This document shows, in pieces, positions 1 to 64,000 of a DNA stretch of 64,000 nt. The DNA lies in assembly GCA_014871385.1 (NCBI GenBank), contig CM026421.1, forward strand, positions 11,297,128-11,361,127, read 5' to 3'. The stretch's first letter is position 1; each line of letters opens with the position of its first letter. The position numbers were made by a program, and so were the translations under genes. The notes beneath the pieces were generated by a model. It was not told where the DNA came from. It did no database searches and was given only the letters and a program-made list of their open reading frames with translations. The DNA comes from Ceratodon purpureus (lineage: Eukaryota; Streptophyta; Bryopsida; Pseudoditrichales; Ditrichaceae).

Positions 1-228
1 CATACGAAACAACAATATTATGTCCAATTTTGCCACAAAATTTGTAGTGATTGTCTACAAAAGTCACCATGCTGTCCTCTATGTGAAAATATTGAGAATC
101 TTGATTTTGCAAAGCATACAAAATTTATCTTTGATACATCTATCACAAAAGATATTGAAATAACCAGTTTACAAAATTTTCATGATACTTTCCAGAAATT
201 ACATTGTTTTTTTACAAAAAATGAGTGA
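1..228 (+). CDS. C-terminal end of a RING-type zinc finger coding segment (partial, 5' end outside window)
   Basis: Frame 1 is open from the first base to a TGA at 226-228. Its start encodes H-x2-C-x2-C, a short loop, then C-C-P-L-C, which is the second half of a compact RING finger of the H-x2-C-x2-C...C-P-x-C type seen in BOI/IAP-like ubiquitin ligases. The first zinc ligands would lie to the left of the window. The reading frame runs out exactly where the dioxygenase-like ORF begins in frame 2: the sequence ATGAGTGA at 221-228 holds a start and the stop together. The region around 205-235 is rich in T and A homopolymers, so the two ORFs may be one RING-dioxygenase gene split by a one-base indel, or joined by an intron I could not place. 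RING assignment is moderate because only half the domain is present. Confidence 0.5.
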   Translation, partial: HTKQQYYVQFCHKICSDCLQKSPCCPLCENIENLDFAKHTKFIFDTSITKDIEITSLQNFHDTFQKLHCFFTKNE

Positions 229-1336
229 AAAAAACAAGAGGAAGATGTCTTTTTCATACAAAATTCTTCAATGTATATTGGTGGAAAAAGGACATCTTGA
301 ATTATCTATTCTCAAGCAATTTGACATAAAAACAAACATGAGAATTGTCATTAGTTACACAAGCATTCCATCAAATAAAAATAAACTGGGAGCACCATAT
401 TGGGAAAATAAAAAGTTTGAAAAGGCATGGCAAAATGTTTATCAAGACAATCATCTTATACCAACAACATCTACTGCTTTATTACTATTAGATGGAAATA
501 AAGTATTGAATGATAAAATATTAAATTCAAGTGATTTATCACTCAATCATGTTTTACTTATTTATATTCCTGAAATATGGAATAATGATGTGGTTGCATA
601 TCAAAGCACATTAGCTCAAGCAGACATATATTATGAAACTGCTCCTTTTGAGGGAAAATCTAATCAAGAAGACCCAAAAAGAGGCTCTTATAAGTCTGTA
701 GGCCATGGGTATATAGCACATGGAGGAATAGACTCAAGAGGAAATGTGGTACCATATGATAGAAAAAACATGTCTGAGAGCACAAAACTTGCTTTCAGGC
801 GCATTGGGGATTCTGTTGCATCTAAGATATGGAAGGCATTGGATTTATTTGGACATCCAGTTAAAGAATATTTTACAAATCAATTACAAGCTATAAATTG
901 TATCGCGATTGGATTAGATTCGTATCCAACACAAGTGCATCAATTACACATGTCCAAGAATTCTTTTATAAAGCCACACATTGATAAATTGGATTTTGAT
1001 TGCTCTTTTGTATGTTGGTTTATTGAAGGATATCCCAAAGGAGGTGAATTTGGAATTTTTCAACATTGTATGAAACTTGAGAATAATAAGGGAGCAGGTG
1101 TATTTGTATTCAGCAAATATGTTAGCCATGGAACATTACAATTTGATTCCAATTCATTATCAGCAACTAATTTTAAGATCGGATGTGCCTTGGTTAACAA
1201 AGAAGCGATTTGTACTCGAGTTAAAAATCAGCTTCAAAGTGAAAATCCAATCACTTGGAAACATATCCCGTACATAAGTTATATTGATACTGGAAATTGT
1301 GAAAGTCAGAATGTAAATGAAAATGATAATGTGTAA
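182..1336 (+). CDS. 2-oxoglutarate/Fe(II)-dependent dioxygenase-like protein
   Basis: An uninterrupted 384-codon ORF with AT-rich codon use. The C-terminal half has the double-stranded beta-helix signature of 2OG-Fe(II) oxygenases: an H-x-D pair at residues 266 and 268 (in K-P-H-I-D-K) and a distal His at 316 (in V-S-H-G-T-L), followed by candidate 2OG-binding Arg residues further on. The glycine-rich strand before the distal His (G-G-E-F-G-I-F) also fits. The arrangement resembles nucleic-acid-modifying members such as TET/JBP or AlkB-like proteins, but I cannot choose between them. The N-terminal 180 residues are unrecognised. The real start is uncertain: Met1 at 182 and Met14 at 221 are possible, and the protein may continue an upstream RING reading frame after a frame change. 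It lies at the window edge, next to a GC-rich block of gene fragments. Confidence 0.6.
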   Translation: MILSRNYIVFLQKMSEKNKRKMSFSYKILQCILVEKGHLELSILKQFDIKTNMRIVISYTSIPSNKNKLGAPYWENKKFEKAWQNVYQDNHLIPTTSTALLLLDGNKVLNDKILNSSDLSLNHVLLIYIPEIWNNDVVAYQSTLAQADIYYETAPFEGKSNQEDPKRGSYKSVGHGYIAHGGIDSRGNVVPYDRKNMSESTKLAFRRIGDSVASKIWKALDLFGHPVKEYFTNQLQAINCIAIGLDSYPTQVHQLHMSKNSFIKPHIDKLDFDCSFVCWFIEGYPKGGEFGIFQHCMKLENNKGAGVFVFSKYVSHGTLQFDSNSLSATNFKIGCALVNKEAICTRVKNQLQSENPITWKHIPYISYIDTGNCESQNVNENDNV

Positions 1337-1436
1337 ATTTCTTAGAATTACTTGATTTGAGTGTAAAGTAATTAATTTGTAATAGATTAATTACTTCGTT
1401 GTATTTACAACCCTTTTTGTATATTTTTTTTAATTT

Positions 1437-1451
1437 AATAAAAACAATAAA
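1437..1451 (+). terminator. Polyadenylation signals of the dioxygenase-like gene
   Basis: Two AATAAA hexamers (1437-1442 and 1446-1451) lie about 100 bases after the stop codon at 1336 in a T/A-rich 3' region. This supports the ORF being the last exon of a transcribed gene. Confidence 0.5.
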
Positions 1452-1744
1452 TATTTGTAACTCAGTATCTTGTCCAATTTATTTAGATACAGGTAATATA
1501 AACAATTTTGAAACAAACAATATGAGCCAAGTCAGATATTTGGCCGTTGAACACTTGTGATTCACAAGTTGACCCATCACTCAACCTTGTACACCCACAC
1601 AAAATTGGTTGCAACCATTTCAAATTCATTCAATACACAACTAATTACAAAGTATGATTACCAAGCATGGAAATAAGTGATTATTAACCCCGGGTAAATA
1701 TGCAATCTTTAATTTATGCAAGTCAGTAGCACTGTCCTCAGTGA

Positions 1745-2337
1745 GCCTTTCTGCAGTAAACCCAGTTACAGAATTATGACGAAGTGAGGCCCATGAACAG
1801 AGTTTTTGATGTCAACTACACCATCAGCACACACAAAAAGGCAATAACCGAATCATAGTGTGCTCACGAACATGGGGGCAGCATAGATTAACTATTACTA
1901 ATCCTGACTTTGAGGATTCAACTTGAAGAGCCCTCTACAAATTCCTAGCAAGCACAAATAGCCCGCGAATGCATCACGGCGAATCCCAGAACAGACAAAG
2001 CTTCAGACCTAGGACAGTATTTGAGCTTGCTTATACGAGTGAGCAAACAAACATACACACGGAGGCCAAGAATATTCAAAACAGAACAAGTATGCACAAA
2101 TAGTCATCTTGTCGTTTTTGCAATAAACGCAGTTACAGAATTGTGATGAAGTGAAACCCATGTTCAAATCAAGACGGTGTCAACTACATCTCCACCATCA
2201 GCAGACAGTAAAAGGCAGTAACAGAATCATAGTGTGCTCACAGACATGGGGGCATCAAAGATGAACTATTTCTATTCGTGACTTCAAGGATTCAACTCGA
2301 AGAGCCCTCTACAAATTCCTAGCAAGCACAAATAACC
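1745..2337. repeat. Diverged tandem duplication, period about 372 bp
   Basis: Two copies of about 215 bp (about 1745-1963 and 2115-2337) share long matching stretches, for example the run ending in CTACAAATTCCTAGCAAGCA in both. The spacing between matching points is about 370 bp. The copies differ by substitutions and small indels, so the duplication is not recent. It lies at the left edge of the GC-richer block, just after the 3' region of the dioxygenase gene. I see no LTR hallmarks (TG...CA ends, primer-binding site) at the copies. Confidence 0.7.
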
Positions 2338-5284
2338 ATTAACTAATCAGACAGTGAACACGCTTTCAGGAATGAAACACTGTAAGTTACAAACCACTCA
2401 CGCACCCATTCATCACCAACAGGATGCCCACGTAAGAGTTCCTATCAGAGGAAACATTTTTAAAAGCCATATAATTTACAGAAATGAACACCATATCTGA
2501 AGAAGAGTGTTAGGGTCACCACCACGTTCTAGCATTCAGAAGCGCGTCTAGAAGCTCCATAGTTCTTGGCACCGAAGCCGTGTCCTTCCTATCCCTGTTC
2601 TGCAGCCCCACCAATCCAACTCTTGTGCCATGTACCCTGGCTCGATGCATTAGGAAGGGCAGCAGAATTTGATTGCGGACCCGAGGTCGTCACGGGCGTG
2701 TATATCAGGGGATAAGGCACGCGGGAATCCGCCATGAGGTTCATGAGCTCCACGCTACATGCCACGGTCCACCGCCAGGCCGCACCGGGCTTCGTCAGAC
2801 CGTGTTATATGTGTACTCTTCCGAATGTAGAAGCCGCGGCGCCTAGCACGCTCAACTTCTAGAAGCCATGGCCGCAGCTCCTCCGGGCTCTGTGGTGCGA
2901 CGGAGACTAAGCACACAACCGCCGTGGTCCTCTTGGATCGCGCCTGACGCAACCTACCCATCCGGACTGAGGATTCCTGATCCCACACCCCAACTGAAGC
3001 TCGTCTGATATGACTACTGCGCCCACGAAACCCAAGCGTTGCGTTCACTGGGCGTGTCCGTCGTAGCACCTCACCGCAGAGAAAAAGGGACAACCTTGAA
3101 TAAGCGTCCTCACTTGCTCCGTATCTCAAGAAAAACACTGGCAAGTGCAAAAGATCTATCATGCAGGTAAGTACTAATCGCGCGTGGGAAGCGTACATCC
3201 ATTCTCGTGAGGGCCCTCTTCAGGCTAGATACCCCGTACACATTTCCCAATGTGTAGATATGGCGTTCACTGTACGCGGTCACAGCACTTCCTGGACCAC
3301 ACCGATTCCGCTGACTTCAGCAGTCTTGGTACTGTCTGCAATTCATAGAGGTTGCAAATCTTATCAAACGGTCACATTCCTAATTACCCCCAATGCAGAG
3401 TAACTGAGTTTTTCCTTCTTTCATCTGTTTCCGAGAAGGGAATAGCGAAAAGTGAGAAGTTCTTATTATAGTACAGACGACCACATTAAATCCGTTCGAC
3501 AATATTGTCAATGCTGCAATAACAGTGTTGCAGAAAACACTGAAGATCCATACTTACTTCTTTAACTTGACGCCACGTCAGATCTTGTCCTTCTGTGAAA
3601 ACTCCTCCACGAATGCGACCGCATTCTGGCTGTCCGAACGTGGACGTCATGAATTGATAACCCAACTCATGGAAATTCAAGTATCTTCCGTGGCTTCCTG
3701 AACATGCAGCAAATACCCTAAGCATTCTGTACCTAAGAGAATCTAGCAATGACAGTGGGAGATGGCTGGATGCCCCTCGTGAATGCGTCTTTATCTGCCA
3801 CATGAAGGGCTGAAGCCTCTGTCTGCAAACCAGAAACGTTGAGGGTCATGTAATGTACTCATCCAGAACAAATGGCGTCCACATGAACTCACAGATTACG
3901 CACCCAACACGACTCTCTTATATTGAATTGAACAAACTCCTGCACAAATGTAAAGCATGACTGAATACAATCACAGGGCTTCGTTCAGAGAATGAGTTCA
4001 ACCCGACCTGCACTATCATATTCAATGAAAAAGCATTCGAAGATGCGGATCAGACTTCCAACAGAAATGGCCAGGGAATCACCTCTACACGGAGCTCGAT
4101 GCCAGGCTCTTCCTTGAGATATTCCGACGGGACGTCTGCTCTAACTCCCTCCCTCACATTAGGGTGGCGTTCTATGGCAATTCATTGTTCGCTCACTTCC
4201 ATTGCACAGATTTCTGAATAAGCATGAACAGAGGAGTTTCTGCAGTCAAATGATATACCAGAAAGCTGTGAATTCGCCTCGAATCAACAATGAAAACCAA
4301 GCCTGTAAGTCATTTCCGAACATCAAATTCCCAGCCTCTGAGTCCTCCATAGAATGACGTGAAGAAAGTCTGGCTGTGTCACTCTCGACGGCGACGGACT
4401 TCCTAAAGGACGCTCCTCCGAATCCAGTTGAACACTACTCGCAAGACCTACCTGCGATTTCTGTAGGCCTAGCAGAGGACGACTAGAAGACAATTGTCAG
4501 TAGTCGAAGGATCCTTCACAAACTGATGAATGCCTGGTTTGCACAGAAATAAAAACAAATCCGTCTTTCTATATCCGAAAAAATAACCCACTGAAAACAG
4601 AAACATACGTAGTGAACTTGCCGTCGTGAGCAGGCTCCACAGGCTACAGCCCAGTCGATGGGGCATACAGGAACTCACTTCCTCGTTAGCCAACCCGCAC
4701 CTGGCAGCCAAAACTAATAGATGGTCTCATTCATTGCAAATTGACACACCTAAGGGATGTACCATGCTCCATGTTGTGGCACATGGAGAGCATCAGTGAG
4801 CATCCCTATTGAACTCGGGGCTTCTTCATACTCTTCATTTCAATTTCCAAGTCCGTCTACAGGACACACCTATGTCAGGTGCCCAGACATTGAAGTGATG
4901 CAGGAACTACCGATGTTTCTGCGGACATCCAGCGCGATAGAAAGGGTTACAATCAGACATAACCACGCGGGTGGCACGTCGTACACAGCACACTCATTAC
5001 TCATATCGTAAAAACTTCCCAATGATCATATTTACACATCTCAAAATTAAGCATAGTTCCGTACATACACAATAGCAGTCAGCCGTGTGGCCATAACCCA
5101 CACAGATATGTACTGTTACCATTGAAGGGGACAAACACCCCTCAGAATATCCTAGGTCCAAAATTCGCCACGCAAAGTGAACAGTCTAAATATCACCCGC
5201 ATCGTTGGACACGCACGAATGCGCTCAAAATTTGATATCAAAATCTGCCACTGATCTCACGGCCCTAGCCACCTCCAATGTGCT
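2338..5284. other. GC-richer stretch without a recognised gene
   Basis: The composition resembles the gene-fragment region to its right. The longest open frame is on the minus strand at 2755-3198 (147 codons, ATG start, rich in Arg and Leu, ending near D-R-G-M). It could be decayed coding sequence but matches nothing I know and has no clear splice context. No repeats, RNA genes or domain motifs were recognised. Confidence 0.4.
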
Positions 5285-6201
5285 TTACGATGTACTCCCA
5301 TCGCGCTTGCGCTTGGCATGCTTGCCTCCGCGACCTCTCCCCTTCCCTGCATCTGCGACCGCAGCTGGTGCCCGGAATTTCTCCTGCACGCCAATTAATG
5401 CCAACGGCTTCATGTTGCTTACCTTGTCGACCCTTGCCACGCCCTGCGTGGCTCGCCCACGCCCTGAAACTACCTTCTTCGCTCCTGCCACACCCACATC
5501 TTCACTTCGAGTCCCCGCTTGAGAAGCCGGCGCTGGACACATTGTATTCCGCAGGGCCGCTTTCCTGGACGTTCTCAGAGAGATCACATCTTGAGTTGAG
5601 GACTTCTTAGTAGCTGGAGGTTCTGGAGGCACAGCCTGACTTTCTGACTGCACCATGTCCTTGTCAAGTCCAAGGGAATCCGTTGTAATCGCAATTTCGT
5701 GCTCTGGACCTCCGTCGGTAGAAGACGACGTGGCCCGTTGAATTTCCTGACTTATAGTAGTGTCCACAGGCATTTTCCCAGTCCACGGTGGTTGAATCTC
5801 CTGCACCTCAGGAACCCCCTCCGAGCTGTCAAGGAATACCGTCTCGGGAAGTGAAGTGGTCACAGCCTTATCAGCTCCACCTTCAGGTGTTGCATGGGAA
5901 GCCTTCTGCGCCTGGGTGAAGCACACCTCCTCAGTCTCCGCGAAGAGTAGGCTCTCATCAAATGTGTTTGCCCCCCCAACCACTGCCCTCGGGGGACTCC
6001 CAGACTTACTTACCGCCGCTGGGGTTCTGTACGCCACACCACCCGAACGTACTCCTGGGCCTTCAATGGGTACCCTTCCAGCACTTGACGAAGGCGTCTT
6101 CGAACTTCCCAAAACACGTGCTTTCACATGCCCTGAAGACGGCGTCAATACACTCTTCTGTTTCATCGAAGTTGGAGTCCCAGAAGCGGACTCCACATTA
6201 A
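5285..6201 (-). CDS. Putative last exon of an unknown Ser/Thr/Pro-rich protein with a basic tail
   Basis: The frame is open for about 305 codons on the minus strand and begins after a plausible splice acceptor (GTGTAG at about 6202-6207). No ATG is needed because this looks like an internal or last exon. The product is low-complexity: rich in Ser, Thr, Pro, Ala and Gly in the first two thirds, with an acidic Glu/Asp middle. It ends in a Lys/Arg/Gly tail (G-K-G-R-G-R-G-G-K-H-A-K-R-K-R) just before the stop, which would suit nuclear or nucleic-acid binding. It lies downstream of, and on the same strand as, the coiled-coil/Cys-His exon at 7371-8170, so the two may belong to one gene. I do not recognise the family. 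Confidence 0.4.
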
Positions 6202-7370
6202 CTACACACGCAATCACACAAAATGTTTATACATGTTCAGTTCGCTGTCCTTATCACAATTACAAATGATACAACCTAGATCTACTCAAGGAAAAGGGCA
6301 ATTCACATTCTCTCGGGTATGTGAAAGTGAATTAGTGAGAAAAAACGGTTATTACAGTGGACCACCGAAAGGTCCACCTTCAAGTTCATCCCCAGTGCTT
6401 CCGCAGTGACAGCACGTTGAAAGTGCTTCAGCAATCACGTACAGTAATCGGGCAGTTCCCAAAGTTAGTCGAAGTACATGTACAGTTTCGCTACTCTAAT
6501 TCATTAGAAGTCACCGTGAAGAGCAAGTGCGTCGTGGTAGACAGTGAAGTTGGAGCGGTACCCCGGAAGCGATTACTACGTAAAAGTGCTGGACAAGTAA
6601 CAGTTTACTGGAAAGATCACGAAGCGAAGTGTCGCTCACACCCAATGCCAGTGGTATTCAGGCCCGGGCAACCCTTCGCCTAAGGAGGGCACTCTGCAAA
6701 GCACTTCTACACGAGTAAAGTGCCAAGCACGGGCTGCATCAGTACAAGCTTCCCCCATGGAAGTCCTTGCCACGGCAGTGGCCTCATAAGCTGCACATAT
6801 GAACCACTGCACCTTCCCTTCAGCTGTCCCCACCATGTAAGTGACGAATGAAGTACTTGAGATAGCCTGCGGTGATGTATGGTTACTGAACCGAGAAAAC
6901 CAGAGGATGAACATCCGAGGACGCACTGGCAAAGCACTGAATCCCTCGAGCAGTACATAGGACGTCCTTGGAATATCACATCCGCACCATTCAGCAACGA
7001 AAGGTAAAACTAAGTGCCACAGGCCATTGTCTACGCGGAAAATAAGAAAGTTAAATTGAACACCAAATTAACAGTACTTTCAACCTTTCACTGCTACGAA
7101 AGTCGCACGCATAAATTCAGAACCTCCTGTAAGACCTCGCGCTCAGTGAAAGTGACTACGGGGACATACAATTCTAAAATCTCCAGGAACAGTGTCTTCC
7201 AGAACTGGAATCAGAAGACGGCAAAGAACACCATCACATTAAGGACACAAACATCCCAATAACTAAGACAGAAGTAATACAAATAAATTACTGCAGCCAT
7301 TTCGTAGGAATCCTAAACCTCCGAACTTGAAGCTAGAACACACTTGACCAGGGCAGACATCGGAACTTAC
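6202..7370. other. Intron-like or intergenic stretch between two minus-strand exons
   Basis: Short open frames occur on both strands (for example plus 6357-6683) but none carries a known motif. If the flanking exons belong to one gene, this interval is an intron: a GTAAGT donor follows the upstream exon at 7370 and an acceptor precedes 6201. Confidence 0.35.
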
Positions 7371-8170
7371 AGTTAGTAGATGCGGCATGAGACACATGAC
7401 CAGCGTCATGCCTATTGCTTCGACTCGCATGGCCCTCCATCTTTGGAACCCGAAGTAAAGGTAACCGCACCTGATTCGCTCCAAAGCTATCCAACCAGTC
7501 CTGGCAGAATTCGAGCCCACAAGCATAGCTGGCACACCTTCTTCTCCCGTCACTCAACCAAGCAGCAAGACAGAAGTGGTGATAGCAACATCCACAGTCC
7601 GCAACGGAGATGTTGTGACACTGGAAGTTGAAGTCACAAACTGGACAATTCGATATGTAGATAACCTGACTTCGCCCCACCGCAGGAACACTGGGATTCC
7701 GAAGTGGGATGGGTGTGGTCCCCATGCCAGATCCTGCAGCCATCATCTGCACCTGCTCAGTCAACTTTGCCACCCACGTCTCCAGGCGAGTGGATGCCAC
7801 TCCTCTGAGGTGGATTTCACGCTCTACCTTCCGGAGATCACTCTGAATCCCCTCCTGTTCTAGTTTCAGCTGCTCTGTCCGGGCACTCTCCCTGCTCAAT
7901 ATGTGAAGTCCAAATTCCAAATCCTTATCAAGCACCCTGAGCTGCTCGTCCTCCACTGCACTAGTCTCTCCAATGACCACGTCTTCATTTTCCCCTGAAT
8001 CCGCAGCCATTTTAATGGAATTGAAATGCTCCACCAGACTGTCACGACGGCTTCTGATGTTGGCGCAGCTTAGCTCCTCCTCTCGTAGAGACTTCTGACG
8101 TTCAGCTAGCGCTCCGTCGATGCTCTTGCACTGCTGCTGGAGCTCCTTGCATCGGTGTTCTAGCACGTCT
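7371..8170 (-). CDS. Exon encoding coiled coil plus Cys/His-rich RING-like zinc-binding region
   Basis: A minus-strand frame of about 266 codons is bounded by a good acceptor (TTGTAG, ending at 8171) and a good donor (GTAAGTTCC from 7370). The first 140 residues are charged heptad-like sequence (many Glu, Gln, Arg, Leu) and probably form a coiled coil. About 40 residues later there is a Cys/His-rich cluster: C-P-V-C, then C-G-C-C-Y-H-H-F-C, then C-A-S-Y-A-C-G-L-E-F-C. This spacing suggests a RING-like or other cross-brace zinc finger, followed by W-L-D-S-F-G. A coiled coil plus RING would fit an E3 ubiquitin ligase, but the family is not recognised, so this is inference. No frameshift is visible inside the exon, unlike the GH9 and NRPA1 relics nearby. 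Confidence 0.5.
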
Positions 8171-8522
8171 CTACAAGTCAAATGCCAGTCATACAGATTA
8201 GAAACTCGCTTAATTGCACAGAAGTCGCATCTTTTGTAAGATCACACATAACCAGTGCCCCCCGGACCTTCCGTCCCAGGCCCCCAGATTAGATTAAAAC
8301 CCGAACCCACGACAGTTCATCATTGTTATTGATGTTCATTCTCACGAGGTCACCGTATTAGCCATCAACAAGTCCGCAGGCGAGCCTGTGGAGTGCACAC
8401 AACGAGTGGAACCCTTGACGTAGATTTACACGATTTTCCTCACTTATTGTCCTCTAGAATTCAAGCGCCAACGGCCCAACGTCGCTCCCACGTCGTTAAC
8501 AGTTAAAGTCACCAATAACCAC

Positions 8523-9069
8523 CTAAACCGAATTAAAGTTTGTTGTGCCTCTAACAGTGCAAGAGAGACCGACATGTATCTTCGTGGTCTGATTGGAAGC
8601 TCTTGATAGAATACATGTCCCAATCAAAAAAAATTCGTTCTCTGACCAAGAAACAAGGAGATCAGGCACTGCCCGGTCAGCAAGAGTCAAGAGTCGTCTC
8701 TGTTTGTCCAAGAAATCCACAAAATAATCCAATGGAGCTCCTTTGCAGATAAACTATTCTTGGAATGATCTGATTCAGTCGACGTCCCCGATGCTCTTGA
8801 TCCTTCCGGGCATTTACACTGGCGCTTCGAATGTAGTCTGCAAGCTTCTCCAGATCGCAGTCATAGATCCGCTCCTGGGCTTCAATTTCCATGCAGCATG
8901 GACCTTCCACCTTCTGAGGCTCTCGGCTCTCTGTGTGCATCGAGCTTATCCGAGAAACTTTGTGCCTGAGGTTACCACTTGACATTGGATATCCATATCT
9001 ACCGCTGTCACTTGGCTCTTCCCAGATGTTCTCTTCATACGGGCTTTGAGTGGAGCACGTCGTGTCCAT
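8523..9069 (-). other. Possible first exon(s) of an unknown gene, frame disturbed
   Basis: An ATG at 9069 opens a 130-codon minus-strand frame containing an acidic, hydrophilic stretch. A second minus-strand frame (8523-8732) overlaps its end and continues with coding-like sequence (D-Y-F-V-D-F-L-D-K-Q-R-R-L-L). The change of frame near 8730 suggests an indel or a missed splice. It lies upstream of the coiled-coil/RING-like exon on the same strand and could be its 5' part. No family is recognised. Confidence 0.25.
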
Positions 9070-9243
9070 GCTGGTGTGTATAGGTCGATGCTAATCGCTG
9101 ATGTGGATAAGAATCTGCGGACACCATCAATACAGCAAGGACTCTTAAATAGATGTTTAGCGAGAGTTGCAGTGTATAATAGCTAATGAGATTTAACAAG
9201 AAATTTCCGCACCAATCAGTGTCAAGTTGTACTAAAAACTCAC

Positions 9244-11760
9244 CTGGTTTTTCCAGGAAGCAGAGGGCAGGTCATGATAGGCGTAGAGATATCTGCTGAG
9301 GCTGTCATTAAAATTTCTCGCAATCGAGGAATACCAAGTGTCACATTCATTTCTCCTCGCCCTGCAAAATGAAAAGTATTCAATCTGTACATCATGTTTA
9401 AAAGAAGAAATCCAACTTCGTTTATGATACTTCATAAATGAAGAGGACTAAGAACCTGAGAATAGCATAAGAGTATTCAAGTAACAAGATGGCCAAGTCT
9501 ACCAGGGAAAACAAAACCTTTAGACAACAACAAGAACTTCGTCATATGATTGCACTAAAAATGCGAGAATAGCACTGAGGGCTTCGCATCTCTAATCTTT
9601 AAATCCTAGCAGCTTTTAATACAAGAGAAGAAGATGAGACTCAGATACGTACGTCATCTGAGTCGAGGGTTCGCCAATTGACTGTGGAGCAAGACATCCA
9701 ACGGGTTCACCAAGTTGCGCAAGACTAGAAGCATATTTTAGCGACATCAAGTATCTGAAGTCCTCCCTTTCTTTGTGCTTTATTAGGTGCAATCTATTCT
9801 TCTCTTCCTCAGATGACTTACTGCTGGCAATGAATCCTTCTGCCTTGTCATCGAAAGCCATAGACATACCCGCAAGTGATCCTCCTCCTGGCTTGTTATC
9901 ATCGTCATGTTCAACATCTTTGTGTCTGTGTTTCTTGTTACGTTTTCTAGGCCGTTCCATCTAATCTTTGCCAAGCCGTAACGAGACGAGGTCTTTCTTC
10001 TGCAAAATGTGCATAAACACACCAATTGCATCAAGGAAACTGCGAAATTGATATGACATTCGGTACATCTATACATGATTGCTTAATAGCATGTAAGATT
10101 TCTACCTGCTTTGGAAAAAGGCGGTATTAAATAATTGCAAAAGCACATCAAATCATTTCTGTACTCTAACTGGGTTTTCTCAAAGCTTGGATATTCCCAA
10201 AGATAGCGAATAACTATTCGAACTACTCTGCTAAAAGAAATCGGGAGTGTTGTGCTTACAACTGCTAGGAGCTGAAATTTCAACAGATGGCCTGTCTTTG
10301 TCACATCAACACCATCCTCTCCGTAACGGAACTGCACTATTGAACCGTCAGAGTCACGGACAGTATAATCGTAGTGTACATTCAAAAATTTCAAATTCTT
10401 CATAAGGCATCTCTGTAAGTAAGTTGTAACCACTTCGAGAGGTTTTGACAGCCGTATCCTTCAGTCTGTATCACAAAGAGTTAGCATTAGACCATAAGTA
10501 TTCAAACAATATTACCAAAAATTTGTTAACACTTGTGCGAATCTGAAAATTGCAATCGGCCAGCGTCTGAAGCCCAGTACGCAAACTATATACTGAACAT
10601 AGATACGCCTTTCAACCAATCTGCTGACGCTATTGTTCGCTCATGCGTTCGTGAGTTTGGTCTGATATAGAATTCCAGACCACTACGAAGACATATGGAC
10701 AAATAGAAAAACCACAAATTCAAAAGCATTGCATCAAAATGAATAGTATCTGAAAGAATTGGGGAGGCAATGTTCAGTACCCATCTCGGTCTGCCACAGA
10801 ATGGAATTTATATTCCTGTGGACGAAGACCACTCAAAAACCGCTCTCCAATAAAGCCACCAGCACGTGCACTTGCGTCCCAAGGAGGAAAACACGGCAAA
10901 CTCTTCCCTGAACTCATACGAGGCACACGCTTGCCTTCAAGCTCCTGTTGTCCAAGCAATGATGGGAATTGTGTGAAGTTGACCTGCAACAAAATCACGA
11001 TGATGCGTGAGTTAACAGTTGAACATCCAGAGTAACATAGAAACGCAGGAAGAAATAGAAGCTAGACCGTAACAGTCATTACGGAATAGCCAGAAATATG
11101 TAAACACGATCACATAGTGGAGAATTGCATACGCGCGATCGGCAACAGTAGCTGCAAGAGACAGAATACATTAGAGGCTCAGGGCCTTACCAGCCCTCCC
11201 TTGGCACCGGTAATGGTCATCAGAGAAAGACAATTCGCGGGGAAAGGTTTCATCAGGCCCGGAGGGAAGATCGTACTGTTGATATCCAAAGTAATGAGCT
11301 TGAGGGCACTCGTCAGAAGCATATCAAGCCGTTTGGTAGCAGCCTCTCCTAATTTACTTTGCATTCGCTTTTCCACTTCATCCCTGATCTCCTCCATATT
11401 AAACTCTGCTTCTATCAAACCATCAAATGTTATAGAAAGGCACACATGATAGCATTGCTGTGTAACTATGTAAATACTTCCAGAGTAAGATCCTCGTTGA
11501 ATAAATCCAATACAAAAGACGATTGAAGCATCTGTACCATACAGTTCGCTAAACTTCTGTAACCATGAAGATTTGTGGCGTTTTATCAAAGATATGATTA
11601 AGACACGGATGAAGAGTTTACCTCCTTCCTCGTCAACACATGCGAAACGCGCATTCATTTTGTCCCCTAGATTGTCAGTTTCTGTCAACTTCTGGCGCCT
11701 CGCTTTCTCAGCCTTAGGAATTAAACGGAGGTCTCCAAATCCACAAGTGAACCCATGCAT
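9244..11760 (-). pseudogene. NRPA1: RNA polymerase I largest subunit (NRPA1/RPA190), internal fragment
   Basis: Six minus-strand exons can be read: 11760-11622, 11411-11191, 10983-10781, 10465-10260, 9960-9653 and 9384-9244. They have GT-AG borders, and phases agree except at the break described below. Diagnostic Pol I segments are [50 protein letters not shown] and Y-G-E-D-G-V-D-V. The trigger-loop region follows: [29 protein letters not shown]. The N-terminal two thirds, including the catalytic D-F-D-G-D loop, and the C-terminal exons are absent. The fragment begins and ends at exon borders. A 7-bp insertion near 10417-10427 shifts the frame inside the S-R-S-G-Y...L-Q-R-C-L motif, so it cannot encode a working subunit. 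Confidence 0.9.
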
Positions 11761-12053
11761 CTGTTTCCCATAACAACAGAGATGCAAGCAGTATCATTTT
11801 TTCTATGCACTTAGATGTAGCAGAATAAAAACTTCTACTGGGCTGGAAAAATCCAACCACTTCCCACATCATCACCGTTCTAGATACTGTGCACTCCAAG
11901 TGAATTTGGTCAGAAAACGGTAACAAAGGCGTGCCACTCATCACCGTTTAACTCAAACAGGGCATGCAAGAAATGTCCCTGAACAAGACTAGTTGGTGAT
12001 TACGCACAGCCCTAAACAACAGAGTGAGCCTTGAAGAGTGTTTCCTCTTATAC

Positions 12054-13974
12054 CTGTTTTTGTGCAATTGTGACAAGCTGGGAGGGCGTGATCTTCTTGT
12101 ATCCAAAAGTGACACTTGCTTGTGCTCTACCTATAGATCTGGCGTAGCTTGTGAGCAGAAAAGCAGCTGACGATACAGCCTGCATGTTAGTGGCCGAAGT
12201 CTGCATCTGGAGCCCTCCTGAACACGGCATAACAAATTTTCCTCAATGTTGTTAGAATCTATCTGCGAAGAAATGTAGTTATCATGTACTGTCGACTGCG
12301 AAATGCAATGACTAGTGGCTTAAATAAACGTTGCAAAACCTGAAATTAGAGCAAAGAGTTGAGACTCGCTGGAAATATGAACTTGACTTTTCCGCTTCTT
12401 TTTATGTAGCAAGCAAATAACACTTTTTTTTTGTCAGGCTGCAAAACCATGAGTCCCGTACCTGGAGTATAGGGAGTTGTCGAAGTCGGACTAATGGAAG
12501 AAGGCCATACTTGACAAATATAGCCGTCTGCACGATCTTTGTAACCTTGGAGCCCTTGTATTCCTGTTGAGAGGTGCTGACAGATATATTTGGGGTTTAT
12601 TTTCTTTCTCAATCTGCACTTCATATGTAGTTGCGATGTCACAGCCTGACCTGGACATAGATCTTCATGCAAGAGCCGAACCATTTTGCATATATATGAA
12701 GCATAGTAAGGAATTCTAACCTGAGCACTGTTGATTTGAGCTCCTGCGTACTTGTTATCCCAGTTGAACGAATTTACTGTGACAGTTGCGCCCCCTAAGG
12801 TTTAGCATTGTTGGTAAGAAACTGGAGATAACGATCCATTTTGGGAGCCTTGTACAACCATGCGGCTCCCCAAAGTATTTCATCCTGAGAGTCACACCCC
12901 AAGAATTCAAGTTTGTCAGAATTCAAGTTTGTAGAATCAGCAGGAACTAGTCCATGGTGCAAAAACAAATAAACAGATACTTTTGGAAGGTTTACAGAAT
13001 CTTGTCAAAATGAAGGGGGTTGTAGGATGAGTGCTTGGCTTACGTTGAATCCAGAGTAGGAACAGTAGAAGGGGCATACAGCTGCAGCGAGGCTGTCACT
13101 ATACTTGCCTCGATACTGGTCAGCAAAATCGAAAATCTGCGAACAGCAATCCAATCATTTTCATTCTCAACATTAGGCAAAGTTTAGAAAGTTTATGGAC
13201 ATTGAACTATCTTAAAAATGTTATTTTCTGTTTCTAAATGCTCGTCTGCATGTTTGCACTAGACTGGAACGAGAATTCAACCATGGAATGAGCTGAATGA
13301 GGAAGGACGTCCGGACCACTTACTCTCCTCGCGCTCCTCAGAAGTTTGTTGGAGTATTCAGTATCAACACGGCGGAAAGCAATGGAAGCTGCGGCAAACG
13401 CTGCAGCAGTCTCTGCCGCGACATCAGATCCTGGATTTTTGGCATCCACTTTGTAGGTGGTGCGAGGCGCTTTCCATATCCTCAGGCCTTTCCCAGCAAC
13501 TATGATCAGCATTTGGTTCCCCGACCTGAGTTAAGACACACCAAACAGTGCTCTATATTCGTCATGGAGTATAGTATTTCATTGATCATCCTTCATCTGT
13601 CTGCATATTTCTGCTTCTGTAATACAACCTCCAGACACTTCTGTCAGGTGCCGATCGAAACCAGACCCGGGACTGTCTTGTTTTATATTGATAATCTATA
13701 TAATTCTAGCAGTGAAATTCTAGCATAATTGTAAGGCATCGTTCATGAAACCAACATAGAGACTGACCTGCACCCAGATTTCGTTCGCGGCGGTGTAGGC
13801 CTTCAAGAGATAATCTGTCCCCCAGCACATATTGTTCAATGCATCTTGCAGCTGGCCGGTTGACTGGAAATTATCGCCGGATTCCACAACATTCCAGGCA
13901 AGGGTAGTGATGGTAAAAGCCATTGGCAACCCGAATTTGACGTTGTCTCCGGCATCGTACTTGGCGAGCAGATC
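12054..13974 (-). pseudogene. Endo-1,4-beta-glucanase, glycoside hydrolase family 9, internal fragment
   Basis: Six minus-strand exons: 13974-13768, 13525-13324, 13136-13044, 12884-12721, about 12600-12462 and 12217-12054. Family 9 motifs are K-Y-D-A-G-D-N-V-K-F-G-L-P-M-A-F (catalytic-base Asp region), [33 protein letters not shown] and N-W-D-N-K-Y-A-G-A-Q. The signal-peptide/first exon and the last exon(s) with the conserved His and the catalytic Asp/Glu signature are missing, again at exon borders. Damage: one extra base at about 13467-13473 just after E-D-M, an in-frame TAG at 12795-12797 and a frame change right after it. It is therefore a cell-wall hydrolase relic, upstream of and on the same strand as the NRPA1 fragment. 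Confidence 0.9.
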
Positions 13975-14862
13975 CTAGCTGAGATGGTAAGTCTTTGACA
14001 TTGAAGATTGCAGGTGATCCTCGACTACTTCCATAGGTGGAAGTTAAATTTCGCCCCTTCCCGGGTGAAGGGGAGGTTGAGGTGGAAGTCCTTGTGAACT
14101 TAGGAGAAGAGCCTCCGGATTTTAAAGTAGATCAGGGAGTTTGTGACGCGGCCGGCGAATTCATTGATGGGTGTCTGTGCAGGCGTTGTCTTCGTACACC
14201 GTACCTTTGAACTAAAGAGAATACTTCGGGGAATGTGGTCTTATTCAAACCAAGCATCGTGGCACGAAGCCGAATATATTTAAGGGTTTCTTTGGACCTT
14301 TAACGTCGCTCAAGAACTGAACACGGCGACCACAAAAACAGAAGCCACCCGAAACCAAATAGATAGACATTCGTAACCTCCACAGCACATGTTTTCAATT
14401 CATAGAGGACTACAGTTCCACCGCAAGTCCTACTCCCGTATGAACCATCCATCCATAGTAGGCATGACAGTAACCCTGCTCTCATTCCTTAAGCTTCACA
14501 GGGGACTTCTTCAGCGTCGTTAAGACATGTGCAGTTAATCAGTGCACTTATATCGCCCGAAAATGATCACTGAAGCAGTCAATCTAGAAAGTAGAACATA
14601 GAATTTGCATACTCAATAACTTCAGACCAAGGTACGCGAGGGGACACCAAAAAAAAACAAACCCTAAACGTAGTAACGTTGGCGATGCAGGAACGTATGC
14701 CACATTCACCACAACGAATCTGCATGGTTGTGGAACCTTGAAACCAACATCGACTGACTGTCCTAAGGTGCACTGTAACCATACCGAGCAACTTCCGAAC
14801 ATCCTAACCCCATGGTACAAATATGAAGACCCAGGTTCAGAAAAATAGGTAAAGTCAGGCAC
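13975..14862. other. Stretch with no recognised gene
   Basis: Between the GH9 relic and the next minus-strand ORF. Only short open frames are present (minus 14300-14485, 14579-14862), without known motifs. No GH9 N-terminal or signal-peptide exon was found here, which supports truncation of that gene. Confidence 0.4.
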
Positions 14863-15540
14863 TCACAGCTTCGGACCTATCCCGGCGCAATCAGTCTCGG
14901 CATCTCCTAGCATCTCAACCACCGCCATGCTCTGATCCTCCGACCACGAAGTTCGCTCACAGGTTGCTCCACCTTGACGTCGGTCTACACAAAGGTTTGC
15001 ACCGTGCCCTACCTGTCCCGGACAGTGAATTCCCTGAAGCTCTTCCCACTTCGTGTGTAGAGCCTCCTCCACTCTGCCGTCCTTCTGCCACGAAATGTAC
15101 TGTTTCCGACAGACGTCGTGTGCAAATTTTGCCCAATTGATCTTGGCCTTCCCGTCCCTCTCCGCCAACCAACTCCTTAGAAAAAAGCGCGCAAATTCCT
15201 TGTTCGGAGGTGCATGGTTGTACATAGCATGGTACTGCTGCCAGATTTCTCCACACTCCTTCTCTGTGATAAACTCATTTGCCACAACTCGGATCCCACT
15301 GCCTCCTTTGTTTGGAAACACTCTCTTGAAGTGAGCCTCGCTAACATGTGACGTCCCGCATTCTGTCTTCGCACAGATGCCGCTGTCCTCTAACTTCAGG
15401 TTCTCGGCAAAGTCTTCAACAGTCCACCGACACCGTTGGTGGAGCCCTTTTGCGAACTTGATCCTCTCAACATTTTTCCTGTTCAATTCAGGATCAGGTT
15501 TCGTGAGCACGCCCACCACCTCAGCCTTTGCAGAATCCAT
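14863..15540 (-). CDS. Unrecognised 225-codon open reading frame
   Basis: A single uninterrupted minus-strand frame starting at an ATG (15540); an in-frame GTG lies two codons earlier. The product is hydrophilic, without a signal peptide or membrane segment. Aromatic and charged residues are regularly spaced (W-T-V-E-D-F-A-E-N, F-I-T-E-K-E-C-G-E-I-W-Q-Q-Y, F-F-L-R-S-W-L-A-E, W-A-K-F-A-H-D-V), suggesting a helical fold. Four Cys residues in the first third (C-R-W, C-A-K-T-E-C-G-T) do not make a recognisable finger. It sits between the OPR and GH9 fragments on the same strand. Telomere-like AGGGTTTAGGGT motifs lie 117-130 and about 600 bases upstream. Function unknown; it could also be a fragment of a repetitive, element-borne gene. 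Confidence 0.45.
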   Translation of the reverse strand: MDSAKAEVVGVLTKPDPELNRKNVERIKFAKGLHQRCRWTVEDFAENLKLEDSGICAKTECGTSHVSEAHFKRVFPNKGGSGIRVVANEFITEKECGEIWQQYHAMYNHAPPNKEFARFFLRSWLAERDGKAKINWAKFAHDVCRKQYISWQKDGRVEEALHTKWEELQGIHCPGQVGHGANLCVDRRQGGATCERTSWSEDQSMAVVEMLGDAETDCAGIGPKL

Positions 15541-15599
15541 CCACACGCAAGTCCTACGATCAGGTTACTCTGTAACAGCAAGTCCACCTGTGCAATCGC

Positions 15600-16136
15600 G
15601 AAGCCCTAAACCTAAGGACCCTGAACCCTGTTCTGTCGAATGCTTGGAAATTTGACACCCTAAACCCTCGAAGCAAGGTCTGCTCCAACAGAATTCCCTC
15701 GCAAACTAAATCCCCGGCCACTCACCCCCTCAGACACAGGATCAACAAACTTTCGGAAAGAAAAATTTCGCACTTTCTCCCAAAGCCTCGCAGGCAACGT
15801 AATCGACCAACCAGACTATCTCGATGCAACTCACTTACTCTCGGACTCCAAAGTGTCAAGACAGTGAAGTGCACCATAACTGACTGTGAAGGTTCTATTT
15901 CGCTTGACCTATCCTCAAGCTGACTCCGTAGACCCTCTCCAACATAAATGACGCCGCAACGCACCTGCATGCATCAACTCCCCTGCCTTGGGAAAAGGTG
16001 TTGATCCGGTTGAAGGGTAGAATTGGCTGCGGAGCATTCACAACACTTCCTTCCGGGATCCTCCACAATGAAGACGTTTAACTCGACTCCTGTGTCCACC
16101 CTTAAACCCTTCCAACAAGTGTCACCCTAAACCCTA
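15600..16136. promoter_or_regulatory. Cluster of telo-box-like CCCTAAACCCT motifs
   Basis: Motifs ACCCTAAACCCT at about 15657-15668 and 16124-16135, with degenerate relatives at 15604-15630 (CCCTAAACC, CCTGAACCCTG) and 16099-16110 (CCCTTAAACCC). On the minus strand these read AGGGTTTAGGG and lie upstream of the ORF starting at 15540. Telo-boxes are known plant promoter elements. The motifs are also close to plant-type telomere repeats, so an old interstitial telomere insertion is the alternative. Confidence 0.35.
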
Positions 16137-16301
16137 CTAGCTTCTGTGGCAGTTGAACAGCCCATCGCGTTCCCAAACGTTCCCACAGTACAAAAACAGG
16201 GCACTTTGAATTCACTGTAAATTGGTCACATTTTGCACTTTGTGGTCCACTTTATTGTGCTTCCCCCCAAGGAGGAGCTCTGGACGAAATTAAGTATTTA
16301 C

Positions 16302-17355
16302 CTGCTTCTAGAGCATTTTTTGCCCCAATTCTGAAGTAGTCAATAATCTGTGGAATCTCGTCGGTTCGAAGTGGTCGAGGGGTGGAGTACATTTGCTTGG
16401 AGCTTTTGCCGTCGGCATCTACGAGAGTGGCTCTCCATGGCATGGGCACCGGCATGCTCGTTGATGAGATCGGTGCCGCATTCCCAGGTTGCAACTCTGC
16501 TTCCATAAAAACCAACTCAACCCTTCAATTATTCGGACTATTCAACTCTTTCGAACAAAGGATTACCTCAGTCTATTGCGGTAACTTTGTCATGAACTCT
16601 TCTCAAGGTAGACACGAGCTCTTTACCTGTGTGGGAAGCTCGGCCGACATGCCACAGTTGCAGGAAAAACGTAGCACCGATGTTGTGCACCGCTGTCGTG
16701 ATCGGTTTCCATGACTCGATCTGTTCATTCGTGTAGATCCCAGCAGTGTTCATAAACCTGATATTACATAACCGAAATGGCTGGCTTAATTTCACGGGTT
16801 AATTTATCACAGAAGCGATGGACATTCTAGACCAAAAATTTAGTTCGATTGGAAACATTCAACTAATGTATGTGCTGGAGAGCATACCCGTGACCATCTG
16901 CAGCCACGCAAACGCCTTCGGAAATGAGGAGGCCACCTTCGGAGGCTCTTTGGGAGTAGTATTCATTCATCAGTGAAGTGGCCAAGGTGTCCCGTGCTCG
17001 GCATCGTGTCATGGGAGCCAACACCACCCTGCAACAGCATCACCATCCAATTCACATACTTCATTAAACTCGGGTGAATAAACTTGTGTCCAGTAGCGTT
17101 CTTTCTAGTCGCGTAGCTCTTGTAATCCTATCATTGTGTTGAATTTCAACATTGGTCTCTTAAAGACACAACTTCTTCCTTGAGCTATTCGGTAAATGAA
17201 TCAACAAATATGAGTTAACTACAAAGCATCAATTACCTGTGCTTCAGCTGATGGAGCCCGATTTGAATTGGTTTCATCAGCTCCATTCCAGCTGATTGCT
17301 CCTTACCATCATCTCCCATGGCCTTCTTCGACTCTGCTCTGATCACAGTCACCAT
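16302..17355 (-). pseudogene. OPR: 12-oxophytodienoate reductase-like (old yellow enzyme family), 5' four exons only
   Basis: Four minus-strand exons join in phase: 17355-17237, 17028-16888, 16757-16627 and 16496-16302. They start at an ATG and give about 196 residues of a family that is usually about 370-400. Motifs are P-I-Q-I-G near the N-terminus, L-A-P-M-T-R-C-R-A, E-Y-Y-S-Q-R-A-S-E-G-G-L-L-I-S-E-G, A-G-I-Y-T-N-E-Q-I-E-S-W-K-P-I, F-L-Q-L-W-H-V-G-R-A-S-H and A-A-P-I-S-S-T-S. The second half, with the substrate-binding H-x2-H pair, the catalytic Tyr and most FMN contacts, is absent: after the donor at 16301 no further OPR exon is found down to 14.9 kb. No frameshift or stop occurs in the four exons. 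OPRs are flavin enzymes that reduce enone double bonds, some of them in jasmonate synthesis; this copy cannot do so. Confidence 0.88.
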
Positions 17356-17550
17356 TTTCCAAAATCAAAAGTTTTGAGCACCCCCAAACCTCTTCACAAC
17401 TCTCCACTTTGAATCCCAGACTATCTCAAAGCTCACTTGAACAAACACGAGGAGATTTAACTGCAGTTCTGAAATGGAGTGAAAAGCTCTAGCTCAAACT
17501 GCAGATCTATCTGACAAAGTACGATATGGAAAAACGAACTGGCCCACACA

Positions 17551-17560
17551 AATATATATA
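17551..17560 (-). promoter_or_regulatory. Possible TATA box of the OPR-like gene
   Basis: TATATATATT on the minus strand, about 196-205 bases before the OPR ATG, in otherwise mixed-composition DNA. The spacing suits a TATA box plus a 5' leader of about 170 bases. Inference only. Confidence 0.35.
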
Positions 17561-18275
17561 CTCCGGATCAGCATAGACATTCAAAAGAAGGTTCACCTGA
17601 TTCACAAGAGTGGCTCCTCGCTCTTGTCGGACCGACACAGCCCACGTTGCAAAATGAAGCTTCCCATGTTGCTAGACGATATCGCACACATGTGTGTCGG
17701 AGAAGGAATCTTCCCCGACTCAACCCTCCTCACACTGGCAGCCTGTTGAATCCCCAGCCTGCAAGGTGCACATGGCTCCTCCCTTTGTTCACACAATCGA
17801 CTAACGATCTCATGGGGACCCGCAGCTACTTTATCATGGAGGTGGGACCGATGATCACTGTTCCTTAACCTCAACCAGATGGTCCTCATTTCCACTGAAG
17901 GGACCAAAGTCAGCAGTACTCGGTTTGCAAGCATCCCGCAGGCATCTTGGTTACTAAGTTCGGCGTGGAAAACGAGGAAATCTGAATTACAATCCATTGA
18001 TGCTATTGTATCCTGGTTACTGGTTACTTGTTGCGAAGATGAGACCAATTGAACACTGTTAGGACTCTGCATGACGCCGGCCATAGTCATCTTCCAATGA
18101 AATTCTGTTCAGACATGATGGTGCATTGTGGAGACGGGAGCAGTATCCACACTCAGGCTGAGTGAGCGAGTGGCCGTCCACACACAGGTTCTGCGATCCG
18201 GAATGAGCAAATACTAGTACAAATTAGGTTTACTCCTTTTGATCCGAAAAATTGTCACCTCTACAAGAGAGAAGG
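17561..18275. other. Upstream stretch with one unassigned minus-strand ORF
   Basis: A 162-codon minus-strand frame at 17602-18090 has an ATG start but no motif I recognise, and its codon pattern does not mark it clearly as real. The stretch ends the GC-richer block; composition drops to AT-rich just after 18.2 kb. Confidence 0.3.
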
Positions 18276-18437
18276 CACTGGTAGCAAACCCATCGCTTTT
18301 GATTGTGAAGTTGTGGCTTTTGACTAACTAAAAATGTGGAAGGGACCGCTTTATCTTGTTTGTTGTGTCTGTGCTAACTCCTCAGCTTTTAAAGTGGCTC
18401 AAAATAGAAATCAAAAGCATCCAGTTTGCTACCAGTG
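18276..18437. mobile_element. MITE, inverted-repeat element family 1, copy 1 (162 bp)
   Basis: Bounded by a perfect 14-bp terminal inverted repeat, CACTGGTAGCAAAC at the left and its reverse complement at the right. A second diverged copy of the whole sequence lies at 39257-39434. There is no coding capacity. I could not settle a target-site duplication. It marks the edge between the GC-richer block and AT-rich DNA. Confidence 0.75.
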
Positions 18438-18585
18438 AAGAAGTGATTAGATCTAAGGCCCCCTTTATACACAATATGGAGCTTGCTGGAGGGTGGGCCG
18501 AGTTCAATGTTTTTTCAGCCTCCAATCTGAAAAAAAATTCTCAAAGTCTTTTAGCAACTCCGTAGGCACTTTGGCACTTTGGCAT

Positions 18586-18866
18586 GACATCCCCCAGGCT
18601 GGGACTTACCAAGTGATACGAGCGTTTTTCGGAGGGGCAGGGTTGATGAGCCCTTAGTTTTTGGTTTTTTATTTTAAAATTCCTAAGAGGGTCTCTGTAG
18701 TGTAATTTGGGGCCACAGGTCTCATTTTTCAATTCAAAATTACCAAAAATGGCCTTAGGGGGGTCCAAATTGAAAATTTCAGGGTTTTGGAAGAAAAAAG
18801 CCAACCAATGGGAGTGGCTCTTAAAAACGCTCGTAGCACTAGGTAAGTCCAAGCCTGGGGGATGTC
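18586..18866. mobile_element. MITE-like element with inverted termini of about 45 bp (281 bp)
   Basis: The left end starts GACATCCCCCAGGCT and runs to ACGAGCGTTTTT at about 18630. The right end is its near-exact reverse complement, ending AAGCCTGGGGGATGTC at 18866. Only a few mismatches occur over about 45 bp on each side, so the element could fold back strongly. The interior of about 190 bp is AT-richer and non-coding. The target duplication is unclear. Confidence 0.7.
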
Positions 18867-18944
18867 CTGTCCACGTCGTTGGACTCAAGGTTCTTCATGC
18901 TTGCCAGAACACTAAAAGAAGCTCCCTCACTAGAAGTTTCTCTA

Positions 18945-19618
18945 TTAACCTCTAAAGGCCCTTGGAGCCAAAACTGCCTAAAACATACCCTCACTAATAG
19001 AAATCTATTGCTTTATAAATTAATACATCGAACTGAATATTTGACCATAAGATCTTGTAACGACCTTATTAAAAAAGGTGTGTACCAATTTTGAGGACAA
19101 TCTACAGTATAGATTGCGAGATTATAATGTTTGAAGTCACTGCAAAAAAAAATTAAAAAATGATAATGCCCTGTGAGTATACCAAAGTTTTGATGCCCAA
19201 AACTATACTTTGCATTACATTTTATCCATGGAGGATCATTAATTCCTTTAGATATGGAAGTTAAGTATAAGCTCAGAAAGTTTGAACCTCATACGCGCTT
19301 GGGAAGGCAAAGTGCCCACCCTTTGAAATTTTGTCTTGTCACTTTATGCCCTTGTGAATGACGGGCAACTTGGGCAGAAAACAAGAGATTTTGATTGATT
19401 ATTGGCTGCCTACTGATTTAGAACAGATTCTTCTTCAATTCATAAGTTTTGCATTGTAAATCCAAATGCTTTGAAATTTGCGCCATCACAAAGCTACCAT
19501 TGAAAGCTACATATTAATAAATTAAAAAATAATAAAATTTTGAAACCTTAGAATAGCCTGCCCAGGAGTGCTACGAGCCTACGACTCAAATCGGGTCTCA
19601 AGGGCCTTTAGGAGTTAA
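18945..19618. mobile_element. TTAA-flanked piggyBac-type non-autonomous element, copy C (666 bp)
   Basis: Bounded by TTAA (18945-18948 and 19615-19618). The left terminus CCTCTAAAGGCCCTTGGAG and the reverse complement of the right terminus, CTCCTAAAGGCCCTTGAG, match over about 18 bp. The interior holds the family core (ACCATAAGATCTTGTA ... GATTATAATGTTTGAAGT at about 19043-19135) shared with copies A, B, D and G. No transposase frame. Confidence 0.65.
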
Positions 19619-22600
19619 AAGTCTCTTGAGAAGGGATACCACTACTTTCTCCTATCACCCTTGGTTAAATCAGGAGCCTTAAAAATCTCTTTGTAGAAGA
19701 ACCAAATCTCAAGTTGACAGAAATTTGCTTTATAAAATCACAAGAGAAATTTGCTTTAGAAAATCACGGAGAATCTTGTGGCTGTCAGAAGTGGCTTGAT
19801 GCCCCTGAAAACCTTGAGTTTTCAGTAAATCCTTAATCACCTTTTTGTGGGCCTTTCATGTTATGACTCTAAGAATTCAAGTGCCAGGGATGAGATAACA
19901 AACCATACAATATGGGACGGGAAGAACGGACGGAAAACCGCAAGTTGAAACCTCTGTTACTATGGCTCTGAAACATTCAAATTATAGTCTTTTGGTAATT
20001 ATATAGTCTTATTCTAAGAACAGCATAAAATTCAACCATGTAAGCCATTAATCCCACTTCGGCGTTGTCTACGACACAAAATGAGGTGAGGCCATGGACA
20101 CAATTTCCGGCCAATCGCAAACAAGGTTTCAAATGCAAAAATTATCAACGAGCCTCTACATTAAGCTAAGAATAACAAGGGCACAAGCCACATCATAAGC
20201 AAACTCTCCGCAATGTAAGTCTTCACTTGAATCTTCAAGTTTTCTAACTTCCAATCTTCTCTTTGGATCTTCTGTAGATCAGCAGCATTAAAACATGCAC
20301 CAGAAACGTTTTAGAGCTCGACTTTAGATGCATGATATCTTTTTCAAAAGCTAATGTAATATATTACAATCTATCAAATTCATATTTGAAGAAAAGCTAT
20401 TGCCTTTGAGCTATGAGCTCTCAAATTTCCTATGAAACTTTTGAGCAACAGCAAATACTACCTCACTTTTTTGTTCATAAGTCATAACTTTGAATTCTAT
20501 CAGTAAGAATAATAACTTTTTGGAAAGCTAACAAGATGATTTAATTTTTCTCCAACAAAAATTGTGAATTCAAAAGAGCTATTGTTCCTCTCTTTATTTA
20601 GAAGCAAATCTATTATTACTCAAAGAATCATAAAACTAGCCTACAAGCTTGGAATGTAGTAAAACTACAGCCAAAAAGAACGTAACATCATATAGAACTC
20701 CATGGATTTTATCATTCAAAGCCCTCTCTTACAATATACAAAGTCCAATCAAAGTTTTGGTTTTTCTCAATCCAATACACGACATCCAACAAAACAACTG
20801 CAATGAGGAATAGGAAATCTCCTCTGACATGCTTCCAAATTAGCTATATTAGTCTTTGCCACTCCCTTGAGAACACTTTTTAGCAATAGACTTCTTAAAT
20901 TTTTAAATTATCATCAATTTGAATCTTCTTTAGATCCACAAATTTCAAAGTCAACCAAAAAGAAGTAAAACAAACTCTTTACTTTTATTTAATCCAAATA
21001 AATTTAATTGGTGGTATCTAAACTCAATACATAAAGTGAATATAAGCCAATTCAATACCATAACTCAATAAAAAGAAGCATTTACCTCAATCACCTAGAA
21101 ATCCAAAATATGCAAAATTATTCTAGCAATGAAATGTAATCTCTGTTTCTTAGTTAAAAGATTGAGTGGTTCTTAAAGTCAAAAGCAATGGCCTACTTTA
21201 CTAAAAATATGGTTGACCATTTTTTCTTTATTATTGTTCTTATAGCATCCTTCAAACACCAATTGATAGCTCTCGGAAAGCGTTGGTTGTGATTCCAAAA
21301 CAACATTGCAAAGAATGGCATGTGGGTTTTGATTTTCATGAGACCATGATGGGTCTCTAGGATCCGAGAGACCCTCAACCTACTCATATTTCTAAGTGTT
21401 CGGAGCGTCAAAGGTATCATTTGTAATAATAAAAGAACAATTATCATAACTTCATTTTACCAGATTTTTGGCCAAAATAAAGAATTTTTTTTGCGCATGT
21501 ACCGTTTTCTCAATTTTTTTAAGAGGACAATTAGTTTTAGGTATTTCTAGCACAAATCCATGGTTTTATACGGAATCCACAAAATTAGGATCCTGACTAA
21601 ATATAACCTTCTTTGTCCATATGAGTTCAAAATTTACCAAAAAACATTAAATTTTTCTCAAATTTTGAAATTTTTGAAATTTTTTTGAATTTTTTTTGTT
21701 TATGAATAAAATCCCTAATCCCTCCTCCATGCTCCCTGCTCACAAGATTGCTTTGCTACCTATGATCTTCACCAAGGTTTATTAATTCATCTTCAAAAAT
21801 GACTCTTTGTGCTTGAAAATCAATGGAAATTTAAAGATGATTTCCTAAAAAATTGTTAGTAATTTATCTTCATTTTTAATCAGGAAATTATGGAGTATTG
21901 CACAACACTTAATAACTTCTAATACAAATTGTACCCTTAGTTTTGTCTTATTATCCAGTTCCTTAAACCTTGTTTTATAAATTTCAAAAGCGCTTTGACA
22001 ACATCATCATTGAATTATAATGTGAAATAAACATTTTATAGTTTTCTGTTAATCTCATGGCAAGGCTTTAAATGGTGTTATGAGCCATGGTGCTAAAAGA
22101 TAAGCTTTATTTGCAAGAATGTAAAGTTTTATATCAACACTTGAAATAAAAACACTTAGCCTCTTTTTGATTCACGAACTTATAGAATTTGGTTTGTTGA
22201 AATTGTGATGAGTCATGATTGCACTTCGGGAGTCAAGCATGAACACAAATAAAACCACACCCATGGTTAATTACAGTTTGCATAATCAAACTACAATATT
22301 TTTTTTGGTGCAATTTAAAAGATCAGACTATAGTTGTAGGGATGCTCTTGCATCAAAAAGGTAGAAAATCAAATCATATACCACAGCATGTTATACCAAC
22401 AATTTGTCAAATTAAGAATAAATCTTTTTAAAATACACAAAATTTGGGAGTATTATCTTCATAATTAATTTCAAGAATAGCGTTGTATATATTCATGCCA
22501 TAAAAAGTTGAAGGCGTTTGTCAAATACAAAATTTTTGTCCATCGCTTATAATGTTGTCTTTTAGGTTGTATTATTTCAACCATTAGCATTGATAACACT

Positions 22601-23734
22601 CATGTCAGTGACGATAAAATGGCATCCAAGTTTTATTCTTGTTTTAAAGACAAAGGCATGGCATTTATCTCATTTTGAACATCCATTTGTTTTCCAATAT
22701 ATTGTGAACTTCATATCTTATCAAAGATTCTTCCAGTATCTTTATTGGACTATATTGCATTATTCTTGAAGATTCTATTGCAACTTGCAGTCCTTAACAT
22801 GATAGTATTAAATTATTTTCTAATTTTAAAATTACATCCATCCAATTCATAGAAATAACATCAAATATGATATCTATAATTTATATTAATTCTTAAATTA
22901 AAAAATCGACTCAATTTCTATTTTTAAAAACCATTATTACAAATTAAAAAGCACATGTTCATCAACAACGTCTTTCTCTAATTCTCCATAATTACGTAAT
23001 GCAATAATAGTGTCACTTGTATTATTTTGATTTGAATGAACATTAGATATGGGAAACCAATTTTTTATAAGCTAAATTAAAAATTATAACAAGTTAGTAA
23101 TGTATTAGTGTAGAAGTTTAGAATAAAAAATTGATCCAAAAATGTTTTTTCCTAACAACTACTTGTTGATTTGTACAAATAAAGACATTGGTGTTTAAAT
23201 ATAATCTTTAGAAGTGATAATATCCAAAAATCACTTTTGACTGTATGCATTTCTAAAATTTAGTTTTTTTTATTTTTTTTTATTTTTATGGAATACATTG
23301 ACAACACGAGTCCCTAGGATGAGAAAGACGTTAAAGCAAAAAAAACGTTGAAGGAGAGGAGTCTTGAGAAGAGGGAGGCAATACTCATAATGAAGTAGAA
23401 AATATTCAGAATGAAGGAGAAGATAAAGGAGAGAAAAATTACATGGAATAAAGCACAAGCTCTCGAATTCATTGAACTAAAAGAAAAAAAAAACCGAAAG
23501 AAGGAAATAAAAAAAAATAGATAACTTTTAAGTCCAGGGAGGCGAAGTGGCAATTTTTTTATTATATACTTAAAACACCTTTATTTATGCATGTTGATCT
23601 TGAGATAAAATATGCAATAAATGGAATAATCTAGTTAAGCATTTTAGGATGTATTAAAATTATATTGAGAAGACATGAGGAGGTAATCCATGGGTCGTAA
23701 ACAAAGAAGATCGAAAAAAGGCATAATTACCTAC
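19619..23734. other. AT-rich gene-free stretch
   Basis: About 4 kb of low-GC sequence with many stops in all frames. The longest frames (minus 21193-21447, minus 23270-23553) are low-complexity or lack motifs. There are T/A homopolymer tracts. No RNA genes, splice-bounded exons or complete elements recognised. Confidence 0.5.
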
Positions 23735-24819
23735 AACAATGGATAATGCCTTGTATAACAATATTAATAGTTGGTTTCAAGCATTTGGAAAATTTGTAAG
23801 TTATGTACCAACTGTAGATTCTTTAAGAAACAAATATGAAAATGTACCACTTGGCGGCATGCATATAAACCCTTTAAGGTCCCAATCCATCACTGATTTT
23901 CAGAAATGTGATATAAAATGTTTGATGATTCACAAAAATCGAGTGGATATACAAGCAATAGTTGCAATCTCAATGTAAAGATCACATGTGTACGGTTGGA
24001 TTTATAAAAAGTCATCAACATTTTTAAATTAGTTTTATAAATTTTTCTTCTGAAATTCAATTAAAAATTCCAAGTAAACAACTTTTTATTGAAAAAAATT
24101 GTTATGAATTTGGAATAACATGTACTATGTGATGGTATAATTTCCATTATTTAATTCCGCTTATTTTGGAAAATTGTGTTTGAGATCTCACTTTTGAATT
24201 AAGGATGAAACTTGACATAAACCAATTTTATGGATTTTCAAAAAAATTCAAGATTTTATCTTGAAGATCCACGCCGTGCAAATGATAGTCAACTAACACA
24301 AGATTTAAGAAAAATAAAAATAGATGAAAAGCATCCAACACCACAGAAATCGAGCTGCTGAAAGTCACCCAGCGTCTAGAATCTAGAATCTAGACGTTGG
24401 AGCGTTAAAAGGTCAAAATTTTGGCAGTGAAATTAATGTAAGAGAAACATCAAAAAATAAAGAAAATAATAAAAGTAAAGGAAAATTTATAATAAAGCTT
24501 CTTGTGGACGTCTTAAAAAAACTTTAAAAAGAGGAAAAGTCATTATATCAATTGAAGGTAAAAAACCAACTTTTAAACAACAGTCTTGTAGCACAAACAA
24601 CTTTTTGACAAACAATGATGTAAATTCAACAAAATGGATATCAAGCGGAGGCACATGCTTGTTAGAGCATATTGCAGATTAAACAACAACCCCTATAGTT
24701 TGATCAAGAAGGAAACAAGCAACATGAAGGACAACTAGATAGTGTTTTGGTTACATTTAATAATTTAGCACAATCATTGGCTACAATTCCAAATTCAATG
24801 AAAGAGAAATCTAAAATTA
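23735..24819 (+). pseudogene. Degraded AT-rich coding remnant of unknown family
   Basis: Several plus-strand segments read as protein-like, in differing frames and broken by stops. One starts with ATG at 23739 (79 codons, with N-S-W-F-Q-A-F-G-K-F-V). A second at about 24230-24350 contains F-Y-L-E-D-P-R-R-A-N-D. A third at about 24495-24681 contains K-A-S-C-G-R-L-K-K-T-L and G-G-T-C-L-L-E-H-I-A-D. A fourth at about 24708-24816 contains L-V-T-F-N-N-L-A-Q-S-L-A-T. Codon use is AT-rich like the dioxygenase-like gene at the window start. The end coincides with the truncated left edge of TTAA-family copy D, so the element or a deletion may have cut the gene. I do not recognise the protein. Confidence 0.35.
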
Positions 24820-25641
24820 ATTTTTTTCTGGTACTTCCAACCATAAGATCTTCAACCTAACTACTTGCACTTATACGTCGATGTCAAATTTCAACTCTTG
24901 GATCTTTACCATTTGTGAGATTATAACGTCCGAAGTTTACTGTTTTTTTTTTTTTTTGGGCTTTCCTCGAAAGGCATAGTCTAAATGGTGCCAGGGGAGA
25001 CTTGATGTTACCCCAAACATTTTGCTCATAGTTTTTCCATGTAGGTAATTAAGTTGAGCACCTCCATGCAAAATTTTGAAGACTTATTTTGATTTTTTGG
25101 TCTTCATGCAAATTATTTTCCAAAAGCAGGTACAAAATCGTCAATATGGTAAAACTTAAATAACATTAAAGTTATTTGGTTTTGTAAAAAAGTGAACTAT
25201 GAAAAGTTACATCTATGAGTTTGTACATTTTGAAAGAAAATAAAAATTAAAAATTTCCTAAATCTCACATTTTGACAATTTTTAAAAGGAAAAAATGTAA
25301 AATTACAAAAAACTTTGAAGCTTGTTCATATGATTTTTGGAGGCTGCCCTTATAAAATTGATAAAATTTTTTGCTTAGGTCACTTTGGATTTTGAGTAAT
25401 GATTTGGTTATAAACATATTTTTTTCAAATTTGGAAAAAACCTAATCTTAAACTGCCCTATTTTAACTTAAAATCTAAAATTTCTAGATGAAGGTTCTAA
25501 AATTGGAATTTGACTTTGAAAATTTTACCACGTACACCTTGCGATAAAAATACTAGGCAAAAATATTACTTTTAATTTCTTCAACTAAGGTGCTTGAAAT
25601 AGCAAAAACCCATATTGAGTTTTTGGACCTTTAGGGGTTAA
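24820..25641. mobile_element. TTAA/CCCC element, copy D, left end truncated
   Basis: The right end is CCTTTAGGGG followed by TTAA (25638-25641), as in copies A, B and E. The family core is present near the left (CCAACCATAAGATCTTC ... GAGATTATAACGTCCGAAGT at about 24836-24925). No matching CCCCTAAA left terminus is found; homology starts at about 24820 inside the element. Confidence 0.5.
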
Positions 25642-27130
25642 TAATTTAGTTTGTGTTAAAAAAATCTATTTGTTTTAAAGTAATATAATTCATGTTATAA
25701 TCTTAGGTATATCAAAATATTCTAACTAATGTCAATAACGTAGAATATGTCAAAAAAATACAATTTGAATCAAAATTATCCAATGTTTACAAAATAATAC
25801 AATCTTTGTCTCAACAATCCAATTTGCATATAATTATAATCTAAAATAATAAAATAATATGCCAAATCATAACAATACATTTTTATTTATTTGAATATGG
25901 TTTTCAAATAATTTATATAATTAAGTACAAATTAAAAAGTATGATGGTATAGATTCATATATTAACTAATAATTATTATTAAATGATTTTTATGAATAAA
26001 AGGTTTGAAGGTGCATTGATGGATTATAGATTTTCACTCATCTTTATATTTCAATTGGTTTTCTTTGTACGGCTTACATTGAAAAACATTTAAACTTGGA
26101 TTAAAAGTTTTCAACCAAATTAATTAAATTGAACTGCATGTGCGGCCTAGAATTCACTTTAAAAATTCCTATTGAGAGTTGAAAATCTCTACTAGCTAAG
26201 TCCAATGTGGGCTTTTTGTGCACCCCCGATGGTCTGTGGCTGTTTAAAGCACAAGATGAAATGAACAATCCATCTTTGAGCTATAGTGTGAATATTGATT
26301 CAAGGCTTGAAATGTAGTAGTGGTTTTAAACCTAACTATGTATTCAAGTCTTGCAGTAACACTTGTGTAACTTGGTAGTGTGTTATGTGTATTGCAATTT
26401 GGTATTGTATCATTTTTCCCATTTGAATAAATTAAACTTGTTGCGGAAAAAGGTCATCAAGATAAATTAGAAGATGTACTCCATTCCATAGAAAATAATA
26501 AGAGCAATAGTAGCAAGGCAAATTGAAAAACATAAGAAAAGAGATTACTATACCAATATCCTAAATACCTTTGATGATTTTAGAACAAAAATTACTTTTC
26601 AACACCTTTTTGAAAAATAAGCTATCATTTTTAATTTCATAACATTCCTTGGCAAATCCAACCATATGATCTCAGTACCAATTTACTGAAACATATGTTA
26701 CCAAAATTTTAGAGTGAGAAACATAACAAATTATAAGATCATGATGTTTAGATTTCAAAAACAAGTTCTTTACAATCCTTCAAAGATCTAAAACCTTAAC
26801 TTTATTGAATTTTCAAAAAATAAACTTTGCAATATTAAAAAGATCAAATTCATATTCTATTAGAAATATGACTTGCGAGTCTTCATAAAAGAATTCAAAA
26901 GATAAAACCTTGATTTTCAGCTTCCCAAAACATGTAAATAAGAATAGGGCCTAGAATAAAGAAAAAAAATTGCTAATTACATTCACGTAAAATTGGACAA
27001 TGTCAATTACAATGGTGAAAATGATGTAAGATATACCCAAAAACTTTTCATTTTTCATTTTTAATACAAGATATTAAAGTTATTTTCATGAAATTTGACA
27101 AAATTGTCCACAATATATGATTTTTTAAAA
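25642..27130. other. AT-rich stretch with a further diverged copy (G) of the TTAA-family core
   Basis: Gene-free. At about 26655-26755 the sequence CCAACCATATGATCTC ... AAGATCATGATGTTTAGA matches the core of copies A-D, but I cannot place its termini. Elsewhere only A/T-rich sequence with dispersed stops. Confidence 0.4.
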
Positions 27131-27252
27131 AAGCTTATGGAAACTTATGGAAACTTATGGAAACTTATGGAAACTTATGGAAACTTATGGAAACTTATGG
27201 AAACTTATGGAAACTTATGGAAACTTATGGAAACTTATTGGAAACTCATGGA
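27131..27252. repeat. Decamer tandem repeat AAACTTATGG
   Basis: Nine identical units AAACTTATGG (27141-27230) with a variant unit on the left (AAGCTTATGG) and degenerate units on the right (AAACTTATTG, GAAACTCATGG). The array is flanked on both sides by AAAAAAGCTT. Confidence 0.95.
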
Positions 27253-27744
27253 AAAAAGCTTAGCATATATATAATAACTTAAAGAATGTACATGCAAAAT
27301 CTCAAAAATAACAATTGTTCTTTACACCATAGTCTCCATCCAAAATAGTCGGCAATCCCTAAGGATATTTAGAAATTAATATTCTACATGGTCAACCCTT
27401 ATCTTTTCTCATAATAGAGTTATTTGTAAGGCATTTGGTATTTGACTTAGATACAATGAAATTTTAAGTAAACATAATCTTATTTGCTCAATGCAGATTG
27501 TTAGCGGACCTAAGAGGGTTTAATGGTTTATCCATATTTGACATATAAGATCTTTCTCGTATCTAATTTTTTTTTAAATTAGTTTTCAGGAATAGAATAA
27601 TAACAAAATTGAAATTTTCCTTAAGTTTAGAGACCACCAAGCTTTTATAAGCGGAAGATAGTGAGACCACTAGGCCATCTACGCCTTCCAACCATCTAGC
27701 GTAAAAAGTAATATCACAATATCTTTTCTAAACTCAAGGTGACT
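27253..27744. other. Gene-free stretch with a tRNA-like relic
   Basis: The minus strand at about 27645-27700 reads GGCGTAGATGGCCTAGTGGT, which resembles the 5' part and A box of a tRNA gene (TRGYNNARNGG), followed by an anticodon-arm-like stretch. A clear B box (GGTTCRANNCC) is not seen at the expected distance, so this is at best a decayed tRNA-derived SINE head. The rest is AT-rich. Confidence 0.25.
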
Positions 27745-28320
27745 TTAACCCCTTACTGCCCAAACATGCCAGGATGACATGATGTACAGATTCCATCTGC
27801 ATTTTTTCATTCGCCATGCACTTTTTGTGGTGTGATTTTTTTAATGAATTTTTTATAGGAAGTTAGCTTCTTGTATGTGTCATCCGATCGAAAAGGAAAC
27901 ATTTTTAGAAGAAATTATGCTTCATTTTGTGTTGCAGTGTTTCATCCAAAATTTTGAAGATTTTAGTCTAAAAGTGTTATTGAAAAAATGAACTCATAAA
28001 ATCAAGCATCCAAAAAATCTCCAAAAACCACTACACCTAAATTACTACATTATAACCCATCACAACAAATTTCATCCACTTATTGTCAATATCTTATTTG
28101 TAAATGAATTACAAAATATTTTTTATTTTATTTTTCAAAATTTATTAATAAAAATTAGTGATAGCAGTCATAGATCTAACCATATAGATAGAATCTAAAA
28201 TTCAAAATGTATAAATTTTATTCATACATCAAGTTCTAAATATTCATATTAATTGCATTTTATAATGCATCATTGCAAAACTACCTAAATTGGACATGGG
28301 TGAGGACGTTTAGGGGTTAA
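27745..28320. mobile_element. TTAA/CCCC element, subfamily E (568 bp)
   Basis: TTAA at 27745-27748 and 28317-28320. The left terminus is CCCCTTACTGCCC and the right terminus TTTAGGGG, giving a short terminal inverted repeat starting CCCCT. The 3' part (about 28150-28300) is matched by diverged sequence at 52740-52920, so this is a repeated family. No coding frame. Confidence 0.55.
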
Positions 28321-28360
28321 GGGTAACTCCAGAGAGCCAGCTGATTTTTAGCTATAGTAC

Positions 28361-28424
28361 TATGAATAATTGGGATAAGAGTATCAAAAGTTAGGAATAA
28401 TTGGGATAAGAGTATCAAAAGTTA
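28361..28424. repeat. Tandem duplication of about 31 bp
   Basis: GAATAATTGGGATAAGAGTATC plus AAAAGTTAG occurs twice in immediate succession, apparently identical. Short local duplication, probably slippage or break repair. Confidence 0.85.
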
Positions 28425-28519
28425 GGATCAAGGTACACTCTCTGATTTATGTTAGAGAGAGAAAGAGAGGAAGCTGAAGGCCTTTGGTACAAAATTCAAA
28501 TGATGCAAAGGTTTTTCTC

Positions 28520-28675
28520 TTTGCAATGGAACATTCACCATTTGACTCAAAAAAAAATAAAAAATTCCTCACCAGCCAGATACGTCCTTGCTCGGTTTTG
28601 TGACGGTGTTTTCTTTTCATTTGCAATGGATTTCACCATTTGACTCAAAAAATTAAAAAATTAAAAAATTAAATG
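28520..28675 (+). repeat. A-tailed repeat pair (retroposon-like 3' ends)
   Basis: Two units about 100 bp apart each contain TTTGCAATGGA, then CACCATTTGACTC, then an A-rich tail (28549-28565 and 28647-28671). A third copy with a clean A16 tail lies at 31805-31849, and the preceding sequence TTGCTCGGTT-TG-GACGGTGT is also shared. The pattern (conserved 3' segment followed by poly-A) suggests SINE/LINE-like ends or retrocopies; no reverse-transcriptase frame is present. Confidence 0.45.
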
Positions 28676-29781
28676 ATGCAAAGGTGGTGCAAATCAAGCT
28701 CCCGTCCAGACTTCAGATACCGGTACTGTTTCCAACCGACAAGCTTCCTATCTCCATGGGATCCTCTCTCGCATATGTAGGGATCTCTTGTTTGCTTTCT
28801 ATTAAAATAAAATTTCCGGGAGCAGACAATCATCGTCGACTCGTCACCATGCACATCAAAGTTGGAATTTAGAGCTGGAGACTCCGGTATTTTATAAGCT
28901 TCATGCATCGACGGTATAAAGTGGGTATGGTACATCTGTACATCACACTCCGGGGAGTTTTTTGGCTTAACCGGATATTATCCTACACTTTTAGAAACCA
29001 ACCGGATTTTGGAAAAAAATTCGGCTAAGCCTTTAGAAAATGGAGAATATTCTCCAATTTTCCCTTGAAATGATCGGATATTTTCCTAAGATTTTGAAAT
29101 CAATTCGGCAATTCTCAATTTCAACCGGCTAGGTCGTAACTAAATGCCGGTACTCCCCGTTCATTGCTGTACATGACTAGCTTTACGCGAAGCTGTAATT
29201 ACAGCAGCTTTGTTGCAGAATGCAACAAGTAACAACTCGTCTAGACTCTATAGAGGACACTATCGTCATTTTTACTGCTCATCATCGGCACTGGTTTTTT
29301 TAATTTTTTTTAAAAATAAAAATATTTTATATTTTTTAAAAATGCACTGTTATCCTGGCCTGCATCGTACAGCGCTGGTTTGATCTGACTATGCAGGATT
29401 CTAAGTTCATTCGAAATAGGAAAGGAACGGAGGACGAAACTGTATGTGTCACCTCATGACTCCAACCAACAATGAGCCCATGGTTTGGCTATCAATTCTC
29501 AAGGAAAACTAGTCTTATATCGCTTGATCCTGAGCGAATTGGTTGTAACTTTGGTCATTGCTTACTTCTAAGTATAGTGTCTACTCTCAAAAAGGGGGAG
29601 TAGTTCTTTACTTTTATTCTTTTGACCTGTGGACATAGGTCTAGGGATGGATTAAACAAATGCTTAATCCATGTCAGTTTCCTTGGGAGAATGAAATTTG
29701 TCTTCCTTCCTTTGTCACGTCATGTCTGTGCTTACTGTAAAACTACATTGCATTGGAACCTTCATATTGTAGCAAATCTAT
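28676..29781. other. Gene-free stretch with a possible short inverted-repeat element
   Basis: 28951-29159 is bounded by CGGGGAGT and its reverse complement ACTCCCCG and is AT-rich inside, with several CCGG-containing direct motifs. It may be a small MITE, but the inverted repeat is only 8 bp. The rest shows nothing recognisable. Confidence 0.3.
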
Positions 29782-30632
29782 TTAACCCCTAAAGGACAAT
29801 CATCCACATTTGGGCTTTTTTGGAATTTGGGCATGTACCTATGAATGCAATTTACATCGGGATTTTCTGAAATTTTTATTGAAGGTGGGCCGTTCGGAGA
29901 TCCTTGTGTAGGTATTTTTATTTTTCAATTCCGACATCGGGATCAAAAGTTATGAAGGTTTAAGTGTCAAACGCTGCTCGTTGGGCAGCTCCTGAAATAT
30001 TATAAGCCACTGTGAATGTAGCAAATTCTGCCCAAAACTGCCCAAAACTGCCCAAAGCCGAAACTTTGAAATTCCACCAAAAATCGAGATTTTGATATTT
30101 TTCAAAAATAAAAAATTTCGATGTATAGAGAAGGCAGTAGAGCATGTTCCCACCGTTCGGACTTTTAATCCAATTTTTTTTCATATGCTATTTTTATTGT
30201 CCAAAAACGGTCTTTGTTTGTGAATTTCAGTATACCCCCTAGCGGAAAATGATTTTTTTGGAAACCTTCCACAACTTTTTTGAATATATATTTTTTTAAT
30301 ACAATTACCTAACTTAGTCTTCTTTGACGTGCATCAAAACCACCAAAATCCATAATGCAAAAAAATGGTTTTTTGGGCCTTCAAAACTCTGCTGTCCCCT
30401 TTTTCCGCAGGGAAAAAAATCTTGTTTTCCTACTTTGAACATTATGATCTTGCAATTGGTGAAGAATGAGTGTGTGAGATTTGGTGGACATGTAGACATA
30501 GAAGTTAGCTACAAGATCTTACGGTTGGATGTACTAGAAAAGACCCCAAGTTTGCAAAATCCACCTTGCTTTGAAGAGGGGCTGTTTTGAGGCAGTTTTG
30601 ATGAAAAATACCCTCAGAATTTTAGGGGTTAA
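29782..30632. mobile_element. TTAA/CCCC element, copy A (843 bp between target duplications)
   Basis: TTAA at 29782-29785 followed by CCCCTAAA; TTTAGGGG then TTAA at 30629-30632 at the other end. Target TTAA and ends beginning CCC are hallmarks of piggyBac-type transposition. The family core lies near the right end in reverse orientation relative to copies C and D (ACATTATGATCTTGCA ... AAGATCTTACGGTT at about 30438-30528). It also contains the tandem phrase CTGCCCAAAA. No transposase frame, so non-autonomous. Confidence 0.7.
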
Positions 30633-31359
30633 GATGCGATACAACTGTGTGAACGCACTACGGGCATGCTTACTTGTTGTAGATCATAATACTGAAGTGG
30701 AAGCTGCAGCCCACACTGTGTCTGGTTCAATCACCTGAAAACGCTGGAAGAGGCTAGATACAAACGGATTCTCTCTCGTGATGATCACGGAACACAAGAA
30801 GTGGAAAATGGAGGTTATGAGGGAAGTACTAGTGGTGAGGCTGGAGGAGGATTGCAAGGTTGGTGGTTAAGTTGGGACATAACCAATGGTTAGAGTCGAA
30901 GAGAGGACGTAACTCTATACGTATCTTATACTATTTTTCACTGCCTAAATACACGATAATTCGTTATAAACTGTCGAGAATGCGAGAAAGATGAGCCTTT
31001 CTTTCCGAATTCACGGGAATCAATGGGAAGGAGTCTATTTAATGCTGCTGAGTTCACCGGATGGGGTGTTTGCTCACGAGTCACGATCCGTTTGGGTCTT
31101 ATTATTATAAGGTAATTCACCTTCATTCCCGCTTAACTAATATTGGCGTCTGCCACATGCTCTGACTCACCTCTGTGTAGTGTATTTACTTTACGTTCAC
31201 CAGTCCGCGCAATTCTCTGTCTCAGGCTTCTGTGTAACTTAATCAGTGGGTTAAAGTTACTTGGGTAGAGTCTTGAAGACAGGCTGGCGGATTGTATTCC
31301 AAGAAGAAAACTCGGTAAGACTGCCGAGGTTTTCATCGTTCAAATCAGAAGACCATTGG
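30633..31359. other. Gene-free stretch between two TTAA elements
   Basis: Mixed composition, short frames only (minus 30938-31126, minus 31133-31336), no motifs recognised. Confidence 0.4.
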
Positions 31360-31627
31360 TTAACCCCTAACTATCCTTAAAACCCGAAATGGGTTTTAGT
31401 AGTTCCCGCAGGAGAAAATTTCAGCCAACTTTGACCATTATGATATCACAAATGCAGAAGAATCGACGGTTCAAATTTGGTGTGTAAGTAGAACTTCAAG
31501 TTAACTTTGAGATCCTACGGTTAGATTTTCTAAATAATGCATAGATTGAGCTTTTTTGGGCCTAAAGTAAGAGAAGGTTATTTTTTTGGAATTAGGCACT
31601 TTTGCATCAAGGAAATTTAGGGGTTAA
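31360..31627. mobile_element. TTAA/CCCC element, copy B (260 bp)
   Basis: TTAA at 31360-31363 then CCCCTAAC; TTTAGGGG then TTAA at 31624-31627. The core aligns to copy A in the same orientation (GACCATTATGATATCACAA ... GAGATCCTACGGTTAGAT). The shortest intact copy, probably an internal-deletion derivative. Confidence 0.7.
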
Positions 31628-31739
31628 GCTTTCGGTGAGCTCTGAAAGTTATTTCTGGTTTATTTCTGGGGTACTTTCTCTTAAATTGCTCTTAAACAGG
31701 GTATGTGTTTGGTTTTCTAGGTATTATTGGTATTCGCCA

Positions 31740-31849
31740 GTTAGGTTCGCCTTCGGTTCGCCTTCGGTTCGCCTTGCTCGGTTCTGCGGCGGTGTATGTT
31801 CTCTTTTGCAATGGAATGGACATCATTTGACTCAAAAAAAAAAAAAAAA
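31740..31849 (+). repeat. A16-tailed repeat with short internal tandem units
   Basis: Three units of TTCGCCTTCGG-like sequence (about 31744-31775) precede the shared 3' segment (TTTGCAATGGA ... CATTTGACTC) and a 16-base A tract at 31834-31849. Related to the pair at 28520-28675. Confidence 0.5.
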
Positions 31850-34800
31850 GAAGTTATTTCGGGTTTTAGCTGGTCTGTGTCAAGTTGTCAACATAAAATT
31901 TTAGTAAATAACAAAAAACTATAAATCGTCTGGTTGTTGGTATTTTGTTTCCGTGTGAATTCTTTCCATCAAGTAAAATACCTTCGAAAAATAAATAATG
32001 AAAAAGATAATACGCTACCAAACCGAATGTTATTATCTGAGCATGCCCAGAGCAAATTGCATTCAGTCCGTACTAGTAAGTTACAATGTCTACAGCACCT
32101 ACGTCAGCAAGACGTCTGCGAGCTAGGTCACTGAAGCTGCCTCCTCCCATCCTTGAATGAGAGTGATGGATCCCCAGGATTCTACTCAGTGACAAACCTG
32201 TACTTAATGTGAAGATTAGGAAACTCTAAAAGTAGATTGGGGTTGTGTTTTGTAGCTTGGACAGGTGTGAAAAATCAGCACTGATCATGGGGGAGTCCTT
32301 TAAGTCATCGTGTCACATGGGCGCTATCGAACTTTATGCACCTTGCAGCAGCCAACATTTTGGATAAGATAAAATTTAGGTGAATGTTTCCAATAGCTTC
32401 TATTCAGTGTTGCAATATGGGTGCTATTTGGAGGCAGCCGATAAATAAATTATGAAATGAATCAATTACCGGATGTGAATTACTGTTGTGGTTGTAGAAA
32501 ACAGGACTCTTACATGAATTCATTACAAAAACTGTCACGTAAATTTCCCATTTGTGTAGTAGAAGGGGAAATTTAAACAATAAAGGCATAGCATATAGAG
32601 TATGATTAGACTATTCCTTTACTTGACAGCATGGCTCATTCATTTGCAGAAAACTGTGTAACACGTGGTCTGTAATTGGGTGTTTTTCGAAACAAGGCAA
32701 GGGCAGCTTAAGACCAAGGTTTAGTGTGGACCAAGCGCAGCTCCAAACTGAACCATTCACAACGCATTTCACCGAGCTCTCTGCACGAGGTCGTGCTGTA
32801 TGGTGGTCTACCGGGTAGTGTATAGGAAGTTTACTCAGCGCAGTTTTGACCCTTACGGTGTTAAGCAGATATCCAGGGTAACTTATTTTCGGATCGGAGG
32901 AATTTGATCGACCTGCCATCATCAGTGTGTCAGTCTGCGATGATACAGTTCCCAAGTTCTTGCAACCACGAACTCAATCAATGGTTTATTCTTTGCGGCA
33001 GCTTGTATGATAGAGTGGTTAACCTCTTTCCTCCGCCTCTTTGATTTCCTTTTGTCCGCACACACGCCGCAGCTCAACATGACGATGAGCACTGTCTGTG
33101 GAATATTATTGTGTGCTGGCTTAAACGTCATACGAGCTTCTTGTTCTAGGAGAAGGAATGTGCTGGGTAACCGCGAAGTTTCATTTGAAAGTTGATCTGA
33201 TGGCCTTGTGGGATTTGCATTTCAGACCTGGGCTTTGAAGGAAGGTCAAGCTACATCTCTAAAGCTGGTGTTTGCATGCTACCGGCGTTTCTCGCATCGT
33301 CATCTGCAAGGTTATCCTGTGTTGTGGTTGCGGACTCAGATACTCATTTTCATGGTTAAGTGGTGACCATGAATCGTCCGACACAATTAGTTTCGGACAG
33401 ATACAGATGATATAGTTGTGCATCACTTGTGGCCGGCGCTGCTGGTTCTCGAGCAACAAAAGAGGGTGCTGCTGTGGGAATATGCCAATCTTCAAGAAGC
33501 AGAGATTGGTTGGAGCTGAAGAGCTAGTTGGACAGTGGCTGGGAGGAGAAACCCTGGGTTTCAGGGGTCACCAACAGATACACGAGAGTTGATTTGTGCA
33601 CAAGTGATTTCAAAGCGTTGACATAATCTGCACGCCTTCTTCATCAAGCGGCAAGCTAAAGAGCTAAATCTCATTCCAAGTCCGAGAATCATTCTGGGAA
33701 TCGTGCTGGGGTTTACCGCAACAAGACTATGCTTGGTGCAGCCCGGGTTTGTGATTATAAAGTATACTGCTTCACGAAGGGGGCCGATTGTAAGAGGTAT
33801 GTATGATATACCCTGTGTGCACTTCATCCAGCTTTGATTGTTAATTCTTCACAATTGCAAGAGCTTTCCTATTTCGAAAGAGTTGCACATGCTGTGAAAC
33901 GATCAAACTTTCTGCAGGTCCCACTCCAACAGCGGGCTTGACATGCGTGGAGGAGAGACTCGATTTCTTGCCCTAAGCCGAGTCAATTCATCTAATTTTT
34001 TAATTTTGGAGCAGGAGTAAGCGACTTGCAGCACATTCGTTTGGGTCTATTATATTAACCATACTGACCATATTGCCATACCTACTTCGTTGACATGTGA
34101 CTGGACCACTTAAACATGGCCGTAAGCTCAGCATGGGCTTCACAGAATTGCTCCACTAAGTAAACTACAGTTGCACTTGTGCTTCTGTAGAGAAGAACTG
34201 CCACTCGAAAGGTTATGCAGTGACGGAGCACTCTCCAATGTCGTATCTGCCAGCTTTTTACTTTCCTAAACATCGGGTGGATACCTAAGAGAATATAATC
34301 CTTCCAATTAAATGGCGCTTTGTCACCACCCATTAAAAAGTACAGTCGAATGTGGCAGCCACGAACTCTTAAGACTAGGCCCATGCATTGCCTCGAGGAG
34401 CTCTATGGCTCAATTAGACGGCAACTGATGAGCTTGAAGTTCCTAAAGCCTATTTGAGGCGAAGAGTTGGCACGGGTTAGATTACTGGCCTAGACATGAT
34501 GATGGCCTTCAATGTGATACTGAAATAATGGGAGATAGGCACTGACTTACCGTGTAGGCAAACAGCTTTCAGCTAGATCTGTGTGACCTCGAAATTACAT
34601 AGTCTGAAACATCCCTGATTCGATCACCTAGGTCCTGCCTAGTTTCGCACTTCAATTTATACTTTGCAATCTATTCCGTCACGATTGTAGCGTTACAGCG
34701 GGGATGTTAATTGTCTCTGATGTTGCACTTGTCGAGGCAGATTAAAGTCTCTACAGAACTTCTCTTAATTTTACTTGTACGAGTTTGAATTAGAGACAGC

Positions 34801-37800
34801 TCTGATGTGGTCTGGATGGCACCAGTTCGCTGACTCACCGGTGTTCGTGATGTAATTTGTACCTTTCTTTCATTGTTTCTCACGCCTTACGTAGACTCTG
34901 AATCGGTGAAAAATGCTGCTTGGTTGCTACGAACTTTTAAAAATACTGTAGTCTTGAGCTGCACTCCAAACTGAAAAGCTATATGTCAATCTGACGTTGT
35001 AACCTGTTTTTGGTTCCAGGTATACATTGAACGAGAGCATGCATATCAAGGTTATCCGTGCCAAGAACGGCGGTCTCATGACTAGTTTCGCGAGAATTTT
35101 TTTGGCTTCCAAATTCTTCTTCAAAGGAATTTTTTTGCCAGCCTAAGATAATCCTACTTGAAGCCGTGCAACTCAAGGATCTTGAACTATCATTGCCGAA
35201 TGGAGGCTGCTGGGTTTTGACCTCAGTGCCGAATGGAGGCTGCTGGGTTGGGAGGAAACTCGTTGCTGCCACGAGATGAAAACCAAGCCTTCGTCAACAT
35301 CGCGATATCGCTGAGGCTCAATTTTTGTTGGTAAGTAAGTTCGAAGGATCATCTTTATTCTTTTGGTGTTGGCGGTGTGACAGTGTACGCGTAGTGGCTT
35401 TTAGGTCCAAATGAATGTTTTAATAACTGACAGAAGTTTTTACGTTTTTGCTACATCTTACCAGTGTCACGATCACATCCCCATGATTGCTTGACAATAA
35501 CCAGATAAGAACGAAGATAGCCAGATAAGTTTCCGAATTATCTTTGTGACAGAGTAATTTAATACACAACGAGTTAATTTGCATCGAATTTGCCACTGAT
35601 TAGTTAGCATGCACACCAGCTAGACCACAACGTTGGGATGGCAATTGAGCCTGCTCAGTTTACAGGGAATCAATATCCTTGGACATTAAATGCTCAGGAA
35701 GTGACTGTAATCTTATCTCGTAATTAAGCGATACCTAATTCACTACCTTACCTAGAAGCTGGAGACGTGTTTACTTTACCTTCGCCGTAATTCAGCTTTT
35801 TGTTAAAATGGTAGATCTTGAAGTCTTAAGTATATCACAAATGCTTTTGTATCAGAACCACTCTCGGGAAGCATGAGATAAGTACATGAATTTAAAAGTT
35901 GGAAACCAAATTATTCAACCGGTAGTCGATTTGTGGTTGCACTGGTTGCACATAATACATTGCCTTCTCTAAGACATGATCATAATCTGACTTGCGTAGT
36001 CTCAGATTGCTGAAAAACATAACAGTATTTTAATGATCTTCTGTTTTATTTTACTTGACATATGCAGTTCAGTTTTCGAAGTTGCTAAGTTTCTAATTGC
36101 TAAGGTGCTATGCTGTAACTCGGTAGGTAAGCATGTACAGTTTACCGCAAGAACATGTAATGGTGCTTCTGTGTACGAGGTAATTGCAACCACGTCGTAG
36201 CTAGAATGCACTTGTGTCGATTTCCAGAGATTAATTCCTCTCCAATGGTTGTCACTGTACGTGTGAGCTGGATGGTTCGTATTCCACCAATGTAATGTTC
36301 AGCTTTTGAAGTTTTGAATCTCGACAGTATTAAAACATGAAAAGTATGTCCTTGTACCTCTGTCCACAGAAGTCGGTTAGGAAGTCACTCGAATCCTTAC
36401 TAATCCCGGGTACATGTGTATTGGGATCTCCAATGTCCTAATCAGGCTGCCAATATTTATCAGAGAAAAGATCTTTCGCAAACCCCGCCGCGAACTTTGT
36501 CAGTTGCAGTCTTTTGAGATAGTTGGAATATTCCGCTACGAAGCATGTAAAGGTTAGGAGATAACACTGGGCACTTAGTCACAAGCTAGAAGCGTTCCTA
36601 CTGGGTGTGAACCAGATCACCCAAACTGTCGTCATTATGTTTGAAGAGTTTGCGTATCGTAGCCTCATGCAAGCTCCAGATGCATGGTGCAAAGACACAG
36701 GGAATGCACAACTGTTGTAAATACCACATCCATATCACTTTCACCTGTTGGGACCTACAGGAAAACAGTACGGATTTGACAGAGTTCATTCAGAGAGGTG
36801 ATATTTTTATCAGATGCTAGTATGTGCTTAGAAGTGCACAGTAGTTTGTGTACGGTATTAAATTAAGAATATTGTATGTCATTCTCTATGTGAATTGTGG
36901 AATGCTAGGAGCGGATGTAGGGCTTCCTATCTCTTCCTACTGTTATGTTATCATAGCTAAAGAAAGGAAACACTCCCAACTTTACGATTCTGAGCCTGGT
37001 TCTCACTGTGATGTTGTCCTCAGTACTATTTCAACAGTCGAGCAGGCGTCCTTATGGTTATCTGCTCCTGACCCTAGACGCAGTGAGGACACGCTGTGTG
37101 GAGAGCAGATCGTTGCAGGCGTTATGACGTCTTTCTGTAAGCCTCTCACCCCAACTTCGTGGTTGAAGCTGTTGATTTTTCTACTGAAGTTTGCTCAGCT
37201 TGAATATTTGAAGTCGCTTGTCAGGTTGTCTGGTGTTCGTAACGCAGGTGACCTTCTTGGACTCCCTTTTGTCTATTTCTGGAAGCTTATTTGTAAACTA
37301 GAAGTTTGCGCATGATCGGTTCCTTCAGTGAGCATATTGTGAAGGTTTGGTGGCCAACTAAATCATACGCTCAAGTTGCCTAATACTCAAGTCGGCCCAC
37401 TGTTAGCGTCCAAAGAATCTCGCATCTACGTTTGAAAGTAAATTATGCTAGTACTTGTAGCAGTATGACTTAGCAGCAACATTGCAGGAATTCTCATCGT
37501 TGTGTAGCAGTATAGATCTGTAGCAAATCGAACTGTCAGTGTCCACAGCGAAGTGTGCCACCCAATAATAGTTTTCGGAAAATCGTGTTTAGAGTTTAGC
37601 TCGCCAGCCTAGCCCACTGGCCGGAAAGGCATGAGAATCTTGAGATTCTTGTGAATCGTAACGGTGTCCTGCTAATTGTGAATTGGTTTCCTGCTTGAAC
37701 TGCGTAGGAGTCTCATTCGGGACTCCATTTACTTGCATTGCACGTTGAAGAGGATAAGTGTAATGTCAGGAATATTAAGCGTAATAATTTGATAGCAGGG

Positions 37801-39256
37801 GTCGAATGGAATTGTTGTTAAGTTCTCTTCTGATCCGATTACGACTGAATTGACAGTCCACAATGTCTTCCCTTCGTTGGATATTGCTTGGATAACTTTG
37901 TTGTCACGTCTTAGTTATAGTTTAGGGAAGTTTTCAGAACTAGGAGATTATAGACTCTTTTGGTGCTCATTTTATTAGTCACACAGATCTCGACCTTTGG
38001 AGTTATGATAGGTTATAGTTTAACTGTTGAAATTAAGTACTGCTCCATCTTACTTCTAAGCCATGGGTTTATTTTTTTATTTTTATTTTTAAAAGGATAA
38101 ATTCGAGTGGTATTCTACCAGGGTTATCCAAGAGATAGGAATTTTGCGAACTTGTGGACTGCAGCTTTTGTGGTCACATGTAAAAATCATCATATGACGA
38201 TGTGAAGTCTGACATTCATTTCTCATTCCCTGATTAATTTTTGAAAGGTTCAGGCTAAAAAGTGTGTCGATGTCTTCGGAATCACGTGAATATGATCCAG
38301 TGGTGCTATGTATCAATGTCTAATGACCTCACAGGAAAATCTCTATGAGTACGATGCGTTTGCTCGGTGATCAGTCAGCTGATCAGTCAAGAGAGACAGT
38401 TCGATTTTCCGAGAAACTCCGTTGTAACTAGTGACGTTCAATAATCATCCATGTTCAGAGATCTATTGATTGAATTGCAATGGCTGTGATCCACTTTTTT
38501 TTGTTCAACTGACTAACTGATCACTTAGTCAAAAATTCCCTTGGATAGATTTGAAGGTGGCCCTGCAGGAGAACCTTAAAGTTGTGGGCAGACGAAACCA
38601 GAACCCTCTTCCTGAGAAGATCCTTCGTCAGAATATGATTAGTCTTTAGCACTAGTCTCTCAATCCTGTGAGTACACACAACTGTTTTCCTCATTCTGCA
38701 GTTGCACGTCCAATGAACACTAGTGTATCAATCGTAGATTTGTTTCTTATCGGATAGACGGTGAGTTAACTTAAACTTTGGTGATCATGGCGTCTAGGTA
38801 TAATAGATCACAGTATGGAATAGTCCTAACTTCCTCGTGCTTCAGGTCACCTGCCCTTGCTAATAACGTCCAACTTAAGGTTAAAGCTTCAGCATATTCC
38901 AAACCATCTGGGCTGGTGTTTTATCTCGAGTCTCAATGGAGTATACTATTTCTTTCCATCAATTTCTTTTTTCTCTTTTTCCTTTCCCATGTTTTTTCCT
39001 CTTCCATATCCATGATATCCCTGCTTTCCAATTAACCCCTTCCGGCAGCTGGCAGCTGCTTATTCGTAGGGCATTAGGTTAGTTGGAAGAGATCCTCTGG
39101 TTTTTTGGAGTGGAGGGAGCGAATGAAACAAATGCTTCTTTGCATAGAGAGAAACAAGACTCAAGCCAGGCCAATGCGAAGCCGAGAGGCTCCAGCCCAG
39201 CGTCAACTAACTTGAGTTAGGGACCCTTTTCGTGTTCTTCCGGGTAAGGATACAAT
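31850..39256. other. Intermediate-GC stretch without a recognised gene
   Basis: About 7.4 kb. The longest frame is plus 36848-37315 (155 codons), which shows no motif I know. Others (minus 32611-32955, minus 34082-34384, minus 34979-35272) are likewise unassignable. A 23-bp direct duplication (TGCCGAATGGAGGCTGCTGG plus GTT) occurs at about 35192-35214 and 35227-35249. No tRNA, rRNA or complete transposon recognised. An unpaired TTAACCCCTT occurs at 39032-39041. Confidence 0.4.
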
Positions 39257-39434
39257 ACTGGTAGCAAATCCGACGTTTTCAACTGGAAATTTGTCACTTT
39301 TCACCTACTGAAAATATGGAAAAGGCTGATTTTCCTTGATTGTTGCGTTGTTGTGTTCTTGTGTCGCTCCTCACTCACTAGTTTCTACAGTGGGCTAAAA
39401 ATAGAAATTAATTCCGTCCAATTTGCTACTAGTG
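39257..39434. mobile_element. MITE, inverted-repeat element family 1, copy 2 (178 bp)
   Basis: Begins ACTGGTAGCAAAT and ends ATTTGCTACTAGTG. It aligns along its length with 18276-18437 in the same orientation, including CTAAAAATAGAAAT near the right end and the GTTGTGTTCTTGTGT region. Flanking octamers GATACAAT and GATAGTAT share six of eight bases, weakly compatible with an 8-bp (hAT-type) target duplication. Confidence 0.7.
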
Positions 39435-41360
39435 ATAGTATTCTGTCTTGTCCTGCTTGGTGGACACTAACCAGGACTAGTCTGGTTTACAAGTTACTGT
39501 TCCTGATGCAATGGACTACTGGCCCATTTGTTTCAAGAATGAAGGTATTCTACAGACTCCAATTTTTTTGGAACATTCTGCGAATTACCGTATTACCGTA
39601 CATTGTTTATACTATTTAAAAATGCCCCACCTGATTTGCTACTTCATAATTGAGATTTTTTTATTTTTTTATTTTGTTTTAATTTCTTCTTTCAATCCTT
39701 TAATTGCTTTAAGTAAGGATGGAGCATGTGCAGCCAACTTGGTGCAACCATGTACTGTATCCAGTGAGCATTTGTATCTCCTGGGACCTGGGCCCATATA
39801 TTTGAACACCAGCGTTCCGTGCCCGTTGATTCCTTGGTCTGTACAGTAGTCAGTTGATCATGAATCTACTGTATTCACGGCAAGCTAGGAACCTTGTCGG
39901 ATTGCTTTTTACACAAGACCTCTGGGTTGAGTCGGTTTCCACTTCAATCGAGTTACGGTACCTGGTTCCTGGATTTCTAAATTCTTGATCTGTTCAATAT
40001 TCTATTGTTTCTTTTCTTGTACTTTTGCTTTTTAGAAGCAAACAAATTACTCAACAGTACAGTGGTTACCTGCTGGAGAGAATTATATGTTTACAAATGC
40101 TCCAACCTATCTTGAGAACAGGACTTTCTTTGATATTTTTTACAGATGTTCTATGTCACGTTTCAAAAAGATTGATATGCAAGTGTAAAATTCCTTGGTC
40201 TCCACGGTAAGTTATTCACTCCTCATAGAATTCTCAGTTGGAACCACACAATATAACTGCTTAAATTGTGAAGTTCTGCAATGCAATAGAAAGAATAGAT
40301 TGGAATTCCTGAAATATCTACTTCTGTGAAATAAATATAAATCATTAATCTAGTACTAGTCTATCCATTTTTAGATTATTCAAGTAATGTGGGTTGTATG
40401 TTGTCTCAGATTGATAGTATTGCTTATGTTTGCTAGTACCGATTACACTGCGTCTTTAATTTTCTTTAAGAAATTACTTACTGATTCAGCAACGGCATTC
40501 CTATTTTAGACCATATTGTGACTCTTGTGCTGAAAAATTGATATGTGCTGATGCTATAATGACCCACATCCAAATGTTAACCTATCGAGCACTAAAGGAT
40601 GCATAACAGTTCTGAGTATTATTGTATTTTTCTGTCTTTGTGCTGCAGACTACATGGTTTTCTTGATCAAGTACAATTTTCCAGGAACCCCTGCAGACTC
40701 CAGAGGGTTACAACTGCCGTAGTTTTCTGCAAGGCATATATTGGTAATCACAAAAATCCATCGATTCTGCGAGGGAAGATACTTCACTTTAAGATTGTTG
40801 ATGTTTTTGTTTCATAAACTTAGATATATAAATATTTAATTTGGTACTTCAATGTTGGCGGCAAGGAACCCAGTGATTTACGTCGGTCATGTTGTCTGCT
40901 CGTCATCTACATTGTTTGTACTCTTCTGATGGCGTCAAAATTATGTTTTCTAAAATTCCATCCAAATTTGTGGTTCAGTCCTTCTCTAAAGACACGGTTC
41001 TTGCAAGTCTTATTTGGTGGCTTGTGTGTAAACGGTAACTATATTTTCTTGGTACAGACACAGATAGGACGAAAGCCATTGGTTAATTATATGTTGTGTT
41101 TCAACAGGGGAATCCTTTTCAATTATTGATCCACACTACAGCACCTTGGTCGGAAAATTTGAATCTTCAGGTTTTCCTTTTCTCATCTCTTTCTCTTTTT
41201 TTCTGTTGTTTTCTACTTTCTAATGAAGAAAGCCTAACTCTGACTGTCTCGATGATTCTATTGTGCTCTTTTATTTAGTCCGCTGCAAGGAAGAATTGAG
41301 GCTTGGGATAATGTGATAATGGAAGGAAGAATTGAGGCTTGGGATAATTCGTAATCATTA
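39435..41360 (+). other. Exon-like segments of an unrecognised plus-strand gene or relic
   Basis: The best segment is 40036-40205. A long T-rich tract and TTTTTAG acceptor precede it, a CACG/GTAAGT donor follows it, and its reading frame of 50 codons includes W-L-P-A-G-E-N-Y-M-F-T-N-A-P-T-Y-L-E. A TAA at 40186-40188 interrupts that frame before the donor. Other coding-like pieces lie at about 39481-39590 (V-P-D-A-M-D-Y-W-P-I-C-F-K-N-E-G) and 40640-40815. I do not recognise the protein; the stop suggests decay. A 24-bp duplication (GGAAGAATTGAGGCTTGGGA plus TAAT) lies at about 41288-41349. Confidence 0.3.
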
Positions 41361-44300
41361 ATTTACATCAAGGGTGTGTCCAGTTTTTAAGTGACTATTT
41401 GAATTGCCTCTCGGAGATTTCGTGTAATTTTTCAAGTGTGGTATTTGGAATAACCTAGTCCACATTTTTTTGAGGGAGTGGTGTAGTGTCTTATTACATT
41501 GCATTGAACACCTCTTCATACATGTATAGTATTAGTCGAAGGTTGAGCTGAAGATTTCCAAAAATAATTATCTGCAGGCCTCCACTTCACAGTGAAAATT
41601 GGCTGCGTTTATTGCAGAGAGGATCCTTGAATTACCGTATTTAACAGTGACCCAGGGTCGATCGAAATGGTCGCCAAGACAATGGTTCATAGAGGTTTGA
41701 TGCTCAAGATGAAGGTGTTGACAGCGTGAAAGAATGATCAAGGAGGAGGTAATATACATTCCAAGCGGCTACATCTAAAGAAAGTCTTAAGTGGGTAAGT
41801 TTTCAATTAAGAAATAAGTTTTTAAGGATGTCCAGGGTCGGCCCAGGCTCTTCTAACCATCACAACTACAGTGGCTGTAACCAGAACGCTGTCCTCTTTA
41901 TTGTGGTTTTGATTGGGCCTCAACTGCATTTTTGCAATCCTCAGTTTTTTTACAGTTTTTAATTATGAAAAAACAATTTAAGATAAAAATAAAAACTAGT
42001 AATACTATTTATGAGCCTGTTCAGAGACCTAATGTACCTGTTCACCAACCTCTAAAGCATAGGAGAAACAAGTGTTTCATGTGTGTTTGTCTTTTGATTC
42101 GGTCAATGGATTAACCTAAGTAAGTATCCAGCTAATTCACATAGGAACACCTGTGACCTCGTGAATCAGCAACACATGAGTCGGTCACTCTTGTCTTTTT
42201 GAAACGAAAGGAACAAAGGGAAGGAATTCTCTTCCTTAACGAATTCATTCCCACCTAATGATTAAGCTTCGTTTAAAAGCCATTGCTCTCGTTAAATAAG
42301 GATAGAAGTTCCTGAATGAGTCCCTCAGAATACGCGCGCTCTACTTAGAAAGTCAATTCCACACTTTCAGCTGATCAGGGCACGCACAACACGGTTTCCG
42401 CTGAGAGGGGACTGGTTGTACGTACGGGGTACGTACAGGCATAGTTCGGTGAAGCTACTTAGCATGTAAATTTTGAACAGGCCTACCGTATTACGAGTCT
42501 ATAATGTTCCCTTATTCAGTGAGAACTGTTTCGGGAAGAATTTACTACGAGGGACCTTTCTCGTAGAGAAATTTTACTTCTGGGACAAGGCAGTTGGATG
42601 CAAAGCTAAGTAATTCCTCGATCGGTGCACGGACCAGTGTTGTGTACGTACCAGAAGCATGTCCTACACTCATGAGATCAGAGTCCGTAAAGTTTGTGAT
42701 TATGTATTACGTTTCAATTAGTTCTGCAAATCTATGGTGCTTTAAATCTAGAAGAGGGAAGTAAATCCTGTGATTTTCTTTCCTATCTTGCTTATTCGGA
42801 AGATGCAGTCTACTGGTTGAGGATGCAGCTCGTTAGAAGTGCCCGAAGCATGTATTGATGCGTTCGGCAGTTCACGATATTGAGCTCTCCAGTTGAAATG
42901 GTATGCTGTCACTTAAGTGAAGAAGGCTCTTGAGGTTTTATAAAAAATATTTCTATCACATTAATATCCAAAGGTTTTCTGTAGCATTGTTGGGATTGAG
43001 GTGTCATGTATGTTGACACGCGATTGAGGTGATCAGTCATTGATTCACCACATGTACAGGGTACCATAGCTGAAGCTTGAAAAGTTGGTAATCAGCAACT
43101 AATCAATCTTCAACCCAACCCACTATGGCTGCCATTTGTAGAATAACGCGTTTCCATTGATGTTGTTAAGTCGGTTGAGTGCAAATTCTAAGTTTGAAAA
43201 ATTACTTGGAATTGGGCTTGGAGCAGGTTACGCGCATTGATGTGTAGAAAACGGACTACCATAATGGTTTATTGCTCATTTATTCTAAAATTCTATAAGT
43301 GTAACCTGCGAGTTGCATAACTTGTGCGTCTGTAATATCACGTGCTAGAACATTGGGACACCAGGTATTTCCGAGTTGCTTATGGCAGGTTACTGAGAGT
43401 AATATGTGAGCATTGCTAAGCAAAGAATGTTTCCGTCTTAATACATTTCTGATCGATCAGTTTGCAGGCATGTCCGTACAGTAGGACAACATTCAGAAGT
43501 GAACAATGTAGGAAAAACAAGAGAGGCTCAAATGGCAAGACATTACAAATGCTTGTACCTGCAGTTCATCCCCATGCGGTGTACAAATTGCTAGAAATGG
43601 TAAAATGTAAAGTTTACAGGTAGACGATTAGCAATAGTTCTTCCTGTCAACAATGTGAAAAACTTGTACATGGGATGATTATATTAGTGTTTTCCCGGAG
43701 GTTTCGGATTACAATGTTCCCATTTGCAACTTGTCCTCAGCAGAACCTACCGATTGAGGCCTGCTCCTTCACAACATAGAGGAGGAACCAAGTGCTGACA
43801 GGTAAATATTCAAGATCAAAGAAAGGTATGTACACAAACTGGGCAATGCAAATACTCTGCACTAGAGAACTCCACAGTTCTTTGAGAGTTTTGGCGACTA
43901 GTATAGACTTGGGACTAGCAGATGAAGGCATCATTCTGGAAGCTGCTCTACTATGATGTACAAACTCATTTTAGAGGATAGCTGTACAACCCTGCTGCAT
44001 TTAACCATATCCATTTATGCAAACTTAATACAAATAGTTACCATCTTGAGGGCTGTTCCTCACTTCCATAAGACCTGTACATATTAGACAGAGCACGAGT
44101 AAGAAGCCCGTTGTGACCGTGCATCTGTGTGTACAATCTAGAGTACAAGAAGGAAGAATCGGCCATATTGGCAGGAGCTGTCACAAGAATCTAATTCCTA
44201 AGAAAGTTTCACGTGGCCGTAATCGGGCAGGTCTGGCCCTTGGAAGACTTCGTTTCAACCCTTGTATGATACACAGTGATGTAAGCACCGTGTATCATAC

Positions 44301-47300
44301 AAGCTTGTCACCTGAACTGTTTAAAATCATTTGGAAACCCCTGTACTGTTTAAAATCATTTGGAAAAATCATGCAGGTATTATCAACTTGATCAACTCTG
44401 GATCTATTCTGCATGAATACTAGCGTTATCAGGGCCCCACACATGCTAGACTTAGACCAAAACCAACGCATGCACAAGATCATGTTAAAGAAAAACATTG
44501 TTGCAGGGCTGCTACAATACCACGACCATACTCAGTTAAAGTGGATGGCACTCAACTTAAACAAATATCTTCTTGTGCGGACGTTATACCCCAAAGAGAT
44601 TCGAAACAGACACTACACATGGATACCTTCCTAAATCTACCTCAGCAGACTTAACGACATAACCTACATGCTGAGAACAAGAGCACAAAAGCAAACTCTA
44701 AAGAACGTATGAAACTCCGACGATCTGACTCTACAGCTTCTGGGAAGTACTAGTGGCTACGACGCGTGTCTCAGTTTAGTAACTTGCATAACTTGCAGCT
44801 AGGACAATGGCCAGAGAAAAACAAACGAGTTTTATGTTTCTAAAGGAACAAGCTTGGCGACACCGAGAGAGGGCACGCAAGAACACAGCCAAGCTTCTTG
44901 CATGAGCGCATTCCAGCGTGCTCTCTCTCGTTGTCACCTAATTGAGTCCTTACCTGTCAGACCTGAATCTATGGTATGTGATCACATAAGGCCTCGGGTT
45001 ACAGAATCACATTACAAAGCACCCATCTCATGCGCCCACAGAATATTCAAACATTCGTACACGTTGTCGGCAGATTTGCATCCGGAACGTGAGGTCGTCT
45101 TCACAGCGAAGAAACTGAAAAGCTCAATCCCAGCGAAACCGTGAACCAACTGGAACAAAACAAACCAATCGCTAGCGTAAGCAGGTCGCCGGACTAAGCT
45201 AGGTAGCCCACCGCGGCAAAGAAAGCCCCATAGCAAAGTCGGCATACCAGGCACTCAGGAGACCGTTTCTAAGACAGCCGAGAGGTCAAGAGCAGACCCG
45301 AGATGGGTCAACCATGAGCCAAGAAGATAGACTCTGAGGAAGGGAGGCAAGGAGAGTGTGGAGAGAATGTTCATGCAAGGCTCAACAAAAACCCTTTATA
45401 CAAAACAGAAACCTGAGCAGCTCGTAAAGACCCTGTCTGTCTGTGAGCGTGGCTGGGCCCTACACCTGGCCAGGTGGGAACTGGGAAGCTCAGCTGCCGC
45501 AGCCTAAGTTACTCCTGAGCAGTTCTCCTGGCCATGGTGGTGAGCACTGCAAAGTGAGCTTAAGTAATGTGCTGATGTGCCCAATTTAATGGAATCTGGA
45601 TCCATGCGGCAAAAGAAAAGCCTTGTAAGTTAATTTGTTAAAGAAAGCAAGCAAACCTTGATAAGAGAAGAATATTTTGAGATCATCGACGACTACGTGA
45701 TTTCGGTGACTCTTCTAAACAGATGAGCTTCAAGACATCGAGAATTCCGGAAGCGGGACCCATATGGGATCATTAGAACTAAGAGCAGACAAGATTGACC
45801 GGTGAAGACAATCCCCTGTAAAAATTGGCTGAGCAATTCTTCCTTGGAGATGGTCACCGGCCAAGCAGGTTGAATCATTTCAACCTTGCTTGACAAAATA
45901 GCCTGCTTGGGGGCTGCTTGTATGGTGGGGCTTTGGCAGGTAGCACAAGGTAGAAACACAGCCGGCTGGAGTATTTACTTGTGTGAAGTGTGATTCTATC
46001 TGCATCAGCTGGGAGCTCCTTGTTGCAGGCGTCTTTACTGCAGAAATTGTTAAAAAAATCAGGTGCAGCATGTGTACAACAGTCGTGAGCTCACGGTTGA
46101 TGATTCATCACGTCTCGCTTCATTGCTGAGCACTAGCTGCCAGACATCGACTCGACTCGGTTCTGGAGTCTGCTCTGCTCTGCTCCAGTCTCCTGAGTCT
46201 CATCATCCCTTTCATCACCTCTGCACAATTGTCCAAGGTCGGAACGTGGGGCCAGAGCTGGCTCACAAAGTCGACGACGTCAACCAGATGGAATTTAAAA
46301 TCAATAAAAAAGGGTGAAAGTATTATAAACATCAGTACTTCAGAACTTTCAATTACTTACTTCATCTCAAGTACCGTAATAAGCTGTACATGTAAGTCAG
46401 CTCCACACACTTGTGAGCTCGCAGCTGGAGGGCCAGGCAGCGTGCTTGCTGGTTTTCACATCAGAATTGATCAATTGCAGAAAAAGGACGACGTCGAGTG
46501 GGGCAAACAGAATTAAGCGGGAATCACCATTAGAAGGTTCCTGTTGGTTGTACTCGCTACGCGACTTGACTCTTCACCCGACGTAACTCTTGATCGAGGC
46601 AGGTCACACTGTGGGAGTGAAACCAGGCAAAGTTTTTGGATCCATGATGCATCGTGAAATCCGGAACGTGGGCCCTCTGCGACATCCCATTATTTCCTAT
46701 GCCAACTGCTCCGCTTCCCCGACCATCATCTTCACCCGTCTACCAACGCCCATCGTCTACCAACCATGCACTGCAGTCCTTATGGAAAAGCATTCAACCC
46801 CTTGCAATCAACTTGCCTATCATTGCAGTCACGCTCTTTGTGCCTGGCCGGCCCGGCGTTGAAGCTGTGCAACCAGCTAGCTGTGAAGACGAAGATTCAT
46901 CAGCTAGTCATGATCCTGTCATAACCGACCCACCAGCCTCATACTTATCCCTCCCTCATCGCCCACATTACCATCTGACTCTTAAGTACTGCCGATTAGG
47001 CACTGAGTGGGATGCAAATTAAATTAAACCTGGTGTTCCCTCCGCACATCATTTAGTTTTACATGCAATCTGAAAAAGATGTGAACCTCAGCAATAAGCT
47101 GATCAATTAGTTGTAGGCCGCAATGATTCAACCGCACGACACTCCAGATATATTCATTCCAGCCCCCCCTTCCTAGGCTTCATTTAACGTCGTAAACCGG
47201 AGAGCTTGCCAAGTGGTTCATCATTTGTACAATCAACATTCGCTACAGGTAATTCGTTATGGATTCATAGATCCCCCACTCGAGTGTCGTCAGCTTCTCC

Positions 47301-47370
47301 TGCGTCATCATCTCTTATTTTCAATTATTGCATTCCGAAATTCTTTTGACTAGGTGACGACTGCAGTTCG
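41361..47370. other. Intermediate-GC stretch without a recognised gene
   Basis: Many short frames on both strands, none with known motifs; the longest is plus 46654-47022 (122 codons, Pro/Ser-rich). It contains a perfect hairpin at 44261-44303 and a 21-bp duplication of CTGTTTAAAATCATTTGGAAA at about 44317 and 44345. No RNA genes recognised. Confidence 0.4.
44261..44303. repeat. Perfect 14-bp inverted repeat (hairpin)
   Basis: CTTGTATGATACAC at 44261-44274 and its exact reverse complement at 44290-44303, with a 15-base loop. It has no T-run after it and no neighbouring gene, so a terminator role is not supported. Confidence 0.8.
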
Positions 47371-47399
47371 GTGACTTCAGTGACTTCAGTGACTTCAGT
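47371..47399. repeat. Short tandem repeat (GTGACTTCA)3
   Basis: Three perfect 9-bp units, followed by partial unit GT. It lies near the switch to AT-rich DNA. Confidence 0.9.
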
Positions 47400-50300
47400 T
47401 CATTCTTTTCATTTTTCAGTTTCTTCACACCTGTTACTTTATTATCCTAGACTGTCTTGAAGATTCCACACTTATGTTCTCCTTTCAACATTTATAAAAT
47501 GTAGTGCTATTGAAAAAATTATATGACACTATATTGGAAATGACAACTACATGTCTTGGCTCAATATTAATTTGAATTTTTCCCAGTGTCACAACACTGA
47601 ACGTCAATAAAATGTTGATTTGTATCTTGTCATAGATTTATTGTAGATGATGTGGTTTGGATTCTTAGAACGTCATGAATAGAAGATTATGGTATTTCAA
47701 TAATTAAAAAATCTAAAAATCTTGACTTCAAGCTCTTTAAAGTTGAATTTCTACATCAAAAAATTTTGCAATAAACAAAATTTAGCTGCAATATTCTTTA
47801 AAATTATCTTTCATAAACATTTGTATACCCCCAAAAAACCTCATGCAAAATTTTTTATATATCCAAAAATAGCCTTGCAATGTTAAAAATTTGTCCAAAG
47901 TTTAGAGAGCAGAAAGAACACAAACATTAATTCCTTTGTTTCTAAAATGCTAGCCAAATCCTAACAACATCTTAGACCATGTTGATATTGTTGTACCACA
48001 CAATCTAGACTTAAAGAAAAATTGAATCCAACAAACTTTAATGCAATTGGACTATAAACTAAGGACAAATGGTTCCTCAAACTAAAGTGTACAGAATTTG
48101 GATGTGGCCATAAGTAGGTTAAAAATCTACATATAGGGATTACAAACCTACTTGATCATCTACGTTAGCTTAATTGTAGCCATGATCACTTCAAATTTTT
48201 ATAAAACAAGGAAATTTTTGAAAAGTCACCCAAAGTTCCAGTCCTGCGCAGTGAAGAAGTTTCATTGGGGCATTAAACTTTGTTTTTGTTTTAATGATGA
48301 GGGGGTCAAGCGAACACCCATTGGTTGGGGTATTTAGCCCCCTATTTTATTGTTATTGTTAGTAAGTTTTAAGAAATTTATAAAATCATATGAGCCTCAC
48401 TTTTTACCAATTAGACCCCTCTCTAAAACTAATTTGAGATTCTTGATTCCAAAAATAAATTTGGTTTTTGATTCTTGAACACTGGCCACCGGTCTTCTAA
48501 AGATCAAAAAAATGAAGTGAAGAGGGAGGACGGCCCACCCCTATCATTAAGAGAAGGACGAGATATATAGTGAGAGGAAGTGTCAGGTGGCATCATGCAT
48601 TAGTCCTTATCTAAGGTTAAAAAGGACAAGATGTATTATTAGACGAAGAATCAAGAGGCAAGATGCATTTGCCCTTATCTAAGGTAGAAGCAACAACTGT
48701 AGAGTACGAGTACCAGCTTAATTTAGGGGGTACACAGACTGTCATAGGAGACATTATCTCGTGCAGGAATTAGTGGCTTTCTCAGTAGTCCACTCATTGG
48801 TCTAGGGTACTTGATTTTGTAGCCTTTTACTTTTGGTTCTCATGTCCATCTACTATTTATTACCATAATTCAATGTTTATTTACCTTTAAAAGTTAACAA
48901 AGAATTTAATACAAATTCAAATAAACTGAATTATTTTTGTTGACATTTTTTATGACTATCCAACCTTTATGATTTATTTTTTCACACCATTTATGGTATC
49001 GAATGGATAGAAAGGTTCTAGAAGTAGTGGTCTTTGGTGTTGTTTTCTTGCCCATATAAAATGCTCTTTTTGCCAAACTTGCAAAATATAATTTTATCTC
49101 AATATTCAAGGTGGAAAAGTTTTTCAGCTTTGATCAAATGGTATAATTTGAAGACATCATTGGCCAACTTTACTACCTAAAGAATTTGAGGAAGAAAAAC
49201 ACACTATTGTGTCTATATACAAAACCAACATTAGATCAAATATTATTTAAAATGAAAAGAAATTCAAATCAAAAGCCAATAAGATGCAACAATGTCTTGT
49301 ATTGCGACATGGAAGTTTCCTACAATGTCTAATGAAATTCTATGATTTCATCAAAACCGTCAAATGTGAATTGCATTCACATTGTAATCATTTATCATTT
49401 TTTTAATATATTTTGAAATATACATATATATCAACTTTCAACAACATCAGTGCGGGCGGATCTTAAATGGTATACCACAACATTTCAAGGCATGTCAAAG
49501 TGATCATAGCTTGAAAAAGAAGAATTCATAAATTTTGAATGAATTCCATAATAAATACGTAAATTTTAGTTGATAAAACAAGCAACTTTGAAATTTATTT
49601 ATTTCTTAACAACAGTTGATTTTTGCATCAAATGCTTTTAAGAATGTACAATATATGGTATACTACAACTTTTGTGCTTGTAGACCTAACTTTAATTCAT
49701 TCATGCTCAAAAAATGGCTCTTCAAATGAAAATAAAGCAACCATCCACTTAATTTTAACATCTACAAATGAAATTTTATATTATTTTGAAGCCACTATAA
49801 CTTATGCCATTTCAATGTCATTTTCATATCAGTTTGGAATTATTTTAATCTACATCATTGTGAATTTAACCTGCTTCATTTTATTTGTGTCATTTTAATG
49901 TTATTTTTATGTAGTTTTAACTTATAGCATTTTGATAATACTTTAATGCCCTTTGGATGCTAGATTGCTCAATCCTTAACTTGTCAATTTGAGGTCTTAT
50001 CCTATGCTAGATTTGACATAGGAGAAGTACATTGATGTTTACAATAAGAAGCAAGATGTGAAGTTTACATGGTTGAACTCAGTAGTTTGACTAAATCTAT
50101 GCAATAATGATGAAGTTCCTTTGCAAAAAATGGATCACAGAAGGAGAATAACTAGTGTGGCTTTAGAGGCCAGCTCTAAATTTGTGATCTACATCATTTC
50201 ATTGTTAAATTATTTAGTTGAATATATACCAGTACTCAAATAGTTCAATTACAAACCATTGATCAACTTTTGAAGTCTCACATAAAGAATGGTTTTGTCC

Positions 50301-52739
50301 AAGAGAGAGAAACTTCAATTTCTAGAGGAGACCAACGTGAATTAGGTGTCTATTGATCCACTCCAAAATGATTTTTGTCCAATAAGTCATCTTGCTTTAA
50401 ACAACGTACAACTTCTTAGGAGGCAAAATGAGTTTTTGGATGGCCTAGTTTCTGTAGCTTGTGCCAACATTTTGGAGACCCAATTCCAAGGATATATATC
50501 TAGTAACGAGTTGACAAGCAGCCTGCTTTCCACCTATACCTTCCCTTTGAATAGAAATAGTATGTAATTTTGTTAAAGTTATATATGAAATTACTAGGTA
50601 TTTTGATGGGCATTAATGGTTCAAGTTGGTTAAATTATGCAAGTTTCAAGGCACTATTGACATCTATCCAAATTTACTATAAATAATTTTACTCATGTTT
50701 GAATACTTAAATACTCAAGTAATCAAATATTATAATTTGAACCCAAACAACTTCAAAAAATAAAGATAATTTCAAATTTTCAAATATTTTCATTGAATTT
50801 TCAAAATTATTTAGCTTTATTATAGACTTATACTTCCATCCATCAAAAAAATAAAAGTTGAAGTTTATCAACTTCTATATAGTAAAAAATTGAACTTAGA
50901 ATAAAAAACCCAATTCTATGGTCATTGATTGGATGTTTAATGAATAATTTCCAAAATTCCTTAGAAATTAGACTTATCAATCTTCAAGTTTTTGCTAGGC
51001 ATTAAACATATCAAAAATATTTTAGATGTCCAATATTGAGATTTAACAGGAATTTGGATATACACTATAAAGTACTTCAAGTTTTACACTTGGAACATTT
51101 GTGCAGAGACCAAAAATAATCCAAATATTTTGAATATTTAATTGCAATGTTTAAAATCTGATTATTAATCATACTTCAAATAGTTGAAAAAAATATGGGT
51201 TTTGGATGAAAATCATCTCTATTTTGCACATGAGAGTGTACTTTCTAATTGTTCATGTCATTAAATAGAATGGAAAAATATGAAGATATGACTGTTGGAG
51301 ATATTAGTAAAAGCATCCATCTAGAGTACCCATGTAAAGAGGGACCGTGTGTTAATAAAGGTTGTAATTTTTTTAAAATTTTTGAAAATTTACAAGTCAA
51401 AAGTACGTAGATATTCTAAATTTGATGTTTTTACTATTGGAAAGAACAGATTGGCCCCAAGGGCTTTTCAACTTAAAAACACGGTCTAGAAATTATATTT
51501 TTTACTTTAATAAGTTGATATTATATTTTAATGGATTCATACTGTATTATATAGGGATCCCAATTGTCTTCAATTCCATTTCCTGGATTCTTAAAGAACA
51601 AAAGACTAACTTTTTTACAGAATGTGTCAAGTCCCCTCTCTTCTTTGCGATTTTTTGACTTGTAAGTTAAGATGAGAACACCAATACCTTGGAAGCACCA
51701 ATAGTATACTTTTAGGAGTACACTAACAGTTGTTGATGATTTAGACTACGTCAATGGCTCTTCATCGGGCTTTTTATTAGTTCAACGTTTATTGTTTTTA
51801 GTAGCCTACTCTATTGGTTCTGAAAAGCACCTACTACATGTTACTAGAACTCTAGCTATCCGTTAGTGGCTATGATTGTAGCTCCTCATTGGGCTTTTTA
51901 CTAGTTCAACCACAACCTTCTAAAATATCTGATAAGCCAAGAAAGTTGTCTCAATCCGACTTCGCTTTACGTTACTTTAAAAAAAAAAGATTGAGCGTAA
52001 AGTTTAAGATTACCTAAAAGTCCTATATTTTTTCGCGTGGAGAGTGTTTCATGGTCCAACGGATTTTTGGTCAAGTCAAGGCAAAGAGTTTCACTTGACA
52101 GAAATCAAAGGGACCGTTGGGCAAAAAATCAATGATTGGCCAAAATTTGATTATTTTACTCTTTTCTTTAACCAAAAATCATCCCAATCCAAATCCACTT
52201 TACACTATGAGAAGTGACGAAGACATTTGAAAAATGATTTTTGATTTTTCATGGTCACTACTCTAGACCGAAAGTGTAAACCGCCTCTTATGTTCAACTT
52301 GTGGTACACTTACAAAGAATTGAAACAGTTTGTCCAAAATAATTTTAGATACGTCTACACATCCACATTTTGGACAACAACCACATAAAAACCCACAATA
52401 GTTTCACATTAATTAAAGGATGAAATTCATCAAAAAAATTAGACATTCTTTATGAAGTTGTTGTCTAATCTAATGATCGGACTTAGTGTTATTAGAGTAC
52501 ATTTTTTTAAAGATTATAAATGTGGAAGTATGTCAATCACTTGACCACTCCAAGATTGCATTGACTTTAATTCAAAAGTGGCTTACTAAAATGAGGTCAT
52601 AAATGTAAGTAACACAAATTTTTCAAAAAATCATCATTTCAAGAGTATCCTATTTCATATCCATTACAACAAAGTTATTCAAAAACATCAATATTTTTTT
52701 CATATTCAAATTCAAAAGGGATTTTTTATTTTTAATTTT
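47400..52739. other. AT-rich gene-free stretch with one coding-like relic
   Basis: Low GC with many homopolymer runs. At 50289-50567 a plus-strand frame of 92 codons begins with ATG and is interrupted once by TAG (50343-50345). It contains coding-like sequence (R-E-K-L-Q-F-L-E-E-T; L-L-R-R-Q-N-E-F-L-D-G-L-V) of unknown family. Nothing else recognised. Confidence 0.4.
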
Positions 52740-52920
52740 GAAATTTGATATGAAAATATCAATGATGGCATTGGTAATTCCAACACTACAGATGGAATCT
52801 AAAATTCAAAATCTAAAACTTTCATTTGTATAACAATACCAAAATATTCTTCTGAAAGGCATTTTATACTATATTTTCACAAATTATCAATTTTGAAGAC
52901 ACCCGTGGATGTTAAGGGCT
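52740..52920. mobile_element. Diverged 3' end of TTAA/CCCC subfamily E (copy F)
   Basis: GATGGAATCTAAAATTCAAAAT and the following 120 bp match the corresponding part of copy E (28175-28316), ending near GGATGTTAAGGGCTAG. The terminus is degenerate and no left end was found. Confidence 0.4.
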
Positions 52921-55900
52921 AGTGTGTAATGGCTAAGCATTCATTGACCACTATAATGCAATAGTACATGCTTATGTACAACATGTATGGTAAAGGGATC
53001 GAGAATTGAGAAGGACCAACAACTGATAAAAATAAACCTCCATTAACTTATCATGATGGCACTAATTTCTCACTTTCCATTTTTGATGTCACTGTCTCTT
53101 CACTGGCATATCAATACTTGAACACTCATTGTTTTTCGAAGCCAGCTAGCAACAGCTTCATAAGCAGCTGTTCACCAGTTATTGGCACCTTTAATTTTTG
53201 GATTTCAAAAATTCACAAACAAATCTAATTTCATTTTATTTAATTTTATTTATTCATATTCTTTATGTTTGTCAACCTTTGTGTATTTTATCACACTTTG
53301 TGTACCATTTAACTAGCAGAAGAGCTCCAACTTTGTTTCATATATTACATCCGTACCATCAAATGATAATTACCTTTCGTGACTACAAATTTTATCTACA
53401 TTACATACATGTTATTATAATTATTTTTCATGTAAAAAAAACTCATAGTGTTGTCAAATCTGATGAAGATTTCTTAAAAACATTTAATGAAAAAACATCT
53501 TGAAGAAATCGTGGTCTAGGAACTACCTTGCATAGATTACGAAGACTTCATAATAGAAACACGTTCAGTCAAACATGGTGGATACAAAATGTAACATAAC
53601 CTTACATCGTTTCTTTACTTTATTGAGGAACTTTAGTCCGCTGAGGAACATTATCAGAAATAAGTCAAACTTTTTTACACACAAAATTTCCCCAAGTCCT
53701 TTACGCTTACTGTATTGGAGGCCAACTTGGTTCCTCTGAAGTAGGTCCATGTGTCTTACATTAGAATTCTTTGTGTTTAGTTATTTTAGTTCACTATGCA
53801 GGAGACAAGATGCAGAGACAGAAGTCGGTCCCCTTAGAAGGAGTGCATGAGATCAAAGATCTGCAGCTGCTACGTCATGATATCCACAGTACATCTACAA
53901 AGTTTCATCCAAAAAAGATACGCAAAATCAGTACCCAAGTCTAGCAAAGTATAAAAAATGTCATCTCGTGCTCCCAGCTTTGAGCTTGCAAGTACAAATG
54001 CCTGAGCTCAGTACCTTTGCTGTAGTTCTGCTCCATTGAAATGTGTGTCTCTACCAGTTGATAAAAGCCTCCGGACAAAGCTTTCCACTGCAGAGGACCA
54101 GGAGCTTGGACATGATGCAGACTTCAGACAGACAAACAATTTAATAGAACTATTTGCTATTCCGAAACGGCAAGTTCGATGTAGCACTGCAGCATGTCTA
54201 CTGAATGGAACTTTGAAGATGTACATGGAAACTATTTCCATGCATTGAGTGCTGGAGTGGTAACCCACAAAATCACTGGCAGCCCACAACTAACCAAAAA
54301 AATTAACATGCCATATCACTTGTCTCCTTTGTTTTCTAGTGATAATCCTTCAGCAGGCACAGATCCGGTGATGGGTTATGCCTATCACCAACCTGTGCAA
54401 AAATTGGATAGTGCAATCAAAAAAGTCATAAAAGCAGGATCATCTGACCATGGCTTTTAGTGTTTGTAAAGGGTAGGGTAGAATCTCTTTCATTGTGCAC
54501 AAAGCTCCAATATGCTAGTCCGGCCTCCAGATTTGTTAGAGATTTTATGACGATTTCATTGTTGCCCCCTGATTTCTCTGACACTCTCAATGACTCCAGC
54601 ACTCATCACTATCCGGCCAGCTTGGGGCTTCTCTGCTTCATAGTGAAACCTGGCTCAATCACCTGCAGCATTTTTCAGAAGAGATAGTTGCAGCAAAAGT
54701 GGAGCAGTTGAAGTCCATACATACATATATTAAAATTGAATACCCTCAAGAGTGATAACATAATAATACAGAAGTTGAATTGTGCAGTCAACAGTGTACT
54801 TTCACTCTAGAACCAGCTGAAAATACAGCGTATTTGTTGATGCCAAGATTTGGCAGTCATTGGGTCTGCACCGCAATAACTACAAGCACACCTTTGGACC
54901 TTCTTTTACAAATGAGGAGAAGAAGAGCAATAACTTAAGGGACAAGAGACTAGAAGAGACCAAGTCTTTTTGTCTTTTATCTGATGATTTCATTACACAA
55001 TATCTGGGGTGACAGAAATCTCTTTCGAGTTTGGGAAGATTATCTTGTGACCTTTTTCACACAGACTGAACACCGACATGGACATTTCCATGTCATTTCA
55101 AGCTCTAAAATTGCAAGCAAACAATATGAGGTAGTGATTCATATTGACGCCCAAATTTCACATTTGCTGAGTTTGGTGTGTAATACGAAAACATTGTAAT
55201 TTTAGGAGAGTCTGCAAAGCTTGTGCAAGGATGTCGCAAAAGAAATCATCCTTTTCACAACTTCTACAATTATTTGTGAATTTTTAAATCCCAGACCGTA
55301 GATTGCCTAATGGGTGCCCATAGAATCCGTGCTTTCTCACATATTTTGATTCCTAAATCGAGAGACTTGATATTCCCATTCTAAGCAAAATAACACCAAA
55401 ATACAATTCTACGAGGCGTCATACAATGTGCATGTGGGAGGGTTGTTGTGTGCTAACAAGGTCGCAAATCAGAGCATGATGAAATTCAAAATGACAAATG
55501 GGTCTGTAAAGGCGCCATGTTGGCAGAGAAGTTGTGGGCCCGCGCCCATGTTGTTCCGCTAATCTGCGATCAAATTGCGAGGAATCTTGCCTCCAAATCC
55601 GTGCTTATAGATTGCCAAAGCACGCACGCCGCCAACCTTTTATTACGCTCCTCATGCATGCTAATGGTTCTCCTTCCCCCCAACGTGACTCCTCTCTGAT
55701 TCATAGTTGAGTTTTGTATGTCCACCTCCCTTTCGCTTAGAGCTTCCTCCTGTTCATCCTTGTTGTGCTTTAAATGTAGTAGTTTGTAAAGACGACCTGA
55801 TGTTGTAGGCACCTAAGGGGAATGGGGTTGTATACATATTGTAGAAACCTTGAGGAAATTTTTGAATCAACTAGGAAAGATCATGTTTGTAGATGGTGGC

Positions 55901-56981
55901 GCCATTGCTGGCTCGGACCGTGGCAAGAACGACTTCTAGAATGGTCTTTAGTGCTGCAGAATACCGTCTAGAGAAACACATCATGGTGTAGCGGCAAGTC
56001 AAATGAGGGCATCGGCTCCTTATCGGTACACTGCACTAGCGCCCAGAATCTCACCAGATCACTTGAACGTTGCATTGTAGTTGAAGAATCTTGGAGATTT
56101 GGTGTTGCACCATCTACAAAGAGACTACCTCCGTCGGCTCTACATCGGCTACACCACCTCGTGCTAATAGTGCACCTTGCTACCCTTGTCAACATTGGCC
56201 CATCTTGGCCATTTGCTACATCCTACAATCTTGCTACTTTTGGGATCTTTGAGGTGTATAATCTCGCTTTTCTTTTTGTTATTCTCTTTGTTTATATTGT
56301 TGCTCCATAGTTGCCTCTTTCTCCTCCTTCTTCTGTGCAACAATTGCAATTGCTTATTTCTTAGCTAGGGCGTCGTCTAATTCTTTGATACGCTCTTTAG
56401 ATGTTAAAAACTTGTTTTATGTAGATTTTTCTCCTTTTTTTAGCTGAAATTAGTTTTGGTAAGGGAAAAAACTCAAAAATGCCTCTATTGTTTGACTTCT
56501 TCAAGTCTTCTTTGAATCCAAGGTCTATAGCAATGTGTTGGTCACTCAAATCATAATTGCTTTCTTCTATATTTTGAACATCAATATAATAATGAAATCT
56601 AGAAGAGTTTTTGTGGTTGCCTCCTATTTATCTACTTCTATGTCAAGACTAGGTAGCATCTGCTGTACATGTCACATGTTGCATATCACCAATATTTTCT
56701 ACCGTGCAACCTCTCCAGATTAGATCATCTTTCAACTGTAAAACTTGCATCCTTGACCTTGACATCCACTTTAGATGCTCCAAGTAAGTTGCTAATGTCT
56801 ATGCCTGAAGTTTGAAGGTCCTTCTAGTCGATGGACTCACAACAATACTGACTTTGCAGATACCTCCCGCTTCTTGACAAAGATATGAGATTCGCCCTTT
56901 TGCAGGCGCTCATGTAGGAGTTGCAGCACCTGTTGGACGTAATGCAGGCTAGGCACCTGAAGTAATCAATCCTTGCAATAC
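52921..56981. other. Stretch without a recognised gene; middle part is GC-richer
   Basis: Between about 53.5 and 55.3 kb composition rises and several plus-strand frames look mildly protein-like (54036-54248, 54194-54460, 54984-55199), but none has a recognisable motif or clear splice pattern. 56.2-56.4 kb has Leu-rich frames that follow from T/C-rich sequence. No RNA genes or complete elements seen. Confidence 0.35.
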
Positions 56982-57513
56982 TCATGCGGCCTCAAAAGAA
57001 TCATCTTCCACTTCCTCGGCCTTCAGTCTCGTTCTCGCCTCCATTGGCCATATGTATGAGTCTGTTGCAGTTGCCAGATCATTTCTCACACCTTGCAATT
57101 GCGGGCTTCTAGGAATTTTAGAACTGTAGTCATCTGACATTGCCTTGATGTTGCAAAGAGTTGCCGCTATTTTCTTGACTTGGAAGTCGCGTGCTAAAGA
57201 GGTCAAAATTGTTGCTAGCAAGTTCATCATTGAATTGTTGTGCGTTGCCACTTTCCAAGCCATCAATGGATTCATCTCTACTTGACTCCTCCTCACTAAG
57301 GTACTGAAATTCTTGACCTCCTTCTTCAAATCCTTTATTAGGTTCCATGCGGCTTGTTGCAATATTGTTATTTAGTGGCTCGATCCATATCTTCTTAAAA
57401 CCAGATTTGATGTTCTTTAGAGTGAGTGATCTCTCCAAGGCTTGAGATGTCCACTCACATAGAGTAGCTTTCTCTACTCTTTTGCCTTTCTTAAGTAGGA
57501 TCTTAAAGTTCAC
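56982..57513 (-). pseudogene. Possible C-terminal relic of a pogo/CENP-B-like DDE transposase
   Basis: The minus-strand frame from 57513 contains W-T-S-Q-A-L-E-R-S-L-T-L-K-N-I-K-S-G-F-K, then a W-I-E-P-L-N. That resembles the segment after the last catalytic residue in pogo/Tigger-type DDE proteins (..I-x-x-G-F-x-x-x-G-I-x-P-L-N). It is followed by an acidic tail. The frame then appears to shift, and the tail continues in the overlapping frame 57362-56982 to a stop. The DDE catalytic core is not found upstream in 57.5-58.3 kb. Identification rests on one short motif. Confidence 0.35.
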
Positions 57514-59476
57514 GATTTGTCAAAATGCAAATTTGAAGGATTTAAAACAGCTCACGTATGTGGGCTCCACGGTGTGGGAAGTGTTGGAGGGCATGGAGAA
57601 TAAAAATAAACATCTATTATTGTTCTAGTCTATGACCAAAAAACAAACATATCAACTTTCATCTTGATTGAAAAATATAGTTGAATGAAGTTTTTTGGAA
57701 AATTGAGAGGATTTATGATGAATTAAATTTCATTGTTTATATTAACATCTTTATTTGTGCCATTGGTTGATACAAAGTGCCCTTGAAGGAAGTTCAAAAC
57801 AAAACTGCAAAGTTTTGTTGGATGTAAAGAAAACATTGATTTGTGGTTGAAAGCCAAATATTTCAATTCTTGATCTACTAAATAGGGTACAATGGATTTT
57901 TTTTAGAACTAAAGTTACATAATTATATCAAGTACGTACTTAGAAATTTGGATAAAGTAAAAAAAACATAAGTTTAAAGTATATTTCTATGTTCTAAAAC
58001 TAGAAAATATTATCAAAAGCAAAGTATTTCATTATTCTAAAAATGTTACATAGTATTGAGAAATAACAATTCATGTGATTCAACTTTCAAGGTGTTCTTT
58101 GCAAAAACAATTATGTGTGGTTTAGACTTTTAAACATCATGTGTGGTTTAGCTTCTTGGTGAAAAGGCATCCAAAGAATATGTTTTTGCATTGGAAGAAA
58201 GGAAAGTTTAGAAATATTTAGATTTATTCTACTACAACACATCCTATAGAAAACAATGAGTTTGGTAATGAAGAAAATGATTGTAATTGATGTGAATGAG
58301 CTCTACATGTTACATTCTTCCAATGTGCATTTGCAAAATATTGAATACATGGAAGTGATATTTTTAATATGTAATCACATTTTTTATTACAATAATAAAA
58401 AAGTCTTTAAAGAATGTAATGGCGAAAGGTACATCACTTGGCCTCATTTTTCAACCATAAACGCCTCCTCTAAGGTGGCAAATGTATGGTTAGATTGATA
58501 CACATAATGCCAAAGTATTTGTTTGTTTGCAAACTTTGAAGTTAAAGTTGAGATTTTTAGTTGATGTCTTGGATAAATCAACACATTTATGGTACTAAAC
58601 AAACTTACATGTAGCTCATGCTCTATCTTTAATGAGATAAGAAAAAAATTATGGAAATATAATCTTTGTTTGCGATGGATTTTTGAAGAAATACAATATG
58701 CTATTCGAAGTATTTTTTTATTTTTTTTGCTTATGTACAACTTAGATAGTTATACTACATTCCTCTACTATCTCTTAGATTTTTCTATGAGATTTTTTAA
58801 TAGTAAATCTTTCTACACTAAGAAATTTTCATTCAAAAAAAACTCAAAAGTTTTTTATCCTTTGCTAAATACAATGCAAAATAAAATTTTACTCTTCTAA
58901 ATTTGTAGACAAAAAAATTAGAGGTTTTTTCTTTTCTTTTCTGTTTTCTACTTTAAGAAAAAACAATAACATTTGTGTTTATTAATTGAATTGATTTTAT
59001 ATGAAAAGAAAAAATTACAAAAGAAAAATAAGTGTACATAGTATAGCTTTGGAGCTCATTTCTTTGCAAGTTTTTTTTTAAAATAAATTACACAGACTAC
59101 TGAATTTAAATTTTAATACAAAAATGCCTAACATCAAATGAATTGTGACGGTGAAAAATTACAACTTTGCATAGTGCAAATATTTTATCAAAATGAGTTG
59201 ACTTTATAAAGTAAAAGTTCCAAAAAAACCTTTAAACTTTCAATGCTACAATCTTTTAAATTTTGAAATTAAAAATTCCCAAAAAAATTGTACACATACT
59301 TCTAAAAGTCCACAAAGAGATTCCATGGATAAGAATGAAAATTTAACATATTATTTGAATTCTCTATCTTTGCACTAGAAAATATAGTTTTGAAGTGATT
59401 TTTGAGAAAGACAAAAGTTAAGCTAGGTTGAGGGAAAAAACTTGAAAGAATAAAGCTAAGAATTTTCCTATACATA
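57514..59476. other. AT-rich intergenic stretch downstream of FLD
   Basis: Low-GC DNA with dispersed stops. The longest frames (plus 58256-58498, minus 58444-58740, plus 58589-58900) are AT-driven and motif-free. Confidence 0.45.
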
Positions 59477-59482
59477 TTTATT
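59477..59482 (-). terminator. Polyadenylation signal of the FLD gene
   Basis: AATAAA on the minus strand, about 43 bases after the FLD stop codon (59525-59527). Confidence 0.5.
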
Positions 59483-59524
59483 AAAGCAACTTATAAAGAT
59501 AATTGCAACGGTGTGCGATGGAAG

Positions 59525-60178
59525 TTACATCACCACCGTGGATTTCTTTGATTCTCTATACCATTTTATGTCCACTACTAGTGCATCTCCTTGGAGTCCA
59601 AGACCCCTCCTTCCCACTAGCTTCACTCCAAGTTTTTGACATAAATAGGTTAGCCTTCCCAAGTTACCTCCACCAACTTCTCGGAGTTCATATGCTTGTT
59701 GCCTTGTGATTATAGTGTATAAATGAAATTGTTGCTCTAATCTTGCAATTTCATTGGTTTCGCATGTTCTTGATTTCAAGGCGGTTTCACTTACAGTCTT
59801 TGCTTTTAGAGAGTCTCCATATTGGAGCCTTACCAATGCAATGGACTTTGGATCACTTGTTTTGTGGTCAAAAATGATGGAAATGCTTCCAAATTCCAAA
59901 TCAGGTTCTTTAAAAAGCTCCCCTAATGTGGATGAATATAAGTGCAAATCCTTTTGTATCCTTTGTTCACCAATTGGAACAATTTGTCTAGCAGCTGTTG
60001 CTGCTGCAATTTTACCAGCTTCTCTGAGACCGCTTAAATAAGCCCCATGCATTGTTGCTGGATACCTATACATTCAATACATTTGTAAACATGATAAAAC
60101 CATAGATTTTGTGCATTTTGGTGTGGAACAACTTACTCAAGTTAAATTATAGTACTTCAAAGAGAATTTAAACACACA

Positions 60179-60248
<70 letters not shown>

Positions 60249-63200
60249 CTAAGTTCTTCAACGCTCCAATACAAAATATCCACATTTGTTCAAAACATTG
60301 GCATTAATTGAATCTTCTAATTTTTTTGAAAATTAAATGGTAAAATTATTCAAATTAATCATGTATTTACACATGTATGTATATATTAGAAATCAAAATC
60401 AATTTTTAAAAATAAAGTAAAACCTGCGAATAGTAGCTTCTCCAGCAAAAAACAATCGCCCATTTCCAACACTCTCTGCCAATACATCATAATCATCTCC
60501 TGATGCTTCTACGGCCACATTTGAATAAGAACCGTAACTCAAGAAATCACTTCCCCATCTTGTGCAAACAGTTTGAATTGGATTTGGAACATCAATACCT
60601 CGAGGTTCGTATATGCCTACACATGTGATCATAATGTAATAAGCTATTATAATCTTATTGAAAAACCTACATTTATTGATTATGATTGATATGAAAACAT
60701 GTCTCTTATTTAAATAGAACCTTTAGTTAATTTTTCATTTTAAAATTTATTATTTACTATAAAAAATATTGTTGATTAAATATTGTAATCAATGTTTTAA
60801 AGATTATAGCACTTAATATTTTCTTTCAAATTTACATAATAGTGTATTTTATTTTATAAGCATATATTTTATATATTACATTGAATAATTTTTTTTTATG
60901 AAAATTAATTATTATATCCATGATGATTCTATAACATACTTTTAACAATGCATTATTGACAACTTTGATTTTTAAACCCATAAATTCATTTCAAATGATG
61001 TACCTCTCAAAACAACCATTACACGCATTACTGCTTGTAACGGAGGTGTTTTTTCAAACTCAATAGCAGCTTCTCCAGCAACTAATGCTAACAAGAGAGG
61101 TCCTTCAGATACCGTTGCATAACTATAAAATAAAAAATATTCACCTCTCTTATTGGGATCTTCAGCTAAGTGTCCAAACATATCAAGCTCAGAGCCCCAA
61201 AATACCTTTGGAAAAAGCATCACAACTTTATTTAATAATCCAAATCCTAATTTTTTTATTGCATCAAGCTTTCTTTGAGGTAGCTCAGGTTCAAATTTAA
61301 GCATATTTCTTTGTAAAACTCCTAAAGGAATTGTACAAAGAGCCATGTCGGCTTCATAAATTTCTTCACCTACACATACTTTTACACCTTCATTTCCATA
61401 TTTGATTGCATGAACGGTTTTACCATATTTAATTGGAATGTCTTCGGCCAATGCATTAATGAGTTTTACATTACCTCCAGGTAAAAAACAATGATCACCA
61501 CCCATTTCATAAGGGTCATCTTGATCCCAGAATGCTAATGACAACTTTGTAAGAAGACCAGCATTTGCATACTCTAAGTTAGCTAAATGCCAATCATATA
61601 ATTCACGTTCTTCCTTTGTTTTTCCTACCCCTTCTAATTGGCGTAAAGTTTCAAGTGTAGCCCCCAAAGAAATGCTATCAGCCGCTTTTTCCATGTCTTC
61701 TCGCCACTTGCTTGCACCATCCAACAACTCATTAAATTGTGTTTCTACTTTAAAATCAACATTTTCTTTAACGGGGTGTCCATTTGGTTGATACAAAGGG
61801 CACTTGTCTCGGATTTTGTGCAATGGTAAATTCAATTGTTGAGCCAAAACTCCTAATGGGTTACCTTCAATGCCTGTTATGACACTTCCACCTAAATCTG
61901 CAGATGCTGTAAATCCATCTCCTTTCATTTTTTTGGTGTATACACGCCCACCGGGTCGTTGTCTTCCTTCTAGTACTAAAACTTTGTGTCCAAAAGCTAT
62001 AAGTTGTCTTGCTGCACCTAAACCAGCTAATCCAGCTCCTATAATAATTATTGAAGATTTATTAGTTTCTATAGACTTGATAGCTTTAATAGCAGGAGCT
62101 ACACCAAAGTTGATGTATCCATGCATTAAAAGAAATTTATACGCTGGTGAAACAAGATTTCTATGTTGTGCTTTAACAGATTCAAGAACAGTATTTTGAT
62201 GAAGGTAAACATTAACATTTTCCCTCCATTTTGAAAGTATGTGATTACGTACAATAATATAATTTGTTTGTTCAGAACTTCCGATATGGTTTACTACACC
62301 CGCTTCAACTTCCTCTTCTGTTAAAGATTCTTTTGGAAATCCAATGGCTGCAGCTAAAGTGGCTTCAACATCAAATGTTTTATCTATTGTTGTCTTTTTC
62401 CTTCGTTGTCGAACTTGTGTTGATATTGTTTTTATATCTTGTTTAACTTTTGAATTCAACAAAAAATCATTAGATGTTAATTGTTGTCCAAGGTGCATTT
62501 GAGAACGTATCCTTCTTTGAGTTATTTGTTCAATGAAATCTTGTTGTAATGTATTCTCTTCCCTTTTCCTCTTCTTAGATATCATGTTAACTTCAAGTTT
62601 AGAGTTGATATCATTTTTAGTTACATCACCTATAAAAATACAAGTTGTGTTTTTTTATAAACAACATGCATAATTCTTAAACACTAAGCTTTATTGCTTA
62701 GTCTTTTCTAAAGTAAATATAACAAAATATAAAGAGATGTGAGTTATAATTAACCTAAAAAATGAAATATGTATGAATTTATAGAAATATTAACAAAACA
62801 TCCAACAACTATATAAAAAACACAAATTTTTTACTTTATCAATATCAAAATGAAAATAATATTTTCAATGCCAATAAATTTCTATAATTGTTTTCATAAT
62901 GTTCTATTATATTAATTATATATTTCACATACCATCATGATTTTCTAAATGTTGGATTGCCATGTTGAAAGCTTTGTTTTCAGCATTTTTTTCTTGTTGA
63001 GTTGTTCTTGATTTGACAATATTTTTGAAATCCTTTTTTAATCTATTAGGATTGTTAATAGCGGAGACACGTGTCATAATGGTCTTTTCTTTGTTGATGG
63101 TCCTTTTAACGTTGGCATCATTTAGAATGAATGGTCTTTTGTCTTTGATAGTGTCGACGTTCTCATTTGTATTCAATGTTACTTTCATTTTTGTTCTTGA

Positions 63201-63917
63201 GATTATTTTTTTTCTCTTAGATTTTTCATATTTATTATCTTCTTGCTTTGAATTTTCTTCATTCTTTCGAGTTTGTCCAATGATGATTTCACCGTCTTTT
63301 AGCAAAGTTTGCATGTTGTTTTCCACATTTTGATCATTCCGTATATGAGCTCTATCATTGTCGTCTTCTTGACAACTAGTAGCTATTAAAGGATATCCTT
63401 CATAACTATTCAATGCACTTTTCTTGGTTATCAAGCGTAATTTTGTGGATACCAAAGAGCTAGTATAAGGTTTGACAATGTCATTTGAATTTTTCCAATT
63501 ATTTTTGTTTTTGGAAAAAACTTCCATATCGTCAATGTTTGTATATTCAAAAAAACACTTTTGAAGCAAATTTTTAGAATTCGAAGGTTTTTTTGAGAAA
63601 TGCGGGTTGTCAAAAACTGGGTCAACGTGTTTTAAAGCATCTTCACCACATTGATGCAAAACTATATTTGTAGAGTCTATTGTAACTTGGTTTAGTGTAG
63701 GATTTTCAACAATATCTAATTCTTCATTTTTAGAATGGTTTGGCTCATCAAAGATGTCGACGGAAAGTTCAAGAGCATCTATATCCATGCTAATGTTTTC
63801 TTTAATATCTTTGTCACCTTCTTTAATAGTTTTACAATTTACATTGTCTTCAAATACTTCAGAAATGTGATGATCGAAGTTTATATCTTTGAACATGATA
63901 TTATCATAGCTATTCAT
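59525..63917 (-). CDS. FLD: FLOWERING LOCUS D-type LSD1-family histone lysine demethylase, complete coding sequence
   Basis: Four exons join in phase: 63917-62933, 62629-61004, 60616-60424 and 60065-59525, giving 1114 residues. The N-terminal 414 residues are Asn/Asp/Lys-rich, unrecognised and much longer than in flowering-plant FLD. Then come a SWIRM domain (about 415-508, with E-E-E-V-E-A-G-V-V and H-G-Y-I-N-F-G-V-A-P) and an FAD Rossmann motif G-A-G-L-A-G-L-G (526-533) with R-P-G-G-R (553-557). An amine oxidase domain without the LSD1 tower insert follows, with the flavin-contacting Lys in L-L-N-K-V at about 795 and then F-F-A-G-E-A-T-I-R-R-Y-P-A-T-M-H-G. The plant FLD C-terminal region (D-L-E-F-G-S, L-G-V-K-L-V-G-R-R-G-L-G) ends the protein. 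The family removes methyl groups from histone H3 lysine 4 in the nucleus. No frameshift or stop; expected to be functional. The start ATG follows a CTAG/GTTAAG acceptor-like site, so a 5' UTR intron is possible. Confidence 0.95.
60182..60245. repeat. (TA)n microsatellite in FLD intron 3
   Basis: About 32 uninterrupted TA units inside the intron between exons 60616-60424 and 60065-59525. Likely length-polymorphic. Confidence 0.98.
62630..62932 (-). other. Intron 1 of FLD
   Basis: GTATGT donor directly after codon base G (62933) and a TATAG acceptor before 62629. The phase-1 split restores a Gly codon, H-D-G-D-V-T across the junction. The intron is very AT-rich. Confidence 0.85.
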
Positions 63918-64000
63918 TTGTAATGCTTAACCTAGAAAAAAAAAGTTCCAATTCATCTAGCTTCGTTTTTCTTTTCTTATACTCTACAGTGAAGTCTTGA

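Follow-up and report, generated by a model that had tools for sequence, protein, structure and literature searches.

The row of broken plant genes near the beginning of the window, a stretch of 64,000 nucleotides from the moss Ceratodon purpureus (contig CM026421.1, positions 11,297,128 to 11,361,127), very probably consists of two adjoining things. One is a giant cut-and-paste transposon which carries pieces of host genes as cargo and occupies positions 1-16268 of the window; the other is a set of exons of a 12-oxophytodienoate reductase-like (OPR) gene, which lie beside the terminus of the element. The row is a large and unusual case of an already known phenomenon, that of a transposon carrying gene pieces. 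Capture of gene fragments is best known in Helitrons and in small non-autonomous elements. Here, a family of elements tens of kilobases long combines a constrained transposase-like gene with a multi-gene cargo.

Termini and copies of the element

The window contains the right part of one copy of the element (copy A, 1-16268, no strand assigned), recognized as a repeated unit with a common terminus and with colinearity that extends leftwards. The last base common to all six copies compared, namely copy A and five fetched copies (B to F), ends GTGCTTCCCCCC at window position 16268, and the flanks beyond it are unrelated. Read on the minus strand, this right terminus (16239-16268) is GGGGGGAAGCACAATAAAGTGGACCACAAA, and copy E has a near-identical inverted terminus on its left side. 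The inverted termini of copy E (GGGGGG..CCCCCC) are 27 bp long, contain one mismatch and are spaced 36.1 kb apart. Both are flanked by GTGG, a candidate 4-bp target duplication that consists of one 4-bp match in copy E alone. Inverted termini at both ends are present in copy E and in a short, roughly 770-bp unit next to copy D; the flanks of this unit (GTCT and ATCT) differ by one mismatch. The window copy is known from its right end. Because copy F parts from copy E before the left terminus of the latter is reached, the only link between this left end and the family is one 87-bp match to copy A. With dispersed copies that share a fixed end in six cases out of six, and with terminal inverted repeats (TIRs) at both ends of copy E, the element fits the TIR cut-and-paste class.

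Copy A extends to the left of the window, at C1:11278287-11294231; this part contains the transposase-like exons and aligns colinearly with copies E and F. In this region copies A and E are colinear over 4,033 (95%) and 10,321 (93%) alignment columns. The idea that the repeat is a short, truncated element of 14.4 kb was dropped since this continuation was found. For the window copy, the left end is predicted to lie near C1:11275.5k, as an inverted GGGGGGAAGCACAATAAAG preceded by AAGG, and the length of the element is about 36-38 kb. Over about 14.3 kb, 23 substitutions and 22 gap columns separate copy A from copy B. Copies C to F are 99.4-99.8% identical to each other, and the identity of copy A to C, E and F is 94.9-95.0%.

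Genes of the element

The transposase-like exons, which comprise three ORFs, are present in the left part of the window copy, in copy E and in copy F. The substitutions between F and A are distributed over the three codon positions as 21/17/55 (p 3e-7), and this third-position bias shows that the gene is under purifying selection. Its putative DDE character rests on DFAENY, WSDG and HGKG..D motifs recognized by eye in the reading frames, and these ORFs had no match above cut-off among Pfam, NCBIfam and PHROG profiles. As the third exon of copy A matches just 193 of the 268 residues of the ORF of copy F, the window copy may be non-functional.

Two reading frames within this row are not fragments but genes that belong to the transposon family itself. 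ORF227 (14863-15546, minus strand) adjoins the right terminus and is repeated across the genome (best 40 of 1344 scored candidates), and its substitutions between copies A and C are biased to the third codon position (2, 4, 12). It has no Pfam or PHROG match at E up to 1, and its NCBIfam matches are far under the cut-off; a single-sequence AlphaFold prediction had a mean pLDDT of 45.7, and the model was not used. ORF282 (7333-8181, minus strand) combines a coiled coil with a Cys/His RING-like stretch seen by eye, and 22 diverged relatives (70-76%) are among its best 40 of 230 matches. Its best Pfam profile is zf-ANAPC11 (E 0.62), and its matches in the other libraries are below cut-off. The lowest E-values obtained across ORF227, ORF282, ORF384 (see below) and the transposase-like ORFs are those of the ORF282 coiled coil (0.0021 in NCBIfam, 0.0027 in PHROGs), and none reached the curated cut-off. 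ORF282 and ORF227 are separated by 1.1-3.4 kb in 18 of the 22 listed diverged relatives, as against 6.7 kb in the window.

Captured host segments

Fragments of OPR-type, GH9 and RNA polymerase largest-subunit genes had been described on the minus strand, and all three are real. Their introns and splice sites, read by eye, are retained. The polymerase fragment (9119-11972, minus strand) includes Rpb1 domain 5 of Pfam (9616-9960, E 3.1e-9) and is 95% identical to C2:17119633-17122476 over 2,854 bases, introns included; the name first given to it (NRPA1) would make it a piece of the Pol I subunit. The GH9 cellulase fragment (11948-13959, minus strand, GH9 itself at about 12350-13959), also with introns, is 94% identical to C12:11847879-11849894 over 2,013 bases. 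A third piece (8649-9122, minus strand), 85% identical to C5:10359277-10359738 over 474 query bases, was probably captured as well. All candidates were scored in the source searches (33 of 33 and 20 of 20). The intron-containing loci on C2 and C12, two other chromosomes, are candidate sources of the polymerase and GH9 segments, and either is likewise a candidate for an intact parent gene.

The fragments had been thought to be cut exactly at exon borders. This holds for the upper GH9 border (13959/13960), which lies directly after an AG acceptor and hence at an exon start, and nearly so for the polymerase fragment at its lower border (about 9119), no more than 3 nt away from an acceptor AG. It does not hold for the upper polymerase border (11972), which is 209 nt inside an intron, nor for the OPR border in intron 4. 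Of the four borders, one thus coincides with a splice acceptor and another comes within 3 nt of one, a pattern that is open to family-wide testing. The truncation of GH9 to a middle part is true of copies A and B, in which, compared with copies C to F, a 1.9-kb deletion at 11959-11973 has removed the apparent last exons; the displayed sequences of copies C and F continue through GH9 into these exons.

Once captured, the segments appear to diverge neutrally, the exons as fast as the introns. Between copies A and C, the divergence of the exons (six of the polymerase and four of GH9, with limits set by eye) and of the rest of the segment is 5.23% versus 5.18% for the polymerase and 4.11% versus 4.20% for GH9, and the captured exons carry frameshifts. 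A weak third-position excess (22, 23, 36; p 0.024) leaves some constraint possible. The junctions of the cargo recur in other copies. In a relative on C7 (H), the equivalents of window positions 8650 and 14721 are about 2.4 kb apart and the stretch between them has no polymerase match; as this relative has a GH9-like piece elsewhere (C7:3809232-3809732, 83%), it is cargo-free at the window-equivalent place only. Because one genome holds candidate sources of about 95% identity, family members that have no cargo at this position and copies of very recent origin, the order and the breakpoints of capture can be read directly.

The OPR exons beside the terminus

OPR exons 1-4, followed by 33 bp from the start of intron 4, occupy positions 16269-17355 on the minus strand (exons 17355-17237, 17028-16888, 16757-16627 and 16496-16302). 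The spliced frame of 586 nt is open and ends at a good donor. Its 195 amino acids match residues 12-183 of the 402-residue OPR3 chain; artemisinic aldehyde reductase, a member of the same fold family, scores slightly above OPR3. The element ends before OPR, and copy B has different DNA in its place, for which reasons OPR was rejected as cargo. As the element terminates 33 bp into intron 4, with the OPR exons on its outer side, OPR looks like a flanking target gene and not a part of the mobile unit. The single train of fragments described earlier is therefore divided at position 16268. Its proposed capture by a transposon stands for the polymerase and GH9 segments, given the candidate sources on other chromosomes, the repeated unit with one common end and the relatives in which the cargo site has a shorter gap, but not for OPR. 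A search of 84 kb of C1 did not reveal exons 5 onward, which may lie left of the element or be lost; alternatively, the truncation of OPR may have some other cause.

Alternative explanations

The alternative with the most weight accepts the transposon but takes the four OPR exons for remnants of an older, truncated copy, or for a piece of another mobile unit that received the element. The missing exons would fit this, as would the fact that family members adjoin each other elsewhere (copies C, D and G), but a gene with an open four-exon frame and good splice sites seems to have been ended by insertion and not by decay, and we consider this alternative unlikely, although worth keeping in mind. 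A Helitron or Pack-MULE capture array that includes OPR, as proposed earlier, has very little probability, even though intron-bearing pieces of host genes do lie within a mobile unit. The terminus is not of the TC...CTRR type of Helitrons, and the first flanking bases of the six copies (A, T, G, A, G, A) do not follow an A|T insertion rule. Nor does copy E, the one copy with both ends, have the long TIRs and 9-bp duplication of Pack-MULEs, and, unlike an empty "pack", the unit contains its own transposase-like gene.

That the junctions are an assembly artefact, formed from collapsed repeats, is highly improbable. Runs of N are found inside or beside three of the six copies (B, C and D), but the fetched sequence of copies A, E and F is free of them, and the recurrence of the cargo junctions argues against it as well. 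Decaying host genes or a segmental duplication in which no transposon took part would be suggested by three plant gene fragments on one strand; this is hardly credible for a unit whose copies, spread over several chromosomes, share one end but not their flanks, and which has inverted termini and a transposase-like gene.

Probable course of capture, amplification and insertion

Returning to the transposon with a flanking OPR gene, the history of the locus is probably as follows. The mobile unit is the giant transposon with its G-rich inverted termini and transposase-like gene. Intron-containing polymerase and GH9 segments were captured at the DNA level and placed between ORF282 and ORF227, possibly by microhomology-driven template switching, which the short overlaps at the capture junctions fit. 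The capture was earlier than the amplification of the copies seen, and the captured pieces decayed neutrally afterwards. Copy A would have inserted in OPR intron 4 (or its right end sits there) with a 4-bp target duplication, leaving exons 1-4 of the interrupted target gene adjoining it on the same strand.

It is rather improbable, though conceivable, that the family is a new and perhaps self-sufficient superfamily of giant moss transposons, characterized by G6 termini, a 4-bp duplication and a transposase foreign to profile libraries, which prefers splice acceptors in the uptake of host segments and so carries exon cassettes into host introns.

Comparison with known transposons

The closest arrangement may be that of Tgm-Express1, which PMC1947982 describes as a 5.7-kb soybean CACTA element with five gene fragments in intron 2 of F3H, with chimeric splicing. 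Both are DNA transposons that carry exonic and intronic parts of several host genes, and both would lie in a host-gene intron. The present element differs in its length of about 36-38 kb, its internal transposase-like gene, its GGGGGG termini and its candidate 4-bp duplication, and is here known from DNA only. The CACTA/EnSpm hallmarks, CACTA termini and a 3-bp duplication, are absent.

Lanisha reportedly comes from the moss Ceratodon, and would thus be a cut-and-paste element of possibly the same plant. It was proposed as an EnSpm-like superfamily (Maumus, McDaniel and Carey 2020, as cited in PMC12730594), and in the description given there the Lanisha/CMCT clade mostly has CA..TG termini, along with C(2)C/H(3-4)H motifs that lie between the second D and the last E of the transposase. 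The moss element has GGGGGG..CCCCCC termini, and no such motif was seen by eye in its reading frames.

Pack-MULE, Pack-TYPE and Pack-TIR elements (PMC8277862; see also PMC8903248) hold captured genomic segments between inverted termini, and Pack-TYPE elements are described as non-autonomous (PMC8277862). The moss element shares with them the captured segments and the short junction overlaps, but has a transposase-like gene, and its termini and candidate duplication are not MULE-like. In size and in extra genes it resembles the giant eukaryotic transposons, which are tens of kilobases long and carry additional genes according to a review (PMC6431247); the comparison with Polinton, Teratorn and Starship proteins was made by profile searches only.

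Other reading frames

A tRNA scan found none. ORF310 (5285-6217, minus strand) has no indel in copy A compared with C, E or F; it was dropped as a gene, with substitutions lacking codon-position bias (15, 22, 23 against C). ORF384 (182-1336, plus strand) is an AT-rich single exon in a stretch absent from copies C to F. It is without a match in Pfam, NCBIfam or PHROGs, and contains an HxD...H pattern which, by eye only, resembles that of 2-oxoglutarate oxygenases.

Termini and copies of the element

The window corresponds to C1:11297128–11361127, and its positions 1–16268 form the right part of one copy (copy A) of a giant TIR transposon. When window 14000–17000 was compared with the genome (362 Mb, 151 contigs, here C1, C2 and so on), at least 67 matches were obtained from the best 40 of 1344 candidates scored, some copies being represented by two matches, and 41 of the 66 listed matches outside the window stop at query 2266–2273, equivalent to window 16265–16272. 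Five further copies were compared together with their flanks: B (C8:11.29 Mb), C (C13:11.65 Mb), D (C3:21.03 Mb), E (C8:6.05 Mb) and F (C3:15.86 Mb). The six aligned copies are near-identical until ...GTGCTTCCCCCC, window 16268 being the final base common to all, and their flanks differ beyond it. A and B, which differ by 23 substitutions and 22 gap columns in about 14.3 kb, are a young pair. Copy A is 94.9–95.0% identical to C, E and F and 93–95%, by blocks, to D; C–F are 99.4–99.8% identical to one another. Copies C, D and G (the last on C9) carry extra termini of the same family about 0.15–1.1 kb from the right end. Family members insert adjacent to one another.

The matching stretch of E and F is 33 kb long. 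Copy E has, 36.1 kb leftward of its right end, an inverted copy of that end (27 bp with one mismatch), and the four bases GTGG stand beside both termini. F departs from E about 3 kb short of E's left terminus, and thus either F or E is truncated or rearranged there. Copy A continues to the left of the window, where the adjoining 20 kb are colinear with E (4,033 columns at 95% and 10,321 columns at 93%). The first 87 of these bases are 88.5% identical to a part of E that separates its terminus from the shared stretch, and the left terminus of copy A should lie near C1:11275.5k. Copy D has beside it a short unit, about 770 bp long, which carries both termini and is flanked by GTCT and ATCT. Copy B ends at a run of N at window-equivalent 1815 (C8:11300815–11306000), and a 98% piece on the other strand, about 100 kb away (C8:11399565–11400040), ends at window-equivalent 1821; the two are probably one element divided by a scaffolding gap.

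Genes of the element

The left part of copy F (sequence L033) contains three transposase-like ORF stretches at 4898–5821, 6033–7232 and 8880–9683. They are not recognised by Pfam, NCBIfam or PHROGs; by eye, the motifs DFAENY, WSDG and HGKG..DG look like those of a DDE/D transposase. Copy A has all three stretches at 95–96% protein identity to F, the first two complete or almost complete (308 and 399 residues) and the third for 193 of 268 residues, so that its gene may be incomplete. The substitutions between F and A at codon positions 1/2/3 number 21/17/55 (p 3e-7), so purifying selection has acted on this gene. An ORF at L033 1705–2316, left of the point where E and F diverge, has a sub-threshold match to N6/N4 DNA methylases (24.7 bits, cut-off 26.7).

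Two window ORFs, ORF227 (14863–15546, minus strand) and ORF282 (7333–8181, minus strand), are likewise genes of the transposon family. Diverged relatives of ORF282 (70–76%) number 22 among the matches listed, and 18 of these 22 are followed by an ORF227 relative 1.1–3.4 kb further on. In the window the distance between the two ORFs is 6.7 kb, owing to the captured DNA that separates them. Between A and C, ORF227 differs by 2.63% and ORF282 by 3.77%, and their pooled substitutions (11, 10 and 29 at the three codon positions, p 0.0003) have a third-position bias in both.

Captured fragments

The preliminary description proposed capture of genomic segments by a transposon, and this is borne out by two fragments that match other loci with introns included. 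The fragment of a polymerase largest subunit (Rpb1/NRPA1; window 9119–11972) matches C2:17119633–17122476 at 95%, and the GH9 cellulase fragment (window 11948–13959) matches C12:11847879–11849894 at 94%. Neither locus matches the transposon sequence that adjoins the fragments within query window 8300–14000 (all 33 candidates scored). A second GH9-like locus (C12:11854342–11856005, 71–81%) adjoins the C12 match, and a third piece, probably cargo as well, window 8649–9122, matches C5:10359277–10359738 at 85%. At C4:9002916–9003106 a single GH9 exon (window 13769–13959) is matched at 93% with its flanking intron unmatched, which may be a second, exon-sized capture. C7:7404437–7405416 is 92% identical to window 10969–11972, with the same upper border, 11972, as the candidate C2 source.

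Left of the window (sequence L013), C1:11282339–11283249 holds a further GH9 segment of copy A, 90% identical to E's GH9 region over 926 columns. It falls within the interval from the second to the third transposase-like ORF, at a place where E and F have a short piece only. Cargo seems to move within the transposon family. ORF384 (window 182–1336, plus strand) is an AT-rich single exon within a stretch absent from C–F, with an HxD...H pattern that is, by eye, oxygenase-like. The adjacent window 1340–1963 recurs on C7 (93%), C8 (98%), and C6 and C12 (94%). The ORF384 region may be a separate cargo gene.

The fragments had been described as cut exactly at exon borders. Of four borders, this holds for one, the upper border of GH9 (13960/13959), immediately after an AG acceptor, the same stop base being found at two C12 GH9 loci, one C7 locus and the single-exon C4 match. 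It nearly holds for the lower border of the polymerase fragment (about 9119), 3 nt from the acceptor AG at 9116–9115 and with a 4-base overlap with the next piece, but neither for its upper border, 209 nt into an intron, nor for the OPR border. A capture preference for splice acceptors is only a suggestion. The short overlaps at junctions fit template switching, which has been proposed for Pack-TIR elements (PMC8277862).

The cargo is best read as passengers. A one-base frameshift is present in the GH9 fragment in all four copies displayed (A, B, C and F), with a second in A and B, and a polymerase exon has a 7-bp duplication in A and B that is absent from C and F. When the captured exons of A and C (6 polymerase and 4 GH9, limits by eye) are compared, exons differ by 5.23% and the rest of the segment by 5.18% for the polymerase, and by 4.11% and 4.20% for GH9; the exons have a weak third-position excess (22, 23, 36; p 0.024).

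The OPR gene at the right flank

OPR exons 1–4 (12-oxophytodienoate reductase-like, 17355–16302) form a single open frame of 586 nt, whose product matches OPR3-type enzymes over their first half. Exon 4 is followed by a normal donor, 33 bp and then the transposon terminus, so the OPR border is the end of the transposon. OPR was earlier taken for a captured fragment; it lies beyond the shared end at 16268, and as copy B has unrelated DNA at the equivalent place, OPR is not part of the transposon unit. The best reading is that intron 4 of OPR received the insertion. A search of 84 kb of C1 with a consensus as probe gave no exon 5 or later exon, which is expected if these lie beyond the element's left end and is not proof. 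The one-strand train of fragments is thus real as an observation but runs together cargo, genes of the transposon and a target gene at its flank.

Order of events and known elements

In the relative H on C7, other parts of the element are 77–93% identical and a short stretch (window 8300–8650) 70%. Only about 2.4 kb separate the equivalents of window 8650 and 14721, and no polymerase match is among the matches listed for this interval. Elsewhere, at C7:3809232–3809732, H does carry a piece of the second GH9-like kind (83%). In the simplest order, an element without this cargo would have captured it, then amplified as C–F and A/B, and A/B would later have undergone a 1.9-kb deletion. This deletion has a TTG overlap at both ends; copy G is an F-type element that has lost 16 kb internally, with a 7-base overlap.

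Gene-fragment capture by TIR transposons is a known phenomenon, of which the present case is a variant. The ends of the element are those of neither a Helitron nor a Pack-MULE, the two carriers suggested initially, nor of a CACTA element. The nearest known case is the similar Tgm-Express1 of soybean (PMC1947982), a CACTA element in an F3H intron with five gene fragments and chimeric transcripts; the present element differs from it in its much larger size, its transposase-like gene and its termini. Lanisha is a proposed superfamily cited in PMC12730594. Elsewhere in the window, 60972–62585 is a single-exon, LSD1-like ORF with SWIRM (E 1.4e-15) and amine oxidase (E 6.5e-55) domains.
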